A stretch of 64,000 bases of DNA from a virus, in the IMG/VR virus record IMGVR_UViG_3300044837_000097, positions 1 to 64,000 of that record; one strand, written 5' to 3'. Positions within the stretch are counted from its first letter, which is position 1, and every line of letters starts with the position of its first letter. The translations under genes and the position numbers were made by a program. This document shows, piece after piece, positions 1-64,000 of this stretch. The notes beneath the pieces were generated by a model. It was not told the DNA's origin, ran no database searches, and saw only the letters and a list, made by a program, of their open reading frames with translations.

Positions 1-80
1 TGGCGGGGGCAGGCCGCCCCATACCCCCTAAAACGCGCCGGATGCGATTTCGTGACAACCCCGCCGCTATTAGGGCGGAT

Positions 81-109
81 GTCACACCCCCCGGCTTCTG
101 TGGTACAGT
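81..109 (+). promoter_or_regulatory. Weak promoter-like sequence inside first repeat
   Basis: GTCACA and TACAGT are separated by 17 bp. The -10 lies in the first, variant copy of the palindrome, mirroring the stronger promoter at the other end of the array. The -35 matches TTGACA at only four of six positions. Confidence 0.3.
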
Positions 110-418
110 TGACTGTGGGACAGCAAGAAAGGGACCCCCGGCACGTTACTGTGGGACAGTCGTTACTGTGGGACAGTCGTTACTGTGGGACAGTTTTCCG
201 ACAAGTGTTGCTTTTCTGTGGGACAGTCGTTACTGTGGGACAGTCGTTACTGTGGGACAGTCGTTACTGTGGGACAGTCGTTACTGTGGGACAGTCGTTA
301 CTGTGGGACAGTTTTCCGACAAGTGTTGCTTTTCTGTGGGACAGTCGTTACTGTGGGACAGTCGTTACTGTGGGACAGTAAGAAGCCTGTTGACACCCAC
401 CCGGTGTTGTGGTACAGT
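98..418. repeat. Array of 15 palindromic 17-bp repeats (operator, centromere or iteron)
   Basis: The core ACTGTGGGACAGT is an inverted repeat (ACTGT/ACAGT around GGG). Copies start near 98, 113, 149, 166, 183, 216, 233, 250, 267, 284, 301, 334, 351, 368 and 407. Spacing is 17 bp except for two 33-bp steps that share one interruption. The first and last copies carry GGT instead of GGG, which creates a TACAGT -10 hexamer. The array runs straight into the ribbon-helix-helix gene, the usual place for that protein's binding sites. Known RHH arrays serve as plasmid centromeres or operators; which applies here is inference. Confidence 0.9.
390..418 (+). promoter_or_regulatory. Promoter overlapping the last palindromic repeat
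   Basis: TTGACA at 390-395 and TACAGT at 413-418 with a 17-bp spacer. The -10 is the right half of the variant repeat, so a protein bound there would block transcription. Only 7 bp separate the -10 from the start codon at 426, so the transcript should be leaderless or nearly so. Confidence 0.7.
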
Positions 419-425
419 CGGAACC

Positions 426-635
426 ATGAACAGCCCGATGGCAAAATTTCGTCTCCCGCAAGAGTTGCTCGACCACATCAAGCGCCTGTCCGCTGAGTCC
501 GGCATCCCGGTCTCCGAGGTCATTCGCGCTTGCATCGTCCGCGCGCTCCCGTACGTCGAACAGAAAGCCAAAGAGGTAGTAAGCAGTGACGCCGTATATT
601 CTTCGCCTTCCCAAGGTAAAAACAAAACTGTATGA
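426..635 (+). CDS. Ribbon-helix-helix DNA-binding protein
   Basis: A 69-residue protein. Residues about 6-42 fit the RHH fold: a short basic strand (KFRLP), helix 1 (QELLDHIKRLSAE), a turn at SGIPVS, and helix 2 (EVIRACIVRAL). The tail is polar and probably disordered. RHH dimers bind short palindromes in tandem, and 15 such palindromes lie immediately upstream, so autoregulation or a ParG/Omega-like partition role is likely. The ATG at 426 was chosen because the open frame further upstream is only the repeat array. No ribosome binding site is evident, in line with a leaderless message. The stop overlaps the next start (ATGA). Confidence 0.8.
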   Translation: MNSPMAKFRLPQELLDHIKRLSAESGIPVSEVIRACIVRALPYVEQKAKEVVSSDAVYSSPSQGKNKTV

Positions 636-961
636 ACCGCCGCAGCTTCCTCACTTTTCTGGGGGTGGGCATGGCGGCAGTGGTGGTCGCCCCAGTGGCG
701 GTCAAAGCTGTGGTTCCATCCTCGTTTGACACATCAGATTTTCACGAGTGCACATGTGGCGCGCCGAAGCCCTTAATCGGGACGGCAGAAGAGTGGTGTC
801 CTGTGCACGGGAGTAAAGAATGTCTCGAATCCATTACAGCATCCACCAAGGAGTACGCGGACTACGAGTCCTTCTCGGACTTCCAAATATCGAGTGCGAT
901 ACATGCGAGCGTGAACGAAGCCGCCGCGCAACTCGGGTATCGAGCGGGACTGTCGATTTAG
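632..961 (+). CDS. Tat-signal protein with a capsid-like C-terminal segment
   Basis: 109 residues. The N-terminus has a twin-arginine motif (NRRSFLTFLG) followed by a hydrophobic stretch, a plausible Tat signal. A cysteine/histidine cluster follows (CTCG...CPVHG), perhaps metal binding. The last 30 residues resemble a segment of this phage's own major capsid protein (FSDF..I..AI...V...A...LGYRAG.SI). The start overlaps the upstream stop by 4 bp. Function unknown. The 3' third overlaps another open frame, so one of the two may not be real. Confidence 0.55.
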   Translation: MNRRSFLTFLGVGMAAVVVAPVAVKAVVPSSFDTSDFHECTCGAPKPLIGTAEEWCPVHGSKECLESITASTKEYADYESFSDFQISSAIHASVNEAAAQLGYRAGLSI

Positions 962-1500
962 AACCTGCACGTAGCTACGACGGGAACTCCATCACAGACC
1001 TCAACCGTTACCCAACGTCGATTGAAGGCTGGTCATCGTACAAGACATATTCTGGTCTCGAAGCGCCGCGCGGTTCCAACCGCTCGTTCTTTCAGTATTC
1101 GCCGCTTCCGTCTAGCATAGTTGGATACGACGGGGTCACGAACGAGTTCAACAGATATTGTTCCGAGATGGGCGTCCAGTGTACAATCACGATGAACCCT
1201 TTGAACTACCAACAGTTGATGATGTTCAAAGTCGTGGGCAAGGACGACGTGCTGATTTCCCACCAAGGCAAGTCCCGAATCATGGCACCCGGCGAGACTT
1301 GGACGTTGGAGACCACGCGTATCGACGCGTTGAAAGATTTCAGAAGGGTGGACTGTCTCCCGCGCATTTCAAAGATGGTGAACGGGAATATACATTTCAA
1401 AGATGGTGAACGGGAATATAATGAGACACAACCTTTATGCGTACACAGCGCCGGGAGCAAGCTACCCGCCGTATGTTTCCGTCAATGTGGAAAGCGATGA
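820..1500 (+). CDS. Unknown protein, 3' end shifted by a tandem duplication
   Basis: Open for 226 residues. The middle (roughly residues 48-190) reads like real protein, but the first 47 codons overlap the previous gene and no other start codon is present. The last 35 residues follow a 28-bp duplication and are probably out of frame: removing one copy would fuse this frame to the next gene. It also contains NRSFFQY, close to NRTFFQY of the capsid protein. Family not recognised. Confidence 0.45.
   Translation: MSRIHYSIHQGVRGLRVLLGLPNIECDTCERERSRRATRVSSGTVDLEPARSYDGNSITDLNRYPTSIEGWSSYKTYSGLEAPRGSNRSFFQYSPLPSSIVGYDGVTNEFNRYCSEMGVQCTITMNPLNYQQLMMFKVVGKDDVLISHQGKSRIMAPGETWTLETTRIDALKDFRRVDCLPRISKMVNGNIHFKDGEREYNETQPLCVHSAGSKLPAVCFRQCGKR
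1365..1420 (+). repeat. Perfect 28-bp tandem duplication
   Basis: Positions 1365-1392 and 1393-1420 are identical. Because 28 is not a multiple of three, the duplication moves the upstream open frame into a different frame and leaves the downstream frame with its own ATG. Confidence 0.95.
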
Positions 1501-1642
1501 CCACACAGTAGAGGTCACTGTGCGTTCCCCGGCGAAGGCTGACGGGTCGTGTGGCGAGACCGCAACTTTGAAGTTGTCGCCCCAAGAGTTCTACGAGTTG
1601 GCGAGTCGCCTTCACGGCTTCGTTTGCACGAGCGGCGCATGA
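1403..1642 (+). CDS. Small unknown protein
   Basis: Up to 79 residues. ATG codons at 1403 (inside the second copy of the 28-bp duplication) and 1421 are both possible starts, and neither has a good ribosome binding site. The body contains VEVTVRSPAKADG and ends in a helix (PQEFYELASRLHG). It may be the severed C-terminal part of the upstream gene. The stop overlaps the next start (ATGA), which supports translation of this frame. Confidence 0.55.
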   Translation: MVNGNIMRHNLYAYTAPGASYPPYVSVNVESDDHTVEVTVRSPAKADGSCGETATLKLSPQEFYELASRLHGFVCTSGA

Positions 1643-1821
1643 GCAAGAAGAACATCATCAGCAAGACCAAGGTTGACAACAACACCGTTCACGTTCGCTT
1701 CGAGAACCCGGACGGTCACAGAGTTTATGAGTACCGGGGTTCCGCGATGCGCGCGATTATGCGCGGCAAGGACCCGGCAGGACTCACGGGCGGAAGGCTC
1801 GTGGAGCATAAAAAGCCGTGA
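1639..1821 (+). CDS. Small unknown protein, KTSC-like
   Basis: 60 residues, basic at the start. The pattern of a beta-rich segment (VHVRFENPDG..VYEYRG) followed by a small-residue helix loosely recalls KTSC domains, but the match is weak. It sits in a chain of genes whose stops and starts overlap (ATGA at 1639, GTGA at 1818), suggesting translational coupling. Confidence 0.55.
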   Translation: MSKKNIISKTKVDNNTVHVRFENPDGHRVYEYRGSAMRAIMRGKDPAGLTGGRLVEHKKP

Positions 1822-2108
1822 CATCATTTAGATTTTTAACAGCATCCGAGTTATCGGAAAGAGGTTGGCAGATGGTTAAGTCAAGCGAGTCATACAAGGT
1901 TTACTTGGAGAAGTCCGAGGCTGCACCGGGCGGCGTGCACAGCACACAACCGGAAGGCCGCGCGGGACTTCCGCCAGTTTGTACGGTGACAGAGGCCAAG
2001 GAAGAGAAAGGCGTAGCTATCGAGTGCACTCGCCACCAGACTGGGTTGAATCGTTATCCCATCAACGAGCACGAAGAGAAGCACAAGACCCACGGTCCAA
2101 ACAACTAA
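1818..2108 (+). CDS. Small unknown protein
   Basis: 96 residues from a GTG overlapping the previous stop. An alternative ATG at 1872 has a better ribosome binding site (AGAGG, 7-8 bp away) and would give 78 residues. Polar, with a His/Asn-rich C-terminus. No recognisable family. Confidence 0.5.
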   Translation: MTSFRFLTASELSERGWQMVKSSESYKVYLEKSEAAPGGVHSTQPEGRAGLPPVCTVTEAKEEKGVAIECTRHQTGLNRYPINEHEEKHKTHGPNN

Positions 2109-2117
2109 GGAGCCGTC

Positions 2118-2279
2118 ATGACCACATTCCATATTGTCGCCAGCCTCGCGCTGGTCGCCTTTGGCTTCGGGCTGGGGCGCATCAAGAACACCAAGGGTTT
2201 CTTCACAAAGGCGAAGGCAGACGCGGCGGCTTTAAAGGCCGCAGCAGCGAAGGCCGAGGCAGAAGCGAAGAAGCTGTAA
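2118..2279 (+). CDS. Small single-span membrane protein
   Basis: 53 residues: one hydrophobic helix (residues about 4-20), then a charged Ala/Lys/Glu-rich helix (KAKADAAALKAAAAKAEAEA). The ribosome binding site AAGGAG lies 6-7 bp before the ATG. Small one-helix proteins with a coiled tail are common in phage accessory regions; the function is unknown. Confidence 0.6.
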   Translation: MTTFHIVASLALVAFGFGLGRIKNTKGFFTKAKADAAALKAAAAKAEAEAKKL

Positions 2280-2287
2280 AATAGTTC

Positions 2288-2316
2288 TTGACAAAGCACG
2301 GGCGCTGGTGTACCAT
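2288..2316 (+). promoter_or_regulatory. Sigma70-type promoter for the tRNA region
   Basis: TTGACA, 17 bp, TACCAT, 20 bp before tRNA-His, the first gene of the tRNA array. Confidence 0.7.
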
Positions 2317-2335
2317 TGTTTCAAGTTTGCACTAC

Positions 2336-2410
2336 GGTGTCGATGGTGTAGCGGCAGCACATGAGATTGTGAATCTCATAGTATGGGTTCGACCCCCATT
2401 CTTCACCCCA
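2336..2410 (+). tRNA. tRNA-His (GTG)
   Basis: Anticodon loop TTGTGAA on a TGAGA/TCTCA stem. T arm ATGGG-TTCGACC-CCCAT. Encoded CCA. The extra G(-1) at 2336 opposite C73 is the histidine identity element. The acceptor stem has two mismatches (positions 4 and 5). Confidence 0.9.
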
Positions 2411-2420
2411 AAAATAGTGC

Positions 2421-2449
2421 TTGACAAACGCAGAAAGTTCTGATACACT
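2421..2449 (+). promoter_or_regulatory. Sigma70-type promoter
   Basis: TTGACA, 17 bp, TACACT, 42 bp before the small secreted protein at 2492. Confidence 0.75.
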
Positions 2450-2491
2450 GGTTTTAGAGTCAAGAAATTATTGACTAAGAAAGAAGGACAA

Positions 2492-2719
2492 ATGAAGATA
2501 GCCACGCTTCTTGCTGCTTTACTGATTGGTGGATTTGTTTTCGCGCAAACGCCAGCACAAGGCGACCACATAGTTCGTCCGTACGTAAAGAGAAACGGCA
2601 CTATCGTTGCTCCCCACTATCAGACGAACCCAAACAAAACTCAGCGGGATAACTACAGCGCGACGGGCCGATACAACCCCCACACGGGACAATCAGGAAC
2701 TAAACACCCGAAGCGTTAA
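2492..2719 (+). CDS. Small secreted protein of the VRxYVRxxGTxV family
   Basis: 75 residues with a clear signal peptide (MKIATLLAALLIGGFVFAQ, cleavage likely after Ala18 or Gln19). The mature part has VRPYVKRNGTIV..HYQTNPN...DNYS..G..NP.TG, a pattern I recognise from many small secreted bacterial proteins of unknown function. ATG 2492 is preferred over the upstream TTG because of the ribosome binding site AAGGA. It has its own promoter and lies between two tRNA genes. Confidence 0.75.
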   Translation: MKIATLLAALLIGGFVFAQTPAQGDHIVRPYVKRNGTIVAPHYQTNPNKTQRDNYSATGRYNPHTGQSGTKHPKR

Positions 2720-2729
2720 AAGTTTCAAT

Positions 2730-2803
2730 CAGGAATTCTGATAGTGGTAGTCTACGGGCGTCGGAAGCCTGAGGTGGTCGTTCGATTCGACCATTCCTGA
2801 CCA
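2730..2803 (+). tRNA. tRNA-Pro (CGG)
   Basis: Perfect 7-bp acceptor CAGGAAT/ATTCCTG with C1-G72 and A73 (proline identity). Anticodon loop GTCGGAA. T loop TTCGATT. CCA encoded. Confidence 0.9.
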
Positions 2804-2808
2804 GTTTC

Positions 2809-2916
2809 ATGCATCAAGGCATTGAGACTATTAAAGAAGAAATTTCTAAATGTGGTGTTGTTTGTTCGAACTGTCATAGAATTCGAACATTCAATCGCAC
2901 AGGAATCGGGGCGTAG
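2809..2916 (+). pseudogene. Fragment of an HNH endonuclease gene
   Basis: A 35-codon open frame encodes IKEEISKCGVVCSNCHRIR, matching the C-terminal C..C-CH half of HNH endonucleases such as the one at 5101-5503 (EEVEKCDVVCSICHTKR). The zinc/HNH N-terminal part is missing. Its end runs into the next tRNA. Probably a decayed homing gene. Confidence 0.65.
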
Positions 2917-2994
2917 GCGGGTAAATGGAAGCCCTCCGCTTTTGGAAAGCGGTGCCTACGGGCCTTGGGTGTTCGAGTTACCCCGTCCCGACCA
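2907..2994 (+). tRNA. tRNA-Pro (TGG) with a long variable arm
   Basis: C1-G72 and A73 are proline-like. Anticodon stem CCGCT/AGCGG with loop TTTGGAA. T loop TTCGAGT, CCA encoded. Between anticodon and T stems there are 14 nt that can form GCC-TACG-GGC, a class II variable arm, which is unexpected in a proline tRNA. Confidence 0.75.
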
Positions 2995-3003
2995 AGTTTC
3001 AGC

Positions 3004-3078
3004 GGAGATAGGGTCAGTTGGTAACGACATGCCCCTGTCACGGGTAAAGTGCGGGTTCGATTCCCGCTATCTCCGCCA
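3004..3078 (+). tRNA. tRNA-Asp (GTC)
   Basis: Perfect acceptor GGAGATA/TATCTCC, G73, CCA. Anticodon loop CTGTCAC. T arm GCGGG-TTCGATT-CCCGC. Confidence 0.9.
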
Positions 3079-3087
3079 AGTTTCAGT

Positions 3088-3162
3088 TCCAATCTGGTCT
3101 AATGGTAGGACACCTCACTGTTAATGAGGAGGGTCCACGTTCGAGTCGTGGGGTTGGAGCCA
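3088..3162 (+). tRNA. tRNA-Asn (GTT), copy 1
   Basis: Acceptor TCCAATC/GGTTGGA, G73, CCA. Anticodon stem CCTCA/TGAGG with loop CTGTTAA. T arm CCACG-TTCGAGT-CGTGG. Confidence 0.92.
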
Positions 3163-3530
3163 ATTTTTGTGGAGCCGTTAGGTTAATCCACAGACGATAC
3201 CCGCAGGGGTGCTCGTTTCAGTTCAGGCCCCTCGGGGCTGTTCGTACTGACGAGCGCCTTTGAGGGAGCTAACGGTGATAACGAGGCGTCTAAAGCACGC
3301 CTACCACAAAGTAGCACACGCCGAAATAACGCGAAAGCGTCGAACATATCGGGCGGCTACTATAATGTTGTCGCGACAGTAACCGAAACGGGCGTCGTCA
3401 TGAAGCGACCCGGTCTCCTCATGAGTGGTGGCGGGCTTGACCTGCAAAGGGACACAAGGTTACGGCGGGGTGAAACCCGCCCAAAGCGCCTCGGCGGGGC
3501 GCGTTGATAAATGCCGCCCGGATTTGTTTC
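3163..3530 (+). ncRNA. Candidate large structured non-coding RNA A
   Basis: About 370 bp without a convincing gene, between two tRNAs. It is dense in potential helices: CCGTTAG/CTAACGG enclosing GCTCGT..ACGAGC and CCCC-TC-GGGG; AGGCGT/ACGCCT; a GNRA hairpin ACGC-GAAA-GCGT; GGCGGG-GTGAAA-CCCGCC; GCGCC/GGCGC. Large ornate RNAs beside phage tRNA genes are known (GOLLD); membership is a guess that a covariance search must decide. Confidence 0.5.
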
Positions 3531-3533
3531 AAT

Positions 3534-3619
3534 CCGCTGGTGATGTAATAGCAGCCATGAATGCCTTAGAAGCATTTGGTCGAAAGACCGTGAAGGTGCA
3601 ACTCCTTCTCAGCGGACCA
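3534..3619 (+). tRNA. tRNA-Leu (TAG)
   Basis: Acceptor CCGCTGG/TCAGCGG, A73, CCA. Anticodon stem AATGC/GCATT with loop CTTAGAA. Long variable arm GGTC-GAAA-GACC. The T loop is TGCAACT, an unusual variant. Confidence 0.85.
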
Positions 3620-3640
3620 TTTTTGTACGTACATTAAGAA

Positions 3641-3671
3641 GGGGGAGCCGTGAACTCCCCCGACTCTTTCA
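3641..3671 (+). promoter_or_regulatory. Decayed copy of the HNH leader hairpin
   Basis: Stem GGGGGAG/CTCCCCC with 7-nt loop CCGTGAA, preceded by the palindrome TGTACGTACA as at 8445. The expected pairing partner TTCACGG is cut after TTCA, and the ribosome binding site and endonuclease gene are absent. It looks like the stump left by deletion of an HNH gene. Confidence 0.7.
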
Positions 3672-3687
3672 GACATCTAGTTTCAGT

Positions 3688-3766
3688 GGTCGCGTCGGGA
3701 AAACGGGATATCCCAATGGCGTTCTAACCCATACAAAAGTAGGTTCGAATCCTACCGCGACTACCA
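3688..3766 (+). tRNA. tRNA-Arg (TCT)
   Basis: Acceptor GGTCGCG/CGCGACT, A73, CCA. Anticodon loop GTTCTAA on ATGG/CCAT with one C-C mismatch next to the loop. T arm GTAGG-TTCGAAT-CCTAC. Confidence 0.85.
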
Positions 3767-3772
3767 TTTTGT

Positions 3773-3847
3773 GGGCTGCTCGTATATCGTATAATGCACA
3801 GCGCTACGAACGCTGGGAGCGGGGTTAGACTCCCCGGTGGCCCTCCA
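3773..3847 (+). tRNA. tRNA-Arg (ACG)
   Basis: Acceptor GGGCTGC/GTGGCCC, CCA. Anticodon stem CAGCG/CGCTG with loop CTACGAA. T arm CGGGG-TTAGACT-CCCCG. Confidence 0.88.
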
Positions 3848-3856
3848 AGTTTAATT

Positions 3857-3943
3857 CGCCTGCTGGTGGAATTGGCAGACACGCCGGATTCAAAACCCGG
3901 TGCCCGAGAGGGCGTTAGAGTTCGAATCTCTAGTTGGCGACCA
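3857..3943 (+). tRNA. tRNA-Leu (CAA)
   Basis: Anticodon loop TTCAAAA on CCGGA/CCCGG. Long variable arm GCCC-GAGA-GGGC. T arm TAGAG-TTCGAAT-CTCTA. A73, CCA. Confidence 0.88.
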
Positions 3944-3975
3944 TTTTGAAATCCATTGACTACGGTCAGGTGATT

Positions 3976-4395
3976 ATGAACAGCAACCAAAGAAAAGATG
4001 CAACGCTAGGAATGCCTCACGGCACCGCGAGTGGCAGACTTCGGAAGATGATTTTGTTCAATCTTTTGAAAAAGCACGGCGAGAATTCCTGCCATGCTTG
4101 CGGAAAGCCGATTGATTCTGTAGATGCTTTGAGTATTGAGCACAAGAAACCGTGGGAAGGGGTATCGGCTGACTTGTTTTGGGATTTAGAAAACATAGCG
4201 TTTTCGCATCTTCGATGTAATACTCCGAACCGCCCTTACAACAATGGTGGGTGGAACAAGAAACCAGCCCCAGAAGGGATGGCGTGGTGCATCGGACATC
4301 AAGTATTCGAACCAGTCGAAAACTTTTGGAAGAACGCAAGTTTTTGGAATGGTCTTGAGAAGTACTGCAAGACGACCAAGATTCGAAATAGATAA
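3976..4395 (+). CDS. HNH homing endonuclease
   Basis: 139 residues. The HNH core is visible: a CHAC zinc pair near residue 37, LSIEHKKPW (first His), and NIAFSHLRCN (Asn and last His with zinc Cys). Free-standing nucleases of this kind cut phage DNA at a target site and spread by repair. It lies between two tRNA-Leu genes and lacks the hairpin leader seen before the other HNH genes. ATG 3976 follows AGGTGA; an upstream in-frame ATG at 3934 lies inside the tRNA and is less likely. Confidence 0.85.
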   Translation: MNSNQRKDATLGMPHGTASGRLRKMILFNLLKKHGENSCHACGKPIDSVDALSIEHKKPWEGVSADLFWDLENIAFSHLRCNTPNRPYNNGGWNKKPAPEGMAWCIGHQVFEPVENFWKNASFWNGLEKYCKTTKIRNR

Positions 4396-4402
4396 AGATT
4401 TT

Positions 4403-4486
4403 GCGCGTGTGGCGGAAAGGCATACGCAGGGGACTTAAAACCCCCGACCGAAAGGTATGAGGGTCCGACTCCCTCGACGCGCACCA
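4403..4486 (+). tRNA. tRNA-Leu (TAA)
   Basis: Acceptor GCGCGTG/GACGCGC (last pair mismatched), A73, CCA. Anticodon loop CTTAAAA on GGGG/CCCC. Variable arm ACC-GAAA-GGT. T arm GAGGG-TCCGACT-CCCTC. Confidence 0.88.
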
Positions 4487-5026
4487 AGTTTGAGCACTGG
4501 CGGTTCGCCGCGTACTTCAAGACGCGAAGTGCGAATCGTCGGAAAACCTACCTCTCATTGAAGACGAGATTGGATGCTCAATTAGTTTAACCCGGATGAT
4601 GCCGAAGTTCACGAGGCGTTCGCCTGCAAAGCGAATTGAAGCAGGTTGGAGTCCTGTCACTGGGTCCACTCATGTCGGATACCCGCGCTTGAACAGCGAG
4701 GGAGTAAGGTCCGAATCGTTTAAACGTGCTATGGTAACGAAAACCGGGGCACACATTTTTGGTAGCGTAGACTAACGCAGGCCGCAAGGCTTGAGGAAGT
4801 TCCTGCCACATCTCAACATCGAACCGTGGAAGTTGCGGGACGCGTAAGCGTACAAGTAAGCCTTCGTACTGAGCAATCAGTCATTGGAGCGAAGTAACTC
4901 TTTTCGGGTGCAAGTTCAAATAGGACCTGAGTGCTTGTTGAGCATGACGAAGGTCGGGTTGAATGCTTAGACGAATGTTAGTCCACGACAGAAGCAGGGC
5001 TACAGCGCCACCAAATAAAAATTTTG
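4487..5026 (+). ncRNA. Candidate large structured non-coding RNA B
   Basis: 540 bp without a convincing open frame. Many local helices: GGCG/CGCC, ACTTC/GAAGT, GTGC..GCAC around GGT/ACC, GCGT-AGACTA-ACGC, AGGCC-GCAA-GGCTT, GGAA-G-TTCC and ACGC-GTAA-GCGT (two GNRA loops). TGGTA/TGCCA can close three of them into one junction. A tRNA-Cys-like fold is embedded at 4592-4669. Large RNA next to, and partly containing, phage tRNAs recalls GOLLD; this is inference. Confidence 0.5.
4592..4669 (+). tRNA. Probable tRNA-Cys (GCA)
   Basis: Anticodon stem TTCGC/GCGAA with loop CTGCAAA. U73 and CCA, as expected for cysteine. D stem TGCC/GGCG. The acceptor pairs only over five positions and the T loop is TTGGAGT instead of TTCGA, so it may be weak or degenerate. 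Confidence 0.55.
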
Positions 5027-5050
5027 ATTGCTGGTTTAGCGGCCAGTAAT
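5027..5050 (+). promoter_or_regulatory. Upstream hairpin of the HNH leader
   Basis: ATTGCTGG/CCAGTAAT, 8 bp with an 8-nt loop, immediately before the loop-pairing hairpin. Similar first hairpins precede the elements at 16651 and 24340. Confidence 0.55.
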
Positions 5051-5051
5051 C

Positions 5052-5097
5052 GGGTGGGCGTCCCTAGAAGACGCCCTCCCAACTCTTTCTAGGAGAG
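5052..5097 (+). promoter_or_regulatory. HNH leader: hairpin whose loop pairs with the ribosome binding site
   Basis: Stem GGGCGTC/GACGCCC extended by GGG/CCC. The 7-nt loop CCTAGAA is the exact complement of TTCTAGG at 5087-5093, whose last bases begin the AGGAG ribosome binding site, four bases before ATG 5101. Confidence 0.8.
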
Positions 5098-5100
5098 CAC

Positions 5101-5503
5101 ATGGTTTGTACCAAATGCCGGACGGATAAATCTGTTGATGATTTTTACGATAGACATAAGACTGATAGCAACGTAGGTCGTAAGAAGTCCATTTGTAAAC
5201 TATGTCAACACAAACGAAACAGGGCATCAAACGCTGGCCGTCGTCGTGAACACAGAGATAGATTAGTTGTGATTAAGACAGAGCGCGGTTGTGCGGATTG
5301 TGGTTTTAGAGGATTGTGCCCCGGCGCTGCACTTTCATCACAGAAAACCAGAAGAGAAGAAGTTTGTTATCGCCCATTGTTTGCTGTATTCGTGGGAAAC
5401 GATTTTAGAAGAAGTAGAAAAGTGTGACGTGGTTTGTTCTATTTGTCATACTAAACGACATCAGTGCGCTGCGATTTCGAGCGGCAGAATACCTCCCTCT
5501 TAA
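5101..5503 (+). pseudogene. HNH endonuclease gene with a frameshift
   Basis: The first frame encodes zinc pairs CTKC, CKLC and CADC. Near 5310-5330 the HNH part (ALHFHHRKP...EEVEKCDVVCSICHTKRH) continues in another frame. A run of four C (TGCCCCGG) sits at the break. Repairing one base would give a typical HNH protein like the one at 8505. The 3' end runs into tRNA-Lys. Most likely a pseudogene; programmed frameshifting is less likely. Confidence 0.75.
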
Positions 5504-5542
5504 GGAGGCTTGGTCTCAGTTCAAGTCTGAGGCGGCGCACCA
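5466..5542 (+). tRNA. tRNA-Lys (CTT)
   Basis: Acceptor GCGCTGC/GCGGCGC, A73, CCA. Anticodon stem CCTCC/GGAGG with loop CTCTTAA. T arm CTCAG-TTCAAGT-CTGAG. Confidence 0.9.
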
Positions 5543-5549
5543 ATTTTCT

Positions 5550-5626
5550 GAGTCGCGGACGCGAGCGGCAGCGTACTCGCCTTTTAAGCGATGGATGTCC
5601 GAGTTCGAGCCTCGGGCGACTCACCA
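5550..5626 (+). tRNA. tRNA-Lys (TTT), copy 1
   Basis: Perfect acceptor GAGTCGC/GCGACTC, A73, CCA. Anticodon loop CTTTTAA on TCGC/GCGA. T arm CCGAG-TTCGAGC-CTCGG. Confidence 0.9.
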
Positions 5627-5741
5627 ATTTTCGAAAGAGACGTGCGCCGCGCACGAGAGCGAAATAATGCGGCGGCGGGCGAATGACGCCCTCAGTCTAC
5701 CAAGACGTTACGAAGAGGTGGAATGCCTCAAAATTTTCTGT
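5627..5741 (+). other. Structured spacer, no gene recognised
   Basis: Contains hairpins GTGCG-CCG-CGCAC, GGGCG-AATGA-CGCCC and GAGG..CCTC and an isolated GTCTACCA. It may be one or two decayed tRNAs, but no complete cloverleaf can be drawn. Confidence 0.4.
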
Positions 5742-5817
5742 ACCCGATTATCAAACTGGTCGTATGAACCTCTCCTACAAAGAGGCTGGCAGAGTTCGAT
5801 TCTCTGATTGGGTACCA
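5742..5817 (+). tRNA. tRNA-Val (TAC)
   Basis: Acceptor ACCCGAT/ATTGGGT, A73, CCA. Anticodon stem CCTCT/AGAGG with loop CCTACAA, so position 33 is C rather than the near-universal U. T arm CAGAG-TTCGATT-CTCTG. Confidence 0.85.
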
Positions 5818-5825
5818 ATTTCTGT

Positions 5826-5913
5826 GGGGACGCAGTTCGCGGTAGAGTGAACGCTTGCGATATCCGGTACCGGACTCGTAAGATGGCGAGGGTGAATGAC
5901 CCTTGGGTTCCCA
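5826..5913 (+). other. tRNA-like unit without CCA
   Basis: Lies between tRNA spacers. D-arm-like GTTC..GAAC with GGTAGAG loop. CTTGC/GTAAG encloses a 19-nt loop holding the palindrome TCCGGTACCGGA. T-arm-like GAGGG-TGAATGA-CCCTT. Closing stem GGGGAC/GTTCCC. No TTCGA loop and no CCA, so it is either decayed or a different small RNA. Confidence 0.4.
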
Positions 5914-5919
5914 GATTTT

Positions 5920-6010
5920 TGTCGGTAGCATCAGTATGCAGCGCGGTTTTATAAACCGCGAAGCTCCAGATGAGAGCGCCGAGAGTGGGCAGCACACTCA
6001 CCGACAACCA
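5920..6010 (+). tRNA. Probable class II tRNA (TAT, Ile-like)
   Basis: Perfect acceptor TGTCGGT/ACCGACA, A73, CCA. Anticodon stem GCGGT/ACCGC with loop TTTATAA. Long variable region with GCTC..GAG pairing. T stem GAGTG/CACTC with atypical loop GGCAGCA. The isotype is uncertain because isoleucine tRNAs are normally class I. Confidence 0.55.
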
Positions 6011-6012
6011 GT

Positions 6013-6087
6013 GGCCCCGTCATCTAGTGGCGAGGATGCCAGCTTCTCAAGCTGGTCACACGAGTTCGACTCTCGTCGAGGCTACCA
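6013..6087 (+). tRNA. tRNA-Glu (CTC)
   Basis: Acceptor GGCCCCG/CGAGGCT, A73, CCA. Anticodon stem CCAGC/GCTGG with loop TTCTCAA. T arm ACGAG-TTCGACT-CTCGT. Confidence 0.88.
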
Positions 6088-6126
6088 AGTTTGAAAATGT
6101 AAGAGGAGCAGTTTTAAGATACTCTC

Positions 6127-6417
6127 ATGGCAAACAACTATAACTCGAATCCGATTTTCATCGACAGCATAATGGCTGCAACCGCGAAGAATAGCGGCGC
6201 GACAACGACCAACCCGTTTCGTATTAAAGAAATTGTGTGGAGTACACCCGGAAGCACCGCAGCAGATTCCGCCGTAATTCAAGACGGCTTGGGTAATGAA
6301 ATTTTCGAACAACAATCAGGTCGAGCAGCACCTGAACTGTTTAATCCGCCAATGGTTATAAATGACTTCAAAGTAACAACTTTGGCAGATGGGCACATTC
6401 TGATTTATTTGGTGTAA
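6127..6417 (+). CDS. Small phage protein, possibly virion
   Basis: 96 residues starting MANNYNSNPIFIDSIMAAT. This opening (MANNY.SNPI..D..MAA) is one I associate with small phage structural proteins, but the role is not established. Beta-rich after residue 30 (IKEIVWSTPG...AVIQDGLGNEIF...MVINDFKVTTL). The gene lies alone between tRNA-Glu(CTC) and tRNA-Glu(TTC). AGAGGAG lies unusually far (about 19 bp) upstream of the ATG. Confidence 0.65.
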   Translation: MANNYNSNPIFIDSIMAATAKNSGATTTNPFRIKEIVWSTPGSTAADSAVIQDGLGNEIFEQQSGRAAPELFNPPMVINDFKVTTLADGHILIYLV

Positions 6418-6451
6418 AGCGCACCGTTATCCGCGCTCTTAGTTTTTCAGT

Positions 6452-6525
6452 GCCGTTATCTGCTATGGGTAGGCAACGAGGCTTTCAACTTCGTAGACAG
6501 GGTTCGAGTCCCTGTAGCGGTACCA
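6452..6525 (+). tRNA. tRNA-Glu (TTC)
   Basis: Acceptor GCCGTTA/TAGCGGT, A73, CCA. Anticodon stem CGAGG/CTTCG with loop CTTTCAA. T arm CAGGG-TTCGAGT-CCCTG. Confidence 0.9.
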
Positions 6526-6531
6526 ATTTTC

Positions 6532-6623
6532 GAAACGCGCCCATTCGTAGAGTGGGCTATCCCGGTCACTGCCGGGCGCTACGACGATAGCGTGAGTCGG
6601 TCAATACGACATCGCAAAGTTTC
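6532..6623 (+). other. tRNA-like unit without CCA
   Basis: D-arm-like GCCCA..TGGGC with GTAGAG loop. CCCG-GTCACTGC-CGGG (CAC in the loop). Long arm CGCTA/TAGCG. T-arm-like GTCG-GTCAATA-CGAC. Outer GAAAC/GTTTC. It occupies a tRNA slot but has no canonical T loop or acceptor, so it may be a decayed tRNA-Val(CAC). Confidence 0.4.
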
Positions 6624-6626
6624 AGT

Positions 6627-6700
6627 GGGGTGCGAGTAGGACGGGAATACGGTTGCCTTGCCCGCATCAAGACGGGGTTCGACTCCCCGGCGCTCCACCA
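6627..6700 (+). tRNA. tRNA-Ala (TGC)
   Basis: Acceptor GGGGTGC/GCGCTCC, A73, CCA. Anticodon loop CTTGCCC on GTTGC/GCATC. T arm CGGGG-TTCGACT-CCCCG. Confidence 0.88.
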
Positions 6701-6755
6701 AATTATAGGAGAGTGATATGACAGTTATACATTAGGTAACTCGGGAGGGTTATTT

Positions 6756-7118
6756 ATGTCTAAGTCATATCGCAAGCCTTGGGGTACGTATGTTGCTGTA
6801 AAGAGCAGCGCACATGCCGATAAGACGTTCGCCGCTCGCGCAATGCGTAGAGCGCAGAATCAGTCCTTGAGAGAAGCAATTCGTGACGACGACTGGGAAG
6901 GCTGGTTGATTCCCGAACGCTACGAGTGCAGAGACAACGATGTGTGGGGTTGGGGCCGAGACGGCAAGCAGCGTCCGATGTACCCGAGCAATCAGTATAA
7001 CAACCCATACGCATACGTATCCAGTCCGACGTGGATGGATGAAGAACAAATCTTCGCACGCTGGGAAGAACGCAAGAGCCACAACGATGATTTTATGGCC
7101 GATGCTTCTCGTAAATAG
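6756..7118 (+). CDS. Unknown phage protein
   Basis: 120 residues, basic N-terminus, Trp-rich middle with NDVWGWGRDGKQ, a motif I recognise from small phage proteins of unknown function. Soluble, no signal peptide. GGGAGG lies 7 bp before the ATG. A 5-codon open frame directly upstream (from 6718) could be a leader peptide. Flanked by tRNA-Ala and tRNA-Ile. Confidence 0.7.
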   Translation: MSKSYRKPWGTYVAVKSSAHADKTFAARAMRRAQNQSLREAIRDDDWEGWLIPERYECRDNDVWGWGRDGKQRPMYPSNQYNNPYAYVSSPTWMDEEQIFARWEERKSHNDDFMADASRK

Positions 7119-7126
7119 TTTTCTGT

Positions 7127-7200
7127 TCCTCGCTCGTCCAATGGCAGGACGCATGCTTGATAGGCGTGTTATCGTGGTTCGAGTCCACGGTGAGGAACCA
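7127..7200 (+). tRNA. tRNA-Ile (GAT)
   Basis: Acceptor TCCTCGC/GTGAGGA, A73, CCA. Anticodon stem CATGC/GCGTG with loop TTGATAG. T arm CGTGG-TTCGAGT-CCACG. Confidence 0.9.
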
Positions 7201-7208
7201 AGTTCGAA

Positions 7209-7272
7209 CAGACACGGGACCCGCTGTACACGGGTTGTCTGCTTCGGTGAGGAACTCCTGATAGGGCACCGA
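7209..7272 (+). other. Two-hairpin RNA in a tRNA slot, GTA loop
   Basis: Hairpin one: CAGACA/TGTCTG around ACCCG-CTGTACA-CGGGT, whose loop would be a tyrosine (GTA) anticodon. Hairpin two: TCGGTG/CACCGA. Tyrosine is the one amino acid lacking a clear tRNA here, but no cloverleaf or CCA is present. Confidence 0.35.
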
Positions 7273-7284
7273 TAAATTTTCTGT

Positions 7285-7361
7285 TGCGGGGTAGAGTTCT
7301 GGTGAACTCCGGTGTCTCATAAGCACACGCAGGCTGGGTTCGATTCCCGCTTCCGCAACCA
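7285..7361 (+). tRNA. tRNA-Met (CAT)
   Basis: Acceptor TGCGGGG/TTCCGCA, A73, CCA. Anticodon loop CTCATAA. T loop TTCGATT on a 4-bp stem. Could be an elongator Met or a lysidine-modified Ile tRNA. Confidence 0.82.
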
Positions 7362-7370
7362 ATTTTCTGA

Positions 7371-7444
7371 GCGGGTGTGGTGTAATGGCAGCACCTCATC
7401 CTTCCAAGTTGAGTGTACGGGTCCGAGTCCCGTCGCCCGCTCCA
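7371..7444 (+). tRNA. tRNA-Gly (TCC)
   Basis: Acceptor GCGGGTG/CGCCCGC, U73, CCA. Anticodon loop CTTCCAA. T arm ACGGG-TCCGAGT-CCCGT. Confidence 0.9.
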
Positions 7445-7452
7445 AGTTTTGA

Positions 7453-7526
7453 GCCTTGATGGTCTAGTGGTAGAACAGTTCCTTGGTAAGGAACAGGTCG
7501 TGGTTCGATTCCACGTCATGGCTCCA
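7453..7526 (+). tRNA. tRNA-Thr (GGT)
   Basis: Acceptor GCCTTGA/TCATGGC, U73, CCA. Anticodon stem GTTCC/GGAAC with loop TTGGTAA. T arm CGTGG-TTCGATT-CCACG. Confidence 0.9.
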
Positions 7527-7534
7527 AGTTTTGA

Positions 7535-7608
7535 GCACGGTTAGTTTAGTGGCAGAACTGCCGCCTTGTAAGCGGTTGGCGTGTGTTCGATTCACACCCT
7601 GTGCTCCA
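7535..7608 (+). tRNA. tRNA-Thr (TGT)
   Basis: Acceptor GCACGGT/CCTGTGC, U73, CCA. Anticodon loop CTTGTAA on GCCGC/GCGGT. T arm GTGTG-TTCGATT-CACAC. Confidence 0.9.
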
Positions 7609-7616
7609 AGTTCTGA

Positions 7617-7690
7617 GCGATGTTGGTGTAGTGGCAGCACGAGACCTTGCCAAGGTCTAGGTATCGTTTCGATTACGATACGTCGCTCCA
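7617..7690 (+). tRNA. tRNA-Gly (GCC)
   Basis: Acceptor GCGATGT/ACGTCGC, U73, CCA. Anticodon stem AGACC/GGTCT with loop TTGCCAA. T arm ATCGT-TTCGATT-ACGAT. Confidence 0.9.
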
Positions 7691-7705
7691 ATTTTAAGAG
7701 GGACT

Positions 7706-8038
7706 ATGACCGACAACATGAGTGGCTCATCTCAGTTCGCTTTGTTTGCTTTAATCGGCGTCGGAGTTTTGGCCTGCTTAGGCGATGCGTACACAACTTT
7801 AAAGGGCTTCGATGTCGGTTTGGTAGAAGGCAATCCTGTTGCTCGTTGGCTTCAAAAGAAATTGGGATTTTCCTTATCGGCTTTTGTTGCAACTGGATTT
7901 TTTCTTGTATCCACTTCGATAATTTCCGTAGTTAGTCCGACTGCCGCGTTTGCAATAGCAGGTGGAGTCATTGCTCTGGAGACGTTCAATACAGTTCGAA
8001 ACTACTTGTTGTTCAAAAAGTACAGTAAGAAAAAGTAA
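7706..8038 (+). CDS. Small multi-span membrane protein, DUF5658-like
   Basis: 110 residues with three hydrophobic segments (about 10-28, 58-75, 78-95). The first span is followed by GDAYTTLKGFDVGLVEGNPVA, reminiscent of DUF5658 proteins (D..TT......E.NP). AGAGGG lies 5 bp before the ATG. Function unknown. It sits between tRNA-Gly and tRNA-Thr. Confidence 0.7.
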   Translation: MTDNMSGSSQFALFALIGVGVLACLGDAYTTLKGFDVGLVEGNPVARWLQKKLGFSLSAFVATGFFLVSTSIISVVSPTAAFAIAGGVIALETFNTVRNYLLFKKYSKKK

Positions 8039-8062
8039 AGATTGTCAATCCACCAGTTTTGA

Positions 8063-8136
8063 GCACGGTTAGTCCAGTGGCAAGACGCTCCCCTCGTAAG
8101 GCAGAAGCGTTGGTTCGATTCCAGCACTGTGCTCCA
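8063..8136 (+). tRNA. tRNA-Thr (CGT)
   Basis: Acceptor GCACGGT/ACTGTGC, U73, CCA. Anticodon loop CTCGTAA. T arm GTTGG-TTCGATT-CCAGC. The 5' half closely matches tRNA-Thr(TGT), so the two are probably duplicates. Confidence 0.88.
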
Positions 8137-8144
8137 GTTTCTAC

Positions 8145-8218
8145 TCGCCTTTAGCTCAGTGGTAGAGCGTCCGGCTGTTAACCGGGTGATGTTGGTTCGA
8201 TTCCAGCAGGGTGAGCCA
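8145..8218 (+). tRNA. tRNA-Asn (GTT), copy 2
   Basis: Acceptor TCGCCTT/AGGGTGA, G73, CCA. Anticodon loop CTGTTAA on TCCGG/CCGGG. T arm GTTGG-TTCGATT-CCAGC. Clearly different in sequence from copy 1. Confidence 0.9.
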
Positions 8219-8222
8219 AGTT

Positions 8223-8352
8223 TCTGTTGTGACGCCGAACGGCAAGGCGCATCTAACATGAGGTAGATTCGAAGGCGGCTTAGTCCGTACGTGCTGACTT
8301 AGACAGCATTCGTCCATCGAGTCTACGTGTGGGTTCGAATCCCATCAACTGA
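8223..8352 (+). other. Enlarged tRNA-like unit, CCA missing
   Basis: Canonical T arm GTGGG-TTCGAAT-CCCAT and acceptor TCTGTTG/CAACTGA, but about 45 nt longer than a tRNA. It has two anticodon-like hairpins (ATCTA/TAGAT and TGCTG-ACTTAGA-CAGCA). The spacer follows directly where CCA should be. Probably a chimera of two tRNA genes. Confidence 0.45.
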
Positions 8353-8362
8353 AAGTTTCAGC

Positions 8363-8438
8363 GAGTCGAAAGTGTTAGTGGCAGCATGTCGGTCTCCAAA
8401 ACCGTACGGTGGGGGTTCAAGTCCCTCTCTTCTCGCCA
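8363..8438 (+). tRNA. tRNA-Trp (CCA)
   Basis: Anticodon loop CTCCAAA on CGGT/ACCG. G73, CCA. T arm GGGGG-TTCAAGT-CCCTC. The acceptor GAGTCGA/TCTTCTC has the same two central mismatches as tRNA-His. Confidence 0.87.
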
Positions 8439-8461
8439 ATTTTTGTACGTACAATTAGAAA

Positions 8462-8500
8462 GAGGGGAGCCGCGAACTCCCCTCAATCCTTTCGCGGGGG
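8462..8500 (+). promoter_or_regulatory. HNH leader: hairpin whose loop pairs with the ribosome binding site
   Basis: Stem GAGGGGAG/CTCCCCTC (8 bp). Loop CCGCGAA is the exact complement of TTCGCGG at 8491-8497, directly before the start codon at 8505. The palindrome TTGTACGTACAA precedes it. Confidence 0.8.
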
Positions 8501-8504
8501 ATTT

Positions 8505-8855
8505 ATGAAGTGCGAATATCACGTTTGTAATAAAGAAGCAGGCACAAAAAGATATTGTTCTCGACCATGTAATACAAAACACCGTATTCACAAGGCAAGA
8601 AAAATTCAAAAACAGAAAGCCGTTGAATATCTCGGCGGTAAGTGCTCTCAGTGTGGATACAGCCGATGCATCGAGGCACTTCATTTTCACCACTTGAGAG
8701 ACAAACTTTTTGAAATCGGTAAGATGATTGGCTATCGTCAGGCGTGGTTAAAAATTCAAGCAGAACTAGATAAGTGTGTTTTACTTTGCGCCAACTGCCA
8801 TCATGAGTTTCATTACGGAGGGTTGACAGAACCCGGCATTGTGTCCGCTTGCTAA
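8505..8855 (+). CDS. HNH homing endonuclease
   Basis: 116 residues. N-terminal zinc ribbon (CEYHVCNK...CSRPC), then CSQCG, ALHFHHL (first His of HNH) and CVLLCANCHHEFH (Asn-Cys-His-His). A typical free-standing phage HNH nuclease. The last 13 codons overlap tRNA-Ser(GCT), suggesting insertion next to or into a tRNA site. Translation start is covered by the hairpin-loop pairing described at 8462. Confidence 0.87.
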   Translation: MKCEYHVCNKEAGTKRYCSRPCNTKHRIHKARKIQKQKAVEYLGGKCSQCGYSRCIEALHFHHLRDKLFEIGKMIGYRQAWLKIQAELDKCVLLCANCHHEFHYGGLTEPGIVSAC

Positions 8856-8906
8856 GCGGCAGCCACCCGAGAGGGTGTGTAGGTTCAAATCCTACACCTT
8901 CCGCCA
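8817..8906 (+). tRNA. tRNA-Ser (GCT)
   Basis: Perfect acceptor GGAGGGT/ACCTTCC, G73, CCA. Anticodon loop TTGCTAA on CCGC/GCGG. Variable arm CACCC-GAGA-GGGTG. T arm GTAGG-TTCAAAT-CCTAC. Confidence 0.9.
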
Positions 8907-8913
8907 ATTTTAC

Positions 8914-9000
8914 GGATGATTGGGCTTCATGGGGAGCAGCAGTCTTGAAAACTGTCCCGACTGAAAGGTCGAGAGGGTTCGATTCCTTCATCATCCGCCA
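8914..9000 (+). tRNA. tRNA-Ser (TGA)
   Basis: Perfect acceptor GGATGAT/ATCATCC, G73, CCA. Anticodon loop CTTGAAA. Variable arm GACT-GAAA-GGTC. T arm GAGGG-TTCGATT-CCTTC. Confidence 0.9.
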
Positions 9001-9005
9001 TTTAT

Positions 9006-9090
9006 GGAAGACAGTGCGAATGGCTCGCAACGGGTTTCGAACACCCGACCAGCCGCAAGGCTGACAGCTCAATTCTGTTCTCTTCCCCCA
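9006..9090 (+). tRNA. tRNA-Ser (CGA)
   Basis: Acceptor GGAAGAC/CTCTTCC, CCA. Anticodon stem CGGGT/ACCCG with loop TTCGAAC. Variable arm AGCC-GCAA-GGCT. T loop CTCAATT is unusual and position 73 is C rather than G. Confidence 0.75.
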
Positions 9091-9091
9091 T

Positions 9092-9166
9092 CCCGTGCTA
9101 GTGTTAGCGGTAGCACCCCGGCTTGAAACCCCGGTAGGTAAGGTTCGAATCCTTAGAGCGGGACCA
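9092..9166 (+). tRNA. tRNA-Phe (GAA)
   Basis: Acceptor CCCGTGC/GAGCGGG, A73, CCA. Anticodon loop TTGAAAC on CCGG/CCGG. T arm TAAGG-TTCGAAT-CCTTA. Confidence 0.85.
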
Positions 9167-9174
9167 AGTTTCTG

Positions 9175-9255
9175 TGCCTCGGTAGCTCAGAGCGATAAGA
9201 GCAATCGGTTTTTAACCGATAGGTCGTCCGCGCTGCGTCGGATTCGAGGCTTCCA
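9175..9255 (+). tRNA. tRNA-Lys (TTT), copy 2, divergent
   Basis: Acceptor (T)GCCTCG/CGAGGC, CCA. D arm AGCTC..GAGC. Anticodon stem ATCGG/CCGAT with loop TTTTTAA. The T arm lacks TTCGA (TCCG..CGGA), so function is uncertain. Confidence 0.65.
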
Positions 9256-9264
9256 ATTTTCTGT

Positions 9265-9338
9265 TGAGATGTCGTTTAATGGTAGGACAAGCGGCTTTGA
9301 CCCGCTGAATAAAGGTTCGAATCCTTTCGCCTCAACCA
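9265..9338 (+). tRNA. tRNA-Gln (TTG)
   Basis: Acceptor TGAGATG/CGCCTCA, A73, CCA. Anticodon stem AGCGG/CCGCT with loop CTTTGAC. T arm AAAGG-TTCGAAT-CCTTT. Confidence 0.9.
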
Positions 9339-9343
9339 ATCTC

Positions 9344-9426
9344 GCGTCGTCGGTCAGGTACTTTGAGAGCGCGGCTAGACGCAATCTCGGAGGAAAAGGA
9401 CCCCATCGCCCTAGTGGGGACGGCGT
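9344..9426 (+). other. tRNA-like unit without CCA
   Basis: Outer stem GCGTCGTC/GACGGCGT (8 bp). T-arm-like CCCAT-CGCCCTA-GTGGG. A small hairpin GCG-CGGCTAGA-CGC in the anticodon position. No TTCGA loop and no CCA. Confidence 0.4.
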
Positions 9427-9436
9427 TTATTTCTGT

Positions 9437-9510
9437 TCGGATGTCTTTCAACGGTAGGAAGCGCGGCTCTGAACCGCGTAATGCACGTTCGAGTCGTGCC
9501 GCCCGAACCA
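9437..9510 (+). tRNA. tRNA-Gln (CTG)
   Basis: Acceptor TCGGATG/CGCCCGA, A73, CCA. Anticodon stem CGCGG/CCGCG with loop CTCTGAA. T arm GCACG-TTCGAGT-CGTGC. Last tRNA of the array. Confidence 0.9.
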
Positions 9511-9515
9511 ATCTT

Positions 9516-9553
9516 AAAAGAGCCTCACCTTCCCGGTGGGGCTTTTGTGTTTC
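9516..9553 (+). terminator. Intrinsic terminator after the tRNA array
   Basis: A 12-bp stem (AAGAGCCTCACC/GGTGGGGCTTTT with wobbles), loop TTCCC, followed by TTTTGTGTTT. Confidence 0.75.
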
Positions 9554-9562
9554 AGGAGACTT

Positions 9563-9925
9563 ATGGCCCCAACAGGCACCGCTGTTTATCAGCAAGCATC
9601 GACGCAGCAAGGCAGCACTCTCGCGACTGCATACACCAACCCCAGTAACCTCGACTTGTTGCAAATCGTTTCGAAGAAGGGTGGCGCGGTTCTACTGAAC
9701 GTGGACCATGCCGGGGCAGTTCACAAGCCAGCCTCGGGAGCGACAGGCGATACTATCATCGGTGATTTTGCCACGAACTTTCAATCAAGTGACAACGCAA
9801 CGGTTGCCCAACTGTTCGCGGACACATTCTCGAATCCCTCCAAGCAGGATATCATCCAAGCCATCAACATTGGTGGAAACGTTCACTACTACCTTGACTT
9901 TCAAGGAGTGGCGCACGGTTCTTAA
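9563..9925 (+). CDS. Probable small virion protein
   Basis: 120 residues, Ala/Thr/Gln-rich start, then beta-rich (LLQIVSKKGGAVLLNVDHAG) and helical segments, ending VHYYLDFQGVAHGS. No signal peptide. CAGGAG lies 6 bp before the ATG, immediately after the terminator, so it opens the structural region. Family not recognised. Confidence 0.65.
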   Translation: MAPTGTAVYQQASTQQGSTLATAYTNPSNLDLLQIVSKKGGAVLLNVDHAGAVHKPASGATGDTIIGDFATNFQSSDNATVAQLFADTFSNPSKQDIIQAINIGGNVHYYLDFQGVAHGS

Positions 9926-10030
9926 TCCCCTGCGCTGAACTTCCATGTGGCAGAGAACCTGTCCACGTTGTGGTAAGCAGATTTTCAAACGCGACCCTTG
10001 GGTCGTAATCGTGTGTTTGTGTGGGTGGAT

Positions 10031-10294
10031 ATGGCACGCATGACAAAGAAACAGTTGGAAGAGAAAATTGCACAGCTTGAGCAGCGCATTATCGAACTGC
10101 AAAGTCAGATGCTTGCTCTTTTTCTTCGTCAGCCAATCGCGCCCCAAGCGCTGCCTACGTTTCAGCCGCCTGTGGTGATTCCGTCGCCGGTGATGCCATA
10201 TCTTCCGCACATCGGAGACTGGCCGGGTCATTCAACAACGATTTGTACTTCATCAAATTTGTCGAGTTGCCTCGAAAGAACGCAGCGCGATTGA
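10031..10294 (+). CDS. Small coiled-coil and Pro-rich protein
   Basis: 87 residues. Residues 4-38 form a heptad coiled coil (KKQLEEKIAQLEQRIIELQ), followed by a Pro-rich linker (IAPQALPTFQPPVVIPSP). This composition suits an oligomeric linker or scaffold-like phage protein. No strong ribosome binding site. The upstream GTG/ATG region to 9998 is open but less likely. Confidence 0.55.
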   Translation: MARMTKKQLEEKIAQLEQRIIELQSQMLALFLRQPIAPQALPTFQPPVVIPSPVMPYLPHIGDWPGHSTTICTSSNLSSCLERTQRD

Positions 10295-10419
10295 CGGCAA
10301 TCCGCACCTTCGGGCAGCGGCAAGCTGTAAGCAGGAAAGCGGTTGGCGCTCAACGCCGTCCGCACTTCCTTCTCTGGGCCGGGGTCACAACTCGGTAGAG
10401 AGGGATAAGGAAAACAATC

Positions 10420-11004
10420 ATGTCAGTTATCGCAGACTTTCAAGTAAGTCCGTTGTTCCCGTCAATTGTCGGCGGCACAGGCACCACCGCGAAGTATTTC
10501 CCGCGCGCGCTTGGCGCATCCATCGGCGTACAGAGCGTAGCTCCGTCGTCAACGAACGCCGCAGGCCAGTTGAGCGTTCCGGGCAACTCAATTTTGAACG
10601 GCCAGCTTTTTGAAGTTCTCGTTGGCGCATCGTTCGGAAACGATTCGGGCGACCCATCGGGCACCGTGAAGTTGGAACTGGTTGCCAACACGGGCACGTT
10701 GACGACCCCGTCGTATACCGTGCTTGCATCGACCACCGCACAGGTTCCGTCAACACAGCCTGTTGACGCAGCCTTCAAGGTGACCTTGTTCGGTACCAGC
10801 GCATCAGGCATTGTGCAGGGTTCGTACCTAGCATTGATGAACGGCGCAATCAACAATACCACTCCGAAGGCGTTGGACAACAACCTTTCGGGCATCAAGT
10901 TCTCGAACGGCGTGCCGTTCGGATTGGTGGTTCGCGCAACGTTCGGAACGTCGGACGCGACGAACACCGCTTCGTTGTACCAGTTCCAGATTGCCGCAGC
11001 GTAA
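10420..11004 (+). CDS. Probable capsid decoration or fibre protein
   Basis: 194 residues, all-beta composition, Gly/Ser/Thr/Asn-rich, with alternating hydrophobic segments (NGQLFEVLVGASFGND, GTVKLELVANTGTL). No signal peptide. GGATAAGGAAAA precedes the ATG. Composition and position before the head genes suggest a surface or decoration protein (inference). Confidence 0.65.
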   Translation: MSVIADFQVSPLFPSIVGGTGTTAKYFPRALGASIGVQSVAPSSTNAAGQLSVPGNSILNGQLFEVLVGASFGNDSGDPSGTVKLELVANTGTLTTPSYTVLASTTAQVPSTQPVDAAFKVTLFGTSASGIVQGSYLALMNGAINNTTPKALDNNLSGIKFSNGVPFGLVVRATFGTSDATNTASLYQFQIAAA

Positions 11005-11131
11005 AACTTAGGGGCGGGCTTCGGCTCGCCTCACTTTTCCTGTCGCAGGTGCGCCCCTAAATACGGCGACCTCGCAGCGTGTGAAATCCACGGCGCGTCG
11101 AGTCATAGCCCCGACACCCTTTAAGGACACT

Positions 11132-11449
11132 ATGTTTGACCCAGCACAACTGACACTGGGACAGGTGTCTTCGGCCCTCAGAGACTTTGCTATCGTAGGA
11201 TTCCTTGTCGGCGGCGCGTGGAAAGCACGCGGCCTGTTTGAGAGCGGCAAGAAATTCTTTGAGCGTTTGACGACATTCATGACTGTGGTTCAAGAAGATA
11301 GCGCATTTATCCGAGAGGGTATGCGAACGCTTTTGACCAATCACCTGACCCATATGGAAGCAGACTTGAGAAATATGTCCCAGCGACAGGTTCGCGCGAC
11401 GGAGTACGAGCGCGCAGCTTATTTGACCGAGGACGAGACGGAGAAGTAA
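11132..11449 (+). CDS. Small membrane-anchored protein
   Basis: 105 residues: one hydrophobic helix (about 19-33, FAIVGFLVGGAW), then a long amphipathic helical region. ATG 11132 (AAGGA, 4-5 bp away) is preferred to the upstream GTG. Could be a lysis-accessory or membrane adaptor. The stop abuts the next ATG. Confidence 0.65.
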   Translation: MFDPAQLTLGQVSSALRDFAIVGFLVGGAWKARGLFESGKKFFERLTTFMTVVQEDSAFIREGMRTLLTNHLTHMEADLRNMSQRQVRATEYERAAYLTEDETEK

Positions 11450-11632
11450 ATGCCGTTCGAGAGCAAAGCCCAACAAGGCTACCTTCACGCGCACCCGGAA
11501 AAACTAGGTGCGGCAAAACTGGCTGAGTTTGACGCGGCTACGAAGGGGATGCACCACCTCCCAGAGCACGTAAAGGACGGGAAGCCGTCTTATAAGCAAG
11601 TGCGCGCGACAAGAAAAGAGGTCAATAAGTAA
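11450..11632 (+). CDS. Small phage protein (MPFESKAQQ family)
   Basis: 60 residues. The opening MPFESKAQQGYLHAHPEKL and the LPEHVKDGKPSYKQ segment are patterns I know from small phage head-region proteins of unknown function. Soluble, basic. Starts directly after the previous stop (TAAATG). Confidence 0.7.
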   Translation: MPFESKAQQGYLHAHPEKLGAAKLAEFDAATKGMHHLPEHVKDGKPSYKQVRATRKEVNK

Positions 11633-11641
11633 GGGGATAAC

Positions 11642-12322
11642 GTGGCAGATAAACTAGTACAAATTGAGCCAGCCTCTGGCGTACAGAGATGGGCGCTTGC
11701 GTTCGTTGGCGGCAAAGACACTGGCGACCAGCCGAAGTCTTGCTTCAATTGCCCGTTCCTTTACATTCACCAAAAACGCTGTCAGATTCACGGACCTGAT
11801 ATTGTCATTGACCGCGTTACAAAAGACGGAAATGTTTATACGCCCGTTTGTATCTACCAACGCGGCGGAACACCGCTCTCGGTTGGGGATAACGAAGTTG
11901 TTTACAACGTGAACACGCTTGGTGATAAAGCGGCGGACCAAACAGGATTAGAGTGGGCTAAAAGCCCCGCCGGGACAAATTGCGGTGGGTTCAAGCAGGG
12001 CGCGTCTTGCAAACACTTCGTAGTTACGGATGATAAAGGCGTTGACGGTAATTGCGCTCTTATGTCCAAAGAACAAGATGAGACCAGCGATTCCATGTCT
12101 GAGCACAAAGGACAAAGCGTTGACTGGGACGATTGCTGCGATGGTCACGAAGGCGAAAACATATCTTGGCGAGAAGCACAGAAGTTAATGCCAACCGAGT
12201 CTAAGAAGTTTAAGTTAGAAGATTCTAGTTTCGGGGCACAGAAGAGTCAACCAAAAACCGAAGATTCTGAGTACGCCCGCGCAAGAGAAATCCGTAAACA
12301 GAAGCAGAATTTGAATTATTAG
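11642..12322 (+). CDS. Cysteine-rich, probably metal-binding protein
   Basis: 226 residues from GTG, preceded by AAGGGGATAAC. At least ten cysteines in clusters: CFNCPF, RCQIHG, VCIYQ, NCGGFKQGASCKHF, NCALM and DDCCDGH. This suggests zinc or iron-sulfur binding. The C-terminal third is charged and probably disordered. No known family assigned. Confidence 0.65.
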   Translation: MADKLVQIEPASGVQRWALAFVGGKDTGDQPKSCFNCPFLYIHQKRCQIHGPDIVIDRVTKDGNVYTPVCIYQRGGTPLSVGDNEVVYNVNTLGDKAADQTGLEWAKSPAGTNCGGFKQGASCKHFVVTDDKGVDGNCALMSKEQDETSDSMSEHKGQSVDWDDCCDGHEGENISWREAQKLMPTESKKFKLEDSSFGAQKSQPKTEDSEYARAREIRKQKQNLNY

Positions 12323-12372
12323 TTAAAATTCCTCGGGAAAAGACGTTTTTCAACGAATTAGGAGATATTTTT

Positions 12373-12639
12373 ATGGAGCACAAAAATAGGGCGCATCACG
12401 GTTTTTCTCACTCCCATTTTGAACACCACGCTGACGGCAGTATCACAGTCCACCACGCTCATCACGACGGCCCTCATAAGGATGTCAAACATGCGGCTGC
12501 GGACCTCGACGAAGCTCATGATTCTATGCAGGATAATCTCGGCACACCAAATTCCGGCGAAGGTCATGATATGAATAACGTGGCGATGGCACCGGGCGCA
12601 GCAGCACCGGGAACGGCGGCAGCACCCACCGGGGCTTAA
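12373..12639 (+). CDS. Histidine-rich protein
   Basis: 88 residues with about 18 histidines in the first 50 (HHGFSHSHFEHHADGSITVHHAHHDGP), then an acidic helix and an Ala/Pro/Gly tail. I know short His-rich proteins with an HHADGSI.V-like segment from head-gene neighbourhoods; metal binding is likely but unproved. TTAGGAG precedes the ATG. Confidence 0.65.
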   Translation: MEHKNRAHHGFSHSHFEHHADGSITVHHAHHDGPHKDVKHAAADLDEAHDSMQDNLGTPNSGEGHDMNNVAMAPGAAAPGTAAAPTGA

Positions 12640-12640
12640 T

Positions 12641-12838
12641 ATGGCAAAGCATAACGTCTCTCTTTACAGAGCAATGCATGGATTGCGTCGTGGCGGCCTG
12701 CACCGCGCGCTCCACATCCCGGAAGACCAGCCGATTCCGGCAGACCGTTTGGAAGCGGCAAAGAACTCGAAGAACTCTCACGTCAAGCACATGGCAAATT
12801 TCGCAGCGACGATGAGCGGATTTAAGCACAAGGGATAA
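12641..12838 (+). CDS. Small conserved phage protein
   Basis: 65 residues, basic and helical. GGLHRALHIPEDQPIPADRLEAA..SKN.HVKHMA is a pattern seen in many short phage proteins near head genes (GALHR.LG...IP...L..A..S.N). Function unknown. One base separates it from the preceding stop. Confidence 0.7.
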   Translation: MAKHNVSLYRAMHGLRRGGLHRALHIPEDQPIPADRLEAAKNSKNSHVKHMANFAATMSGFKHKG

Positions 12839-12839
12839 C

Positions 12840-13142
12840 ATGAAACTCAAGCTGGACTTCCTCACCCGCGCATTCGAGAAGGTCTCACCGTGGCTGGGCA
12901 AAGCGTTCAGCGACAGTGGGACTCCCAGCAGTTCTCGGCTAATGACTATCCCGCACAGTTTAACAGCTATTTTCTGTGCCGTGTACATGACAGTGAAAAC
13001 TGGCGGTCACCCGGACGGGATGGCGTTGACAGCACTGGGCGGATTCGCGACAGTTCATTATGCAATCAACCGCGCGACCACTGCTTGGAGCAAGGATAAT
13101 ACTCCGAAGCTAGACGCCTCGGCAGAGCCATCAAAAGTTTAG
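12840..13142 (+). CDS. Holin candidate
   Basis: 100 residues with two hydrophobic segments (about 36-53 and 63-80, the second around ALTALGGFATVHYAI), short charged tails and a mostly polar N-terminus. Size and topology fit a class II holin, and it lies in a small-gene lysis/head region. The endolysin is far away at 59784 on the other strand, so the assignment is tentative. Confidence 0.5.
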   Translation: MKLKLDFLTRAFEKVSPWLGKAFSDSGTPSSSRLMTIPHSLTAIFCAVYMTVKTGGHPDGMALTALGGFATVHYAINRATTAWSKDNTPKLDASAEPSKV

Positions 13143-13221
13143 TAACCCGGAGCAGGGGGTCCCGCGAGGGAGCCGGGCTGGACGGTAATGCTCTGCAAAG
13201 AGCCGTTCACGAGAAAGCACG

Positions 13222-13956
13222 ATGAAGACTCTTCGCGGCCTGCTACTTGGCGTATGTTTGGTACTTTCCGTTCACCCAACACAGGCGGCAAATAAGAAGC
13301 ACGAGAAAGCACTGAATTCGACGTTCGTTCTTTACGGGCGCTCTGTCGGACAACACGTAGACCACCACGCATTATGCACGGCTTTCGTTTACAAGAAAGC
13401 GTCAGACGGATACTTTCTTCTAACAGCGGGGCATTGCTTTACAGCGGGAGCGCCTGCGGATGCGACCTACCTAGTTGCAGAAGGGCAGGTGAAAGATAAT
13501 CCAACTCTTCAACCTGTTGAAGTTTTGAATCACGTTGACCGGGCGGATATGGATGTGGCTGAACTTCATTTGAAGACCACGAAGAAATACGAAATTCTTG
13601 AATTGGATAAAAACCCGGCCAAGATAGACGACAAAGTTTTTTATGTGGGTTACCCGGAAATCGTAGCACAGGCTGTTTATACTGGTCGCGTCTCCAGCAA
13701 CATCATCGAGAGCGTCGGCCCGGACCCGAACGAACCTTGCGACCTTTGTAAGGGGCGTTTCATGATTCAAACGGGCGGCGGTGGAGGGGCAAGCGGCTCC
13801 CCTATCATCAGCGAACACACCGGTAAAGTTGTAGGAATTTTAGAAGGACACCTTTTTGAGAATGGCGTGGTTGTGGTTCCGGCTCCGGCTATTGAAGTTT
13901 ATTACGAGAAAGAGGGCCACTCAAAAAACGCACAAAGCGGGGAGAAAATCGAATGA
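13222..13956 (+). CDS. Secreted trypsin-like serine protease
   Basis: 244 residues with a signal peptide (about 1-22). The chymotrypsin-fold triad is visible: His71 in LLTAGHCF, Asp111 in RADMDVAEL, and Ser191 in GGGGGASGSPI. The protein would act in the periplasm or outside the cell, or be packaged. A protease of this class is unusual in a phage head-gene region, so a role in virion maturation, envelope degradation or host-like moonlighting is open. Followed with 4-bp overlap by a tiny membrane protein. Confidence 0.85.
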   Translation: MKTLRGLLLGVCLVLSVHPTQAANKKHEKALNSTFVLYGRSVGQHVDHHALCTAFVYKKASDGYFLLTAGHCFTAGAPADATYLVAEGQVKDNPTLQPVEVLNHVDRADMDVAELHLKTTKKYEILELDKNPAKIDDKVFYVGYPEIVAQAVYTGRVSSNIIESVGPDPNEPCDLCKGRFMIQTGGGGGASGSPIISEHTGKVVGILEGHLFENGVVVVPAPAIEVYYEKEGHSKNAQSGEKIE

Positions 13957-14048
13957 TTTTGCTTCTAATAAGTCTGCCACTTGTTGCTGTTATCGGCTTC
14001 TTGTTCGGGCTTGGTTTTCAACTCGCAAAGAAAGTTTTGAAGGCATAA
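13953..14048 (+). CDS. 31-residue single-span membrane protein
   Basis: Almost entirely one hydrophobic helix (MILLLISLPLVAVIGFLFGL) with a basic tail (QLAKKVLKA). The start overlaps the protease stop (ATGA), so it is translationally coupled. Could be a protease partner or lysis accessory. Confidence 0.6.
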   Translation: MILLLISLPLVAVIGFLFGLGFQLAKKVLKA

Positions 14049-14066
14049 GCCAATCGAGGAGTTAGC

Positions 14067-14339
14067 ATGGGCACAACAGCGAGCGTTATCGCCAGCGCGA
14101 AGAAGGCGTTGAACGACGCCGATAACTTCGGCCAGCGCGAGACAGGAAACAGAAAAGCTGGCGGCTTGCCGAGCTACAAGCAGGCAAGAGCGGCACGCCC
14201 CACGGCATCCACAGCATCAACGGCAGCCGCACCGCCGAGCACCGACAACCGCGAGTTCGCGGGAGTCCGTGCGAACCAGTCCAACGAACTTAATGCCGCT
14301 CTCGCAAGTCGAGAGCAGGCTCGGAAGGCACTGGAATAA
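14067..14339 (+). CDS. Small unknown protein before the terminase
   Basis: 90 residues, Ala/Thr/Ser/Pro-rich middle flanked by helical ends. GAGGAG lies 6-7 bp before the ATG. Position directly upstream of the large terminase would suit a small terminase, but length and composition do not give a recognisable DNA-binding domain, so I leave it unassigned. Confidence 0.6.
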   Translation: MGTTASVIASAKKALNDADNFGQRETGNRKAGGLPSYKQARAARPTASTASTAAAPPSTDNREFAGVRANQSNELNAALASREQARKALE

Positions 14340-14360
14340 ATAATATCCGAGAGGCATCCA

Positions 14361-16607
14361 ATGGGTTTGACAGCAGCGCAGAGAAAGGCAAACCAGAGAG
14401 CACGCGAAAAGGGCATACCCGAGCCGTTCGGCGTGGAGTACGTCAGCAAAGTTGTGCAAGCGAAAGAATCTGCCGCTGAAAAGGAAAGCAGCGTGCGTCG
14501 TTTGCTCGACGAGGTTGCGGCACAGGATGCGATAGGAAAGAGATTCAAGAGCGAAGCGCGCAGTCTGACACGTCTTGTACGTATCTTCTACGGGCAACCG
14601 GAGAGTGGAGACGTAGACGGTGCAGAGGCCAGCGAGAGCACGCCAAAGAAGACCAAAGGTCCGAAGCGCGTCAACCCTTCCGAGACCCGGGTTCGTATTC
14701 AGAATACCCAAGCTGACCCTCTTGAACGAGGCAAAGGCCGTCGTCGTTCTCTCGAAGGCACAGAGTACGAGACGGACGACATCGTCGGATTCTGGCGCTG
14801 GCTTGAGTTGCGTGACCGTGCGCGTAAAGACTTGTTCTGGCTGGGCCGCGTGCTCGGCAAGGGCTTGTACCGCTCCGTTCACCAAATTATCTGCGACCAG
14901 TTCGTTCCAAAGAATTTTGGGGGCGCGTGGTTGAACTCGGACGGCGCGGAAGATACGACTCGTCCAACGATTGAGCCGTACTACTTCGAGGGCTACACAC
15001 TCGACGACTTCCACGATGCAATCGACGACCACCACCAGTGGCGCGACCACGAAATGATGTTACTTGACTCTCGTGGATTTTACAAGAGCACCATCGACGG
15101 AGTTGACGCGGTGCAGTGGTTGTTGAACTGCCCGGACATTCGCATCCTCATCTTGACGGGTGAGTACAAGCTGGCCGTCAAGTTCCAAAGCGAAATCAAA
15201 AAGTATTTTCACCTTGCAGAAGGACAGGAACCGGGAGCGATTCACTTGTTGTTTCCCGAGTACGTTCTGTACGGCAAGGAAGGTACCTCGGACAGTCCGT
15301 TAGAATGTCCGGCCCGCATGTTGAACCAAGGCGAACCCTCGCTGTGGGTTAACTCGATTGTCGCGAACCTTTCTGGTTGGCACTGCGACATCAAAAAGGG
15401 CGACGATATTGTTACCGACGAGAACTCAAATAGCGACGACTCTCGCGAGAAGTTGAAAGAGAAGTACGACGGTACCGACGACCTTTTGGACCCGCACGGG
15501 TTCATGGACCACATCGGCACCCGCTACTTCACTGACGACTGGTACGGTATGCGCCTGTCACCGGATAAAGAGACCGGGCAGGTTGCGCCGATTAAGTATT
15601 TCAAGCGCGGATGCTGGGTAATCAAACCAGAATACGCGAACATTAAGTTGAGCCAATTAACCGAGGATATGGTCGAATTGACCTTCCCTCAGCGTTGGAG
15701 CTTCAACAAACTCCGCTCACTTCTGTTGAAGAAGATGGCGGGCACTGGCAGTGACCGCGCCTTCCGCAATCAGCAGATGAACGAACCTACTGACGCGATG
15801 GAAGACAGCGGGTTCCGCATCAGCTTCGATGAAGCTACGATGCGCAAGCACATGTACCCGGGCGAGACCGCGCCGAAGCATGGCGAGACCTTCATTGTTT
15901 GGGACTGGGCGCTGTCGGACAAGAAGACATCGGATTATTCAGTGGGCGTCGTTGGCCGACTGTACAAGAGCGACACAGGACTGTGGTCGTTCTCAATCCT
16001 AGAAATAGTTTACGATAAGTGGAAGTATAGTGAACTCGCCTTTCAAATCGTGCTTCTCGCAAAGAAGTGGGGTCCAAAGGTGACGATGGTTGAGCAGTCG
16101 AACGGGTACGAAATGCTACGCGACGAAATCATCCGCGTCGGCAATAAGTACGGTTACCAGCCATATATTTACGCGAAACCGCCGTCTCGTCAGGAGAACG
16201 CAAAGCGCAACCGCATCAAGTCGCTTGAAATTCTTTTGAATGAAAACCGGCTCCACTTCGTGATGGGTCCGTGGATTGACGAGACCATCAAACAGTTTAC
16301 CCAGTACACCGGGGAGAAGAAGAACAAAGGCCGTAAGGACGACATCCCGGACGCCGCTTCTTACCTCGTGTACTTCATTCCGGCAGATTCAAGACCGAGC
16401 CCAGAAGGTTCGGACCCGGAAGAAGAGAAGAGACTAGAGGAAGAACAAACCAAGCAGGCAGCCAAACAATACCACTATGGTCGCTACTTTGGTCAGCATC
16501 TTCCCACCAATAAGCAGGCCGGACCCGTCATTGAAGAGGTTGCCGCGCCGAAGCCGCAGGACCCGCGCTTACGCTTGTTTGGAAAAAACGGGGCATTTAG
16601 AATGTGA
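14361..16607 (+). CDS. terL: Terminase large subunit
   Basis: 748 residues. ATPase: Walker-A-like SRGFYKST at about residues 237-244 and an acidic Walker B (DDIVTDE) near 347. Nuclease: FIVWDWALSD near 510 (first Asp), VTMVEQSNGYE near 575 and the Asp pair in KDDIPDAASY near 658. It packages DNA into the prohead by docking on the portal encoded next. A charged N-terminal extension of about 130 residues precedes the motor. Portal and capsid follow, separated only by a homing endonuclease gene. Confidence 0.93.
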   Translation: MGLTAAQRKANQRAREKGIPEPFGVEYVSKVVQAKESAAEKESSVRRLLDEVAAQDAIGKRFKSEARSLTRLVRIFYGQPESGDVDGAEASESTPKKTKGPKRVNPSETRVRIQNTQADPLERGKGRRRSLEGTEYETDDIVGFWRWLELRDRARKDLFWLGRVLGKGLYRSVHQIICDQFVPKNFGGAWLNSDGAEDTTRPTIEPYYFEGYTLDDFHDAIDDHHQWRDHEMMLLDSRGFYKSTIDGVDAVQWLLNCPDIRILILTGEYKLAVKFQSEIKKYFHLAEGQEPGAIHLLFPEYVLYGKEGTSDSPLECPARMLNQGEPSLWVNSIVANLSGWHCDIKKGDDIVTDENSNSDDSREKLKEKYDGTDDLLDPHGFMDHIGTRYFTDDWYGMRLSPDKETGQVAPIKYFKRGCWVIKPEYANIKLSQLTEDMVELTFPQRWSFNKLRSLLLKKMAGTGSDRAFRNQQMNEPTDAMEDSGFRISFDEATMRKHMYPGETAPKHGETFIVWDWALSDKKTSDYSVGVVGRLYKSDTGLWSFSILEIVYDKWKYSELAFQIVLLAKKWGPKVTMVEQSNGYEMLRDEIIRVGNKYGYQPYIYAKPPSRQENAKRNRIKSLEILLNENRLHFVMGPWIDETIKQFTQYTGEKKNKGRKDDIPDAASYLVYFIPADSRPSPEGSDPEEEKRLEEEQTKQAAKQYHYGRYFGQHLPTNKQAGPVIEEVAAPKPQDPRLRLFGKNGAFRM

Positions 16608-16646
16608 AAGTCTTCTTAACACGAGTTGCAACTTGTGTTAAGACTT
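16608..16646 (+). promoter_or_regulatory. Large hairpin after the terminase gene
   Basis: CTTAACAC/GTGTTAAG (extended) around a 12-nt loop that is itself self-complementary. Lacks a T-run, so it is more likely the first hairpin of the endonuclease leader than a terminator. Confidence 0.5.
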
Positions 16647-16650
16647 AAGA

Positions 16651-16703
16651 TTAGGGAAGTTGTGCCAGTAACACGGCTTCCTTAATCACTCTTTACTGGA
16701 GAG
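16651..16703 (+). promoter_or_regulatory. HNH leader: hairpin whose loop pairs with the ribosome binding site
   Basis: A stem of about 14 bp (with wobbles) ends in the 7-nt loop CCAGTAA, the exact complement of TTACTGG at 16693-16699, which runs into the GGAGAG ribosome binding site before ATG 16705. Confidence 0.78.
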
Positions 16704-16704
16704 A

Positions 16705-17334
16705 ATGATGTCGAAAAACCCTTTATGCAAACACGGCGATTTATATTATTGTAAACAGTGTGGTGGAAAAGGCCGCTGCCCGCATGGGCGAATTCGTTAC
16801 TCTTGCAAAGACTGCAATGTTTTGGGTACGGGCGGCGAGGCTATTTGTGAACATAATAATCGCCGATACCGGTGTGTAGAGTGTAAGGTTTTAGGAGTTG
16901 GTGGAAGTTCTCTGTGTGAACACAATAAAGTTAAACGAAACTGTATTCAATGTGGCGGTGCCGGAATTTGTGAGCACGGCAGGCAGAAAAGTAATTGTAA
17001 GAAATGCAGTGGTTTTGTTCGTTTGGCAAGAACGATGCACCAATCTGCTAAAAAGAGAGCAAAGAAGAAAAGTCTCCCTTTTGAGTTGTCGGTACAAGAT
17101 GTTTTAGATTTAATCGGGAGTGGAATTTGTCCTATTTTTGGTACGCCGTTCGAAACAGGATTTGGTCTTCATAAAACATCGGCATCTCTTGATAGATTTA
17201 AGCCCGAGTTGGGTTACACCAAAGAAAATTGTTCGGTTATTTCCCATTTGGCTAACGCAATGAAGCAGGGCGCAAACGCGGACGAAATTCAGCGTTTGGC
17301 GGATTGGGTGCGCTCAAAAGAAAAGACTCAATAG
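16705..17334 (+). CDS. HNH endonuclease with five zinc-knuckle repeats
   Basis: 209 residues. Five repeats of the form C.HG/N......C..C (CKHGDLYYCKQC, CPHGRIRYSCKDC, CEHNNRRYRCVEC, CEHNKVKRNCIQC, CEHGRQKSNCKKC) fill residues 8-105. The rest carries ASLDRFKPELGYTKENCSVIS and ANAMK, as in HNH/His-Me nucleases of phage introns (same pattern in the 21627 protein). Inserted between terminase and portal as a free-standing homing gene. A second ATG at 16708 is equally possible. Confidence 0.82.
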   Translation: MMSKNPLCKHGDLYYCKQCGGKGRCPHGRIRYSCKDCNVLGTGGEAICEHNNRRYRCVECKVLGVGGSSLCEHNKVKRNCIQCGGAGICEHGRQKSNCKKCSGFVRLARTMHQSAKKRAKKKSLPFELSVQDVLDLIGSGICPIFGTPFETGFGLHKTSASLDRFKPELGYTKENCSVISHLANAMKQGANADEIQRLADWVRSKEKTQ

Positions 17335-17353
17335 GAATATCAGGTGAATCGTA

Positions 17354-19492
17354 ATGGCAGAGTTTGAACCGGAAGTAGTTGGCGCGCGTGACGAAAAAGA
17401 GGCGCAGATTGCTGCGTTGTATCAGGACCCAGCAAACGAAATCACCGCCGAGAACACGTATATCGACAGCGAGACCGGAACCATTCAGCTCAACGACGAA
17501 GCGGCTATTCGCCTCGTATTGACCGACACCGACACGGCTGACAACTTTATCAACGTCAACCAGTGGGCATCAGGCTGGACGATGGCGGACTTGTTGTACC
17601 AGTCCCCGGTATCCGGTGACGGCTCGGGAAACACAACCGACGTTGTGAGTTCTGCCGTTCCGAAGTTCATGGTATCGAATCACATCTCGTCGATTGTGCC
17701 GAAGATTATGGGCGGCATCTTCTACGAGGACCCGTGCTTCATGCTGCGTCCGTCACCGGGCACCACGCCGCAGGTCATCCAAGCGAAGACCGCCGTCTTC
17801 ACTTTTCAATTGAAGGCTATGCGCTACGAAGAAGAAGTAGAGCGCGGACTGGAACAGATGGCGTTGCTTGGCACCGCAATTTGGAAGTGGGGCTATACCG
17901 AGTACGACAAGACGCTCAAGAAATACAAGCGTTACGCCGACCAGCAACAGATTACTGACGGCGGCGAGACGGTGTCGATTGACACGCCGTCGTCGGACGA
18001 CTTCGAGATTGAATTCTACTCGAAGAAGGTCTCTCACCCGTGGATTAAGTTCTGCGACCTCCGCACGGTCCTTGTGGACCCGGGATGCCGCGTGGGCGAC
18101 ATCCGCGCAGCGAAGTGGGTTGTCTACCGCGATTACGCGACGTACGACGACCTGAATAAACTTCGCGGGCTAGAAGGCTACAACATCCCAGAAGAAGATG
18201 TTCTCAAGGCGATGTTCATGCGCCCGGTCAACCCGGGTAAGCCCGACAACATTTCGATGACCCTGCCGGAAGGCATGATGGGCTACTTGCAGCACAGTCG
18301 CCCGAGAAACATCAAGACCTCAGCAGACCCGACTCGCCAACCTCTAGAAATTCTGGAGCGTTGGGATAATGAGAAGGTCATGGTGGTCCTGATTTATAAC
18401 GGTCACAACATTCTTATTCGCAACGAAGCGAATCCTTACGGGAAGATTCCGTTCTTCTCGGCAAACTGGCGCAACATCCCGGACAGCTTCTACGGTCAGG
18501 GTCTTGGCCTGCTAATCGGCAGCGAGCAAATCGTTGAGCAAGGCGTAACAAACCTCGCACTCGACCTGCTTGCCTACTGCTTGCAGCCCGTGGCTCTACG
18601 TAAGAAAGGATTCAACGCACCAACGCAGAACACACGATGGGAACAGGGCGGCATTATCGACGTTGAAGAAGACGTTGAGAAGGCGTTCAAGTTCCTACAA
18701 ATGCCGACGCCTCCGCAAGAAGCGTTTGCCTTCATCCAGCAATCACAGAGCGCGGGCGCTGCCACATCAGGCGCGAACGAGCAGGTTATGCAGGGCGCAG
18801 GGCACGCGGGCATTTCGACGACAGGCATGAGAAGTGGTACTGGCGCGGCGGCTGTTATCAGCGCGAACGCCAGCCGTCTCGACGGCCCAACGGGCCGTTT
18901 CGTCCGCCAAGTGTTCGAGCCGTGGTTGCATCAGATGGACGATTTGAACAACGACCTTCTACCGACTCAAGTCATGAAGGATATTCTTGGCGAAGAGTTG
19001 GGCGGGTCGATTAAGCTGGACCACATCGAGTACAGAAACTCGTCGGTCAAGTATGAAGTTCTGGCGGGAGCCAACCTCGGTGCCAAGAAGGAAATGGCAC
19101 AGGCTCTACCGTTCATCATTCAGTTGATGACCAACCCAGTCTTCGTGAAGAACGCGAACGACGCCGGATACCAGTTCGACGCAATCGCAATCTTCCAAGC
19201 GTTCGTGGACGCAGCAGGCTGGAAGTTCTCTCAGGCTTTTCTACGCAAGATGTCGGACAAAGAAGCCCAGCAGTTTCAGGCGAACAGTCCAGCAGCACTC
19301 GCGCAACAGCAGGCCAAGAACGCACAAGCCGCCGCAGACCAGAAGTTCAAGCAGGAACAGACTCTCGAAAACCAGAAGCAACTCGGCAAAGCCGGAAACG
19401 AGGCGGTACGCGCTTCTATCGAGAAGGCTACACTGCCAGCACTTATGGGTACACCACAAGTCGCTGGTTTTGGCCAAGTCACGGCTTTATAA
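17354..19492 (+). CDS. Portal protein
   Basis: 712 residues, mixed alpha/beta with long helices. Length, position between large terminase and scaffold, and segments such as MVSNHISSIVPKIMGGIFYED, GTAIWKWGYTEYDK and NIPDSFYGQGLGLLIGSEQ fit podovirus-type portals. It forms the dodecameric ring for DNA packaging and tail attachment. The C-terminal 100 residues are Gln/Ala/Lys-rich, as in portal barrels. No single catalytic motif exists for this family, so the call relies on context. Confidence 0.85.
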   Translation: MAEFEPEVVGARDEKEAQIAALYQDPANEITAENTYIDSETGTIQLNDEAAIRLVLTDTDTADNFINVNQWASGWTMADLLYQSPVSGDGSGNTTDVVSSAVPKFMVSNHISSIVPKIMGGIFYEDPCFMLRPSPGTTPQVIQAKTAVFTFQLKAMRYEEEVERGLEQMALLGTAIWKWGYTEYDKTLKKYKRYADQQQITDGGETVSIDTPSSDDFEIEFYSKKVSHPWIKFCDLRTVLVDPGCRVGDIRAAKWVVYRDYATYDDLNKLRGLEGYNIPEEDVLKAMFMRPVNPGKPDNISMTLPEGMMGYLQHSRPRNIKTSADPTRQPLEILERWDNEKVMVVLIYNGHNILIRNEANPYGKIPFFSANWRNIPDSFYGQGLGLLIGSEQIVEQGVTNLALDLLAYCLQPVALRKKGFNAPTQNTRWEQGGIIDVEEDVEKAFKFLQMPTPPQEAFAFIQQSQSAGAATSGANEQVMQGAGHAGISTTGMRSGTGAAAVISANASRLDGPTGRFVRQVFEPWLHQMDDLNNDLLPTQVMKDILGEELGGSIKLDHIEYRNSSVKYEVLAGANLGAKKEMAQALPFIIQLMTNPVFVKNANDAGYQFDAIAIFQAFVDAAGWKFSQAFLRKMSDKEAQQFQANSPAALAQQQAKNAQAAADQKFKQEQTLENQKQLGKAGNEAVRASIEKATLPALMGTPQVAGFGQVTAL

Positions 19493-19495
19493 ACT

Positions 19496-19526
19496 AATCA
19501 GGGTGGGGCTTCGGCCCCTCTTATAA
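19496..19526 (+). other. UUCG hairpin between portal and next gene
   Basis: GGGGC-TTCG-GCCCC without a following T-run. It may slow polymerase or protect the RNA end. Confidence 0.45.
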
Positions 19527-19537
19527 GGAAGTACCCA

Positions 19538-19912
19538 ATGGCAGAACGTGAACTACTCGGCGCAACCCTTTCATATGAGGAGCGCATCGCTGTCGCACAG
19601 CTATCGCAGCAACCGGGCTGGCAGATTTTGGTTCGAATGATTGCCGAAGCGTGCCGCAACGCGACAGAAGCAGTCATCAGGTTGGACCCTCAGACAGAGC
19701 GTTATCAGGACAAGGTCGTGGCGCTGCAAACAACCGCACGAGCCATGAACAAGTTTAGTGCGGCGGTCCTTGATTCAGTCAAGGTTCATCAGCGCACCGC
19801 AGTAAGAGAAGCACAGCGTAAGGAAAACCCAGTGGTGGAAGGCGAAGTGCCGAACCGCTTTAAGGGATTCCGTATGCCAACGACACAATCTCCCTCCGAG
19901 GGAGCGAAGTAA
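19538..19912 (+). CDS. Unknown head-region protein
   Basis: 124 residues, mainly helical, starting MAERELLGATLSYEERIAVAQLSQQPGW. Many podoviruses have a small helical protein at this place between portal and scaffold; function unknown. AAGGAAG precedes the ATG. Confidence 0.7.
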   Translation: MAERELLGATLSYEERIAVAQLSQQPGWQILVRMIAEACRNATEAVIRLDPQTERYQDKVVALQTTARAMNKFSAAVLDSVKVHQRTAVREAQRKENPVVEGEVPNRFKGFRMPTTQSPSEGAK

Positions 19913-19935
19913 GAATCAAATTCTAGGTGGACAAA

Positions 19936-21228
19936 ATGAGTTCAATCACTCGCGAGCAGGTCTTGGCTATCAAGACATTTGCCGAAGTTGCAAAGCTGTT
20001 GAAGGAAAGTCCGGACGAGATGCGCCCGATTATGAAGGGTGAAGTTCTAGTCCACATCCAGTCGCTCATCAATGCGCGCAACGTGCAGCTTGCTGGGCAG
20101 GAGACCGAGGTTGACCGCCAACTGGCGTTGAACAACCCTCCTTCGACGGAAGAGTTGGCCGAGCAAGCCGCAGCCGTGGCAGCAGAGTCTGCCGCTGTTG
20201 TGCCGCCTGTCGTCGAGGCGACGCCGCCAGCCACAGTTGACCACACCGAGGAAGACGCGTCGTGGAAGACCGAAGGCGTGACCGTGCAGCGTGATGCGCA
20301 AGGCAAGATTGTTCGCATGGTCCAAGAGTATCAGGTTCGTGATGATGACGACTCTCCGATTGGTCGTCCGACGCACCTTGAGGCCCGTACGCCGTACGAG
20401 TTGCTCTCGAAGCAGCGCGTGGCTCACGAGAACGCGACCCGTGCGTTCCACCGCTTGAAGAAGCAGAAGTTGACCTTTAAGCAGACCGAAGAAAATCGTT
20501 TGCTGACTCCCGCCGAGATTAGTGCGGCAGCAACCAAGGCACTCGAAGGCAAAGACGCCGCCGAGGCCGAGAAGATTGTACGCAGCGTGCTTGAGAACGA
20601 CTTCAAGCAGAAGGAAACCGCGCTGCTAAATGAACGCGAATACGCGGAAGGACAGAAGATTGGAAACACCTTCATCCGCCGCCACTTGCACGACTTCAAT
20701 GCGAACGAAGCAAACTTGAAGGCGCTTGGTGAGTATCTTCGCGAGCATAACATGGAATTTACGTTGGACAACTTGGAGGCCGCATTCATCGACCTCCGAG
20801 ACCAAGGTAATAAACTCGCCGCCGTTAACGCGGCGGTAACAAGACCAGCGGAGTCGGCTAATACCCCGGCAACCGCGACTCCCGCAGCAGCGCCAACGTC
20901 GGAACTCCCGGCGACGGCACCGGCAGCGGCAGTGACACCACCAGTAGTAGCCCAACCAGCGGCTGCCGTAAGCCAGCCAGTAGTTGAAGCAACGGTATCT
21001 ACGCCTGTCGCGCCGAATCCGGCACCAGCGACCCGTAGACCGGGAGTGAACGGGAGCATTACTCCGGGAACGATGAGCGCACATCGTCCGGGAGCAGTGG
21101 ACCCGGCGCTCGCGCGCAAAGAGTTTATGAAGGAACTCAAGGCCATGACATCGGACCAAATTCGCAAGAAGCTAAACGACTCTCAGTTCGTGAAGCAGCT
21201 TGAGACGTACGGCGTCAAGGTTCGCTAA
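19936..21228 (+). CDS. Scaffolding protein
   Basis: 430 residues, highly charged and Ala/Pro/Thr/Val-rich, with long helical stretches (KALEGKDAAEAEKI.., NEREYAEGQK), a Pro/Ala-rich linker near 300-370 and a basic C-terminal helix (DQIRKKLNDSQFVKQLE). Composition and the place between portal and major capsid are those of scaffolds. ATG 19936 fits AGGTGG better than the upstream GTG. Confidence 0.8.
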   Translation: MSSITREQVLAIKTFAEVAKLLKESPDEMRPIMKGEVLVHIQSLINARNVQLAGQETEVDRQLALNNPPSTEELAEQAAAVAAESAAVVPPVVEATPPATVDHTEEDASWKTEGVTVQRDAQGKIVRMVQEYQVRDDDDSPIGRPTHLEARTPYELLSKQRVAHENATRAFHRLKKQKLTFKQTEENRLLTPAEISAAATKALEGKDAAEAEKIVRSVLENDFKQKETALLNEREYAEGQKIGNTFIRRHLHDFNANEANLKALGEYLREHNMEFTLDNLEAAFIDLRDQGNKLAAVNAAVTRPAESANTPATATPAAAPTSELPATAPAAAVTPPVVAQPAAAVSQPVVEATVSTPVAPNPAPATRRPGVNGSITPGTMSAHRPGAVDPALARKEFMKELKAMTSDQIRKKLNDSQFVKQLETYGVKVR

Positions 21229-21271
21229 AACCCTCTCCCGCAAACGCGGAGATTAGCTTGCAGAGTGAACT

Positions 21272-21348
21272 ATGTCTGGACCAAATCCAGCAGCATCAAA
21301 CGTAGCAAACGTCCTAACGGCGCAAGCCATCATCAAAAAGGTGACACT
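21272..21348 (+). CDS. Major capsid protein, exon 1
   Basis: Encodes MSGPNPAASNVANVLTAQAI..KKVT(L), then reaches TAA at 21350. The sequence resumes in frame after intervening sequences. Exon end placed after T21348 because joining to 21572 restores a Leu codon followed by FDKELIP. Confidence 0.8.
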
Positions 21349-21571
21349 CTAAAACAACTTGACTGAAAGAGTCAAATGTGCTAGAATAGACAATCTCTTC
21401 TTATTGACTTGAAACCTGAAACGGCAACAAGGCGGAAGCCGAAAGGCACCGTGAGAGACTAAGCGAAGAGACGCCGAAAGGCGATGCGATAGTCCGTTCT
21501 TCCGAGAAAACAATCGGAAGAAGCAAGCAGAAATGACTTGCTCTCTGGAATACACCAGAGTAACAAAACAG
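21349..21571 (+). other. Group I intron 1 in the capsid gene
   Basis: About 223 nt. The catalytic core is visible: GAGAGACTAA near 21452, then a stem and ATAGTCCG at 21490-21497 (the P7 pairing), and a P9 hairpin TTCTTCCGA/TCGGAAGAA, followed by GCAAGCAGAAATGAC. No open frame. Exact ends are inferred from the reading frame. Confidence 0.75.
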
Positions 21572-21593
21572 CTTCGACAAGGAACTTATCCCT
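21572..21593 (+). CDS. Major capsid protein, exon 2 (22 nt)
   Basis: A short stretch between the two intron cores encoding (L)FDKELIP in the capsid frame. Deduced from reading frame and from the position of the homologous intron 3' ends; not proven. Confidence 0.5.
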
Positions 21594-22385
21594 ATCGCGT
21601 AAGCGAGCAAGTTCCGAAGGAATGACATGAAGGTACGAAACATCGTTGGACAGACTTTTGGGAGACTGGCCGCCCAGAGTGCCGCAGGCAGTAACAGCAG
21701 GGGGCGAGCACTGTGGTTGTGTCGTTGTTCTTGTGGCAAAGAGAAAATAGTTCTCGGAGACCACTTAACACGAAAGGATGCCAAAGGCGTAAGGTCTTGC
21801 GGATGTTTACAGCAAGAGAATCGTACAAAGCATGGAGCATTTTCTTCAAATTCAGATATAAAATACCACGTTCGTTATTCTCTTCTGGCAGGCTTGAAGG
21901 ACAGAAGCCGCAGAAGGGGCTACGAATCAGACTTAGAAATCTCCGACATACCCGAGATTCCTGAGCTTTGTCCCGTTCTTGGGACTCGTTTGAGTTTGCA
22001 CCGAAACAGCCACGGCAAAGGAAAAGGCAGAGGCAGAAATAGACAAGACGCCTCTCCATCAATAGACAGATTTAATTCAAATCTTCCGTACCTTAAAAAG
22101 TACAAAGATAATCTGTGTATTATTTCGTGGCGAGCAAACAAGCTAAAGTCAGACGCGTCTCTTGTCGAGATGAAGAAAGTGGTGGAATATCTTGAAAATT
22201 GGGGCACTCAGCAGAGTGAAAAATCTTCTCTAATTGACTCGAAACCCAACCAAATCGGGGGCAACGAGGCGGAAGCGAATAGCGCCGTGAGAGACTAATC
22301 GAGAAGACGCCGAGAGGCGATGTAATAGTCCGGTCTAACAAATGAAAATTGTTAGAGGCAGGCGGAAACGACCAGTCCCGTGATG
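21594..22385 (+). other. Group I intron 2 in the capsid gene, with HNH gene
   Basis: The core near 22282-22331 repeats that of intron 1 (GTGAGAGACTAA..., AATAGTCCG). P9 TCTAACAA/TTGTTAGA is followed by GGCAGGCGGAAACGAC, matching GCAAGCAGAAATGAC in intron 1. The endonuclease frame fills the 5' part and overlaps the core. Exact ends inferred. Confidence 0.75.
21627..22298 (+). CDS. Intron-encoded HNH homing endonuclease
   Basis: 223 residues. Zinc residues CRCSCG and CGC near 33-60, then SPSIDRFNSNLPYLKKYKDN, CIISWRANKLK, the same nuclease signature as the 16705 protein. The last 25 codons overlap the intron core. The start follows GAAGGAA and lies just after a hairpin GGAACTT/AAGTTCC that contains the TCGC-GTAA-GCGA loop. 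It would spread intron 2 by cutting intronless capsid genes. Confidence 0.85.
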   Translation: MKVRNIVGQTFGRLAAQSAAGSNSRGRALWLCRCSCGKEKIVLGDHLTRKDAKGVRSCGCLQQENRTKHGAFSSNSDIKYHVRYSLLAGLKDRSRRRGYESDLEISDIPEIPELCPVLGTRLSLHRNSHGKGKGRGRNRQDASPSIDRFNSNLPYLKKYKDNLCIISWRANKLKSDASLVEMKKVVEYLENWGTQQSEKSSLIDSKPNQIGGNEAEANSAVRD

Positions 22386-22604
22386 GGCGTCACGGTAACA
22401 TATACGAACCTAAAGGGTAATACAAACGCCTTCGTTGGAGCAGCAGAGCGTCGTGTTCAGGGCCTTCACATGGGCATCAACCGTACGTTCTTCCAGTACA
22501 ACACGCTATCGGGTGACATCACCCAGAAGGCGGACGGTACTGTAGGCTCGCCGGAAACCATCACCCAGTTGAGCGCACCCGCTCAAATCGGTGAGTGGAA
22601 AAAC
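22386..22604 (+). CDS. Major capsid protein, exon 3
   Basis: Encodes GVTVTYTNLKGNTNAFVGAA..., INRTFFQYNTLSGDI and SAPAQIGEWKN, then TAA at 22605. The frame continues as FANFSSFAIA at 23539. The 5' boundary is approximate. Confidence 0.82.
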
Positions 22605-22645
22605 TAAGTTATTCCACTATAAACTCAGCTATATCAAATTAGGTC

Positions 22646-22675
22646 TTGACAAACCGCAAAGGCTCTTGTTAAGAT
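22646..22675 (+). promoter_or_regulatory. Promoter-like sequence before the LAGLIDADG gene
   Basis: TTGACA, 17-18 bp, TAAGAT. The same bases can form an RNA stem, so it may be intron structure rather than a promoter. Confidence 0.4.
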
Positions 22676-22694
22676 GAGTTTGAGGAAACTCTAA

Positions 22695-23537
22695 ATGGAA
22701 AAGAAAGCGTGGCCGTATGTGGCCGGATTGCTAGATGCAGAAGGGACAATCCAGATTGGCGTCGATAGAAGGCCAGACGGCGTAATCGGGATGTCGCTTC
22801 AAATTATCATCACTAATACCGACACTCGACTGATGAAGTGGCTTAGTTCAAACTTCGGGGGGAAGTTCTACCGAAGGAAGAACACTCGCGGCTTTTCATC
22901 GAGCGAGTCTCCCGATATTTACTTTTGGTGGCTTTTCGGTAAAGAAAAACAAGAAGCATTTCTTCTCGGTATCCTTCCTTTTCTCAAAACAAAGAAACAA
23001 GAGGCCCTTCTGGGTCTTGAGTTTGTTCGTTTGGTCGGGTGGAATAAAGAAAGAAAACTTCAAATAGCGGAAGAAATGAAAGCCGCTAAGGTTAGTGATG
23101 TAGAGAAAGATAGGCAAGTTAATCTGACAAGGCTTACCCCCGCAGAAGACTCGGCATACGCCGCAGGGCTTTTTGATGGGGATGGTTCAATCGGCTCAAG
23201 CGTAGAGATTACTCAAAAGAGGATTCTTCTGATGAGGTGGCTCTTGATGTGCTTTGGCGGAAGGTTTAACCAACGCAGCATGAACGGCGGTAAAACTTTT
23301 TTCAGGTGGCGTCTCTCAGGAAAGAAAAACAAAGAGTTGTTTCTTCTTGATTTGATTCCTCATCTTGTTATTAAACGGGACAGTGCAAGAGCATTGCTCG
23401 CTTCTCTTAGAGCATCAAAGAGTTCCGCAACGACTGACATGTTGAGTACTTCGCAAGAAGTGAAGACACAGTCTGAACTTACTGGTGACAGTAAGAGCGA
23501 CCCTGTGAAGACACAGGACTCCATAAACAAAAAGTAA
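22695..23537 (+). CDS. LAGLIDADG homing endonuclease
   Basis: 280 residues with the two family motifs, AGLLDAEG near residue 10 and AGLFDGDG near 157. Each is followed by the expected beta-alpha pattern, so it is a single-chain, two-domain enzyme. The motif acidic residues (Asp14 or Glu16, and Asp in the second) would bind the catalytic metals. It sits in the capsid gene insertion and would cut the uninterrupted gene. The last 45 residues are Ser/Thr/Lys-rich and overlap RNA hairpins. Confidence 0.92.
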   Translation: MEKKAWPYVAGLLDAEGTIQIGVDRRPDGVIGMSLQIIITNTDTRLMKWLSSNFGGKFYRRKNTRGFSSSESPDIYFWWLFGKEKQEAFLLGILPFLKTKKQEALLGLEFVRLVGWNKERKLQIAEEMKAAKVSDVEKDRQVNLTRLTPAEDSAYAAGLFDGDGSIGSSVEITQKRILLMRWLLMCFGGRFNQRSMNGGKTFFRWRLSGKKNKELFLLDLIPHLVIKRDSARALLASLRASKSSATTDMLSTSQEVKTQSELTGDSKSDPVKTQDSINKK

Positions 23538-23538
23538 C

Positions 23539-24282
23539 TTCGCGAACTTTTCGTCGTTCGCAATTGCAGCAGCAATTGACGAACTCGTTGGCAACAGCGC
23601 CGTGGAACTTGGCTACCAAGCTGGGCAGTCCATCAGCGAGTTGTACAGCGCAGTAGCAGACAGCGCCAACTCGGTTGACTCACAGGTTAACCAGTCATCG
23701 TTGCTTGCATCTCCGTACACGCTTGACCTTGGCACCATCCGTGAGTTGAAGCAGCAGCTTGTTTCAAAGAACGTGTTGCCGTGCAAGCGCGGTATGTTCT
23801 TGGGCGCAATTAGCCCGAACGTGTTGGGCGACATTTACAATGCAACGACTGTGAACAACAGCATCGTTGACTTGTGGAAGTACGAGAACATGGAGAAGTA
23901 CGACCAGATGGCAGGTTCGGACCAGAACAAGGTCATCGTGTTGCCGGGTACCAACATCGGCTTCATGCAGACCCCGTTCGTGACCACGACTGCTAACTAC
24001 CAGTCAACAGGCAAAATTGGCTACCGCACATACGTGTTCGGTAACTACGCCATGATTGGTGTGTGGTTGCAGGTACCGGGCGACACCGACCTTGACGACG
24101 GTGACTGGAAGACGATTGACTGCCGCGTCGTAACCGACGCGCCGATGTCATCGTTTGACCCAGTTTCGACGATTGGCGGATGGTGTTCGTACAAATTTCA
24201 TCAAACCGTTACGTTGCCACCGGCAACGGGAACAAACACGCAGCGTATCCGCTACGTAGATTCGGTTCCGGCCATTCAGTAA
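23539..24282 (+). CDS. Major capsid protein, exon 4
   Basis: Encodes the main body: FANFSSFAIAAAIDELVGN, LGYQAGQSISELYSA, KRGMFLGAISPNVLGDIYN and ending VDSVPAIQ. With the upstream exons the product is about 355 residues, normal for a HK97-fold or N4-type capsid protein. An ATG-like restart at 23602 (GTG) is not needed if splicing occurs. Confidence 0.87.
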   Translation, partial: FANFSSFAIAAAIDELVGNSAVELGYQAGQSISELYSAVADSANSVDSQVNQSSLLASPYTLDLGTIRELKQQLVSKNVLPCKRGMFLGAISPNVLGDIYNATTVNNSIVDLWKYENMEKYDQMAGSDQNKVIVLPGTNIGFMQTPFVTTTANYQSTGKIGYRTYVFGNYAMIGVWLQVPGDTDLDDGDWKTIDCRVVTDAPMSSFDPVSTIGGWCSYKFHQTVTLPPATGTNTQRIRYVDSVPAIQ

Positions 24283-24307
24283 CTAAATAGTTACTATGAC
24301 GAACTTC

Positions 24308-24328
24308 CCACGGGCTTATAATCCGTGG
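24308..24328 (+). promoter_or_regulatory. Hairpin after the capsid gene
   Basis: CCACGG/CCGTGG with a 9-nt loop, no T-run. The first hairpin of the endonuclease leader that follows. Confidence 0.5.
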
Positions 24329-24339
24329 CTTACTAATCA

Positions 24340-24378
24340 GGGGGAGCCTCGAACTCCCCCAGATTATCTTTCGAGGAG
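24340..24378 (+). promoter_or_regulatory. HNH leader: hairpin whose loop pairs with the ribosome binding site
   Basis: Stem GGGGGAG/CTCCCCC. The 7-nt loop CCTCGAA is the exact complement of TTCGAGG at 24370-24376, which overlaps the GAGGAG ribosome binding site before ATG 24382. Confidence 0.82.
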
Positions 24379-24381
24379 ATT

Positions 24382-24810
24382 ATGTCAGAAGCAACAAGAG
24401 CAGCAAGTCGTCGTTATTATCAAAAGAATAAGGAAGCAGAAAAGATTCGTTCGAAGAAATGGCGTCAAGACAACCCAGAAAAATATAAAGAATGGGCAGA
24501 GAAGAATAAAGAAAAACGACGTGCTGCCAGTCGTCGATATGAATACAATATCACACCAGAAGAGTATGAACGAAAGAAAGCAGAACAAGGAAACAAATGT
24601 GCTATTTGCCGACAGGAAACTAATTTGCTTGTAGTAGACCATAATCATCTGTGTTGTCCATCGAGAAAAAGCCGAGCAGGATATAAAACTTGTGGCAGAT
24701 GTAATCGTGGCCTCTTATGTCGTTCATGTAATACAGCAATCGGATTGTTCAAAGAATCGGAGCAAGTCCTCAGCAGCGCAATCCAATATCTCAAAGGATA
24801 CCAACAATGA
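24382..24810 (+). CDS. Endonuclease VII-type HNH nuclease
   Basis: 142 residues: a basic, Arg/Lys-rich helical N-terminus, then NKCAICRQE, LLVVDHNHLC, and CGRCNRGLLCRSCNTAIGLF, the zinc and DHNH/N signature of recombination endonuclease VII. In T4 this fold resolves branched DNA; many stand-alone copies act as homing enzymes, which the leader element and the position behind the capsid gene suggest here. The stop overlaps the next start. Confidence 0.87.
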   Translation: MSEATRAASRRYYQKNKEAEKIRSKKWRQDNPEKYKEWAEKNKEKRRAASRRYEYNITPEEYERKKAEQGNKCAICRQETNLLVVDHNHLCCPSRKSRAGYKTCGRCNRGLLCRSCNTAIGLFKESEQVLSSAIQYLKGYQQ

Positions 24811-25550
24811 GCATCATTTTACCGGGACAAGACGAAACGAGCAAGTACGGCGGCCAGATTCTGAACCCGGAGGGTCCGAAGCAGGACTTCTTCGTGCCGG
24901 GGTCCGACGTTGAGAATCCTTTCAACGAGCGCCACGACATCAACGCTACACACGAAGCCATCGGAGAACTGTTGAAGGATGGCACACCGAATTGGGTAAA
25001 GTGGCCGAACGAATACAAGTCGATGGCGAAGGAATCTTTCGCATCGCACCGAGAGGACTCGGAACGCATGGCGGCGCAGTACAAGTGGGCCGACCAAGCA
25101 GTCTTGACGGACAAAGCGTCTCGTCGAGTCAACGGGATTATGACCCGCGATTTTATGACGCGCAAATTGCGCGCCAACGACATCGTTTCCACTCTTTTGC
25201 AGAGTGACTACATCAACCACGGAGGAGGCCCGACAGCCGCCCTCTGGTGTGTTGTGCCGAACAGTTCTAAACTACGCTTTGTCTGCTATGTGGACATCCC
25301 GATGATGTTCGAATGGAGTGTGTTGAAGCTAGACCAGTACGGCATCCCGGCAGGCGAGGAGTCTCGTGGCTGGCGCACTGTCGCAGTTCAACTGGTTCAG
25401 AAAGACATCATTACCGAGGCGCAGTGCCATAAGATATTCGGCGCGCCCCCGGCAAACAGAATTTCCGACAGATACTATCGCACTCTTTGGGAGAAGAGGC
25501 ACGGGAAACCGTATCTCGACGAAGAAGACCGCGAAGGCTTCGGAAGTTAA
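24807..25550 (+). CDS. Unknown head or connector protein
   Basis: 247 residues, mixed fold, soluble, no signal. Opens MSIILPGQDETSKYGGQIL. Contains a Trp/Asp-rich middle and ends in a charged segment (LWEKRHGKPYLDEEDREGF). It directly follows the capsid gene apart from the inserted nuclease, so a head-completion role is plausible. ATGA overlap with the nuclease gene. Confidence 0.65.
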   Translation: MSIILPGQDETSKYGGQILNPEGPKQDFFVPGSDVENPFNERHDINATHEAIGELLKDGTPNWVKWPNEYKSMAKESFASHREDSERMAAQYKWADQAVLTDKASRRVNGIMTRDFMTRKLRANDIVSTLLQSDYINHGGGPTAALWCVVPNSSKLRFVCYVDIPMMFEWSVLKLDQYGIPAGEESRGWRTVAVQLVQKDIITEAQCHKIFGAPPANRISDRYYRTLWEKRHGKPYLDEEDREGFGS

Positions 25551-25630
25551 CGGACGTTGTTTGTCCGACTCGCCTGACCCCGGGCGTCTAACAAGTTCAG
25601 GGCAACCGGAAATTCCGGCTCAAGGAAGTT

Positions 25631-26218
25631 ATGACAAATCAGAAGGGCAGCGGTACTCCGGGCGAGACCCCGGCAACAGAAGTAGACGTACAGTCGGTGC
25701 TCGCAGAAGCATCGAAGACAGGCAATCTATCGGAAGCGAAGTTTATGGCTTTGCTCTCGATTATGATGGCGAAGGAAGCCCGCCTCGCTGAGAAAGAAGC
25801 CGCACTTGAAGTTCAAATCAAGGCGCGTGACCAGCAGCGCAAGCACGAGTCGGAGCAGTACACCATAGCGAAGATTGAGACGCAGAAGGCATGTCGCCAC
25901 TTGAAGGGTGGTAAAGGCCGCACGCGCGGTCAACAGCGCGACCCGTCCGTTTACCTTCACACGTACACCAACGGTGACCGCGTAATCAAGTGCACTTTGT
26001 GCAGCGCGAAATGGATGCCGAAAGACACCGCCGACTATCTGGACCGTAACGGAAACAAAATTCCGAACTGGACAGGCATCGGTTGGGTACAGGCGTTTGA
26101 AATGGTGGAAGACAGCAGCAACAAGCCGTCGTCATCAGAACGCTTTGGAAACACCGCACCGACCTCGATGGTTCCGACCAACGAGCGCGGCGCACAAGTT
26201 GCCAACCTACAGATTTAA
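25631..26218 (+). CDS. Unknown protein with coiled coil and zinc pair
   Basis: 195 residues. Helical region 35-90 with heptads (EARLAEKEAALEVQIKARDQQ), then CRHLKGG and IKCTLCSAKW, which could bind zinc. The C-terminus is Ser/Asn/Thr-rich. AAGGAAG precedes the ATG. Ends at an intrinsic terminator. Function unknown. Confidence 0.65.
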   Translation: MTNQKGSGTPGETPATEVDVQSVLAEASKTGNLSEAKFMALLSIMMAKEARLAEKEAALEVQIKARDQQRKHESEQYTIAKIETQKACRHLKGGKGRTRGQQRDPSVYLHTYTNGDRVIKCTLCSAKWMPKDTADYLDRNGNKIPNWTGIGWVQAFEMVEDSSNKPSSSERFGNTAPTSMVPTNERGAQVANLQI

Positions 26219-26228
26219 TCTCTAAACC

Positions 26229-26256
26229 GAGGGGCGGCGGTTCCGCCCCCTTTTTC
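26229..26256 (+). terminator. Intrinsic terminator
   Basis: GGGGCGG-CGGTT-CCGCCCC followed by CTTTTTC. Ends the head transcription unit before the tail genes. Confidence 0.85.
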
Positions 26257-26267
26257 TCAGGGGAAAA

Positions 26268-26366
26268 ATGGCCTCAGTCGCAACCAGCCAAACAACTCAA
26301 GCCTCGCAATACGGATTCTGCACCCCATCACATTTTAACGCGCCCTCATCTGCGCGAGGATTTTAA
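26268..26366 (+). CDS. Small peptide before the fibre gene
   Basis: 32 residues (MASVATSQTTQASQYGF, then a short tail ending SSARGF). CAGGGGAAAA gives a ribosome binding site. It ends 3 bp before the next ATG, so it may be a leader for the fibre gene or a small virion peptide. Confidence 0.45.
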   Translation: MASVATSQTTQASQYGFCTPSHFNAPSSARGF

Positions 26367-26369
26367 TTT

Positions 26370-28337
26370 ATGACAGCAAAAGGCGTAAACTCTCCCGCAC
26401 CTACGACAGCAGAAGTTGTCGGCGGCGTATATAATGTAGCCCCACCAGTGCTGGTCGATGGACAAGCAACTGCGTTACAAGTTGATGTCAATGGGAAACT
26501 CATCACTTCCGGTGGCAGCGGAGGCGGTGGTAACGTAAACATCACCGGAGTTAACAGCAACCCTCCTGCATTGAACAATCCGCTTCCTGTAGAGTTATCA
26601 GATGGCTCACAAGCGGTAGGAACTGCCAGCAACCCATTGAGCGTCAACGTAATCACGGGCGGCGGCTCAAACGCGTCTGTGGGCGTGACCGGCGCGTCAG
26701 CACCGGCTTCTGCGACAGAGATTGGTATTGTTGATGGCACAGGAAAGCTACAGAACGTTTCTCCGACAAGCCCTCTCCCAATTAGCGCGGCATCTCTTCC
26801 TCTTCCGACGCTAGCTGCGACAAGCACTAAACAGTCGGATGGTAGTCAGAAGAGTCAAGTTGTGGACGGCTCTGGTAACGTAGTTGGTACCACGGGAAAC
26901 GCTCTCGATGTAAACATTAAGACAGGTATTTCAAATCCTCTCCCCGTCTCTGCCGCTTCCTTGCCGCTCCCGGCTCTTGCTGCTACGTCCACTAAGCAGT
27001 CAGATGGTACTCAGAAAACGCAAGTTGTAGACGGTTCTGGTAACGTAATCAGTTCTACCGGAAACGCTCTCGATGTAAACATTAAGACGGGTATTTCAAA
27101 TCCGCTTCCCATCAGTGGCACCGTCGTAACGAACGCCGATACGACAATCGGTGGAACAGTTGCACCAAGCAAAGAAATCTTAGTGGCGGGAAAAACCAAC
27201 GACGGCACGCCACAGTATCAGCCTATCCCAGAGGGCGCGGGTGGCCGCTCTGTTATCGTAGAAGGTGTTGCTGGCGGAACAGCCGTTCCGGTTTCAGGAG
27301 CGGTGACCTCAAACCAAGGGACGGCAAACGCAACGCCTTGGAATGAGAATCTCTCCCAATGGGGCGGAACGGCAGTATCTGCGCCTCCTGCAACAGCCGT
27401 GCAGCCAACCGGAGCCGAAGTCGGACCAGTAATTAAGGCTCTCTTGAGAAAGAATCAAGACCTACTGAGCACTGCGACTATTGGCTCTGGCGCAACTTTC
27501 ACCTCTGCGGTTTTCGATACCCAGCAAACAGGGGGAGGAGTTCAAGGTGTTATCGGTTTCCTGATTCCGAGTTCTGGTTTCGGTAGCAATGCTTTGAAGT
27601 TTGATACTACCGATGACTCCACATTCACGGTATTCACAACGCAGCAATTTACCCCGTCAGCCAACGTGTTTGGACAAGTTTATGTTAACTTGTCGGGGCG
27701 ATATTGGAGACTTCGCTTTATAAACGGAGCTTCGGCGCAAACGAATCCGATTCTCTCTGTTACGACCCTATCTACGAACAAGACTCTGTCTCCGTCAATG
27801 GGCACTAACTTAAACGACGGCCTTCTTCAAACTTTACTAAGCTCGTCTATTAGCGACACCACAACCGCTGCTCTTTGGGCTTCCGCAAACGCGGGCACAG
27901 GAGCGGCTGCTCTTAGTGCTCAATATGTAATCACTAGCGGTCCTGCGGCTGGTTCGAACTGGGCAGCACTTAGAACTCCTACGACTTTTAAAACGGCAAC
28001 TGCAACCGCTTCCGGCAACACGGCGGTGTGGACCCCCACTTCTGGAAAGAAATTCCGTTTGATGCGCTTCATGGTTCAGATTACCGGAAACGCCATAACA
28101 GCAAGTGGTGTAGTTGTAACAGTCAGTTTTCAAGACTCTGCGTCAGCGATGAATATTGCTATGGACGCGTTCGTCCCCTCGGCTTCTTTGGGGACCGGTG
28201 ACGATTTTATCAGCCCTTGGGTTGACCTCGGAAACGGCTTCTTGAGCGCGGCGGCGAACAACGTTTTGAACATAAACCTGTCGTCTGCGTTGACCGGCGG
28301 AAACGTCAGAGTAACAGTCTGCGGGACGGAGGAATAA
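26370..28337 (+). CDS. Fibre or appendage structural protein with internal repeats
   Basis: 655 residues, Gly/Ser/Thr/Asn/Val-rich, beta-repeat composition. A repeat of about 55 residues occurs twice near 145-255 (SLPLP.LAATSTKQSDG.QK.QVVDGSGNV...TGNALDVNIKTGISN). The C-terminal 110 residues (FKTATATASGNTAVW, KKFRLMRFMVQITG) resemble the whole of the following protein. No enzymatic motif. Likely a trimeric virion appendage. Confidence 0.75.
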   Translation: MTAKGVNSPAPTTAEVVGGVYNVAPPVLVDGQATALQVDVNGKLITSGGSGGGGNVNITGVNSNPPALNNPLPVELSDGSQAVGTASNPLSVNVITGGGSNASVGVTGASAPASATEIGIVDGTGKLQNVSPTSPLPISAASLPLPTLAATSTKQSDGSQKSQVVDGSGNVVGTTGNALDVNIKTGISNPLPVSAASLPLPALAATSTKQSDGTQKTQVVDGSGNVISSTGNALDVNIKTGISNPLPISGTVVTNADTTIGGTVAPSKEILVAGKTNDGTPQYQPIPEGAGGRSVIVEGVAGGTAVPVSGAVTSNQGTANATPWNENLSQWGGTAVSAPPATAVQPTGAEVGPVIKALLRKNQDLLSTATIGSGATFTSAVFDTQQTGGGVQGVIGFLIPSSGFGSNALKFDTTDDSTFTVFTTQQFTPSANVFGQVYVNLSGRYWRLRFINGASAQTNPILSVTTLSTNKTLSPSMGTNLNDGLLQTLLSSSISDTTTAALWASANAGTGAAALSAQYVITSGPAAGSNWAALRTPTTFKTATATASGNTAVWTPTSGKKFRLMRFMVQITGNAITASGVVVTVSFQDSASAMNIAMDAFVPSASLGTGDDFISPWVDLGNGFLSAAANNVLNINLSSALTGGNVRVTVCGTEE

Positions 28338-28829
28338 ATGTACTCATCTCCAACATCAACAAGAGGCGTACAAGCGGCATCTGCGAATCCGACCCAAGAT
28401 TTAAAAGATTCTGGTCGCGTAATAAAAATCTTCTCGGCCTCTTTCTCGGCAGCGACAACAGAAGCGATTGTTACTCTGACTCCCGTCTCGGATGGCACGG
28501 CAGGCTCCACTGGGACTAGCTTCACCGTTACAGCGGGAAAGAGGTTGCGTCTTCAATCCTTCTCAGTTACCACAAAGAACGCAGGGGCTGCTATTCAGGG
28601 CGTTGTTTGTAATCTTAGAATAGCAGCAAGTGGCGCTGTTACTGCCACTTCGTCTCTGGTTGCCACCGTTGGCGCTGGCACTTTATCAGCGACAGCAAAC
28701 AACGCCGCAGGCGCGGCTATGGATTTTCCAGATGGCTTGGAATTGAGTGGCACCATGCAGCTTGGTATCTCTCAAGTCGGTACGGCAACAGCCGGAAATG
28801 TTGTTACTTTAATCGGATACGAGTACTAA
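28338..28829 (+). CDS. Paralogue of the fibre C-terminal domain
   Basis: 163 residues, all-beta, directly following the fibre gene. TSFTVTAGKRLRLQSFSVTT aligns with AVWTPTSGKKFRLMRFMVQI at the fibre's C-terminus, suggesting duplication of a head-binding or tip domain. Abuts both neighbours without gap. Confidence 0.7.
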   Translation: MYSSPTSTRGVQAASANPTQDLKDSGRVIKIFSASFSAATTEAIVTLTPVSDGTAGSTGTSFTVTAGKRLRLQSFSVTTKNAGAAIQGVVCNLRIAASGAVTATSSLVATVGAGTLSATANNAAGAAMDFPDGLELSGTMQLGISQVGTATAGNVVTLIGYEY

Positions 28830-29093
28830 ATGGCGCACACATACGTAGTAACTTCAAACAGTTATACTCCCGGTGTTCCCGGCCCTGACCCCCTCGTAAC
28901 AATCATTGGAACAGTAGACGGCATTGCCGTAACCGTCCAAGTTTGGAAGAGTGCTTACGACGCCGCTCGCTTAATAAGTCTTGCTGCGTTAGAGGCATTG
29001 GTAGCACCTATAATGCTGGCGCAAGCGCAAATTAATCAACCCCCGGCTCCTTCGGTTCCGGTCAACCAAATAACCGGGACATTTATTCAGTAA
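28830..29093 (+). CDS. Small tail-region protein
   Basis: 87 residues: beta-rich N-terminal half (HTYVVTSNSYTPG, VTIIGTVDGIAVTVQV), a helix (AARLISLAALEALVAP) and a Pro-rich end. TAAATG junction with the previous gene. Function unknown. Confidence 0.65.
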   Translation: MAHTYVVTSNSYTPGVPGPDPLVTIIGTVDGIAVTVQVWKSAYDAARLISLAALEALVAPIMLAQAQINQPPAPSVPVNQITGTFIQ

Positions 29094-29106
29094 AAGGAAA
29101 CAACAA

Positions 29107-29784
29107 ATGACAACAGCCGACATTCAACAGCAAGTGGATTTGATTTTTCAACAATTAGCAGAATTGCGCGAATCTGTGGGGGCTTTCAAGCACTGGGATA
29201 ACTGTCGCAGAGGGCAACAAGGACTCAAAGGTGAGAAAGGCGACCCCGGTTCCGATGGCGTTAGCAACATTCCGGGCATCAACGGTAAAGATGGCCGCGA
29301 CGGGAAGGACGGAGTATCCTGCGTGTGCAAAGCCGGACTTGATGGTCGCGACGGCATCGACGGTAAGGACGGAGTAAACGGCGCAGATGGTAAGGACGGT
29401 CTCGATGGTGTAAATGGCCGCGATGGTGTGGACGGCATAGACGGTAAGGATGGCTTAAGCGGTGTGGACGGCAAAGACGGTAAGGATGGCCTAAGCGGTG
29501 TGGATGGTAAAAACGGCCTAGATGCAAAGGGTGAGAAAGGCGACAGAGGAGATAAGGGTGAACCGGGCGTATCCGGGCGCAACGGCGCAGACGGAGAAAA
29601 AGGCGCGGATGGTAAAGACGGCACCAACGGCATAGACGGCACCAACGGCATAGACGGCAAGGATGGTCGAGATGGCGTGGATGGAACTCCCGGCCCCCGA
29701 GGACCCGCAGGAGACATCAATGCCGCTGTTACTCAATCACTGGCGGCTGTTACCAACTTTTTGAAAGAGAAGAACCTAATTTAA
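29107..29784 (+). CDS. Collagen-like virion protein
   Basis: 225 residues. A helical start (residues 1-35) leads into about 50 G-X-Y triplets (GEKGDPGSDG, GKDGRDGKDG, GIDGKDGLSG), interrupted once by CVCKA, then a C-terminal helix (AAVTQSLAAVTNFLKEKN) that could nucleate the trimer. Collagen-like repeats are typical of phage fibres. AAAGGA precedes the ATG. Confidence 0.87.
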   Translation: MTTADIQQQVDLIFQQLAELRESVGAFKHWDNCRRGQQGLKGEKGDPGSDGVSNIPGINGKDGRDGKDGVSCVCKAGLDGRDGIDGKDGVNGADGKDGLDGVNGRDGVDGIDGKDGLSGVDGKDGKDGLSGVDGKNGLDAKGEKGDRGDKGEPGVSGRNGADGEKGADGKDGTNGIDGTNGIDGKDGRDGVDGTPGPRGPAGDINAAVTQSLAAVTNFLKEKNLI

Positions 29785-29791
29785 GGATTTT

Positions 29792-31132
29792 ATGGCATAC
29801 GGATACCTCTCAAGTGACTCGCTAATCACATTGCAACAGTTGGTTGATGTTGCGCAAACGTTTGGTGATTTGGAACCGATTTTGAACGTGGGCGGACAAG
29901 CGCAGACTACCGCGCTATCCTGTGCCAACACTGTTATGAACGCCATCACGGGCGTGAATTTCCCGTGGAAGTGGAATGAGTTCAATATCCCGCCGTTCTA
30001 CACCAACAGTTTTCAGCAGGATTATGCAGCGACCCTTCCGGCAGGGTTGTACTCAGGCATTACGCTGACTGATGTGGTCTCGGTTTCTCTGTCCCAAGGC
30101 ACCGCAGTTTACGCGGGCACTGTGTTGAACGGTGAGTTCGGGTTTTTCGTCGGCATAGCTTTCGTGGTGACTGGATTCGGTAACTCGGCCAACAACGGTA
30201 CGTTCATGTGCGTGGCGTCTTCTTCGACTTCGATTGTGTTGCAGAACAAAAACGCAGTCGTGCAGTCCGGTCAGACCGCTTCGGCGGTTTCAGCGGCCAG
30301 CGGTATCCGCGACCTCGCGTGGTTGGAGCGCGGCGTAGCTTTCGACATCAACAACTCGGCTCAACCGAAGCCGTATGTGCGCGTCGAAGTAGGACGCCAG
30401 TTGCCTCAAATCACCGCGAGCTATACAGGCGGCGCTGGATTGGGTGACCCGGGCTTCTTCTGTAATTGGTTTCCGAACCGCGCACTCTACTACGGTGTTT
30501 GGGGTCAGCAACAGACGGGTGGCGCAACGCTTGGTAATAACCCGGTTGCGGGCAGCGTGTACACTCAGCCGCTCGGCAACAATTCGCAGCCTGCAAACCC
30601 TTACACTCAAATCATCGACGCTAACGGCAATTTCTTGCTCTTGACCACGTACGGCACCGAGGGCGTGTCCGCGCCGTTGGCAGCGAAGAACGCGTGCCCG
30701 GGCACCACGGTATCCGGTTCCGGCGCAACGACAGTCTGGACCGTTCTGGACCCGAATGGTTGGGGCTTCCGTGTTTCGCCTGTGCCGTCATCAACCGGAA
30801 CCGAGTGGCAGTTCAACTTGACCGCTCAAATGAAGCCTGTGCGCTTCGTTTCTCTTGACCAGACCCTAGCACCGCTGCCGGACGAGTTTGAGCCAATCTT
30901 CCGCGAGGGCTTCATCTGCCAGTTGTATCGTCGCTCCCCGGAGAAGGCCGTGTACGCGAAGTTTGCAGGCGAGTGGCAGCTATGGCTTCGCACATTGAAC
31001 GAACTTCGTTTGCGCGAAGACCGCGAACAAGAAGAGAATAAGTTTATTCCATCCCGCACTATTTTTGGTGCAGCCCGCAGCCGCAACAACTTCCAAGGCG
31101 GCGCGTGGCCCTTCAATTACCCGAGACCATAA
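29792..31132 (+). CDS. Probable tail adaptor (gp11-like)
   Basis: 446 residues. The helical N-terminus (SLITLQQLVDVAQTFG..., ALSCANTVMNAITGVNFPWKWN) recalls podovirus adaptor proteins in which a helical bundle and a W..N motif bind the portal. An Ig-like module with GFGNSANNGTF is inserted near 90-165; it recurs in the next two proteins. The C-terminus is charged (ELRLREDREQEENKF). Assigned from order and pattern. Confidence 0.6.
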   Translation: MAYGYLSSDSLITLQQLVDVAQTFGDLEPILNVGGQAQTTALSCANTVMNAITGVNFPWKWNEFNIPPFYTNSFQQDYAATLPAGLYSGITLTDVVSVSLSQGTAVYAGTVLNGEFGFFVGIAFVVTGFGNSANNGTFMCVASSSTSIVLQNKNAVVQSGQTASAVSAASGIRDLAWLERGVAFDINNSAQPKPYVRVEVGRQLPQITASYTGGAGLGDPGFFCNWFPNRALYYGVWGQQQTGGATLGNNPVAGSVYTQPLGNNSQPANPYTQIIDANGNFLLLTTYGTEGVSAPLAAKNACPGTTVSGSGATTVWTVLDPNGWGFRVSPVPSSTGTEWQFNLTAQMKPVRFVSLDQTLAPLPDEFEPIFREGFICQLYRRSPEKAVYAKFAGEWQLWLRTLNELRLREDREQEENKFIPSRTIFGAARSRNNFQGGAWPFNYPRP

Positions 31133-32089
31133 ATGTTCACATTCACAATACAGAACTCTGCCTACTTCGCACAGCCGTTCGTTCAGTACGCGCCGCTCAC
31201 CGCTGGATTCGGCTTCGAGCCTTCAACCACGATTTGCTCGATGATTCGCAATTCTCTTCTGTCTGCGCCGATGTCTTGGTTCTTCAACCGCAACGAGATA
31301 ACTTTTCCAACGGTTGTAGGCCAGCAGGACTACTTGCAATCAATCAGTGCGAACGGAAATGATTTTGGCTTCATCGAGAAGGCAACGCTGACGGACGACC
31401 AAGGCAACATCATCGAAATTAAGGATGTGTACAACACGGCTCCTTTGGCTGTGTCGGCATTCAAGCAGCAACCGAGCGCGATAGCTGCACAGCAAATCAC
31501 CTACAGCGGCGTAACGCAATCGGTAAAGTTCCGCTTCCTCGGCGTGCCGAATCAGATTTACACCGTGACGGTTACTTATCAGAAGCTGGCTCCTCAGTTC
31601 GGACCTTTTTCGATTAGCGCGTCTTCGGCGGCATCAGGTGGAAACACTACGTACACCGGAACGTTTGACCCTTACTCTTTGCCAACAGGCGCGATAGCTA
31701 CAATCGCCGGATTCGTTTCTCCCAACACGGCCAACAATGGGTCCTTCACGATTGTGAGTTGCAATGCGACAACCTTGGTGGTAGCAAACACCGCAGGCAC
31801 GGCGGTCAGTGGCATCACCGCGTTCGCCTTGAATTTGTCGTGGTCTCCAATCCCCAACCAGTTCAGCGACATCTACAACAATCTTTATCTGTCTGAGGTT
31901 TTATCGGTCCACGACGATGCTCGTGCGCAATTGTATCGCCAGCGCGGCGTGGCTGCGTTCCTAGCGAAGTCGTCTGGTCTCACAGAGACGCAGAAGAACG
32001 CGTTCGTTCAACAGTGGATTGCTCGCGGTTCAGAGCGCGCATCCGCAGCACAAGCAATTCAAAGAGGCGACTTGGGGCGTAGTGTATAA
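31133..32089 (+). CDS. Tail protein with NNGSF Ig-like module
   Basis: 318 residues. Residues about 10-140 resemble tail connector proteins (ICSMIRNSLLSAPMSWFFNRNE). Residues about 165-235 form the module TTYTGTFDP...IAGFVSPNTANNGSFTI; a helical end follows (DDARAQLYRQRGVAAF). Starts one base after the adaptor stop and overlaps the next gene by 1 bp. Confidence 0.6.
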   Translation: MFTFTIQNSAYFAQPFVQYAPLTAGFGFEPSTTICSMIRNSLLSAPMSWFFNRNEITFPTVVGQQDYLQSISANGNDFGFIEKATLTDDQGNIIEIKDVYNTAPLAVSAFKQQPSAIAAQQITYSGVTQSVKFRFLGVPNQIYTVTVTYQKLAPQFGPFSISASSAASGGNTTYTGTFDPYSLPTGAIATIAGFVSPNTANNGSFTIVSCNATTLVVANTAGTAVSGITAFALNLSWSPIPNQFSDIYNNLYLSEVLSVHDDARAQLYRQRGVAAFLAKSSGLTETQKNAFVQQWIARGSERASAAQAIQRGDLGRSV

Positions 32090-35000
32090 TGACTAGCACA
32101 TTTGAACAGAACGGCGGTCAACCTCAAAAGCAGCCGAAGTATACGGCTATTTTCGTGGACCGCGCATTCACCGGACTTTACACACAGCGCCCCGCCCTGC
32201 ACGACCCGTCCGACGTGGTCACCTCTCACTATTACGGCGGGCGTCCCGACGCTTTACTTACTGGGCGTAACGTCGAGTTGACGAATCGCAATACGTTGCA
32301 GCGTCGTCCGGGTATGGTACCTTTCCGCACCACACCGGGAGAGGGCGCATCGTACGCTACTGCGCCTGACCGCGCATTCTCTTTTCAGCTAGCTAATGGC
32401 ACAATCCGCGTTATTATAGACACGGGAGATAGCGGATTGCTTGCTATTACCGCCGCGGCAAACGCATCAGCGGGAACTACCGTTTATACCGGGACCTTCC
32501 CGGGCGGCGCATCGAACGGCTATGCGGGACTGACCTTCGTTGTTGCTGGATTCTCCACGAACCTGATTAATAATGGAACATTCACCTGCACCGCTTCTTC
32601 GACTACAACTCTCACGCTAAACAACCCCAACGGTATCGCTGAAACGATAGCCGCAACCGCAGATACTGCGGGCGGTGTGTATTGGGATAAGATGGATGGT
32701 ACCGCGACTTTGCTGGTTGCCAAGTCTCCGGGCGCAGGACAGATGTACTTCATTTCAGTCGCTGGCGTGTTGTATATGGGCGACGGCATCGACACGAGAA
32801 AATACACCCCGTTAAATGTCAATGGAATTATTTGGAATTGGGGTATTGTTGCGCCAACCGCCCAGCCAACAATCGGCTTGACTCCATCCGGCGCTGCGGC
32901 CACTCGTTGGCAGATTAACACAAACTTCACGACGATGGGCTTAACGAAGGACACGAACGCTACGCCTCTCATCTGGCAACTTATCAGCGTCAACGCTGAC
33001 GGCTCACAAGCTGCGACTGCTCAGTTTGGAACGGCGGGCAACGGTGAACCAAACTGGCCGACAGCGGAAGGCGCAACGCTTGTTGATAACAGCGTAACGT
33101 GGCTGAATATGGGTCCGGTCAGTGCGATTCTGCCGAACACTTTTTATACCGACCTCGGTATCGGCGGCGGTTACGCGGGGGAAAACTTTTCTCAACCGGG
33201 GGCTGGCACCGCGATTAACTCCATTTACGGGAACTTTAAGAACTCTGGACATCTCGGCAACACGGGTGGAACACTTCCCGCGTTCTCTGGAGCATATCCG
33301 GGTCCGGCTGGCGGGTACTTCAACAACAACACTCACTGGTTCGCAATCGGAAGTTTTAACACGCCGACACAATTATTGGCGCTGCGCTGGAAGCCATCTA
33401 AGGTTTACGCTAACTGGGCACCCACAGGCGCAAACGCATCAATTGCGGGAACACCAGATTTCATTTTGACTGGCAACCTTCCGGCAGCAGCAGGCACCGT
33501 GGTTAATCTGTTCATCCCCAAGGTTGGCGGAACATCAGGTAGCGGATACAATCCTTTCCCCTCAACGTCGGTCTTCGGAAACACGGTCACTGATAATCAG
33601 CTTTCGTGGTTGTGCTTGGGACCCGCCGCGTGGCAGTCAACTTTCGCGTACACTCCTTGGGTCGCTCAAGGTACCGCATTTGGCTGTGTCTTCGATGGCG
33701 CAAACTTTCAAGTCTGCGTAAAGTCAGCCGGTACCGGATTGAGCGGCTCTCATATTCCGGGCACCGCGATTGTAACAGCAGCTAGTGTGGTCGTCACAAA
33801 CTCGGGCACAACAACAATTTTCACTAAGAGCGCAGGCTCTTGGCTGGCGACTCCGTCAGCAGGCGACCAGATTTTGACTTCTGGTTTTGCGAATGCGGCG
33901 AACAATGGTACCTTCTTGGTTGTGTCTGCAACATCGAATACAATCGTTGTTAACGTAAACACCGGGTCACCGGAAACAGCGACAGCAACAATCACGCTGA
34001 GTCCGTGGGGCACCGGTTATGGTGCTGCAACTCAAGACGGTGGTATTACGTGGACCTGCGTCGGGCAGAATGTGCCTTGGGTCGCGGGTTCTGGTACGAC
34101 AGGAATTTGGCACCTGCCAACGGCTGGCTTTCAACCACCGGGACCGAGTGAGCAATTTGGTGGTTCCGAAGTTGCGGAGAGCGGCTTCGTCCAAGCCGTT
34201 GTGAATTCTGGAAAATCTGGACCATCTACGCCGCCTGTTTGGCCGACAACCATCGGCTCTACAGTTACTGATGCCGGTTCTCCCACAATTACGTGGCAGA
34301 CAGCAGCGGCGATTTCCTCTCAGTCGTTGGCTTGGTCATTTGGACTGGCATACGCATACAGCTTCAAGGCTCGCCCAATCGATGATATTTACTCGCCGTT
34401 GCCGCTTGGCGGCGGACTGGTTCCTCCGGGTAGCGTTCCTCTAGGCATCCCGTTTGGTTCCGAGACCAACGCCATATCTTCTGCGTCACCAGTAAACCAA
34501 ATCGTTGGCGCAAATACCGGTTCCGTCAATACTATCTCGGGTAATTATAGCCCCGACCCGCAAGTTGACACCATCGTAATTTGGCGTTCAGCCGATACTG
34601 CGTCTGGCTCAAACACCATGTTTGAGTTGACGGAGATTCCGAACGTGCCCGCGTTGGCGGGTGTGGTAATGTGGAAGTTCCAAGACTTCCTGCCCAGCGT
34701 TGCAGCGGGGTCATTTCCGGGATTGAATGTTCTTCTACCTGCGCCGGTTGACGGCGTGAACAATCCGCCACTACCGACCTTCTTGCCGCAAGTTTTTAAC
34801 TTTCAGCGCATTTGGGGGTCGAATGGTCAGCAAGTAAATTTCTCGGGCGGACCAGACACCAATGTTGGCAACCCGAACGAGGCATTCAACGAATCGGACG
34901 AGTTGCCGTTCCTCGCTCCTGTTACGCGCTTGGTCAAAACTCCTCAAGGCATCGTGACCTTCTTAACAGACAGTATCGAAATTATCGGCGGTGGTCCAGC

Positions 35001-35871
35001 GACAGCGACATTCGCTTCTGTTACGATGGCACCCGGCGTCGGTTTGCTATCTTTCAACGCCTGCGATGTTTTTGCGGGTGAAATTTATTTCTTCTCCAGC
35101 GATAATCAGTTTCGAGTAATTACACCGTCTTTGAACATGTCGTTGTTTGGATTCCCGTTAGGCGACCAGTTCGCGAACAACCCGTCGTTTGGGAGCTTAG
35201 ATACGACGTGGGACCCCTCGAAAGTTTACGTTGCTGTTCACCAGAATGGTACCGATAACTGCGTCTTCGTTGCGGACGGCTCAACTGGCTGGTATCGGTT
35301 GAATCCTCATCAAGTTCCGGGCGCGTCACAAGGGCCGGAACCGATTTGGTCGCCGTACGCAGTAATCACGGGCGGCGTAAAGATGGTGCAGAGCGTTGAG
35401 ACTGCGCCGGGAATCAAGCAACTGCTTGGCGGCGGTGTCTCGCCGGGAGATAACATTCTCTCGCGCAGCTTGACCAACTTCCAAGACGACGGCGCATCAT
35501 ACGACGCGTTCGTCACGATGGGCAGCATCACTCTCGCAAAGCCGGGAACTTTGGCGCTATTGAAGTTCTTAGAGTTCGATTTCTCCGGTGTTGCGTATCA
35601 GCCGGTAATAAGTTATCTGTTGAACGAAATTAGCGGAACTTTTACCCCCTTCGTGAACGGGACATTCGGCGTACCGCAATTCGACCCGCCATCGCTGTAC
35701 GGCGATACGATTGCTCCCACAAGTTATAGCCCGAACCGCTATTACTTTAGTGCGAACGCGTCCTTGGCTCGTTGCCGTCACATGCAGATTAAAATAGATT
35801 TCGGAACCACATCGAACGGTGACGAAATGTATAGTTTGGCGGTTTATGGTCGTTCGATTGTAGAGAACTAA
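32089..35871 (+). CDS. Large tail nozzle-like protein (gp12-like)
   Basis: 1260 residues, beta-rich. The opening FVDRAFTGLYTQRPALHDPSD...LLTGRNVELTNRNTLQRRPGM has the look of podovirus tail-tube/nozzle proteins, which begin with a G..Q.P motif and a RRPG segment. Two copies of the NNGTF module lie near 125-200 and 560-640. Near the end are further beta segments (FNFQRIWGSNGQQVNFSGG, VAVHQNGTDNCVFVAD). Assigned by context; no enzyme motif seen. Confidence 0.6.
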   Translation: MTSTFEQNGGQPQKQPKYTAIFVDRAFTGLYTQRPALHDPSDVVTSHYYGGRPDALLTGRNVELTNRNTLQRRPGMVPFRTTPGEGASYATAPDRAFSFQLANGTIRVIIDTGDSGLLAITAAANASAGTTVYTGTFPGGASNGYAGLTFVVAGFSTNLINNGTFTCTASSTTTLTLNNPNGIAETIAATADTAGGVYWDKMDGTATLLVAKSPGAGQMYFISVAGVLYMGDGIDTRKYTPLNVNGIIWNWGIVAPTAQPTIGLTPSGAAATRWQINTNFTTMGLTKDTNATPLIWQLISVNADGSQAATAQFGTAGNGEPNWPTAEGATLVDNSVTWLNMGPVSAILPNTFYTDLGIGGGYAGENFSQPGAGTAINSIYGNFKNSGHLGNTGGTLPAFSGAYPGPAGGYFNNNTHWFAIGSFNTPTQLLALRWKPSKVYANWAPTGANASIAGTPDFILTGNLPAAAGTVVNLFIPKVGGTSGSGYNPFPSTSVFGNTVTDNQLSWLCLGPAAWQSTFAYTPWVAQGTAFGCVFDGANFQVCVKSAGTGLSGSHIPGTAIVTAASVVVTNSGTTTIFTKSAGSWLATPSAGDQILTSGFANAANNGTFLVVSATSNTIVVNVNTGSPETATATITLSPWGTGYGAATQDGGITWTCVGQNVPWVAGSGTTGIWHLPTAGFQPPGPSEQFGGSEVAESGFVQAVVNSGKSGPSTPPVWPTTIGSTVTDAGSPTITWQTAAAISSQSLAWSFGLAYAYSFKARPIDDIYSPLPLGGGLVPPGSVPLGIPFGSETNAISSASPVNQIVGANTGSVNTISGNYSPDPQVDTIVIWRSADTASGSNTMFELTEIPNVPALAGVVMWKFQDFLPSVAAGSFPGLNVLLPAPVDGVNNPPLPTFLPQVFNFQRIWGSNGQQVNFSGGPDTNVGNPNEAFNESDELPFLAPVTRLVKTPQGIVTFLTDSIEIIGGGPATATFASVTMAPGVGLLSFNACDVFAGEIYFFSSDNQFRVITPSLNMSLFGFPLGDQFANNPSFGSLDTTWDPSKVYVAVHQNGTDNCVFVADGSTGWYRLNPHQVPGASQGPEPIWSPYAVITGGVKMVQSVETAPGIKQLLGGGVSPGDNILSRSLTNFQDDGASYDAFVTMGSITLAKPGTLALLKFLEFDFSGVAYQPVISYLLNEISGTFTPFVNGTFGVPQFDPPSLYGDTIAPTSYSPNRYYFSANASLARCRHMQIKIDFGTTSNGDEMYSLAVYGRSIVEN

Positions 35872-37640
35872 TGCCTGATAACCCGTACTTGACAAGCGAA
35901 GAAGAAGTTCCGAGTAATTGGTCTCCGGTTGAAACCGAGACGATGGGGCCGGGAAAATCTCCTGCGCCCCCTATTCCGCACGCGATGCCCCAGTATTTCT
36001 CCGGCTCGATGCCGCCTGCGCTGCAACACGATACATCATTTGTGAGCACGGAGGTGGGGAGTCCCCGCATCCCGAAGACATCGCTTATGCCACTGGGCTT
36101 GCAGCTTAGTTCTATCACCAGCGCGGCGATTCAAAGCACTGCTACGAACATTGCACAGATAACGCCGGGTCCGAGCGGCGGTGGCGGTGGTGGAATCTCT
36201 AGCATCACTTTGAATATTCCAAATATTTTTACCCCTACTACTCAAACGAAAACGACAGACCCCGTAGTGTTGGCATTTACTCTGGCAACGGAACTTCCGG
36301 GAACTTATCTCGGCGTTCCAAGCGGCGCGGGATTAGGCGCACTGGAAGCATTTAACGTCGTAAGCAATCTAACGGGCGCTGGCGGGTCGGCCACGGTAAC
36401 GGTAACGAGCACGCCAAGCACGGCGACATCGTGGGCGCTTCTACCCGTCGTTACAAAAAATGGATACGCCGGGGCGGGATTAGGCGCGTGGACCGGGATA
36501 ACTGGAAACGACGGGCTTAAAGGCACGTTCATCAAAAATATAACCGGAACTTCCCCGGTTTCTGTTTCAGAGCCGCTCATCGCCAACGATACAGCGACCT
36601 TGGCTTTAGCTATTTTTTCCGGGCCTCTGCCTACTATAGTTCAGCAGAATACGGCGTCGTCGTGGACCGGGCAAACCATGTCCAAGGCTTACGGAAGTAG
36701 CAACACTGCGGGAAACACATTATTCATTATTTTTCAATACACGCTTTCTTCCACCGCCTTTGGTGTGTCCGCTTCCGACACAGCCGGAAACTCCTACGTA
36801 ACCTTGGCTTCTACCTTTGGAGGAAGCACGGCAATCGGAGCCACAGCCCAATTGATTATGATTGCTCCTGCCTGCTTGGGCGGTGCTAACACCGTCAACG
36901 TAAAAGTAACGGGAGGCAGCGGAGCAACCCCGGCAGGTCTGCTTCAAATTTTTGAAATTGCTCCGATAGCCGCAGGCGCGGGTGTCCCTTTTTTCCACCC
37001 TCTTTTCCCGGGAGATATTCCACCCATCAATTTGAGTTCAGTTGGTAACGGCGGAATACAAAACATCCTTGGTTTAGCAAACGGGGGCACTAAATCCGAT
37101 TTGTCCGGTACCGGAGGGCCAAGCCAATTCATATCTCAACTGAGTGCGGGGGCGGCTCTCAGCCCGACACAGCCGGATTTTGGTGACTTGGCCGGATTAA
37201 ACAAAGCAATTAAGTACAACAACATCGCGCTTGTAGGCGTGGGTTTGCCGTCCCTGATTGCTCTAGTAGACCGTACCGCACAAACGGCGGCTATTACCAC
37301 AACCAATCTGCTAGCTTCGGTACCAACTACAGGGCAATACAGGCTGTCATGGAACGCGAAGGTTACAACGCCGGACGGGGCTAGTTCGACGTTAGGTGCT
37401 TTGACAATCACGTATACAGATGCCGACAACACGGTTCAAACCATCACAGCGGCAGCACAGAGCAAGAACGGAGTAATTGAAACTTCCGACACGGGAAACT
37501 CGACTACGGCGGTTTTACTCGGCGTCCCTATGATGTTAAACGCGCGTTCCGCTACAGCTATCCAATACGCTATGGCGTACGCCTCGGGCACGCCAGCGAC
37601 GATGGCCTACAACCTTCATATAAAATTGGAGTCTTTGTAA
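35871..37640 (+). CDS. Tail fibre or spike-like protein
   Basis: 589 residues, Gly/Ser/Thr/Ala-rich, low in charge, with polyglycine (SGGGGGGIS) near 100 and beta repeats. Pro-rich N-terminal 60 residues may bind the tail. Overlaps the previous gene by one base and the next by one. No depolymerase motif seen. Confidence 0.65.
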   Translation: MPDNPYLTSEEEVPSNWSPVETETMGPGKSPAPPIPHAMPQYFSGSMPPALQHDTSFVSTEVGSPRIPKTSLMPLGLQLSSITSAAIQSTATNIAQITPGPSGGGGGGISSITLNIPNIFTPTTQTKTTDPVVLAFTLATELPGTYLGVPSGAGLGALEAFNVVSNLTGAGGSATVTVTSTPSTATSWALLPVVTKNGYAGAGLGAWTGITGNDGLKGTFIKNITGTSPVSVSEPLIANDTATLALAIFSGPLPTIVQQNTASSWTGQTMSKAYGSSNTAGNTLFIIFQYTLSSTAFGVSASDTAGNSYVTLASTFGGSTAIGATAQLIMIAPACLGGANTVNVKVTGGSGATPAGLLQIFEIAPIAAGAGVPFFHPLFPGDIPPINLSSVGNGGIQNILGLANGGTKSDLSGTGGPSQFISQLSAGAALSPTQPDFGDLAGLNKAIKYNNIALVGVGLPSLIALVDRTAQTAAITTTNLLASVPTTGQYRLSWNAKVTTPDGASSTLGALTITYTDADNTVQTITAAAQSKNGVIETSDTGNSTTAVLLGVPMMLNARSATAIQYAMAYASGTPATMAYNLHIKLESL

Positions 37641-38059
37641 TGATAAAATTCACAGCATCGACAATTAGCGATATTCCTCAAATCGCGGAGTGGATTGCTG
37701 CCGACCCGTATCACAAGCACCAAGGTCAGCCAGAATGGTGGCTCACTGGAAGTGGGCTACTCACCTTCTGTTTACAAGACGATAAAGGCCCCCTGACCTT
37801 TGTCAGACTGGACGAAGAAGGTGAGCACGTTCGTATCCATACGCAGTTCGCGCCAAAAGAGATTGTTTCACAACGCCGACTTCTCCTTGGTATGATTGAT
37901 TGTTTGACAGAACTAGTTAAAATTTATCGAACTCAATCGAGGGCGGGTCTGATATTTAATTCAGTCAGCCCGACTTTGGTGGCTTTCATGGAAAAGTGTT
38001 TCGATTTTAAGAGTGTCGGTGGCGATGACTACCGATTGGACTTCGAGGTGCAGAAATAA
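37640..38059 (+). CDS. GNAT-like protein (T7 gp13-like place)
   Basis: 139 residues. The alternating pattern (ISDIPQIAEWIAAD, LTFCLQDDKGPLTFVRLDEE, LLLGMIDCLTELVKIY, LIFNSVSPTLVAFMEKCFDF) fits an acetyltransferase fold, including the final F..K.FGF-like strand. T7 places a GNAT-like protein (gp13) between tube and internal virion proteins. Acetyl-CoA binding residues are not obvious. Confidence 0.55.
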   Translation: MIKFTASTISDIPQIAEWIAADPYHKHQGQPEWWLTGSGLLTFCLQDDKGPLTFVRLDEEGEHVRIHTQFAPKEIVSQRRLLLGMIDCLTELVKIYRTQSRAGLIFNSVSPTLVAFMEKCFDFKSVGGDDYRLDFEVQK

Positions 38060-38679
38060 TGTGTGGACCCAGCAGCGCAGAAACTTCTTTGCAGGCGCAA
38101 ACGCAGGCGTTCTCAAACGTCTTGCAACAAAACTACGGCACGTTGTTCGGTAAGCAGCAAGGCGTGCTTGACAGCATCAACAAGTCCTTGTCCCCGATTG
38201 TGGCGGCAGGACCGAGTCAGCGTGGCTTCTCTGGTGCTGAAACTTCTGCGCTACAAACGCAGGCCATTGAGAACGCAGGCGCGGCCAACACGGCAGCCCA
38301 ACAAGCGGCGCGCACGTATGGCGCAGGACAAGGCGGCGGTGGAACCAGCGGCTTGACCTCTGGCATCACGAAACAGATTCAATCAGCTATCGCTAGCCAG
38401 AGCGCCGGGGCTGAGAGTGCGCAATTGAACAAGATTAACTTGGAAGATTTCAACCAAGGCAACCAGAACTACTGGCGCGCTCAAGGCGGCATGAATGCGC
38501 TGGCGGCTGGCTACAGCCCGAACGCTTCGGCATCAGAAGCCGGGTCGGAAGCCGGACAGTCGTTCCAAGAGGCAGCGAAGATTAATCAAGAGAACAACGC
38601 GCTCGGTCAGGACATCGCAGGCTTCGCAACCGCAGCAATCGGTTCGGCTGGCGACATCTTCAAGGCGTACAAGGGATAA
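38059..38679 (+). CDS. Internal virion protein (gp14-like place)
   Basis: 206 residues, Ala/Gln/Gly/Ser-rich and helical, with a Gly-rich loop (GAGQGGGGTSG) and a hydrophobic C-terminal helix (IAGFATAAIGSAGDIF). Composition and position before two large ejection proteins suit the small ejection protein that inserts in the outer membrane. Confidence 0.62.
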   Translation: MCGPSSAETSLQAQTQAFSNVLQQNYGTLFGKQQGVLDSINKSLSPIVAAGPSQRGFSGAETSALQTQAIENAGAANTAAQQAARTYGAGQGGGGTSGLTSGITKQIQSAIASQSAGAESAQLNKINLEDFNQGNQNYWRAQGGMNALAAGYSPNASASEAGSEAGQSFQEAAKINQENNALGQDIAGFATAAIGSAGDIFKAYKG

Positions 38680-38682
38680 GCT

Positions 38683-38937
38683 ATGAGCATCGGAGAGGGA
38701 TTCCAAGAACTCGCCAAAGTAGCGAGCGACTACACCAACAACGGGATGGGCCAAGGCGGCGCATACGCGGCGGTCAGAGCGGCGCGCTCTCGCGAAGCCA
38801 TCCATGACAGGGATAAAGCTGCGCAGTCGAAGGCTAAGACGACGACTGCCCCAGCCAATCTTGAGAGCGACACCAATCCACCAGCGGGCGACGTAGGCGA
38901 TGCAACTCCCAAATCGGGCGACTCGGAAGTAGCTTGA
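38683..38937 (+). CDS. Small unknown protein
   Basis: 84 residues, charged, with a disordered Thr/Pro/Asp-rich C-terminal half. GGGATAAG precedes the ATG. The -35 of the next promoter overlaps its last codons. Confidence 0.6.
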   Translation: MSIGEGFQELAKVASDYTNNGMGQGGAYAAVRAARSREAIHDRDKAAQSKAKTTTAPANLESDTNPPAGDVGDATPKSGDSEVA

Positions 38938-38962
38938 CATTTTTCGGCAATACTGATACACT
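38934..38962 (+). promoter_or_regulatory. Promoter for the ejection protein genes
   Basis: TTGACA, 17 bp, TACACT. Very close to the next start, so the leader would be about ten bases. Confidence 0.75.
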
Positions 38963-38977
38963 ATTTAAAGGATGAAA

Positions 38978-41092
38978 ATGGGAAATACACCTACATCACA
39001 GATTCTTCAAGGTTTGGTAGGCACGAGCGCAGAGCCAGCAGTGCAGGTTCCGATGCGCCCAACAGAGCCTGTGCAAGTCCCGATGCGTCCCTCGGACCAG
39101 CCAGCCGACACCACGGCTGCGCCGCCCGCCCCAGTAGCTGCGGGTGTTGAGCAGACGCCTTACGAGAAAGAGGGCGGCACCCTACCGATGCACCCTGTGG
39201 ACGCAATGGCAACGATGTTTATGAAGCACGTCACCGACGAGGCCAAAGAAAATTCGCCGGGTTCCTTCGGCGCAAAGTTGGCGGGCGCACTTGACGCTGC
39301 GGGCGCTGGCTTGGGCGATGCTCGCACAGGCGGCGACCCGGGACAAGGTCACGGATGGTTGAGCGCGGTAGGCGCAACGTTGGGCGCACGCACCCAGCGT
39401 TTAGAGCATCTGAAAGAGATTGCCTTCGACCAGAAGGAGCGTTTGAAGAACGACCAGATTAACCTCGCGACTGCGAACGCGAACTTGCGCCAGCACGCGA
39501 TGACAATTCAGCAGCAAGAAAAGACCATCCGTGACGCGAGTGCATCATCCGGCTCGAAGTTCATGGACACGCTGCGCGCCAATTACAAGGTATCGGACAA
39601 CATCTCTCAAGATGAACTGATGTCGAGAGCGCAAGCAGACCCGAAGTTCTTGCAGACTCACACTGCTCGCATCACAGGCTATGAGCCTGTAATGGGTTCA
39701 GACGGTAAGCCGAAGATGGTGGATGGTGTGCCTGTCGAAATGCCGAAGTTCAGTATCGCGGACATCGCACCGGGCGACATGTCGAAGCAGTACACGGTTG
39801 ACGCGACCCACGCGAAGAAGTGGGCCGATTCAGGATTGAAGCCGCTGGAAGCTGGCACAGTTATGCCTGTCAGCGTTGCAAACCAGATGGACGTGCAAGC
39901 GGAACGCTACGGCACCACGCTTGGTTTGTTGAACTTGTCGAAGGTTCAGCCTTTGCCGGATTCGGTGAAGGACCAGATGGTATCTGCGTTGCAAGACCCG
40001 GAAGTTCAGCACGCGGTCTCCATGCAGCCGGGTAGCCCGCTAGCCGGATTGTATGAGGCATCCGAGAACGTTGGACAGCACTTGCAAGTGGCGCAACAGC
40101 AGTTGGCCGCTGCTCAAAAGAGCGGTAATGCCGATGTGGTAACGAAGGCACAACAGAATCTAGCTGATGTGCAGCAAACGCAAAAGAATTTGGACCAAAC
40201 GATTAACTCTGGCTTCACGCCGCAGGAGCGTTCTGCGTACCAGAAGCAGATGGAAACAGACCGCAAGCAGACGGAAGTGGAGAAACAGAACGCGGCACGC
40301 GATGCCGAGACCGCACGCCACAACCGCGCCGAGGAAGCAATCAAGACCTTGGAGGCAAGCGGTGGTTCCCCGGAAGCGTTGCAGGACATGGGCCAGAAGT
40401 TGGCCGATGCGGAAATGGTTCCATCCCAGCTATCGAAGCGTTCAAAGAATTACAACGCCTCGTGGCTATCGGCGGACAAGCAGTCTTGGAGCACATACGG
40501 AAAGCCGTACGATGGCGCGCAAGCGGAGTCGGAATACAAGTACGCTTCCAACTCTACCAACCAGAACGTGCTCAAGCTGGTTAACGGCGTAACGGACAAG
40601 GGCGGGTCTCTTGACATCGCTTTGGATGCTGCGAAAGCACTTCCGGGCATGGACTCGCAGACCTTGAACAAGGTTTTCAACACGACCAAGACCGAGTTCG
40701 GAAACAAGGCACTCAGCGACTTCCAGACCGCTATGCTCGGTCTCTCAGACGAATACGCGAAGATTATGGGCGGCGGCAACGCCACCGTCGCGGGCCAGCA
40801 GCAGGCTCTCGATATTTTGAAGGCCGCGTACGCGAAGAACCAAATGGCAGGTGCTGCGACAATCGTTCGCAAGGACATCGCGGCACGTCAGCGTGGTATC
40901 ATCGGCAAAAACCGCTTTTTGCAGAAGCAATACTACGGAAACAACGGTATGACCGTAACGATGATTTCGCCGGACGGGAAGAACTATCAAGAAGTCCCGA
41001 AAAGCCAAGCGCAGTTTTACACCGGCAAGGGCGCACGCATCGCTAACAAGCAGGACTACGCCAACCTTAACATTACGTCCACGGACCACTAA
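38978..41092 (+). CDS. Large internal virion protein (gp15-like place)
   Basis: About 704 residues. Two short repeats at the start (VQVPMRPTEP, VQVPMRPSDQ), an Ala/Gly-rich helical region (FGAKLAGALDAAGAGLGDA), and long coiled coils near 385-480 (QHLQVAQQQLAAAQK, EKQNAARDAETARHNRAEE). Typical of proteins ejected with the DNA. ATG 38978 (AAGG seven bases upstream) is preferred to ATG 38972. Confidence 0.65.
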   Translation: MGNTPTSQILQGLVGTSAEPAVQVPMRPTEPVQVPMRPSDQPADTTAAPPAPVAAGVEQTPYEKEGGTLPMHPVDAMATMFMKHVTDEAKENSPGSFGAKLAGALDAAGAGLGDARTGGDPGQGHGWLSAVGATLGARTQRLEHLKEIAFDQKERLKNDQINLATANANLRQHAMTIQQQEKTIRDASASSGSKFMDTLRANYKVSDNISQDELMSRAQADPKFLQTHTARITGYEPVMGSDGKPKMVDGVPVEMPKFSIADIAPGDMSKQYTVDATHAKKWADSGLKPLEAGTVMPVSVANQMDVQAERYGTTLGLLNLSKVQPLPDSVKDQMVSALQDPEVQHAVSMQPGSPLAGLYEASENVGQHLQVAQQQLAAAQKSGNADVVTKAQQNLADVQQTQKNLDQTINSGFTPQERSAYQKQMETDRKQTEVEKQNAARDAETARHNRAEEAIKTLEASGGSPEALQDMGQKLADAEMVPSQLSKRSKNYNASWLSADKQSWSTYGKPYDGAQAESEYKYASNSTNQNVLKLVNGVTDKGGSLDIALDAAKALPGMDSQTLNKVFNTTKTEFGNKALSDFQTAMLGLSDEYAKIMGGGNATVAGQQQALDILKAAYAKNQMAGAATIVRKDIAARQRGIIGKNRFLQKQYYGNNGMTVTMISPDGKNYQEVPKSQAQFYTGKGARIANKQDYANLNITSTDH

Positions 41093-41094
41093 AA

Positions 41095-44000
41095 ATGACC
41101 GACCAGAATTCGAATTGGTTTGACCAGAACGCGCCGGGGGCTGCACCGCAACAAGGTCAGCCCGCCCCACAGCAAGCTGCGCCAGCACCAACGCCTGCGC
41201 CACAGCCTGCGGGTAATTGGTTTGACCAGAATCCAGCGCCAGCAGCTACGCCAGCCGCTGCCGAAACGGAAGAGAAAGCTGCACCAGCACAGCCGCAAGG
41301 TTTGTGGGACAAAATCAAGACCGCAGTAGCGGGGCCGACGACAGCACTGGGTACACCACTTGGCGAGGACCAATCACAAGAACTATCAGGCTTGGGCGAC
41401 ATCTTGCAAGGTAACGTGAAGCAAGGCGCGGGAAAAATCTGGAATTCCGAAAAGATTGATGCGAAGAACATCGTGCCGGGTTCACCTGCGGAATGGGCTA
41501 TCCGTCAGTTCGACCCGGACTTCCACGGTGGGGCAACGAAGGAAGCCATCGCTGCGATGAAGGCAAAGAACCCGAATGCGGGCGAGAAGCCGCTTCTCGA
41601 CGTTGCTCAATTCATCGACATGAAGAAGCACCCGATTGGAAAGGCTTTGACGGAAGTCGCACAAGGCTTCACCTCCCCGGAGAATATCGCCATCATGTAC
41701 GGCACCGGAGGTCTCGGTTTGATTGGGCAGACGCCGAAGGCTTTGAAAGCGTTCGGCACGATGAGCCGCCTAATCTCTGCGGGCTTCGCATATCAGGCAC
41801 TACAAGGTGCGTACGAACACTCGAAGGCTTTCAAGGAAGCGTTTGATGCAGGCGACGAGGAACGTGCCGAATACGAGTTGACCCACGCAGTTGCGGGCGG
41901 CGTAATCGGAACACAGGCTGCGACTCACGCGGCGGAAGGTTTGCCACTACCGGGCTACGACAAGGGCGGTAAGGGCAATGCAGTAAAGCCGCTGGTCGAA
42001 TTGTCACCGACAGAGAAGAAAGTTGCGGGCGCAATTAGCACCGCAGTCGGTCACGCAGCGGATGCCACCAAGAACTTTACTGCGGAAAAACTACAAGCCG
42101 CGACAGACCGCGTTGGTGTCGTATTCGGAAGAACTGCGGACTTCGATGAGGCCGTCACCCGCGTTGCGAACATGATGGGCAAGAAGGCGGGTCCAGAATT
42201 TAAGGAGAAGGTCTCAAACGCTAGTGATGATTTGAAGCAGATTATCAACGAAGACACCACCAACAAGATTGTGGACCCGGAGACGGCGGCGCAAGCAGTT
42301 GACCGCCACATTCAGGGCAACATCGAGGCACCGTTGCTGCAAGAAGCACACGCAACGAAGGATTCAACAGAGCCTGTTGTGCCGGATTTCAAGGCCCGCT
42401 TGAATGAGCGTCTTGACAAGTTCTTCGATGAGAACGCGGGCAAGTACGGTTCACCGGAAGAGGAAGACGTTATCAAGCAGCGTATTCTGGACCGCATGGA
42501 CCGCGACCAAGACCTCGGCAATGGTGTGAAGATTGCGCGTGAGCCGAATTTATACGAAGCCGAAAATATCCGCCAAGGCTTGAACAAGGAAGCTGGTAGC
42601 GTATTTGAGCAGGGCACTAGCAGCGGATACCGCGCTGCGGCAGCAGAGACCTCGAACTTTATGCGTGAGGTCATCGACGAATCATACAAGGCGAATGGCG
42701 TTCAAGGCGTGCCGGACGCACGCGCAAAGGAAGCAGACCTAATTGACATTCGTGATGCGTTGAGAGACGCACAAGGCCGCTTCGAAGCACAAAAAGCGAC
42801 TCCTGCTCTGTTGAAACTGTTCTCTCTCGGTAAGTTGGCCGGGATGGTTGGTGCTGTAGGAGCGCACTTCTTCGGCAGCGATATTCTAGGCGGCGCGCTG
42901 GCGGCAGGCTCTGCGTGGAAGGCTATCCACGAGCACAATGTCTCGAATTTGGAAGGCAACTTGGAACGCGCCCGACAGTTGGCCGCGCGTGAACAGGGAG
43001 CCTCGGCCACCGTTCCTGAGTTCAACCAGACCCCGGTTCCGCCGCCAGCGGGTCCTGCGGGAGCACAGATTCCACCGAACATGCCGCCGCGTCCGACCCC
43101 GCCTCAGCCTGCGACCCGCCCTGCGGTTAATCACACGCTGAACGGCGAACTCGCATCGTACTTCTCAGAAGACCGCGCGACTTCGCCAGAAGAGTACAAC
43201 GGCCTGCTTGACCGCTTCAAGGAGAAGTTTGCGACAATGAAGCAGAGCGTTGCCGACTTGAAGGCTAAGGGACAGGAGTTGCCGGAAGCCTACAAGGATG
43301 AGTGGAAGCAGGCGAACGAACTCCACGCCACGATTCAGAAGGAAGGCGCGAAGGAAGATGCTGCGCTGGAAAAAGAAAACAAGAAGCGCCAAGACAAGTA
43401 TGTGAAGGATAGTCAAGACTGGACCAGTCAGTTGCAGACCGAAACACAGAAGCAGGCCGAATTGACGAGACAGCAGAAGGATGCGGAGTCGCAGGCCAAG
43501 ATTCAGGAAGAGAAGGCCCGTGTTGACGCAATCTTGAAGGATGAGCGTGTAGCTCACAGCCCGTTGATGAAGTCCACCGATGAGGCGCAGCCGATTGAGG
43601 GTGTGGAAGGACGTTCCTCGAAGGAACTTCACCGCCATGAGCACGGCCACATTATGGCGAACGTAGCGGAAGGTTTGAATCCGTTCACGTTTGTCGCCGC
43701 AGAGCATCCAGACGCAGTGGAGAGCGGCGCTGCGGCACAAGTCCACACGGACGTATCGGGTGCGGAAGAAGGCCCGAAGGGCATCGCACAACGCGTTGTC
43801 GGCATCTTGGGCGGTCCCGCGTTTGACGAAGTGCACCAAGGCATCACGATTGGCCGTAACACCGGGGCACGCGCCGACATCAGCCGCGCTCGCGAGATTC
43901 TGCGTGAAGAAGGCGGATTGAAGGGCAACCAGTTGGAGAAAGTATTTGACGCTCTATATGACAGAGCGAAGGAACACGTTTCAAACCCGGAAGCACTTGC

Positions 44001-47000
44001 ACTGGTTGACGCTAACGCGGACCTGCGCGAGGCTGGACTTCACAAGAACTTCCACATGTCACCGGGACGTATGGAAGAGTACGTTAAGAAACTAAAGGGA
44101 GCATATCGAAATGGCGAAACACCAAGCACCGAAGGAGTTCGTGAAGGGGATTCCGATGGAGGAGTACCGCAAGGAGAATCCGCTGGAACCGGAAACGGTG
44201 GAAGCGAACAAGATGGGGCTGTTGAAAGAACACGCACCGAAGCTGCACGAAAGAGCGACGAAGGCGCAGAAGCAGCAGCAGCCAGAGAAGAACGCTCAAG
44301 CGTAAAGGCCGCGATGCCGCCAGAGCGTTCAACTGGTGACGCGGAACTTGACAAGAAGATTAAGAGCGGCGGGGCTATCCCTGCCGGACGCTTCGGACCT
44401 CTGGCGATGTTCCACCACCCGGAGACTGGAAGCACACTGGCGTTGAAACCGGAAGAGATTACGCCGGAAGCTGTGAAGGAGCACGTCGCCAAGAGCACGG
44501 AGAAATACACTCAGGGCGACATCCGCAACACTGCGCGTCAATACAACGAGGTACGCGGGCTGCCGGAAGTCAACCCGGCCCCAGTGACCGAGGACCCGCG
44601 CGTTCAAGAAATGGGCCGCGTGTACGATGAGTTGAAGCACAACCCGAATGACCCGAAGGTCGAGGCATCATACAAAGCATTCAAAAACGAACTGGACCAT
44701 CAGTACGACGCGCTGACGAAGGCTGGATTTAAGTTTGACACCTCGAAAGAGGACCCGTATCCGTCGTACGACGCAATGCGCCAAGACATTCTGCGCAACA
44801 AGCACTTGACGGCATGGGAAGGTGCAGCACCGCCAGCAGACCACCCGCTGGCAGAGCGCGACCCGAAGACTGGATTTACGTATAACGAAAAGTTCCGCTT
44901 GGTGCATGACGTTCTAGGGCACGCGGCGCACGACGCCGACTTTAGCGGGAACGGAGAAGAATCTGCGTGGAACTACCACCGTCAGATGTTCTCCCCGGAA
45001 GCCCAGCCTGCGCTCGCTGCCGAAACCCGTGGGCAGGTTGCTTCGTTCACTCGTAACGGAAAATTCCCGGACACACAGAAGGCTGTCTTGATGCCGGACG
45101 CTTACAATATGCGCCCGGAAGACATTATGAAGTCAAGTCTGTCGAAGACGGGTGGCAACGCAATCAAGAAGTTGGAGAACTCGAACGAAGAGTTCGCACG
45201 CCCTATCGGCTACGATTCAAGCAAGCCGTTCACTAATAAGACAGCACCTGCGGTGATTTTGCCGGATGGACGAATCATTCCTGCTCGTTTGTCGCATGCG
45301 GACATCGCCGGGGAAGCTGGATTCAAGGATGATTTTGACGGCGTTCAAGACCTGTTGAAACACACGGATGGAGTACGCGTCATGTACCCAGACCGTGGCC
45401 GTGGAAACATCGGCATCCAGTCCCACGCAAATCCGAACGATGTTCAAACCGGGACTGTCGCCAGCGTATTGAAGCACGCTGCGGAAGCGGGCATCGGAGA
45501 CGGAAAGAACTTCGTGTGGGATTTGGGCGCGCCGGGCAAGGACCATGTTTCAGGCTCTGGCACCATCAACGATTATCGTCGAGCAATCGAATCGAAAGGA
45601 GTAGAGAAGTCGAATCTCAATTGGGCGAAGAAGGTAGAGGACGAGCCGTTCGGTGGCGTTAACCCGAACGACCCGGAGGCACCGAGCAAGAAGTATGCGT
45701 TCGAGTTGTCACCGGAGAATCGCCACACGCCTGAGAAGCTGACTGCGCAAGAGGCACAAGCGTTCGCAGAACGTCCAGATGTGAAGGAATTGCTAGCGAC
45801 TCACCCGGACATAAAGCTGGGTTGGGACACAACGACACAAGGCCGTCCTGAGTTGAATATCGGCGTATCGACGAACGATTTGGACACCGCAAAGAAAGTT
45901 GCGGGCAAGTTGGACCAGCGCGCAATCGTAGACACACAGACCGGGGACGAGATTTCAGCAGGCGGTACGGGAACGAAGACCGAGTTCCCTGACTACCCGC
46001 TGGCGGACAGATTGAAAGACCTCGGCATCGAGAAGTCAGACATCGCGAAGTCACCGAAGGGTTCCAGCGTCCCATTGATGGAGAATCCGCTTCCAGTTAA
46101 AGGTACGATGGAAGGGAATGAAGTCGGCACGCTCGACTTGACCAAGGCACTAAACGCTTACAGCCGCAAGCAGCTTCCGTCGTTGGAGCCGGGTTCGGAG
46201 CCGAAGGAGATGGTTGACCGCGCGAAGAAGATTGCGGAAGACGAAGCGAAGTATCAGTTGGCGCAGTCAAAGACTGGCACCGAATGGTACACCACGGAAA
46301 TGAAGGACCACGATAAGGTCTTGACGGACCTGCGCCCTGAGTTGTTGACGGGACCGGAGACAACTTCGGAAGCGCCGTGGACTCACACCGCGAAGATGAC
46401 TTTGTTCAAGGCGGCGGAAGCTATTTTGTCATCCGGCCAGAAGCCGTATGCGAACGTGAAGTCGGCGCTGCGCGCTTGGGATGCATACAACGAGACAGGA
46501 GAATTTCCTCGCAGTAATCCGGCAACAGGCAAGGAAGGAATGTCGTGGGGTCCGCGTGGCGTTAATGCATACGGCAGCGCCTTTGACTCGTTGAATAAAT
46601 TGATTCAAGAGAAGGGCGAGAAAGGCGCAGCGGATTGGCTGCTATCTGAACACCCAGTGAAGGAACTGCGTAGCTATCAGTCGGAAGGCCAATCTCCTGT
46701 GAAGGGTAAAGCAGACGAAAATGAAACGGGCGCAATGATTCTAGGCGCGAAGCGTGGGCCATTCATGCAGAACCTTCACGGCATCGAGTCGAAGTTCACC
46801 GCCGACATGTGGGTATCGCGTAGCTGGAACCGCTGGATGGGCACACTGGACTTGGACCCTCGCATCGAGAACAAGGGCAAGATGACATCGGAGTCGGACG
46901 CGCCACGCAATAACACGGAGCGCACGCTTATGAATCAATCATTCTCCGAGACTGCAAACAAATTGGGGTTGACGACTTCCAGCTTGCAAGCCGTTTTGTG

Positions 47001-47247
47001 GTACTATGAGCAGGCGTTGTATCGTGCCCACGGGCTTCCTGTAGAGTCATGGTCGTTCTCTGACGCTGCAAAGCGAGTAGGGAAGGAAGCCAGCGCACCA
47101 CCGGAAGCGGAGCAGACCGGATTTGGTTTCGGAGCCAACGAAAACACTAGTCCGAAGGAAGCCGGGTTTAGAGGCTTGACCGCACCGGAGCTTAAGAACG
47201 GCTCGGCGGTCCACGCTCTCGACCTCATTAACGCGTTGAAGAAATAG
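41095..47247 (+). CDS. Giant polyvalent virion protein
   Basis: 2050 residues. Two NWFDQN repeats in a Pro/Gln/Ala-rich start; helical regions; a hydrophobic segment near 585 (LAGMVGAVGAHFFG); coiled coil near 720-820; a zinc-protease-like HEHGH near 847; and a segment near 1270-1320 (FRLVHDVLGHAAHDADF, GEESAWNYHRQMF, ETRGQ). The C-terminal domain (DMWVSRSWNRWMG... SLQAVLWYYEQALYR) is of a type I know from phage polyvalent proteins. Probably ejected with DNA and active in the host. Another frame inside is also likely coding. Confidence 0.75.
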   Translation: MTDQNSNWFDQNAPGAAPQQGQPAPQQAAPAPTPAPQPAGNWFDQNPAPAATPAAAETEEKAAPAQPQGLWDKIKTAVAGPTTALGTPLGEDQSQELSGLGDILQGNVKQGAGKIWNSEKIDAKNIVPGSPAEWAIRQFDPDFHGGATKEAIAAMKAKNPNAGEKPLLDVAQFIDMKKHPIGKALTEVAQGFTSPENIAIMYGTGGLGLIGQTPKALKAFGTMSRLISAGFAYQALQGAYEHSKAFKEAFDAGDEERAEYELTHAVAGGVIGTQAATHAAEGLPLPGYDKGGKGNAVKPLVELSPTEKKVAGAISTAVGHAADATKNFTAEKLQAATDRVGVVFGRTADFDEAVTRVANMMGKKAGPEFKEKVSNASDDLKQIINEDTTNKIVDPETAAQAVDRHIQGNIEAPLLQEAHATKDSTEPVVPDFKARLNERLDKFFDENAGKYGSPEEEDVIKQRILDRMDRDQDLGNGVKIAREPNLYEAENIRQGLNKEAGSVFEQGTSSGYRAAAAETSNFMREVIDESYKANGVQGVPDARAKEADLIDIRDALRDAQGRFEAQKATPALLKLFSLGKLAGMVGAVGAHFFGSDILGGALAAGSAWKAIHEHNVSNLEGNLERARQLAAREQGASATVPEFNQTPVPPPAGPAGAQIPPNMPPRPTPPQPATRPAVNHTLNGELASYFSEDRATSPEEYNGLLDRFKEKFATMKQSVADLKAKGQELPEAYKDEWKQANELHATIQKEGAKEDAALEKENKKRQDKYVKDSQDWTSQLQTETQKQAELTRQQKDAESQAKIQEEKARVDAILKDERVAHSPLMKSTDEAQPIEGVEGRSSKELHRHEHGHIMANVAEGLNPFTFVAAEHPDAVESGAAAQVHTDVSGAEEGPKGIAQRVVGILGGPAFDEVHQGITIGRNTGARADISRAREILREEGGLKGNQLEKVFDALYDRAKEHVSNPEALALVDANADLREAGLHKNFHMSPGRMEEYVKKLKGAYRNGETPSTEGVREGDSDGGVPQGESAGTGNGGSEQDGAVERTRTEAARKSDEGAEAAAAREERSSVKAAMPPERSTGDAELDKKIKSGGAIPAGRFGPLAMFHHPETGSTLALKPEEITPEAVKEHVAKSTEKYTQGDIRNTARQYNEVRGLPEVNPAPVTEDPRVQEMGRVYDELKHNPNDPKVEASYKAFKNELDHQYDALTKAGFKFDTSKEDPYPSYDAMRQDILRNKHLTAWEGAAPPADHPLAERDPKTGFTYNEKFRLVHDVLGHAAHDADFSGNGEESAWNYHRQMFSPEAQPALAAETRGQVASFTRNGKFPDTQKAVLMPDAYNMRPEDIMKSSLSKTGGNAIKKLENSNEEFARPIGYDSSKPFTNKTAPAVILPDGRIIPARLSHADIAGEAGFKDDFDGVQDLLKHTDGVRVMYPDRGRGNIGIQSHANPNDVQTGTVASVLKHAAEAGIGDGKNFVWDLGAPGKDHVSGSGTINDYRRAIESKGVEKSNLNWAKKVEDEPFGGVNPNDPEAPSKKYAFELSPENRHTPEKLTAQEAQAFAERPDVKELLATHPDIKLGWDTTTQGRPELNIGVSTNDLDTAKKVAGKLDQRAIVDTQTGDEISAGGTGTKTEFPDYPLADRLKDLGIEKSDIAKSPKGSSVPLMENPLPVKGTMEGNEVGTLDLTKALNAYSRKQLPSLEPGSEPKEMVDRAKKIAEDEAKYQLAQSKTGTEWYTTEMKDHDKVLTDLRPELLTGPETTSEAPWTHTAKMTLFKAAEAILSSGQKPYANVKSALRAWDAYNETGEFPRSNPATGKEGMSWGPRGVNAYGSAFDSLNKLIQEKGEKGAADWLLSEHPVKELRSYQSEGQSPVKGKADENETGAMILGAKRGPFMQNLHGIESKFTADMWVSRSWNRWMGTLDLDPRIENKGKMTSESDAPRNNTERTLMNQSFSETANKLGLTTSSLQAVLWYYEQALYRAHGLPVESWSFSDAAKRVGKEASAPPEAEQTGFGFGANENTSPKEAGFRGLTAPELKNGSAVHALDLINALKK
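44111..44305 (+). CDS. Probable small gene nested in the giant gene
   Basis: 64 residues in the +1 frame: MAKHQAPKEFVKGIPMEEYR, KENPLEPETVEANKMGLL, Lys/Gln-rich end. AAGGGAG lies 9 bp before the ATG, a better ribosome binding site than most genes here have. The giant protein is low in complexity (Glu/Gly/Ser-rich) exactly over this stretch, as expected if the small frame is the constrained one. Confidence 0.6.
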   Translation: MAKHQAPKEFVKGIPMEEYRKENPLEPETVEANKMGLLKEHAPKLHERATKAQKQQQPEKNAQA

Positions 47248-47250
47248 CCC

Positions 47251-47279
47251 TTGACAATCAGTCGGAAGTGGGATACACT
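47251..47279 (+). promoter_or_regulatory. Promoter
   Basis: TTGACA, 17 bp, TACACT, 16 bp before ATG 47296. Confidence 0.78.
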
Positions 47280-47295
47280 CGTATTTGGAGGAATT

Positions 47296-47466
47296 ATGGA
47301 AGCGAAACTAGGACCCACGGAATTCCAAGCCGAAGTTCAAAAGCTGCAAGCTGCGGGTAAGCTGCCGCCGCTGGAAGACCTTTTGAGCGCGGTGTCCGAG
47401 GCCCGTGAAAAGTACGCTCCACAAATTCTCGAAGCCAGAAAAAAGGGAGACGACGATGGCGCATAG
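47296..47466 (+). CDS. Small unknown protein
   Basis: 56 residues, helical and charged (EFQAEVQKLQAAGKLPPLEDLL). GGAGG lies 5 bp before the ATG, with its own promoter upstream. Overlaps the next gene by 11 bp. Confidence 0.68.
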   Translation: MEAKLGPTEFQAEVQKLQAAGKLPPLEDLLSAVSEAREKYAPQILEARKKGDDDGA

Positions 47467-47644
47467 CGCAGGCAGCGGAGACAAGTTGGCTCGTGGCGCA
47501 GTTCGAGCGGTTTACATGGTGCGTGACGAGAAGAGCGTGACGCAGGATGCTTGGGATGCCATGTTTGCAGATTTTGACCCGAAGAAGTTTCAAGAAGAGA
47601 AGCCGAAGGTGGAAGGAAAGAAAGAAATTTCGCGCAAGAGGTAA
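47456..47644 (+). CDS. Small unknown protein
   Basis: 62 residues, basic, with a Lys/Glu-rich tail (DPKKFQEEKPKVEGKKEI). AAGGGAG is 7 bp before the ATG inside the upstream gene. Two bases separate it from the glycosyltransferase. Confidence 0.65.
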   Translation: MAHSAGSGDKLARGAVRAVYMVRDEKSVTQDAWDAMFADFDPKKFQEEKPKVEGKKEISRKR

Positions 47645-47646
47645 GC

Positions 47647-48393
47647 ATGAGAGTAGTAGCGGTCCCAGCAGCGAATAGACCGGAACTTCTGGCCTTGACG
47701 CTGGAACGCTTGTCTCAGTCAAACAACCTGCCCGAGGTCCACATTTATGCGGACTCGGTTTCAGAATCCCGCCTCCGAGAGTTCGAGGTCGTTCGCGACC
47801 TTTATCTCCCGGAGGCTTTTTTGTTTCACGCCCGCTCTCACGTTCCGGCGATTTCCGGCGCTTGGAATATCTTGAACTGTTTGAAGGACGCCGCTCGGTG
47901 GGCGAATGAGGTTTACTTGGTGGAGGAAGACGTGCTGGTCTTTTCGAACTTCTTCGATTGGCACGCAACTCAGACCTCAGACATTTCTTGCGGACGAATT
48001 ATGCCGAGATACCCAGACTTCAAGCTGTACACGAACCCGGGGAGCCGCTTCTCTCGTTGCGCGCTCGATGCTTTGGTGCCGCACGTTTGTGACGAGTATT
48101 ACCGCGATACAGACGCTTACTGCGATAAAGTGAAGCCGGGGGTCCACATTTCCACGCTAGATGATGGGCTGATTCGCCGAGTGGTCGCTGCGGAGAATTT
48201 AACGGTGACGTTCCCGCCGTCTCCGGTCTGCGCTCACGTTGGATTTCGTTGGCTTGGTCGATTGGACATTTACCAAATCCCGGACGGGACGTTGGAGGAA
48301 AGAATTGAGAGGGTCCGCGAGTTGGTCGCAAACCCCCCGAATAAAGAACGTTACGCGAGAGATTGGGAGCCTTTTACGGTTGGACCCCGATGA
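47647..48393 (+). CDS. Glycosyltransferase, GT-A type
   Basis: 248 residues. Opens with a Rossmann-like strand (MRVVAVPAANRPELLALTLERL), a variant acidic metal site in VYLVEEDVLV near 98, and DTDAY near 158. This fits a GT2-like transferase that modifies glycan or DNA. The 3' end overlaps a leftward gene by 43 bp. Confidence 0.72.
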   Translation: MRVVAVPAANRPELLALTLERLSQSNNLPEVHIYADSVSESRLREFEVVRDLYLPEAFLFHARSHVPAISGAWNILNCLKDAARWANEVYLVEEDVLVFSNFFDWHATQTSDISCGRIMPRYPDFKLYTNPGSRFSRCALDALVPHVCDEYYRDTDAYCDKVKPGVHISTLDDGLIRRVVAAENLTVTFPPSPVCAHVGFRWLGRLDIYQIPDGTLEERIERVRELVANPPNKERYARDWEPFTVGPR

Positions 48394-48728
48394 TTCCCCA
48401 ATCGTTGACTCTTCCCGCATCCGTTCAAAAAGAACATCCCAAGCAGCGCGAAGAATAGAAATAGTCCGAGCGCCAGTTTACCCTTAGTAGTTTCGCATTT
48501 CATACATAGCTCGCGAGATTCGTTGTACGTGGTAAACGCTCCACATTTCTTGCACTGCGGCCAATCGACTTCGACCCTCCCGTACTCCGGGCACGGCAGC
48601 ACGCTCAACGCTCCCCAATTCAATACCGGACTAGAACGCCCCAATGCTTTGAGTTCCGCCGCTCGGATGCGCGGGTTATGTTCGTGATAGAACGACTGGC
48701 CCGGGTAATCTTCAATGGTAGATTTCAT
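48351..48728 (-). CDS. Zinc-ribbon membrane protein
   Basis: 125 residues. CKKCG...CMKC near 59-78 forms a zinc ribbon, then one transmembrane helix (LALGLFLFFALLGMFFLNG). Last gene of the leftward arm; its end overlaps the rightward glycosyltransferase gene on the other strand. Confidence 0.65.
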   Translation of the reverse strand: MKSTIEDYPGQSFYHEHNPRIRAAELKALGRSSPVLNWGALSVLPCPEYGRVEVDWPQCKKCGAFTTYNESRELCMKCETTKGKLALGLFLFFALLGMFFLNGCGKSQRLGNHRGPTVKGSQSLA

Positions 48729-48900
48729 GGACGATTATCACCTTGGTTGGATAATGATTGACGGACGGCCCACACCTGCACTGCAAAGACAGTTCGTGGC
48801 CCTTCATCAGGTAGCCCTCGATTGCCGGAGCGACGTGGACCGCGCTGTTCGCGTCGTGGAATGTTTTCCACTGGATGTGGGGGATGTCTTTACCCGGCAT
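48712..48900 (-). CDS. Small unknown protein
   Basis: 62 residues with a QCRCGP pair near 40 and VIIVHEIYH at the end. Overlaps its neighbours by 17 and 11 bp as in a tightly packed phage operon. Confidence 0.58.
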   Translation of the reverse strand: MPGKDIPHIQWKTFHDANSAVHVAPAIEGYLMKGHELSLQCRCGPSVNHYPTKVIIVHEIYH

Positions 48901-49078
48901 TTTTCTTCTCCACGAATCGGCAGAACACCACGCCGTAAAAACGGTCGTTATCTTTGGTCAAGTTCACCGAGACGACCTCTTGGTTCTCGCTATCCTCAAT
49001 CAGTTCCAACTCCCCTTCCATACGTCTGACGATGGAGTGGAATTCTTTATCAACATATTTGAACGAGTGGATTATCAT
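48890..49078 (-). CDS. Small unknown protein
   Basis: 62 residues from the ATG that overlaps the NAMPT stop (ATGA). Sequence MIIHSFKYVDKEFHSIV, then an acidic middle and beta strands (VVSVNLTKDNDRFYGVVF). Coupled to the NAD gene pair and perhaps related in function. Confidence 0.62.
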   Translation of the reverse strand: MIIHSFKYVDKEFHSIVRRMEGELELIEDSENQEVVSVNLTKDNDRFYGVVFCRFVEKKNAG

Positions 49079-50634
49079 GCTTGCCCTCTCACGCGCTGGC
49101 GGATTGCATCGAAGGTATCGTCCAACAGCAGCGCGCCATTGAAGACCTTCTTGAAGACAGTGTCGCACTCGAACCCGTCCAAGAGGCGCGGGTCCAGAGT
49201 TTCGACGACCTCAATCTGGTCGTCGCGCTCCGGGTTGAAGACGGCTACCGGTATGCCACGGTGCGATTTCTTGTGCGCGTTGTCGGTGACCGGGTCTTTG
49301 AAGATTGCCTCCACGCGGGGAACGCATTCGTACCCGGTTCCGTTCTCGTCGGTAATAATCCAACGCTCAATCGCCGTTGCTTTGAAAGCGAAGTTATAAG
49401 TGTCGCGGGTCACGTATTGATATGTGTACGAGCCGATGCCGAAGACGAAGTTGTACGGGTGAAATTCTTTCTTCGCTGCGCGAGTGAGAATTTGGTCGGC
49501 TCTATCCACGGTAATCGAATCGCCGTAAATGAGTCCCGCTTTATTAATCATCTTCAAAAAATTCGTGGTGTAAGCCGCTCTGGTGTAACCAAGGGCAGCA
49601 GACAGTAGATGCGCCGCTCCGTGCCATTCAGGTGAATACGGAACAGCGTTGTCGTCACCCGTAAGAATCTTCACCGGGTCGCCGCTGTCAGGACGGATGA
49701 CAACTTTACCATCGCGGGCAAGGATGCTGTCTTTTAAACTGGGGATGATTTCGGTTAAAACCTTCCAAAGGTCCCAAGTGTCCGAGACGATGGAGACGAT
49801 GCCGTTCGGATACACGTCCTCAATCAGACGGCGGAACGTTTCGCGCTCCGATTCCTTCGACCCGGCGCACATCACGCTGTGCTCCGTGGCCGGAACCGAG
49901 CCGCCACACGAAAGATTGGCATGGTAGTATTTCTTCGCATCCAGAATCGCCGGGAGCGTGTCGGTGCCGTTGAACGAGAGCAAGTGCCCCATACCACTTA
50001 GCACCGCGCTGTCGAATCCGCTGAGTCCACGGTAAGAGAAGTCGTGGCCTTGCCAGTCGATGAAGCTGAGGTCGGTCTCCCCGGCTGCCTTCGCGTGCTT
50101 TTTGAAGAGGCGACGATAACGAAGCGCCGTGGAAGCTGAGGTGCACGCGTGCCAGAGGCTGTTGGAGCACATCGTCTCGATGTAATTCGGGAGCCAGAAG
50201 GCCCAATCTTGGTTGTTCACAATGACCATCGCGGGAACTCCGAGCGGGACATACGTGCCCTCCGGTACCGCATAAATGTCGAGCGGGAGTGAGCCGTGGT
50301 CGAACAACTGCTTGATGTGGTCCACACGGGCATCGACACCGAGCGTGGCCTTCATCACTTTCTTGTACTCGCGCTCCACATCGACCCACTCCCGGTCAAA
50401 GAAATAGTCGTTGAACTGTTGAATCAGCACTCGCTTGATGAAGCGTTGAAGACCGAAAAAGATAACTCCGGTCTCGCCTTCCACACGAGTACTACGAGGC
50501 GTGAAGTTCACCCAGATTTTCTTGATGCCCTTCGGATACTGGTCAACGTGTCCGAACTTGTAAAAGTCGATGAGGAAAATCGGGTTCGTATCGTCCCACC
50601 ATGCTTCGCCTTTGAAGTCTGTGTAGTCGCCCAT
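49075..50634 (-). CDS. nadV: Nicotinamide phosphoribosyltransferase-like (Nampt/Namat)
   Basis: 519 residues, full length for the family. NPIFLIDFYKFGHVDQYP at the start, YKFGH being the family hallmark. Central FIDWQGHDFSYRGLSG; SCGGSVPATEHSVM with the conserved active-site Glu-His; VSDTWDLWK; VIRPDSGDP (phosphate-binding Arg/Asp); GLIYGDSIT near the end. It joins nicotinamide to PRPP, or to ADP-ribose pyrophosphate if this is Namat of NARP1. GAGGTGAGAG precedes the ATG. Confidence 0.9.
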   Translation of the reverse strand: MGDYTDFKGEAWWDDTNPIFLIDFYKFGHVDQYPKGIKKIWVNFTPRSTRVEGETGVIFFGLQRFIKRVLIQQFNDYFFDREWVDVEREYKKVMKATLGVDARVDHIKQLFDHGSLPLDIYAVPEGTYVPLGVPAMVIVNNQDWAFWLPNYIETMCSNSLWHACTSASTALRYRRLFKKHAKAAGETDLSFIDWQGHDFSYRGLSGFDSAVLSGMGHLLSFNGTDTLPAILDAKKYYHANLSCGGSVPATEHSVMCAGSKESERETFRRLIEDVYPNGIVSIVSDTWDLWKVLTEIIPSLKDSILARDGKVVIRPDSGDPVKILTGDDNAVPYSPEWHGAAHLLSAALGYTRAAYTTNFLKMINKAGLIYGDSITVDRADQILTRAAKKEFHPYNFVFGIGSYTYQYVTRDTYNFAFKATAIERWIITDENGTGYECVPRVEAIFKDPVTDNAHKKSHRGIPVAVFNPERDDQIEVVETLDPRLLDGFECDTVFKKVFNGALLLDDTFDAIRQRVRGQA

Positions 50635-51493
50635 CTCTCACCTCGTTGAACGTGTCGTATTCCTGTCCCTTGATGCTGTAACCGGAAATGTACAACTCGG
50701 TGATTCCGCCGTCCGCCGCCAGCACTTGAGTGCCTTTGGAGAAGATACCGTGGCTGACGTACAGCGCCAGTTTTATATTCGGATTCTTTTTCTTGATGAG
50801 TTGGCCCAACCCGACGAAGGTTCCGCCGCCATCGCAGATGTCATCAATAATCAGAGCGGACTTGTAATACTTGATGCCGGAACCAATCTTGAATCCGGTC
50901 AGTTTGCCCGTCGCCGCATCTCGAATCTTGCCAGCGACCAGTACAGGCAGTTTATACTTGCTGAGGTCGTAACGCTTCGCCGCGCCAACGTCCGGGAGCA
51001 CCAGCACCAAACTCTTCTTGCCCATATCCTGAATGATTGGAAGAAGTTGGTCGGTGGGTTCATAGGTTGGCAGCACGTTCACGATACCGTACGCCCTCGC
51101 TAGTCCCGCATTGTGAGCATCGAAGGTCCATACGCTAGTGAACTCCAACGCCTCGATAAATTTCATGAAGATTCCGAAACCGTGAGAGTCGCCATCCACG
51201 AAGCGGCGGTCAGCGCGGGCGTACGGCAGATATGGAAGAAAAAGACTACGCTCTCGAAACAGTCGGCCCTTCGTTTTAAACGCGGTGTACTGAATCGCGT
51301 CGTTCAGTTGCGCGAGTTCAATCACATCCGGGATGGGATTGGCGACGATTTCGTACGCGTCCACGCCGTCCTTCAAAACCGCTGCGATGCCGTTCGCAGT
51401 CAAGCGGGTCTGGATTTCCCCAGCCGGATACTTGATGACCTCATACAACTTGCCTCGGTCATCAGGAATGTTGAATTTCATTTTCATTCTCAT
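50543..51493 (-). CDS. Ribose-phosphate pyrophosphokinase-like (Prs/Adps)
   Basis: 316 residues. Prs hallmarks: LPYLPYARADRRF near 87-99, FDAHN, and the PRPP-binding loop IIDDICDGGGTF near 215. It transfers pyrophosphate from ATP to ribose-5-phosphate, or to ADP-ribose if it is the Adps enzyme of NARP1. The frame ends inside the NAMPT gene (92-bp overlap), so the last 30 residues are family-atypical. Several ATGs at the start follow AAAGGAAAAG. Confidence 0.85.
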   Translation of the reverse strand: MRMKMKFNIPDDRGKLYEVIKYPAGEIQTRLTANGIAAVLKDGVDAYEIVANPIPDVIELAQLNDAIQYTAFKTKGRLFRERSLFLPYLPYARADRRFVDGDSHGFGIFMKFIEALEFTSVWTFDAHNAGLARAYGIVNVLPTYEPTDQLLPIIQDMGKKSLVLVLPDVGAAKRYDLSKYKLPVLVAGKIRDAATGKLTGFKIGSGIKYYKSALIIDDICDGGGTFVGLGQLIKKKNPNIKLALYVSHGIFSKGTQVLAADGGITELYISGYSIKGQEYDTFNEVRDGRLHRLQRRSMVGRYEPDFPHRLLQVRTR

Positions 51494-51541
51494 TTTCTTT
51501 TCCTTTGATTTTCAACCACGCGATAAATTCCAGCGCGGCCT

Positions 51542-51922
51542 TTAACCCTCGTGTTTTTCTTCCGGGTCCTTAAAACCCATCCGCTTCGCAGTCTTCCGGC
51601 ACTTCGCCATCGTCTCCTCGTACGCCTTTATCGGGCAGTAATACTTATTGAAGTGAACTTCCCACCAACCCAAATCCGAATCGTGGACCACGAAGTAGCC
51701 AGCGCCGTTGCCCGTCTTGATGACCGCGACGTAAACCGCGTCTCGGCCTGCATAGCTCATATTCTCGATAATCCGCCACGCTTGCATCATCGCCGCGCCA
51801 TCTTCCCAGCGATACAATTCATTCAACTCGCCGTTGGCATAATCGTAGAGGATGCCGCCCCATTCGTACGGCGCGAGATAGTTATACAACCGCGCCCAAA
51901 GCTGGATGAGCCAGCGTTTCAC
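51542..51922 (-). CDS. Unknown protein
   Basis: 126 residues from a GTG that overlaps the upstream stop (GTGA) and follows GAGGAAGG. Trp/Tyr-rich start (KRWLIQLWARLYNYLAPYEWGG), beta-rich middle, charged end. No family recognised. Confidence 0.62.
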   Translation of the reverse strand: MKRWLIQLWARLYNYLAPYEWGGILYDYANGELNELYRWEDGAAMMQAWRIIENMSYAGRDAVYVAVIKTGNGAGYFVVHDSDLGWWEVHFNKYYCPIKAYEETMAKCRKTAKRMGFKDPEEKHEG

Positions 51923-52365
51923 GATACCTTCCTCCTCGCGCGGCCAAGTTCCCAAGCGATTCGACAAAGGCGTCGAATCTCGGGACTCTTGGTCGTGTCC
52001 CACGAATTGAACCAGTCCTCGAAACGGTCAAATAGCGGCGTTGACTCCGCGCGACGTGCCTCGGATTGTAGGTCGATGATGACCTTGCCGAGCGCGCCGA
52101 TGTCAACCGGATAATACTTGCCCTCTATCCAAACGCCGAAGCCGTGAGGCGCACCGCCGACAATCTCTAAAGGCTGCGGTGCTTGGTTCACCACCTTCAA
52201 CTTGGATGCGAGAAATGCGCCCTTCTGCCTGATGGCCTCCCCGCTCTCCATCGAGACCGACGCGAACGTGTTTTTTCTAAACGTGAACAAATCAACCACT
52301 GTGCCGACCCCGGCCCAGTAGCAGTTTAGCTCTTTTGTGACTAAAACCTTGTCTCCGATGTTCAT
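51919..52365 (-). CDS. Unknown protein with SH3-like start
   Basis: 148 residues. The first 55 (GDKVLVTKE..CYWAGVGTVVDLF, FASVSMESGEAIR..GAFLASKLKVV) look like a small beta-barrel. Then VWIEGKYYPVDIGALGKVI and a helical end. The start overlaps the integrase stop (ATGA), so it is translated with it. Confidence 0.62.
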   Translation of the reverse strand: MNIGDKVLVTKELNCYWAGVGTVVDLFTFRKNTFASVSMESGEAIRQKGAFLASKLKVVNQAPQPLEIVGGAPHGFGVWIEGKYYPVDIGALGKVIIDLQSEARRAESTPLFDRFEDWFNSWDTTKSPEIRRLCRIAWELGRARRKVS

Positions 52366-53240
52366 AGTTGAAACCCCAGTCCGGCTTTTTCAGACCAATC
52401 TTTGCGTGCAGCGATTTCGTTGCCGACCTTCGTATATCGAGCGGTGACATCTTTTCCGGCGTGACCCGCCCAAAACTTAATAAGAGATTCCGGCACGCTG
52501 GCGAGTTCGAGGTGCGTGATACGGAAGCGGCGTAGCGCATGAAAGCCTTCGATGCCGAGCGCCTTGAACTTGCGGCGATACGTGCTCTCTGAATCGGGGA
52601 ACATTGGGCCTTCCAAATTCGCGAATTGCGAACGCAGAAGGGCGTTGACTTCCGGGTGCAGGTCCACGGTGCGTTTCCCGGCCTTGGTCTTGGGTGCGGG
52701 CTGAAATGTGCCCATAACGAGGGTCCCAGAGACCGTAATCGACCCTTGTATGGGGTCCCAGACGTTCCCTTGCCCGATAGCCAGCGTCTCTCCGATTCTA
52801 AGGCCCGTGGAGGCTAGGATGGCTACCAAGGCTTGGATAGAGCCGTTTGTCGTTTCTAGGGCATTCTGGAGCGTTTGGGAAGCCGTTATGGGGGCCTTCT
52901 GGGTGTCCGGGTCCACCTTTGGGGCCTTGATGAAGTCCGAGTTCCAAACCACCGGGTGGAGGCAGTTGCCGCGCGAATCCACCGCGCTCTTGACAATCTG
53001 CTTTACAAGGGTGACCGCCAAGCTTATCGTGGCGGGACTGAGTTCAGCCTCCGCGAGACGGCTGACCAGCGACTTAGCGGTCTTGTTGTCCACCTCCGCA
53101 AGGTCCAACCCACCGATGGCGGGAAGGATGCGGCGGTCCAGAAGAGAACGATAAACGTGGAGGGTATTGGGACGTGCGGCCCCCGCGATGTCGGCAATAT
53201 ACGCCTCGGCTTGTTCTGCAAACGTCAATGCGCTCTCCAT
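52362..53240 (-). CDS. int: Tyrosine recombinase (phage integrase)
   Basis: 292 residues. N-terminal SAM-like core-binding domain (about 5-90). Catalytic residues: Arg148 in STGLRIGE, a Lys near 186, His234 and Arg237 in HALRR, His260 in WAGHAG, nucleophile Tyr269 in TARYTK. It would integrate the genome or resolve multimers. Its promoter ends only a few bases before the ATG, so the message is probably leaderless. Confidence 0.92.
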   Translation of the reverse strand: MESALTFAEQAEAYIADIAGAARPNTLHVYRSLLDRRILPAIGGLDLAEVDNKTAKSLVSRLAEAELSPATISLAVTLVKQIVKSAVDSRGNCLHPVVWNSDFIKAPKVDPDTQKAPITASQTLQNALETTNGSIQALVAILASTGLRIGETLAIGQGNVWDPIQGSITVSGTLVMGTFQPAPKTKAGKRTVDLHPEVNALLRSQFANLEGPMFPDSESTYRRKFKALGIEGFHALRRFRITHLELASVPESLIKFWAGHAGKDVTARYTKVGNEIAARKDWSEKAGLGFQL

Positions 53241-53246
53241 GACGAG

Positions 53247-53275
53247 AGTGTCTCAAAGTTTCCGACTTTTGTCAA
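53247..53275 (-). promoter_or_regulatory. Promoter of the integrase gene
   Basis: On the minus strand TTGACA, 17 bp, GACACT, then six bases to the ATG. No ribosome binding site fits in between. Confidence 0.7.
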
Positions 53276-53509
53276 GAACTATTTTCGGTATTTATTATAG
53301 CTCCCGTATTTTACGGGCAAACCACGGCTTTCTAAAATTTCAATTGTCCTTTATGGGCAGTTTTTGCATCCAACTCAACAAGCTCCGCGCGTAAATTCTC
53401 GTCCATTGGTTCCGGGCATGTAAACTCCCCGGCTGGTGCGCGTTGCCACGTTACGCCGCCCCGACTGCCGCTTTTAAGCGGTAGAATGTCCGAAACATTT
53501 CACTTCTTC
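53276..53509. other. Intergenic region beside the integrase
   Basis: Contains the hairpin CCCGTA-TTT-TACGGG (53293-53307) and a minus-strand open frame (53332 to about 53450; WQRAPAGEF...CPEPMDENLRAELVE...) that reads like protein but has no start codon. A phage attachment site could lie here; none is identifiable from one sequence. Confidence 0.4.
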
Positions 53510-53689
53510 TCATCGTCTCGCTCCCGGGCACTCTTTCAATCCGCACGAGTAGTCCGTGGGCGACTTGGCGCATATGTCGCCACAGTCGCACGGCCTCGGG
53601 TCGTGCTGTCGTCGAATCAAAGAGAAGACGACGAGGAACAACACCGCGAAGATGTACATCCCAATCCGGTAGTAGTATCCCGGCTTCAC
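53510..53689 (-). CDS. Small membrane protein with Cys tail
   Basis: 59 residues from GTG overlapping the upstream stop. One transmembrane helix (IGMYIFAVLFLVVFSLI), then a Cys-rich tail (CDCGDICAKSPTDYSCGL). Function unknown. Confidence 0.58.
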   Translation of the reverse strand: MKPGYYYRIGMYIFAVLFLVVFSLIRRQHDPRPCDCGDICAKSPTDYSCGLKECPGARR

Positions 53690-53880
53690 TCTTTTTCAGC
53701 CGAGTGAATCAACAGAACGCCCGCGCCCAAAATAAACAGAAGGGCGTAAGCGAGCAACACATCGGGATTGTGGATTTGAGGCTCGTTAGTTCTGCCGATA
53801 GCAAGGCCAAGCGAGACCAGTGTGCCGAAAAACCCGACCAACGCAAACACTGCACCGAAGATTGCTTTTGCTAGTTTCAT
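53686..53880 (-). CDS. Two-span small membrane protein
   Basis: 64 residues, two hydrophobic helices (about 5-28 and 40-58, LLAYALLFILGAGVLLI). Chained by 4-bp overlaps to genes on both sides. Lysis-accessory or superinfection role possible, not shown. Confidence 0.65.
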   Translation of the reverse strand: MKLAKAIFGAVFALVGFFGTLVSLGLAIGRTNEPQIHNPDVLLAYALLFILGAGVLLIHSAEKE

Positions 53881-54053
53881 TTTCCCCTCGCATTCTGATT
53901 CAAAATTTCGATGTCATTCAAATGTTTTGCTTTCTCTTCCTGCTTCTTTTTCTGCTGTCTTTCTTCTGCGTCCTGAATGCTGAGTTCTAGATTGGGGTAA
54001 TAAGCGCCGAACAAAACTCTATTGATGACATCTAATTCACTAATTCTGGGCAT
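53877..54053 (-). CDS. Small coiled-coil protein
   Basis: 58 residues: MPRISELDVINRVLFGAYYP, then a Gln/Lys/Glu-rich helix. Start and stop overlap neighbouring genes (TGATG and ATGA). Confidence 0.62.
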   Translation of the reverse strand: MPRISELDVINRVLFGAYYPNLELSIQDAEERQQKKKQEEKAKHLNDIEILNQNARGK

Positions 54054-54538
54054 CAATGCACCGCCTCAAAATAGTTGTCAATCAGAACTTGCCGGAACGC
54101 GCCTTGCATATCGAGTTGAATCATGCACGAGCGCCAGTAGCGCCCGTGGTCGATGGGTTCCCCGTCCAAGGTGACATCCTCGCCCCACGTCTTGACGTGG
54201 CACATTTCGTGCAGCATGGTGAGTTGTCCGGTTCGAGCGGCGACTACGGAGGTCTCATTGAAATGAATGATGAAGCTGCCGTCCGACATCTTCATCGTGC
54301 TGGCCATCCACTTCGGATTCGTCTCCAACATGTCGATGACCAGAACTTGAGGGAGTTTCTTTCCAAAGTATCCAACGTTATAGACCTCGTACAAACTTTG
54401 CATGTACGCAGCGTCCACTACTCCATTGGCGTTGGCTGTGGCCCGGACAGGAACGAGGTGTTCCTGCCCGCAGCCGAACAACCACGAACAAAGAACCGCC
54501 AGAGCTATCGTGAGCAGAACTTTTGTTCGAGTAGACAT
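54053..54538 (-). CDS. SprT-like metalloprotease lipoprotein
   Basis: 161 residues. Lipoprotein signal peptide (LTIALAVLCSWLFGCG, lipobox LFGC). SprT-like zinc site: MLHEMCHV near 118-125 and a third ligand in IDHGRYWRSCM. It would be anchored in the inner or outer membrane. SprT domains are usually intracellular, so an exported one is odd. Confidence 0.7.
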   Translation of the reverse strand: MSTRTKVLLTIALAVLCSWLFGCGQEHLVPVRATANANGVVDAAYMQSLYEVYNVGYFGKKLPQVLVIDMLETNPKWMASTMKMSDGSFIIHFNETSVVAARTGQLTMLHEMCHVKTWGEDVTLDGEPIDHGRYWRSCMIQLDMQGAFRQVLIDNYFEAVH

Positions 54539-54539
54539 G

Positions 54540-54875
54540 TTAGTAGCGGCCTCCCGAGTTAGCCCAATACAGAACCTTTGAGCCGACTGGCAGGTGGCGG
54601 TTGGAACTGGTGGACTGGATGAAGATTTCCCAGTCACCGTGGTCCCCCGGAGACAGTTTAATCGTGCCTTGCGTCGGCAAGCCGAGCAAGTCGCGAGCAC
54701 TCTGTCCGGCGTAAACTGCGCCGTCCCTGCGGTTGCGAATCACAATCAGCTTCGAGGCTTGAACGGCCTTCTCGGTCTTCACCAACTCGTAGAATGCGGA
54801 GCCGCGCTGATACGCCGTGCGCGTCTTCTTTTCCACAAACGGCCCGATTTCAACGACACGATACCCGTTACTCAA
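54540..54875 (-). CDS. Unknown protein
   Basis: 111 residues from TTG with GGAG 8-9 bp upstream. Beta-rich: YRVVEIGPFVEKK, SKLIVIRNRRDGAVYAGQSA, GDWEIFIQSTSSN. Ends one base before the lipoprotein gene start. Confidence 0.55.
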   Translation of the reverse strand: MSNGYRVVEIGPFVEKKTRTAYQRGSAFYELVKTEKAVQASKLIVIRNRRDGAVYAGQSARDLLGLPTQGTIKLSPGDHGDWEIFIQSTSSNRHLPVGSKVLYWANSGGRY

Positions 54876-55017
54876 GGTTGTTTCTCCATGTGTTGAATTT
54901 TTCGTCGATACTGGCCCTCTCCGCTCGGATTTGTTCGATGCGCTCAACGATGCGCGCCGGGTCAACTTGTTGCTCCCCCGCCCGGAAGGGTATGGGAAGC
55001 AGAATTTTATTGTCCAA
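54868..55017 (-). CDS. Small unknown protein
   Basis: 49 residues from TTG (ACGGAG upstream): MDNKILLPIPFRAGEQQV, then a charged helix. It overlaps genes on both sides, consistent with this tightly packed operon. Confidence 0.5.
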   Translation of the reverse strand: MDNKILLPIPFRAGEQQVDPARIVERIEQIRAERASIDEKFNTWRNNLE

Positions 55018-55102
55018 AGTGGACTCCGTTAAGGAACCAGAGGGCCAGAATCATCAGCGCCAGCAAGGACATCCCCACCGTCGTCGTTATCAGTCTCGCC
55101 AT
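55007..55102 (-). CDS. 31-residue membrane peptide
   Basis: MARLITTTVGMSLLALMILA with a short tail ending NGVHFGQ, one hydrophobic helix. It lies in another frame over the 3' end of the next gene. Weak ribosome binding site. Confidence 0.4.
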   Translation of the reverse strand: MARLITTTVGMSLLALMILALWFLNGVHFGQ

Positions 55103-55394
55103 CCTCGTCCAATCGAATGATGTCTGCATGTTCATACAGGTTACCCTCGCCCGTTGTAATTGTCAAGTCCAAAACCGTGCCCAGTTGAATCTCTGGGTTC
55201 GACAAGATGTCGGAGTCGGCGGGCAGGACCGTGCCCACTGGCTTGATAAGAATCTCTTCGTACGTATCCGGGTGCTGGCGCAGAACTTCCGCCTCCACCA
55301 CATTGTAGCGGTTCGGGAGCGTCTCGTCCGGCTTCAAAACCACGCGGGCGTTTTTGATGGTGTGCCCGTGACCGGGGATGTATCCGACTATCAC
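55029..55394 (-). CDS. Unknown protein
   Basis: 121 residues, beta-rich first half (MIVGYIPGHGHTIKNARVVL), acidic C-terminus (RLDEDGETDNDDGGD). Start overlaps the upstream stop by 4 bp. An internal minus-strand promoter lies at 55138. Confidence 0.6.
   Translation of the reverse strand: MIVGYIPGHGHTIKNARVVLKPDETLPNRYNVVEAEVLRQHPDTYEEILIKPVGTVLPADSDILSNPEIQLGTVLDLTITTGEGNLYEHADIIRLDEDGETDNDDGGDVLAGADDSGPLVP
55138..55166 (-). promoter_or_regulatory. Promoter inside a gene, leftward
   Basis: Minus strand TTGACA, 17 bp, TAACCT. It would feed the small genes from 55102 leftward. Confidence 0.55.
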
Positions 55395-55579
55395 TCGCTC
55401 ACCGTCACGATGAGCTTGTCCGATAAATTGTAAGGAACCGAAACCTGTTCAAAAATCTCCGCGAGCCATCGAGTCTTCTCGCCCGTTTGCAGGATGGTGA
55501 TGTCGTAGAAGCCACCGCCCTCGGACTTGGTGGCCTCCACGACAATCCCGTTGATAAGATATTTGGCCGGGTTGTTCAT
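55391..55579 (-). CDS. Small unknown protein
   Basis: 62 residues, MNNPAKYLINGIVVEATKSE, beta-rich (FYDITILQTGEKTRWLAEIFEQ). The start directly follows the stop of the band-7 remnant. Confidence 0.6.
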   Translation of the reverse strand: MNNPAKYLINGIVVEATKSEGGGFYDITILQTGEKTRWLAEIFEQVSVPYNLSDKLIVTVSE

Positions 55580-55910
55580 TTATTCGTTGTCCTTCTTCTC
55601 GTCTTGCGCCTGTTTTTCTTTGCGTTCATGGATAGCATTACGGACTTCCACGGCCTTTGCTTCGCGCCGACATCAAGTCGAGATTAGCAAGAAAACCCCC
55701 GCCTGCTCCATCGACCATCATAGTTGGGAGTTCGCCATCCCATTTGTCGTGCATCAACTCGATGGTGCGGAGTTGTAGCAGTTCGGGCGTGATGTTCCCG
55801 ACCTGTAAACGCTGCGCTTCTGCTTTCGCCTTCGCGACGATGAGGTTAGATTCCGCCTCGCCTTTCGCATTTGCAATACGCGCATTGGCTTCGCCTTCCG
55901 CCTTGGCCGC
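55580..55910 (-). pseudogene. Remnant of a band-7/SPFH protein gene
   Basis: Encodes AKAEGEANARIANAKGEAES..., TPELLQLRTIELMHDKWDGE and LPTMMVDGAG, the helical C-terminal part of prohibitin-like band-7 proteins. The membrane and SPFH parts are absent, an in-frame TAG precedes it, and the last stretch (EVRNAIHERKEKQAQDEK) continues only after a frameshift near 55670. Probably inactive. Confidence 0.65.
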
Positions 55911-56243
55911 CTACTTCCCTGACTTAGCCCATTGGATAAGCGCACGACGGCTGTCACCGACGAAACGCATACACCCAATCTGAATAAACTTTTTCCTGCG
56001 CTGGGTCGTGCCGTGCGTGATGGCGCATGGAAAATCGGGGTCAGAAGAAATTTTGAGTTTGCGGCTCAAGGGGCCGTTCAACCCAACCATGATGGTTGGA
56101 AGATTAGATTTTAGCGCCGCCTTCAACGCGGAGCGATACAAAAACCAAGACATCAGGGAGTTCTCAATCATCACCTCGTCTAGGAGGGTGAAGGAGTTCG
56201 AATACTGACTAGATGGTCGGATGGTTTTCTTCATGTTAATCAC
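55911..56243 (-). CDS. Unknown protein
   Basis: 110 residues from GTG (AAAGGA upstream; an ATG three codons later is also possible). Ser/Leu/Lys-rich, with FTLLDEVMIENSLMSWFLYR and ITHGTTQRRKKFIQIGCMRF. No family recognised. Its TAG is in frame with the band-7 remnant. Confidence 0.5.
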   Translation of the reverse strand: MINMKKTIRPSSQYSNSFTLLDEVMIENSLMSWFLYRSALKAALKSNLPTIMVGLNGPLSRKLKISSDPDFPCAITHGTTQRRKKFIQIGCMRFVGDSRRALIQWAKSGK

Positions 56244-56293
56244 TCAATCCTTTCACGCAGACAAGCTGCTTAATTTTCACTAACAACGAACAA

Positions 56294-56322
56294 AGTGTAC
56301 TAAACCACATTCGAAATGTCAA
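56294..56322 (-). promoter_or_regulatory. Promoter, leftward
   Basis: Minus strand TTGACA, 17 bp, TACACT, about 50 bp before the gene at 56243. Confidence 0.75.
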
Positions 56323-56405
56323 GAACAAAATTTGCGGGTCGCCACCCAGCACGACCCAGCCAATAAGGGCCGGGATTCCGTGCTGAGGACAGAATAGTTC
56401 CCACA

Positions 56406-56774
56406 TTAACGCACGTAGCAGGACAGCTTGGCGAAGGGGTTTTCCTTCGTTTTGGTGTCAGCCAGCACGATGCTGAGGACGGTGCCGAACGCGATGGTCA
56501 ATCCCGGCTGAGGCTCATACAAGCCTTTGCCGATTTTGACGTGCTCTTTGCGGACCAGCGTGCGCTCGATTTCCGCCGCCAATTGACGATGCGACATGTG
56601 CGGTACGCGGGCCTCGAAGGTGGCAACGCGCTCCGCTTCTACCTTCTTCTCGGCTTCCGCCTTTGCGATTGCTGCCGCTAAAGCCGCCTTATCTTCTGCC
56701 GACATCGTTTGCACAGGCGCTGGCTTGCGGTGACGCTTCTGATTCGGATTGTGTTTACCCTTTGATTCGGCCAT
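56406..56774 (-). CDS. Unknown protein
   Basis: 122 residues: basic disordered start (KGKHNPNQKRHRKPAP), Ala/Lys/Glu helix, then VPHMSHRQLAAEIERTL and a hydrophobic strand region (LTIAFGTVLSIVLADTKT). Function unknown. The region 56775-56856 holds only a possible 19-residue frame. Confidence 0.6.
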   Translation of the reverse strand: MAESKGKHNPNQKRHRKPAPVQTMSAEDKAALAAAIAKAEAEKKVEAERVATFEARVPHMSHRQLAAEIERTLVRKEHVKIGKGLYEPQPGLTIAFGTVLSIVLADTKTKENPFAKLSCYVR

Positions 56775-56856
56775 CGTTAATCACCTCTCTGAATTTTCCA
56801 TCCTTGTCGCTCATGCTAGTACTCCCCCGTCTAAGATAACTTCTTGAAATTTTCTT

Positions 56857-57288
56857 TTACTTCTCTTGCGCAGGCGGATTTTGTACATAATCCCAAAAAG
56901 GCTTACACTGTCTCAAAAGAGTAGGACGTTTCTCTAATGCGCCCAAGGTCACATTACACAGTGTGCACAAAATCCCGCGAACTTTCCTTCCTTTGTGGTC
57001 AACATTCGGTGTAGACCACCGGCCATCAAACTTTTTAATTTTACAAATCGCACATCTGTTTCTCTGTTTTTGAAAAAGTCTTCTATAGCAGGCAAGCGAA
57101 AGTCCGTATTTTGAGAGAAGCCAATTCGCTCTCTTTATTTTCTTTCCCGCCCCCTTATACCATCGACGCTGCGCCGCAAGAACTTTCTTTGCAAACTTTC
57201 GACGATATGCTCGCCCTCGTTTCAATAATCTTTTCCGATTCTTTTGGTAATATTTTCTGTCATAATTCGCTCTTTTTGAGTTTCCCAT
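56857..57288 (-). CDS. Endonuclease VII-type HNH nuclease
   Basis: 143 residues. Very basic helical N-terminus (YQKNRKRLLKRGRAYRRKF), then RNRCAICKIKK, PNVDHKGRK and ILCTLCNVTLGAL, the endonuclease VII zinc/HNH signature. The start overlaps the previous gene by 29 bp. No hairpin leader of the 8462 type is seen. Probably a homing gene. Confidence 0.82.
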   Translation of the reverse strand: MGNSKRANYDRKYYQKNRKRLLKRGRAYRRKFAKKVLAAQRRWYKGAGKKIKRANWLLSKYGLSLACYRRLFQKQRNRCAICKIKKFDGRWSTPNVDHKGRKVRGILCTLCNVTLGALEKRPTLLRQCKPFWDYVQNPPAQEK

Positions 57289-57454
57289 CTAAAATAACCT
57301 CGGCGAACTTTCCGCTTTTGCACTTCCACATCCACTTCCCGGCGTCCTCGAAATACACCGCCTTGTGGCGGCACACGTAGCAACCGCCGCAGCGGGAGCA
57401 GATGAAAACCTTGTCTCCCACTGCATTGGTCAGTTGACAATTATGCCTCGACAT
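57260..57454 (-). CDS. Small zinc-finger protein
   Basis: 64 residues from ATG 57454 (a TTG at 57478 would add eight). ICSRCGGCYVCRH gives three C..C pairs. The end (ILDGKLKKSEL) overlaps the nuclease gene. Confidence 0.58.
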   Translation of the reverse strand: MSRHNCQLTNAVGDKVFICSRCGGCYVCRHKAVYFEDAGKWMWKCKSGKFAEVILDGKLKKSEL

Positions 57455-57484
57455 CGAACTGTGCGTCACTCCTGTCAATAAGCC

Positions 57485-57805
57485 TCATACGTCCCTTCCC
57501 TCTCTCCACACAGTGAGGTGTGGCTCAACTCGGATTCCGATAGTGCCGAGTTTTTGGATGTGCTCCCCGATTGTCGGGCACGAGGAGTTGAACGCCCTTG
57601 CAATTTTCATATCGTGAGTGAAGATTGGTCGGCCTGACGGCTTGAAACCGTAAAAGTACGGCGGGGTCGCCTTTTGTTTCAACAGCACAAGGTCGGTGAT
57701 TGCCAAAGCCGAGACCTCAATTTTCTCTTCGGCGTAGTGAGGATTTCCTTTCCCCAACTGTGCGAGAAATTTCGCCGCCGCTGTGTGTACATCATCTTGA
57801 TACAT
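57485..57805 (-). CDS. Unknown protein
   Basis: 106 residues (GTG at 57808 also possible; AAAGGAA upstream). Helical start (DVHTAAAKFLAQLGKGNPHY), then a beta/alpha region (FYGFKPSGRPIFTHDMKIARAF). Function unknown. Confidence 0.6.
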   Translation of the reverse strand: MYQDDVHTAAAKFLAQLGKGNPHYAEEKIEVSALAITDLVLLKQKATPPYFYGFKPSGRPIFTHDMKIARAFNSSCPTIGEHIQKLGTIGIRVEPHLTVWREGRDV

Positions 57806-57813
57806 CACGTTCC

Positions 57814-57846
57814 TTTCGCTTGATAAGATGGGGGTCTTTCGACCCC
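57814..57846 (-). other. Strong GAAA hairpin between genes
   Basis: GGGGGTC-GAAA-GACCCCC on the minus strand after the Asn-rich gene, without a T-run. RNA end protection or weak termination. Confidence 0.5.
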
Positions 57847-57863
57847 CTTGAATCGGGACCCGG

Positions 57864-58541
57864 TTACTTGCCGCTAATGCACTCTTCCAAAGTGACGCCC
57901 GACTTTGCCACTTCTGGCAGAGCTAGGATGACCTTGCAAGCTGCGACTTTGGAGCCGATGGCTGCCAGCAAACGCGCATCTTCGCGCGCTTCGCAACCCT
58001 TATCAATCTTGCCGCCGCCGAGCGAGAAGCCGAAACCCGCCGCTTGGCCTGCGCCGCTGTACGACTTGAAACATGGAACCGTGGGGAATGTTTCCGGGGC
58101 AATCGCGCTGGCGGTCTGACGCACGTCTTGGAATGAGGTGCTTTGTGCGTTCGACTGCGGGCCGTTCGATGCCGAGGAATTGGAAGTGCTGGAAGCAGAG
58201 CCACCGTTCGCCGTCTGGGACTGGGACGCGTTCGAATTGCTCTTGACGGTATTCGAGTTCGTATTCTCATTCGCGTTGGCGTTCACGTTCGTGTTGTGGA
58301 CGTTGGTCTTCACGCTGTTGAGAACCGAGGTGAGATTATCGTTGGTCACATTGACCGTGCTGGAGCCGCCGTTCGCAGTTCCACCAGTGCCGCCGCTTCC
58401 ACCGTTACCGCCCGGATTGCCGCCGTTCTTCTGACAGGACGGAGTGCCCTTGCCCTTGTCCTTGCCGTTACCACAGTCATTCGCGAGCGTGAAGCTGGCG
58501 AGACCGAGGGTGAGCAAGGCTACCAAAAATGCCTTTGTCAT
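57864..58541 (-). CDS. Secreted Asn/Ser/Gly-rich protein
   Basis: 225 residues with a signal peptide (MTKAFLVALLTLGLASFTLA). Low-complexity Gly then Asn/Ser/Thr region (residues 22-140), then a conserved-looking C-terminal part (CFKSYSGAGQAAGFGFSLGG, IDKGCEAREDARL). I know this C-terminal pattern from phage secreted proteins with disordered N-rich regions. GGGAGA precedes the ATG. It may coat the cell surface. Confidence 0.7.
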   Translation of the reverse strand: MTKAFLVALLTLGLASFTLANDCGNGKDKGKGTPSCQKNGGNPGGNGGSGGTGGTANGGSSTVNVTNDNLTSVLNSVKTNVHNTNVNANANENTNSNTVKSNSNASQSQTANGGSASSTSNSSASNGPQSNAQSTSFQDVRQTASAIAPETFPTVPCFKSYSGAGQAAGFGFSLGGGKIDKGCEAREDARLLAAIGSKVAACKVILALPEVAKSGVTLEECISGK

Positions 58542-58607
58542 AATTTCTCCCATTAATCCTGCCACACGTCGTGCTGTACGGTCAGGTGGTCGTTCTTGTT
58601 ATTGTGG

Positions 58608-58636
58608 AGATTAACAAACATCGTCGGCATTGTCAA
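58608..58636 (-). promoter_or_regulatory. Promoter, leftward
   Basis: Minus strand TTGACA, 17 bp, TAATCT, before the secreted Asn-rich protein gene. Confidence 0.72.
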
Positions 58637-59156
58637 GCACATTTTTCCAGCACCACATACAGACCTTAGGTCCTGTCGGACTATACTCGTACTCAAATAG
58701 ATACTCTTTACAAACAACACAGCGTTCCGTTGGAATAATCTTGACCTTGTCGTAAGAAGAGACTGGGGGCGCAGGTTTAGGCAAGACCCGGCAACAAACG
58801 AAGCCAAGGACCTCGTCCATGTATTCGTCCGGCTTCATCGTGTCCTGCTTGTCGAGTTTCAGTTTCTTCTTGAGTTCTTTCGTGTGGGCGGCGAGTTGCG
58901 CTTTGGTCGCGACGTTTCTGTCTTCGACCTCTTTCAGTCGAGTGTACTCGGCGCGCGCCTCCGGGGAGATAGTAAGGACAGGAGGCTTGTCCTCACGTAA
59001 CTTGGTGAGCGGTGCTGCCTTAATGGAATACCAGACCCACGACGGCGGACCAGTGGTCTTAAATCCAGCGGCCTTCGTCAGCGGTTGTTCGATTCTAAAA
59101 TCGGTCCCAAACTCCGCTTCAAAGCGTCGTAGGTCCGGGTTCCATCGTAGATTCAT
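58611..59156 (-). CDS. Unknown protein with C-terminal zinc ribbon
   Basis: 181 residues. N-terminal RWNPDLRRFEAEFGTDFRI, helical middle, then ERCVVCKEYLFEYEY and KVCMWCW, a four-cysteine zinc site. Function unknown. Confidence 0.65.
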   Translation of the reverse strand: MNLRWNPDLRRFEAEFGTDFRIEQPLTKAAGFKTTGPPSWVWYSIKAAPLTKLREDKPPVLTISPEARAEYTRLKEVEDRNVATKAQLAAHTKELKKKLKLDKQDTMKPDEYMDEVLGFVCCRVLPKPAPPVSSYDKVKIIPTERCVVCKEYLFEYEYSPTGPKVCMWCWKNVLDNADDVC

Positions 59157-59425
59157 TACGTGTCGAGAATGCTTCCAATCTGTTCCAGTTTTTGTTCCAC
59201 GGGCGTGCGAGTCAGCGCCTTGATAACGGCCAGCTTCTCTTCCATTTCAGTGAGTTTCAAACTGTCCTTCACAAGCGAATCAATGTCACCGTTTAGCGCC
59301 GACCACATCTCTTTCCACTGTCCGTACACGACCTGCTCTTGCTCATCCTTCGGTTCCAGTTGTTCAATCTGGTTGGTTATCCAGCCTTGTGCGAACGATA
59401 CGCGTTCCAAATCATCCATCTTCAT
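59156..59425 (-). CDS. Small helical protein
   Basis: 89 residues, acidic, predicted all-helical (SFAQGWITNQIEQLEPKDEQ, SLKLTEMEEKLAVIKAL). Overlaps both neighbours slightly. Confidence 0.62.
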   Translation of the reverse strand: MKMDDLERVSFAQGWITNQIEQLEPKDEQEQVVYGQWKEMWSALNGDIDSLVKDSLKLTEMEEKLAVIKALTRTPVEQKLEQIGSILDT

Positions 59426-59787
59426 AATCCCATCCTGTTGCGACGGCCCTTGTCGTCGTCTTTTTCTCTGTCTTTCTCATCCAGATTGCGGAAATAATTC
59501 CGGTCTGCCAGCGAGTAGTTGATGTACAACGAGTGGAACATCACGTAACACACGTCGCAAATCGAGTGCGCTTTGAAGGTCAACGCCAGCGTGCCTTCGC
59601 AGCGGCAGAATCCGTCCTTGCAACCCAAAGCAATCTCTTTGTACTCATTATCGGAGAGCGTGATGTTGCAAATATCGCAGCGATTTTTCAGCTTGCGGCG
59701 CAAAAGGTCCCACTGCCACACATTCTTGAAAACCGTGAGAGGAGTCTCGGGATGTTTCAACCCGTGAATCCAGTTCGCAATGTTCAC
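59422..59787 (-). CDS. Cysteine-rich unknown protein
   Basis: 121 residues. CDIC, CKDGFCRC and CDVC give two probable zinc sites. The C-terminus is very charged (NLDEKDREKDDDKGRRNR). Overlaps the endolysin gene by 4 bp. Confidence 0.65.
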   Translation of the reverse strand: MNIANWIHGLKHPETPLTVFKNVWQWDLLRRKLKNRCDICNITLSDNEYKEIALGCKDGFCRCEGTLALTFKAHSICDVCYVMFHSLYINYSLADRNYFRNLDEKDREKDDDKGRRNRMGL

Positions 59788-60290
59788 GATTGAATCCTAC
59801 TTGTCCACCCATGCAGGAACTCCACGTCTTGCGGGTTGCGGTTTACCACATCCATGCAGTGATTGATGAGCACCACGCGATACGCATTGATATTGCCGTG
59901 GTCGTTCATTGCTGCCAGCGTGTTTGGTCCGAAAACTCCGTCCGAGACCACGCTGATACCTTGAGACAGAGAGACCTGCAACAGCTTTACCGCCGTCTTC
60001 ACGCCGAACAGCACGCCCATGTCAAATAGTTTCTCGGCCAGCGCTTGGTCGTTAATCTGTGAGTACAGCGGCTTAACATAATGTTCACGATAGTAGGCGA
60101 TAGCTTGTTCTTCTGTGAGATTTTCGATATCAGTTCCGGGCATATCAAGCGCGGTTATTCCATACTTCGTACCGATTAAATCACCCTCTCCTACCACGCC
60201 CAGAGACCAATTAGCGCGGTCATTCAGGTTCTTTTGAAAACCGCCCTCGTGTTGAAGAGTCAGTTTTATCGCTTTATTCATGTCCGCCAT
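59784..60290 (-). CDS. Endolysin, GH108-type muramidase
   Basis: 168 residues. IKLTLQHEGGF at the start with the catalytic Glu15 of GH108, then TKYGITALDMPG..IENLT.EQAIAYYREHYV, the family pattern. The C-terminal half (GVKTAVKLLQVSL...SDGVFGPNTLAAMN) is a peptidoglycan-binding-type end. It hydrolyses the murein glycan chain at lysis. No signal peptide, so a holin is needed. Confidence 0.88.
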   Translation of the reverse strand: MADMNKAIKLTLQHEGGFQKNLNDRANWSLGVVGEGDLIGTKYGITALDMPGTDIENLTEEQAIAYYREHYVKPLYSQINDQALAEKLFDMGVLFGVKTAVKLLQVSLSQGISVVSDGVFGPNTLAAMNDHGNINAYRVVLINHCMDVVNRNPQDVEFLHGWTSRIQS

Positions 60291-60447
60291 GTGTTTCCTC
60301 TCCTAATTTGAACACCCCTCTACTTTGCAAAGATAGTTACGCTTGTTCTGAGAATCTGAATACCCTCTATACCCTAAAGAAGACTCTGTCTGAATTAAAT
60401 ATTTCAAAGTCTTGAAAATTTTATCGGCGCGCATTTTCAAAAGCCCG
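60291..60447. other. Intergenic region upstream of the endolysin
   Basis: 157 bp, AT-rich, no gene. On the minus strand it ends in TAGGAGAGG before the endolysin ATG. No clear -35/-10 pair found. Confidence 0.4.
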
Positions 60448-61557
60448 CTAGCGCCTTTTGAATAGCGATTTTACTATCTGCCATAGTCCTTTCTCCTCGC
60501 AACTGTCATTCTCTACCGCGTGAAAGAATCCTTCCCACACCGACAAACCCCAAGCGTCGTGCGCCTTCAACGCGCTAATTCCTAACTGGCGCGTCTCGTC
60601 TTGACGTAGCAGACTCAACCCGACGTGCGCGACTTCCTTCGCGTTGTCCGGGTCCGCCGTCCACAAAAACGGTGCCCATGAGATTGCAGGCGAGACCACC
60701 GAGGGCACACCGGCGTTGATGCCATCCGCCGTAATCATGTTGAATGACTCAGTGTATGAGACCTGTATGAGCAAATCCATGCTGCCGACGACTTCAATGA
60801 AGTCGTCCCAATAGCGCCACGGATGGCGAATGAGCGTAACGCCGGACTCTTCCAGCATCTGCTCAATGGCAAGAGACGTGAAGTTTCCGCCCTCTTCGCC
60901 CCCAACTGACATGTGAAACTCGACGGGCACTTTCAAGTGGCGTTGAATCGAAACCGCTGCCGCAGCCGCCGTCATGAAATTCTTCTGAGGACGCACGGCA
61001 CCGAACGCCCCAATCTTAATTGTCTGAGTCGGCAGACCGTCCTTCGGCACTGGCGCTGGCTTCATCTTGGTGCGCGCCAACGGATACAGGTTCGGTAACA
61101 GGACCGCATCGCGATGGAAGGTCTCGCGGAGCCACTCCACAAAACGCTCCGAATTGCCACCCACGGAAAGATTCGAGTGTTCTTGGGATAGGTGAATGTA
61201 CTGGCGCAGCAAACGAACGCCTTCAAAATCGGCCTGCAAGAATCCCACATTCGAGTGAGACAAGACGACGAAGTGGATATACGGGAAATGCTCCAAGAGT
61301 GAACGCAAGTCGTGAACGCTCAACCACGGCGCGGAGATAATGACGTGCGTCAATGGCTCCCCGTGTTCTTCTTTGTAGCCGTCGATGGCGTAAACCAAAT
61401 CGATGTTATGTCGAACCGGGAAAACCGTTACGTCGATTCCCGCTTCCTTCAAAACTTCTGCCGTCGCGAACCCGGCCACGTTCAACCCTGTGCAAGAGGA
61501 GCGCAGCCAAGCTGCGAAGTCCTTGAATGCGAGTGCTACTCGTACTTTACGCTTCAT
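60448..61557 (-). CDS. Glycosyltransferase, GT-B (GT4-like)
   Basis: 369 residues. N-terminal half with ISAPWLSVHDLRSLLEHFP and HSN; C-terminal nucleotide-binding half with IKIGAFGAVRPQKNFMTA and the E-x7-E-like SYTESFNMITADGINAGVPSV. It transfers sugar from an activated donor to an unknown acceptor. A weak hairpin AAAAG..CTTTT overlaps its 3' end. Overlaps the phosphoesterase gene by 11 bp. Confidence 0.82.
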   Translation of the reverse strand: MKRKVRVALAFKDFAAWLRSSCTGLNVAGFATAEVLKEAGIDVTVFPVRHNIDLVYAIDGYKEEHGEPLTHVIISAPWLSVHDLRSLLEHFPYIHFVVLSHSNVGFLQADFEGVRLLRQYIHLSQEHSNLSVGGNSERFVEWLRETFHRDAVLLPNLYPLARTKMKPAPVPKDGLPTQTIKIGAFGAVRPQKNFMTAAAAAVSIQRHLKVPVEFHMSVGGEEGGNFTSLAIEQMLEESGVTLIRHPWRYWDDFIEVVGSMDLLIQVSYTESFNMITADGINAGVPSVVSPAISWAPFLWTADPDNAKEVAHVGLSLLRQDETRQLGISALKAHDAWGLSVWEGFFHAVENDSCEEKGLWQIVKSLFKRR

Positions 61558-62179
61558 TGGTTTTCTTCCTTGGGCCTGTGGCCTGATAACGCTCTGGGTG
61601 CGCTAGAAACTTTTGTAGTTCAATCGGACGATAGTCCGTGTACTCCACGGCGAACAGTCGTTGCCACTTGTGCTTCAACTGCTTCGTGAAGTCTACGCCG
61701 TGCAATTCCTTGTCACGTTGTATACGCTCCGGGCTGTGAAAACCATCCCAGATATTATGGAAGTGTCCGTGCACGTTGACCGCAGCGCCGAGGGGCAGGC
61801 CCTCTTCCAGCGCACCGTACGGACGGTGACCATCCGACTTTATGATGGCGTTGGCTGGCTCGTGGGTGAACAGCACGTCGCGGAAGGTGAAGCTGTCCAC
61901 AGAGATGTGGAAACCGTGTTCCATCCACCACGTGTTCGAGTGAGAGCGGTCGTGGTTGCCGCGCACCAGTATCTTACGACCCGGCCACGCTTGCACCATC
62001 CACTCCCAGTCCGCGTACTTGCCGATGCCCACGTCGCCGCAGTGTATCAGCATGTCGCCTTCCTTCACTGTGTTCATCACGTTGCGGTGTATCTGTTCGG
62101 TGAAGTCACTGGGGCGCTGGCAATACGTCTCCATGCTTGCGTGTTTCAGATGGGTATCCGAAATTAAATAAACTTGCAT
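61547..62179 (-). CDS. Calcineurin-like metallophosphoesterase
   Basis: 210 residues from ATG 62179 (CAGGAGG, 8 bp upstream); a longer in-frame start exists. Metal motifs in order: SDTH at 7-10, CGDVG near 47, GNHDRS near 73 and NVHGHFHN near 135. Hydrolyses a phosphoester, substrate unknown. Confidence 0.85.
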   Translation of the reverse strand: MQVYLISDTHLKHASMETYCQRPSDFTEQIHRNVMNTVKEGDMLIHCGDVGIGKYADWEWMVQAWPGRKILVRGNHDRSHSNTWWMEHGFHISVDSFTFRDVLFTHEPANAIIKSDGHRPYGALEEGLPLGAAVNVHGHFHNIWDGFHSPERIQRDKELHGVDFTKQLKHKWQRLFAVEYTDYRPIELQKFLAHPERYQATGPRKKTNEA

Positions 62180-62261
62180 GTTTTCGCCCTCCTGTATAAA
62201 GTCGTCGTGCCAGTCTTTCGCCGCAAACGCTTCCACTTCGGTTTTGTTTGGCAGGTAAATT

Positions 62262-62290
62262 AGGTTACTCGTCTTTCCCGAATTTGTCAA
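62262..62290 (-). promoter_or_regulatory. Promoter, leftward
   Basis: Minus strand TTGACA, 17 bp, TAACCT. Argues for the shorter start of the phosphoesterase. Confidence 0.72.
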
Positions 62291-63036
62291 CGGTAATCTC
62301 CGCTCAAGTACGCAGCCCATTGGTCGCGCATCCAACTCGACTTCGGGTCATGTCCCTTCGAGTGGCCCTCCGGGGTAAGAAAATACTTTACCACGCGTTG
62401 CTCCAAAGGCATCGAGAGAATTTCGCCGCGTGATGCCTCCATTCCCAAAACCTGACCAACCCAATAGTCCTCGTTCGCGCCGTTCAACGTCACGCTGGCC
62501 TTCGGGAAGGTGTCCGCGATAATCGTCGCGGCCTTGCGTGAGAGGAAGTAGCCTGCTCCGCTGGCCCACGAGTACACGCGGTCCACTAACTGCATTTGAC
62601 CATCTTTGTTGCGAATCTCACGTGGCCCACACGCGCCCCACTCGCCATTGAACGTACCTGCATAGTCCGCGATTTCGTAGTTTGACTTCTCAATACGCTT
62701 CGGGTAAACGCAGCAATCGGTGTCTACGAGCAAGACGTGGTCGAGCGCGCGGTCAGTCATCCACTGGCAGATGCCGCGCGTTTTGAAAACCAGACCCTCG
62801 TACGTATCCGGGCATTCGAGGATAACCTCGTCCGACTTCGGGCTGTACGAGTTCTGCGGTGTCGGGTGAACCGACTTAATAACGCCGCCCAGTTCCAGCG
62901 ATGGGCGACCTAGAAAGAATTTAGTCTGGATTCCACGGTCACGAAGATAAGCGCCCCACGTCCCACGAATGTTATCGTGCGCTCCCGCATCCAAATCGCG
63001 GAAGCAACTTTTAACAGCAACGAGAAGTCGCGACAT
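62287..63036 (-). CDS. Glycosyltransferase, galactosyltransferase-like
   Basis: 249 residues. The metal-binding DTD in VLLVDTDCCVYP near 103, SWASGAGYFLSRKAA and NEDYWVGQVLG near 190, the ED..VG motif of GT31-like enzymes. Overlaps the DHH gene by 26 bp. With the two other transferases it could build a surface or DNA glycan. Confidence 0.78.
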   Translation of the reverse strand: MSRLLVAVKSCFRDLDAGAHDNIRGTWGAYLRDRGIQTKFFLGRPSLELGGVIKSVHPTPQNSYSPKSDEVILECPDTYEGLVFKTRGICQWMTDRALDHVLLVDTDCCVYPKRIEKSNYEIADYAGTFNGEWGACGPREIRNKDGQMQLVDRVYSWASGAGYFLSRKAATIIADTFPKASVTLNGANEDYWVGQVLGMEASRGEILSMPLEQRVVKYFLTPEGHSKGHDPKSSWMRDQWAAYLSGDYR

Positions 63037-63943
63037 AGCTCCTCCCCAAAACCTTATCGACCAGCGCGCGGCCTTCCTTCAAACTGAGTTGAAAACCACT
63101 CGCATTCTGGTGCCCGCCGCCTCCGTACGCCTTCGCGATGGCGCTCACGTCTATGTTGCTCCCTTCTTTATTGCTGCGGAGGGAGAACTGAATGAGGCCG
63201 TCGCCGCGTTCAAACCACAAGAGGGCGATGTCGTACCCGGCCTTGCATGCTGCGTTGCCCGCTTCGCTCACCCCGGTATACGGGATGTTGAGCACGGCGG
63301 TGCAATAATTGTGGCCCTCGAATACGAAGACGCCTTCTTGCCGGTCGGCTACAACGTTCTTCGTGTAGTATTCGATGTAACGACGAACCCCGATTCCTCC
63401 AAGTTCTGCTGTTTCGGGTGTGTCAATCATATCCCACGACTCTACAGTTCGAGGCACCGTCATAAGATACGCGTTAATCTCTTGCGATTTCGGCAGTGCC
63501 CAATTCCAGAGGTCTTGGTCCTCCGTGTAATCCACCCACCACGGGCGGTAGCTCTTATGCGGGCCCACCAATAAATGACCAGCGTTAAAATCAGGCGAGT
63601 TTTTCCCGAATAGATAATCCCACGCGAGTCCTGCGCCGGAACGCTTCATATCGAAGGTAGCGTACGGCGCACCCTCTAACGCGGCTTGTGCCGTTTTATG
63701 GTGGTCGAGCAGACGAAAAGATTTCGCTGCGGAGTTCAGGCGGTCATTCAACTCGCGGGTGCGCAGCGAGTAGTCCACCATGATTACATCTTTGCCTGTG
63801 CAGTATGTGAAGAGTTCTTCCAGCGCCTCCGGTAGTAGGCCGTGGTTCAATCCCATCAACTCCGCTTCCGGGTATTTCTTCTTGCAAATATAAGCGGCAC
63901 ACCAGCCATCGGAACAATTTGCGTGGAACAATATTAAATCCAT
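63011..63943 (-). CDS. DHH/DHHA1 phosphoesterase
   Basis: 310 residues. HANCSDGWCAA (first Asp) near 7, VDYS near 56, the DHH motif in RLLDHHKTA near 79, DQDLW near 140, and the DHHA1 GGGGHQNASGF near 280. Members cleave short oligonucleotides or cyclic dinucleotides, so degradation of a defence signal is possible but not shown. AGAGG lies 6-7 bp before ATG 63943. Confidence 0.85.
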   Translation of the reverse strand: MDLILFHANCSDGWCAAYICKKKYPEAELMGLNHGLLPEALEELFTYCTGKDVIMVDYSLRTRELNDRLNSAAKSFRLLDHHKTAQAALEGAPYATFDMKRSGAGLAWDYLFGKNSPDFNAGHLLVGPHKSYRPWWVDYTEDQDLWNWALPKSQEINAYLMTVPRTVESWDMIDTPETAELGGIGVRRYIEYYTKNVVADRQEGVFVFEGHNYCTAVLNIPYTGVSEAGNAACKAGYDIALLWFERGDGLIQFSLRSNKEGSNIDVSAIAKAYGGGGHQNASGFQLSLKEGRALVDKVLGRSYVATSRCC

Positions 63944-64000
63944 CAAACACCTCTCTTATTAACAGGCTAAAGACGCCGCTTACCCACCGTAAACGGAGGG

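Follow-up and report, generated by a model that had tools for sequence, protein, structure and literature searches.

A candidate autoregulatory operator array at a ribbon-helix-helix gene in a group of large soil phages

Arc of phage P22, a member of the MetJ/Arc superfamily of ribbon-helix-helix (RHH) proteins, uses a single short operator. Other viral RHH proteins, namely F55, SvtR and AvtR, offer precedents for binding to tandem sites or for spreading along the DNA over promoters: F55 binds tandem repeats over early promoters as well as over its own promoter, and the autorepressor AvtR of AFV6 covers about 100 nt between two promoters and is thought to oligomerise along the DNA (PMC5569661). 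In Cluster A mycobacteriophages, the repressor Rep and its many stoperator sites diverge together among relatives, resulting in different immunity types (PMC6550527).

Here, a locus is described in which a small putative RHH repressor gene is preceded by a dense array of palindromes overlapping its own promoter. The window analysed comprises the first 64 kb (64,000 nucleotides) of an 82,715-bp viral record (G000) from soil, the phage having a size of roughly 100 kb. The features of the locus are listed in Table 1.

Table 1. Features of the window discussed in the text
Feature	Position	Strand	Remarks
Right end of conserved non-coding hub	1..97	.	aligned with hub ends of seven relatives
Weak promoter P1 (predicted)	81..109	+	GTCACA-17-TACAGT, extended -10 TGTGG
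Predicted operator array	98..417	.	15x YTGTGGKACAG, 5-bp arms, 3-bp centre, mostly 17-bp pitch
118-bp tandem duplication, copy 1	144..261	+	118 x 2, 100%
118-bp tandem duplication, copy 2	262..379	+	118 x 2, 100%
Promoter P2 (predicted)	390..418	+	TTGACA-17-TACAGT; extended -10 inside last operator copy (407-417)
RHH (Arc/CopG-like) putative repressor gene, 69 aa	426..635	+	PF01402; AlphaFold model with Arc as best PDB match; closest relative right-hand RHH of G022
Tat-signal protein gene	632..961	+	ATGA overlap with RHH gene; counterparts in G009 and G007 in the same position
60-aa conserved gene, anchor for finding hubs	1639..1821	+	1.0 kb downstream of RHH gene
Tyrosine integrase gene	52362..53240	-	phrog_1 1.4e-32; PF14659 over cut-off, PF00589 just below

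The array, its promoters and the RHH gene

The array consists of 15 copies of the word (A)CTGT-GGK-ACAG(T), all on the + strand, which start at positions 98, 113, 149, 166, 183, 216, 233, 250, 267, 284, 301, 334, 351, 368 and 407; 14 are exact copies of CTGTGGKACAG and the one at 407 reads TTGTGGTACAG. The fifteen-copy palindromic array reported in an earlier note on this DNA is thus confirmed, the copy number being approximate as this is a metagenome assembly with the contig starting only 97 bp before the array. The exact word is absent from the rest of the 82,715-bp record, where there is a single site with one mismatch, at 19590.

The spacing of the copies is 17 bp in nine of 14 instances and 33 bp in two (183 to 216 and 301 to 334), the outer spacings being 15, 36 and 39 bp. 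Since the CGTT linker is asymmetric, 17 bp is the pitch of the repeat and not, as had been assumed, the length of the palindrome, which in most copies is 13 bp (ACTGT-3-ACAGT). Nor are the copies phased in the sense of the earlier note: a pitch of 17 bp corresponds to about 1.6 helical turns, so that neighbouring copies lie on different faces of the DNA, and shared helical phasing could be ruled out because the pitches of 17, 22 and 33 bp found across different phages have no common phase. Both 33-bp interruptions are present, but they are not independent, and their filler is identical because both belong to one perfect 118-bp tandem duplication.

Inspection of the individual copies further bears out that the centre GGT is limited to the two outermost ones, the 13 inner copies all having GGG. 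The inner copies do not differ from one another, and the outer pair departs from them at exactly the base that makes the -10 hexamer; this argues against a promoter element expanded in tandem without a function and against a copy-number artefact of the assembly, as does the recurrence of arrays of the same type but with other sequences in independent relatives (see below). Although the perfect duplication, the start of the contig at the repeat and the metagenomic origin of the assembly would all be in line with such an expansion or artefact, we therefore deem it highly improbable.

A promoter scan returned P2 as the sole promoter-like site within positions 1 to 1000, and the claim that promoter and operator coincide at both ends of the array holds in full at this right-hand edge, where the last copy provides the -10 element. 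The left-hand copy gives P1 the same extended -10, in agreement with the consensus of the phage family, but the -35 of P1 is weak (GTCACA, 8/12 in all) and lies under the scan threshold. From 80 promoter-like sites in related phages this consensus is TTGACA-17/18 followed by TGTGnTAnnnT, so that the operator TGTGGTACAGT of the window equals the family's extended -10, whereas the inner GGG copies have lost the first T of the hexamer. At the right end of the hub in L127, the same TGTGGTACAGT promoter element is found without an array and without an RHH gene before the next conserved gene, a different first gene being located behind it. Therefore, the operator probably grew out of a promoter element, and it would then have multiplied in a promoter-dead form. 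The ATG of the RHH gene coincides with the predicted transcription start of P2, and from this spacing its mRNA is possibly leaderless.

In line with the earlier prediction of an RHH gene downstream of the array, the product of 426-635 matches PF01402 with 22 bits (cut-off 20.5). The AlphaFold model has helices at residues 12-25 and 29-57 with high confidence, the N-terminal strand being unassigned in the monomer model, and is Arc-like. Indeed, P22 Arc is the top PDB match by sequence score as well as by structure, with a Foldseek E of 0.065 that alone would not be significant for so short a protein. The scores are hence weak but concordant in placing the predicted protein in the RHH_1 family with its Arc/CopG fold. 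Its closest relative is the right-hand RHH protein of G022 (E 1.5e-9), and by sequence it is a member of the right-hand group.

CopG-type RHH proteins are also common antitoxins, and the protein has a weak match to CopG_antitoxin (PF12441; 18.6 bits versus a cut-off of 28), which raises the question of whether it belongs to a type II toxin-antitoxin operon autoregulated at multiple sites. However, the adjacent gene at 632-961 codes for a Tat-signal protein and for no recognisable toxin, and its counterparts in G009 and G007 reside at the equivalent place without a right-hand RHH gene beside them. The locus was accordingly not classified as a type II toxin-antitoxin system, and an antitoxin function appears extremely improbable. 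Further downstream, a perfect 28-bp tandem duplication (1365-1420) lies within an ORF at 820-1500.

The hub and its counterparts in related phages

A non-coding hub, whose right end is conserved and adjoins the array, constitutes the divergence point of a leftward and a rightward arm, genes being mostly leftward to the left of the hub and mostly rightward to the right of it. The first 97 bp of the window align to the hub ends of seven relatives (CGCCCC...TTCGTGRCAA...GTCAC), and a left hub module would be expected beyond the contig start. G000 is colinear with G009, and the comparison implies that roughly 14 kb are absent between the end and the start of the contig. In direct searches of phage, plasmid and IMG/VR collections, neither the array nor the RHH protein gave any relatives; the hub relatives were reached only via flanking genes (terminase and the 60-aa anchor gene) and a hub motif.

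Each readable hub has a palindrome of its own, AACCGGGCACGGTT in G009, AACCGCATGCGGTT in G007, CCTATATAGG in G022 and CCGATATCGG in L113, while those of G020, G021, G023 and G024 have the palindrome core TGATATCA, and the relatives' palindromes are almost entirely restricted to the hub. A left RHH gene reading leftward is present in seven records (G007, G009, G020, G022, G023, G024 and L113), whereas none was found in G025 and G026; the record of G021 ends before the corresponding position. The logic of the window, where an operator copy sits on the -10 of the RHH gene's own promoter, is followed in the relatives: in five left RHH promoters a TTGACA -35 is followed at once by a perfect palindrome, and those of G009 and L113 have the same layout with imperfect palindromes.

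The left RHH proteins of G020 and G024 have in common both the strand RVLLQF and the operator core TGATATCA, and most other RHH strands pair with other operators, albeit in a small sample. However, as the left RHH of G023 has the strand KRFITQL and yet the TGATATCA core, strand and operator do not correspond one-to-one. G022 and G024 each possess a left and a right RHH gene with separate repeats, the right-hand ones (GTGGAACCCAC in G022 and GGGGCCCC in G024) falling within the RHH coding sequence, where they might reflect a peptide repeat. Such right-hand repeats within RHH coding sequence are located at L080:4593-4874 and L083:4847-5161, and although synonymous codons were available, the five copies in L080 all have the same 11-bp word GTGGAACCCAC. 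In L113, its left-type palindrome occurs at both ends of the hub and one RHH gene was found, as if one repressor served both arms.

Several other repeats were noted in these genomes. A doublet of TTGCTCCCCCAGCA, about 214-226 bp apart, is found in the non-coding right part of the hubs of L077-L081 and L113. The motif GTGTCATA is repeated in the hubs of L078-L083 and nearly absent elsewhere, GGTTATAGAA taking its place in G009. Outside the hub, the spacer of a TTGACA promoter contains another palindrome, (A)GTTGCAAC(T), in three phages (G009:49296, G020:90130, G023:25472), which may indicate an additional regulator. Clusters of repeats inside G013 and terminally in G011, G018 and G019 were set aside as they resemble pentapeptide-repeat coding sequence, and telomere-like AACCCTAACC repeats are present at both ends of the 111.5-kb viral contig G013 (L039:28, L044:11411).

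Taking together the array, its overlap with the promoters, the RHH assignment, the conserved position at the divergence of the arms and the pairing of RHH genes with palindromes in the relatives, the locus is likely to be a cooperative, autoregulatory multi-site operator array of an Arc-like RHH repressor at the head of the rightward arm. In this scenario, RHH dimers would bind the 13-bp palindromes cooperatively along the array, and a filled array would cover P2 at its right edge and the weak P1 at its left edge. Since the extended -10 of P2 (and of P1) is itself an operator, binding would block the promoter, and with enough repressor present the RHH gene would be shut off along with the head of the rightward arm. 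Binding, cooperativity and repression are what we infer from this arrangement; the whole hub may, somewhat less securely, be an early-control or immunity region in which left and right RHH repressors govern the two arms. Of the functions proposed earlier, that of cooperative operators of the RHH gene is thus well supported by the relatives, which at the same syntenic site appear to pair other RHH proteins with other palindromes, the palindrome lying within the RHH promoter. A point against an autoregulatory function is that 15 sites far exceed the need of simple autoregulation.

Replication, partition and lysogeny

The hub might alternatively be the phage origin, in which case the RHH arrays would regulate initiation much as plasmids control their copy number, and autorepression would be secondary. 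In each of the seven relatives whose left hub is readable, the 60-bp stretch of highest AT content in the record falls inside the hub, and in six of them between two left operators; a second repeated motif, TATGACACAAT, and its replacements are interspersed with the operators and nearly restricted to the hub; and in G009, G020 and G023, as well as in the fragments G000, G007 and G021, the turn of the GC skew is at the hub or close to it. In G022 and G024, however, the skew minimum is not at the hub, the array of the window itself lies on the right and lacks an AT-rich segment, and the hub is without any identified initiator gene, which makes an origin function as the main role unlikely. An origin in the left half of the hub, a part outside the window, would fit these observations. 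Somewhat more plausible, although still doubtful, is a combined arrangement in which RHH repressors of differing specificity, each with its own diversifying operators, flank an origin and together govern transcription of the arms, firing of the origin and the immunity type, with no known partition ATPase involved.

An RHH protein on repeat arrays with matched, diversifying specificity also resembles ParR/parC, and the earlier note had considered a plasmid centromere. If it served an extrachromosomal prophage as a partition centromere (ParR/parC or ParG/Omega type), the array would have precedents in parC of plasmid pCW3 with its 17-bp direct repeats (PMC9426499) and in phage B83, for which iterons were reported together with a ParM-like and an RHH protein (PMC6669507). 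However, the gene following the RHH gene is that for the Tat-signal protein, which in G009 and G007 is found at the same place without the right-hand RHH. Moreover, the search for a ParA-type ATPase that the note had proposed detected none in 13 phage records (PF13614; controls 14/14 positive), and ParM (PF06406) was not found in six phages, with the plasmid R100 control detected at 6e-83 and G000 being without roughly 14 kb. Given these negative results with positive controls, no known partition system (ParMRC of type II, or ParA with a ParG/Omega protein of type Ib) is supported, and a centromere function is very unlikely.

Plasmid-like or lysogenic maintenance had further been proposed on account of the integrase. 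The integrase is real, with relatives in G009 (60%) and G019 (39%), and makes lysogeny possible; a search of sequenced genomes yielded no prophage, the single match being a 36.7-kb contig titled 'uncultured archaeon'. By its terminase, the phage group is distantly related to the Acidobacteriota phage Tunturi_3, for which lytic growth is described and recombinase/integrase genes are likewise annotated (PMC11924767). Dispersed stoperators could be ruled out, as exact operators are confined to the hub within this record; any lysogeny repressor with genome-wide effect would therefore need to act via the hub alone. What the locus does present of the phage-immunity pattern is the diversification of RHH proteins and operators together with an integrase, and hub specificity would, by analogy, diversify like an immunity region.

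With respect to other genes, an Rfam scan of the region returned tRNAs only, and 31 tRNA genes lie on the + strand at 2337-9510 between hub and terminase. On the minus strand at 49075-51493, adjacent genes for nicotinamide phosphoribosyltransferase and ribose-phosphate pyrophosphokinase likely form an NAD+ salvage pair. A UvrD-like helicase ORF of 1146 aa (L009:4968-8408, record 68968-72408) is apparently interrupted by intein-like segments, its best match in G009 spanning just 288 aa.

Overall, the autoregulatory operator array as the preferred reading suggests a self-regulating switch that diversifies quickly, and not a plasmid centromere. The hubs offer a natural series in which small putative repressors occur with differing DNA words at a constant position across related genomes, which permits the direct study of RHH specificity, of the growth of an operator from a promoter element and of phage immunity types. 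In addition, they point to a likely control centre, perhaps an origin, in large soil phages of a group that has received little study.

Comparison with known systems

The partition loci ParR/parC of R1 and pCW3 (PMC9426499) are similar in that an RHH protein is paired with an array of repeats and the two are matched and diversify in specificity, but they require ParM, which was not found in the six phages searched. With P22 Arc, the protein shares the predicted fold and the nature of a small phage-encoded putative repressor; sequence identity is about 25%, however, and there are 15 sites here. Compared by arrangement, and with no sequence kinship implied, F55, the RHH lysogeny regulator of the archaeal virus SSV1, likewise has tandem repeats overlapping promoters including its own, as predicted here from sequence; in contrast to the one dense array of the window, its sites are distributed among several promoters, each of which has two repeats. 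AvtR of AFV6 parallels the predicted autorepressing RHH protein over an array between two promoters, but has two RHH motifs per chain and degenerate sites. Finally, repressor and sites diverge in step among relatives as in the Cluster A mycobacteriophages, where, however, Rep is a helix-turn-helix repressor and its 13-bp sites are scattered genome-wide.
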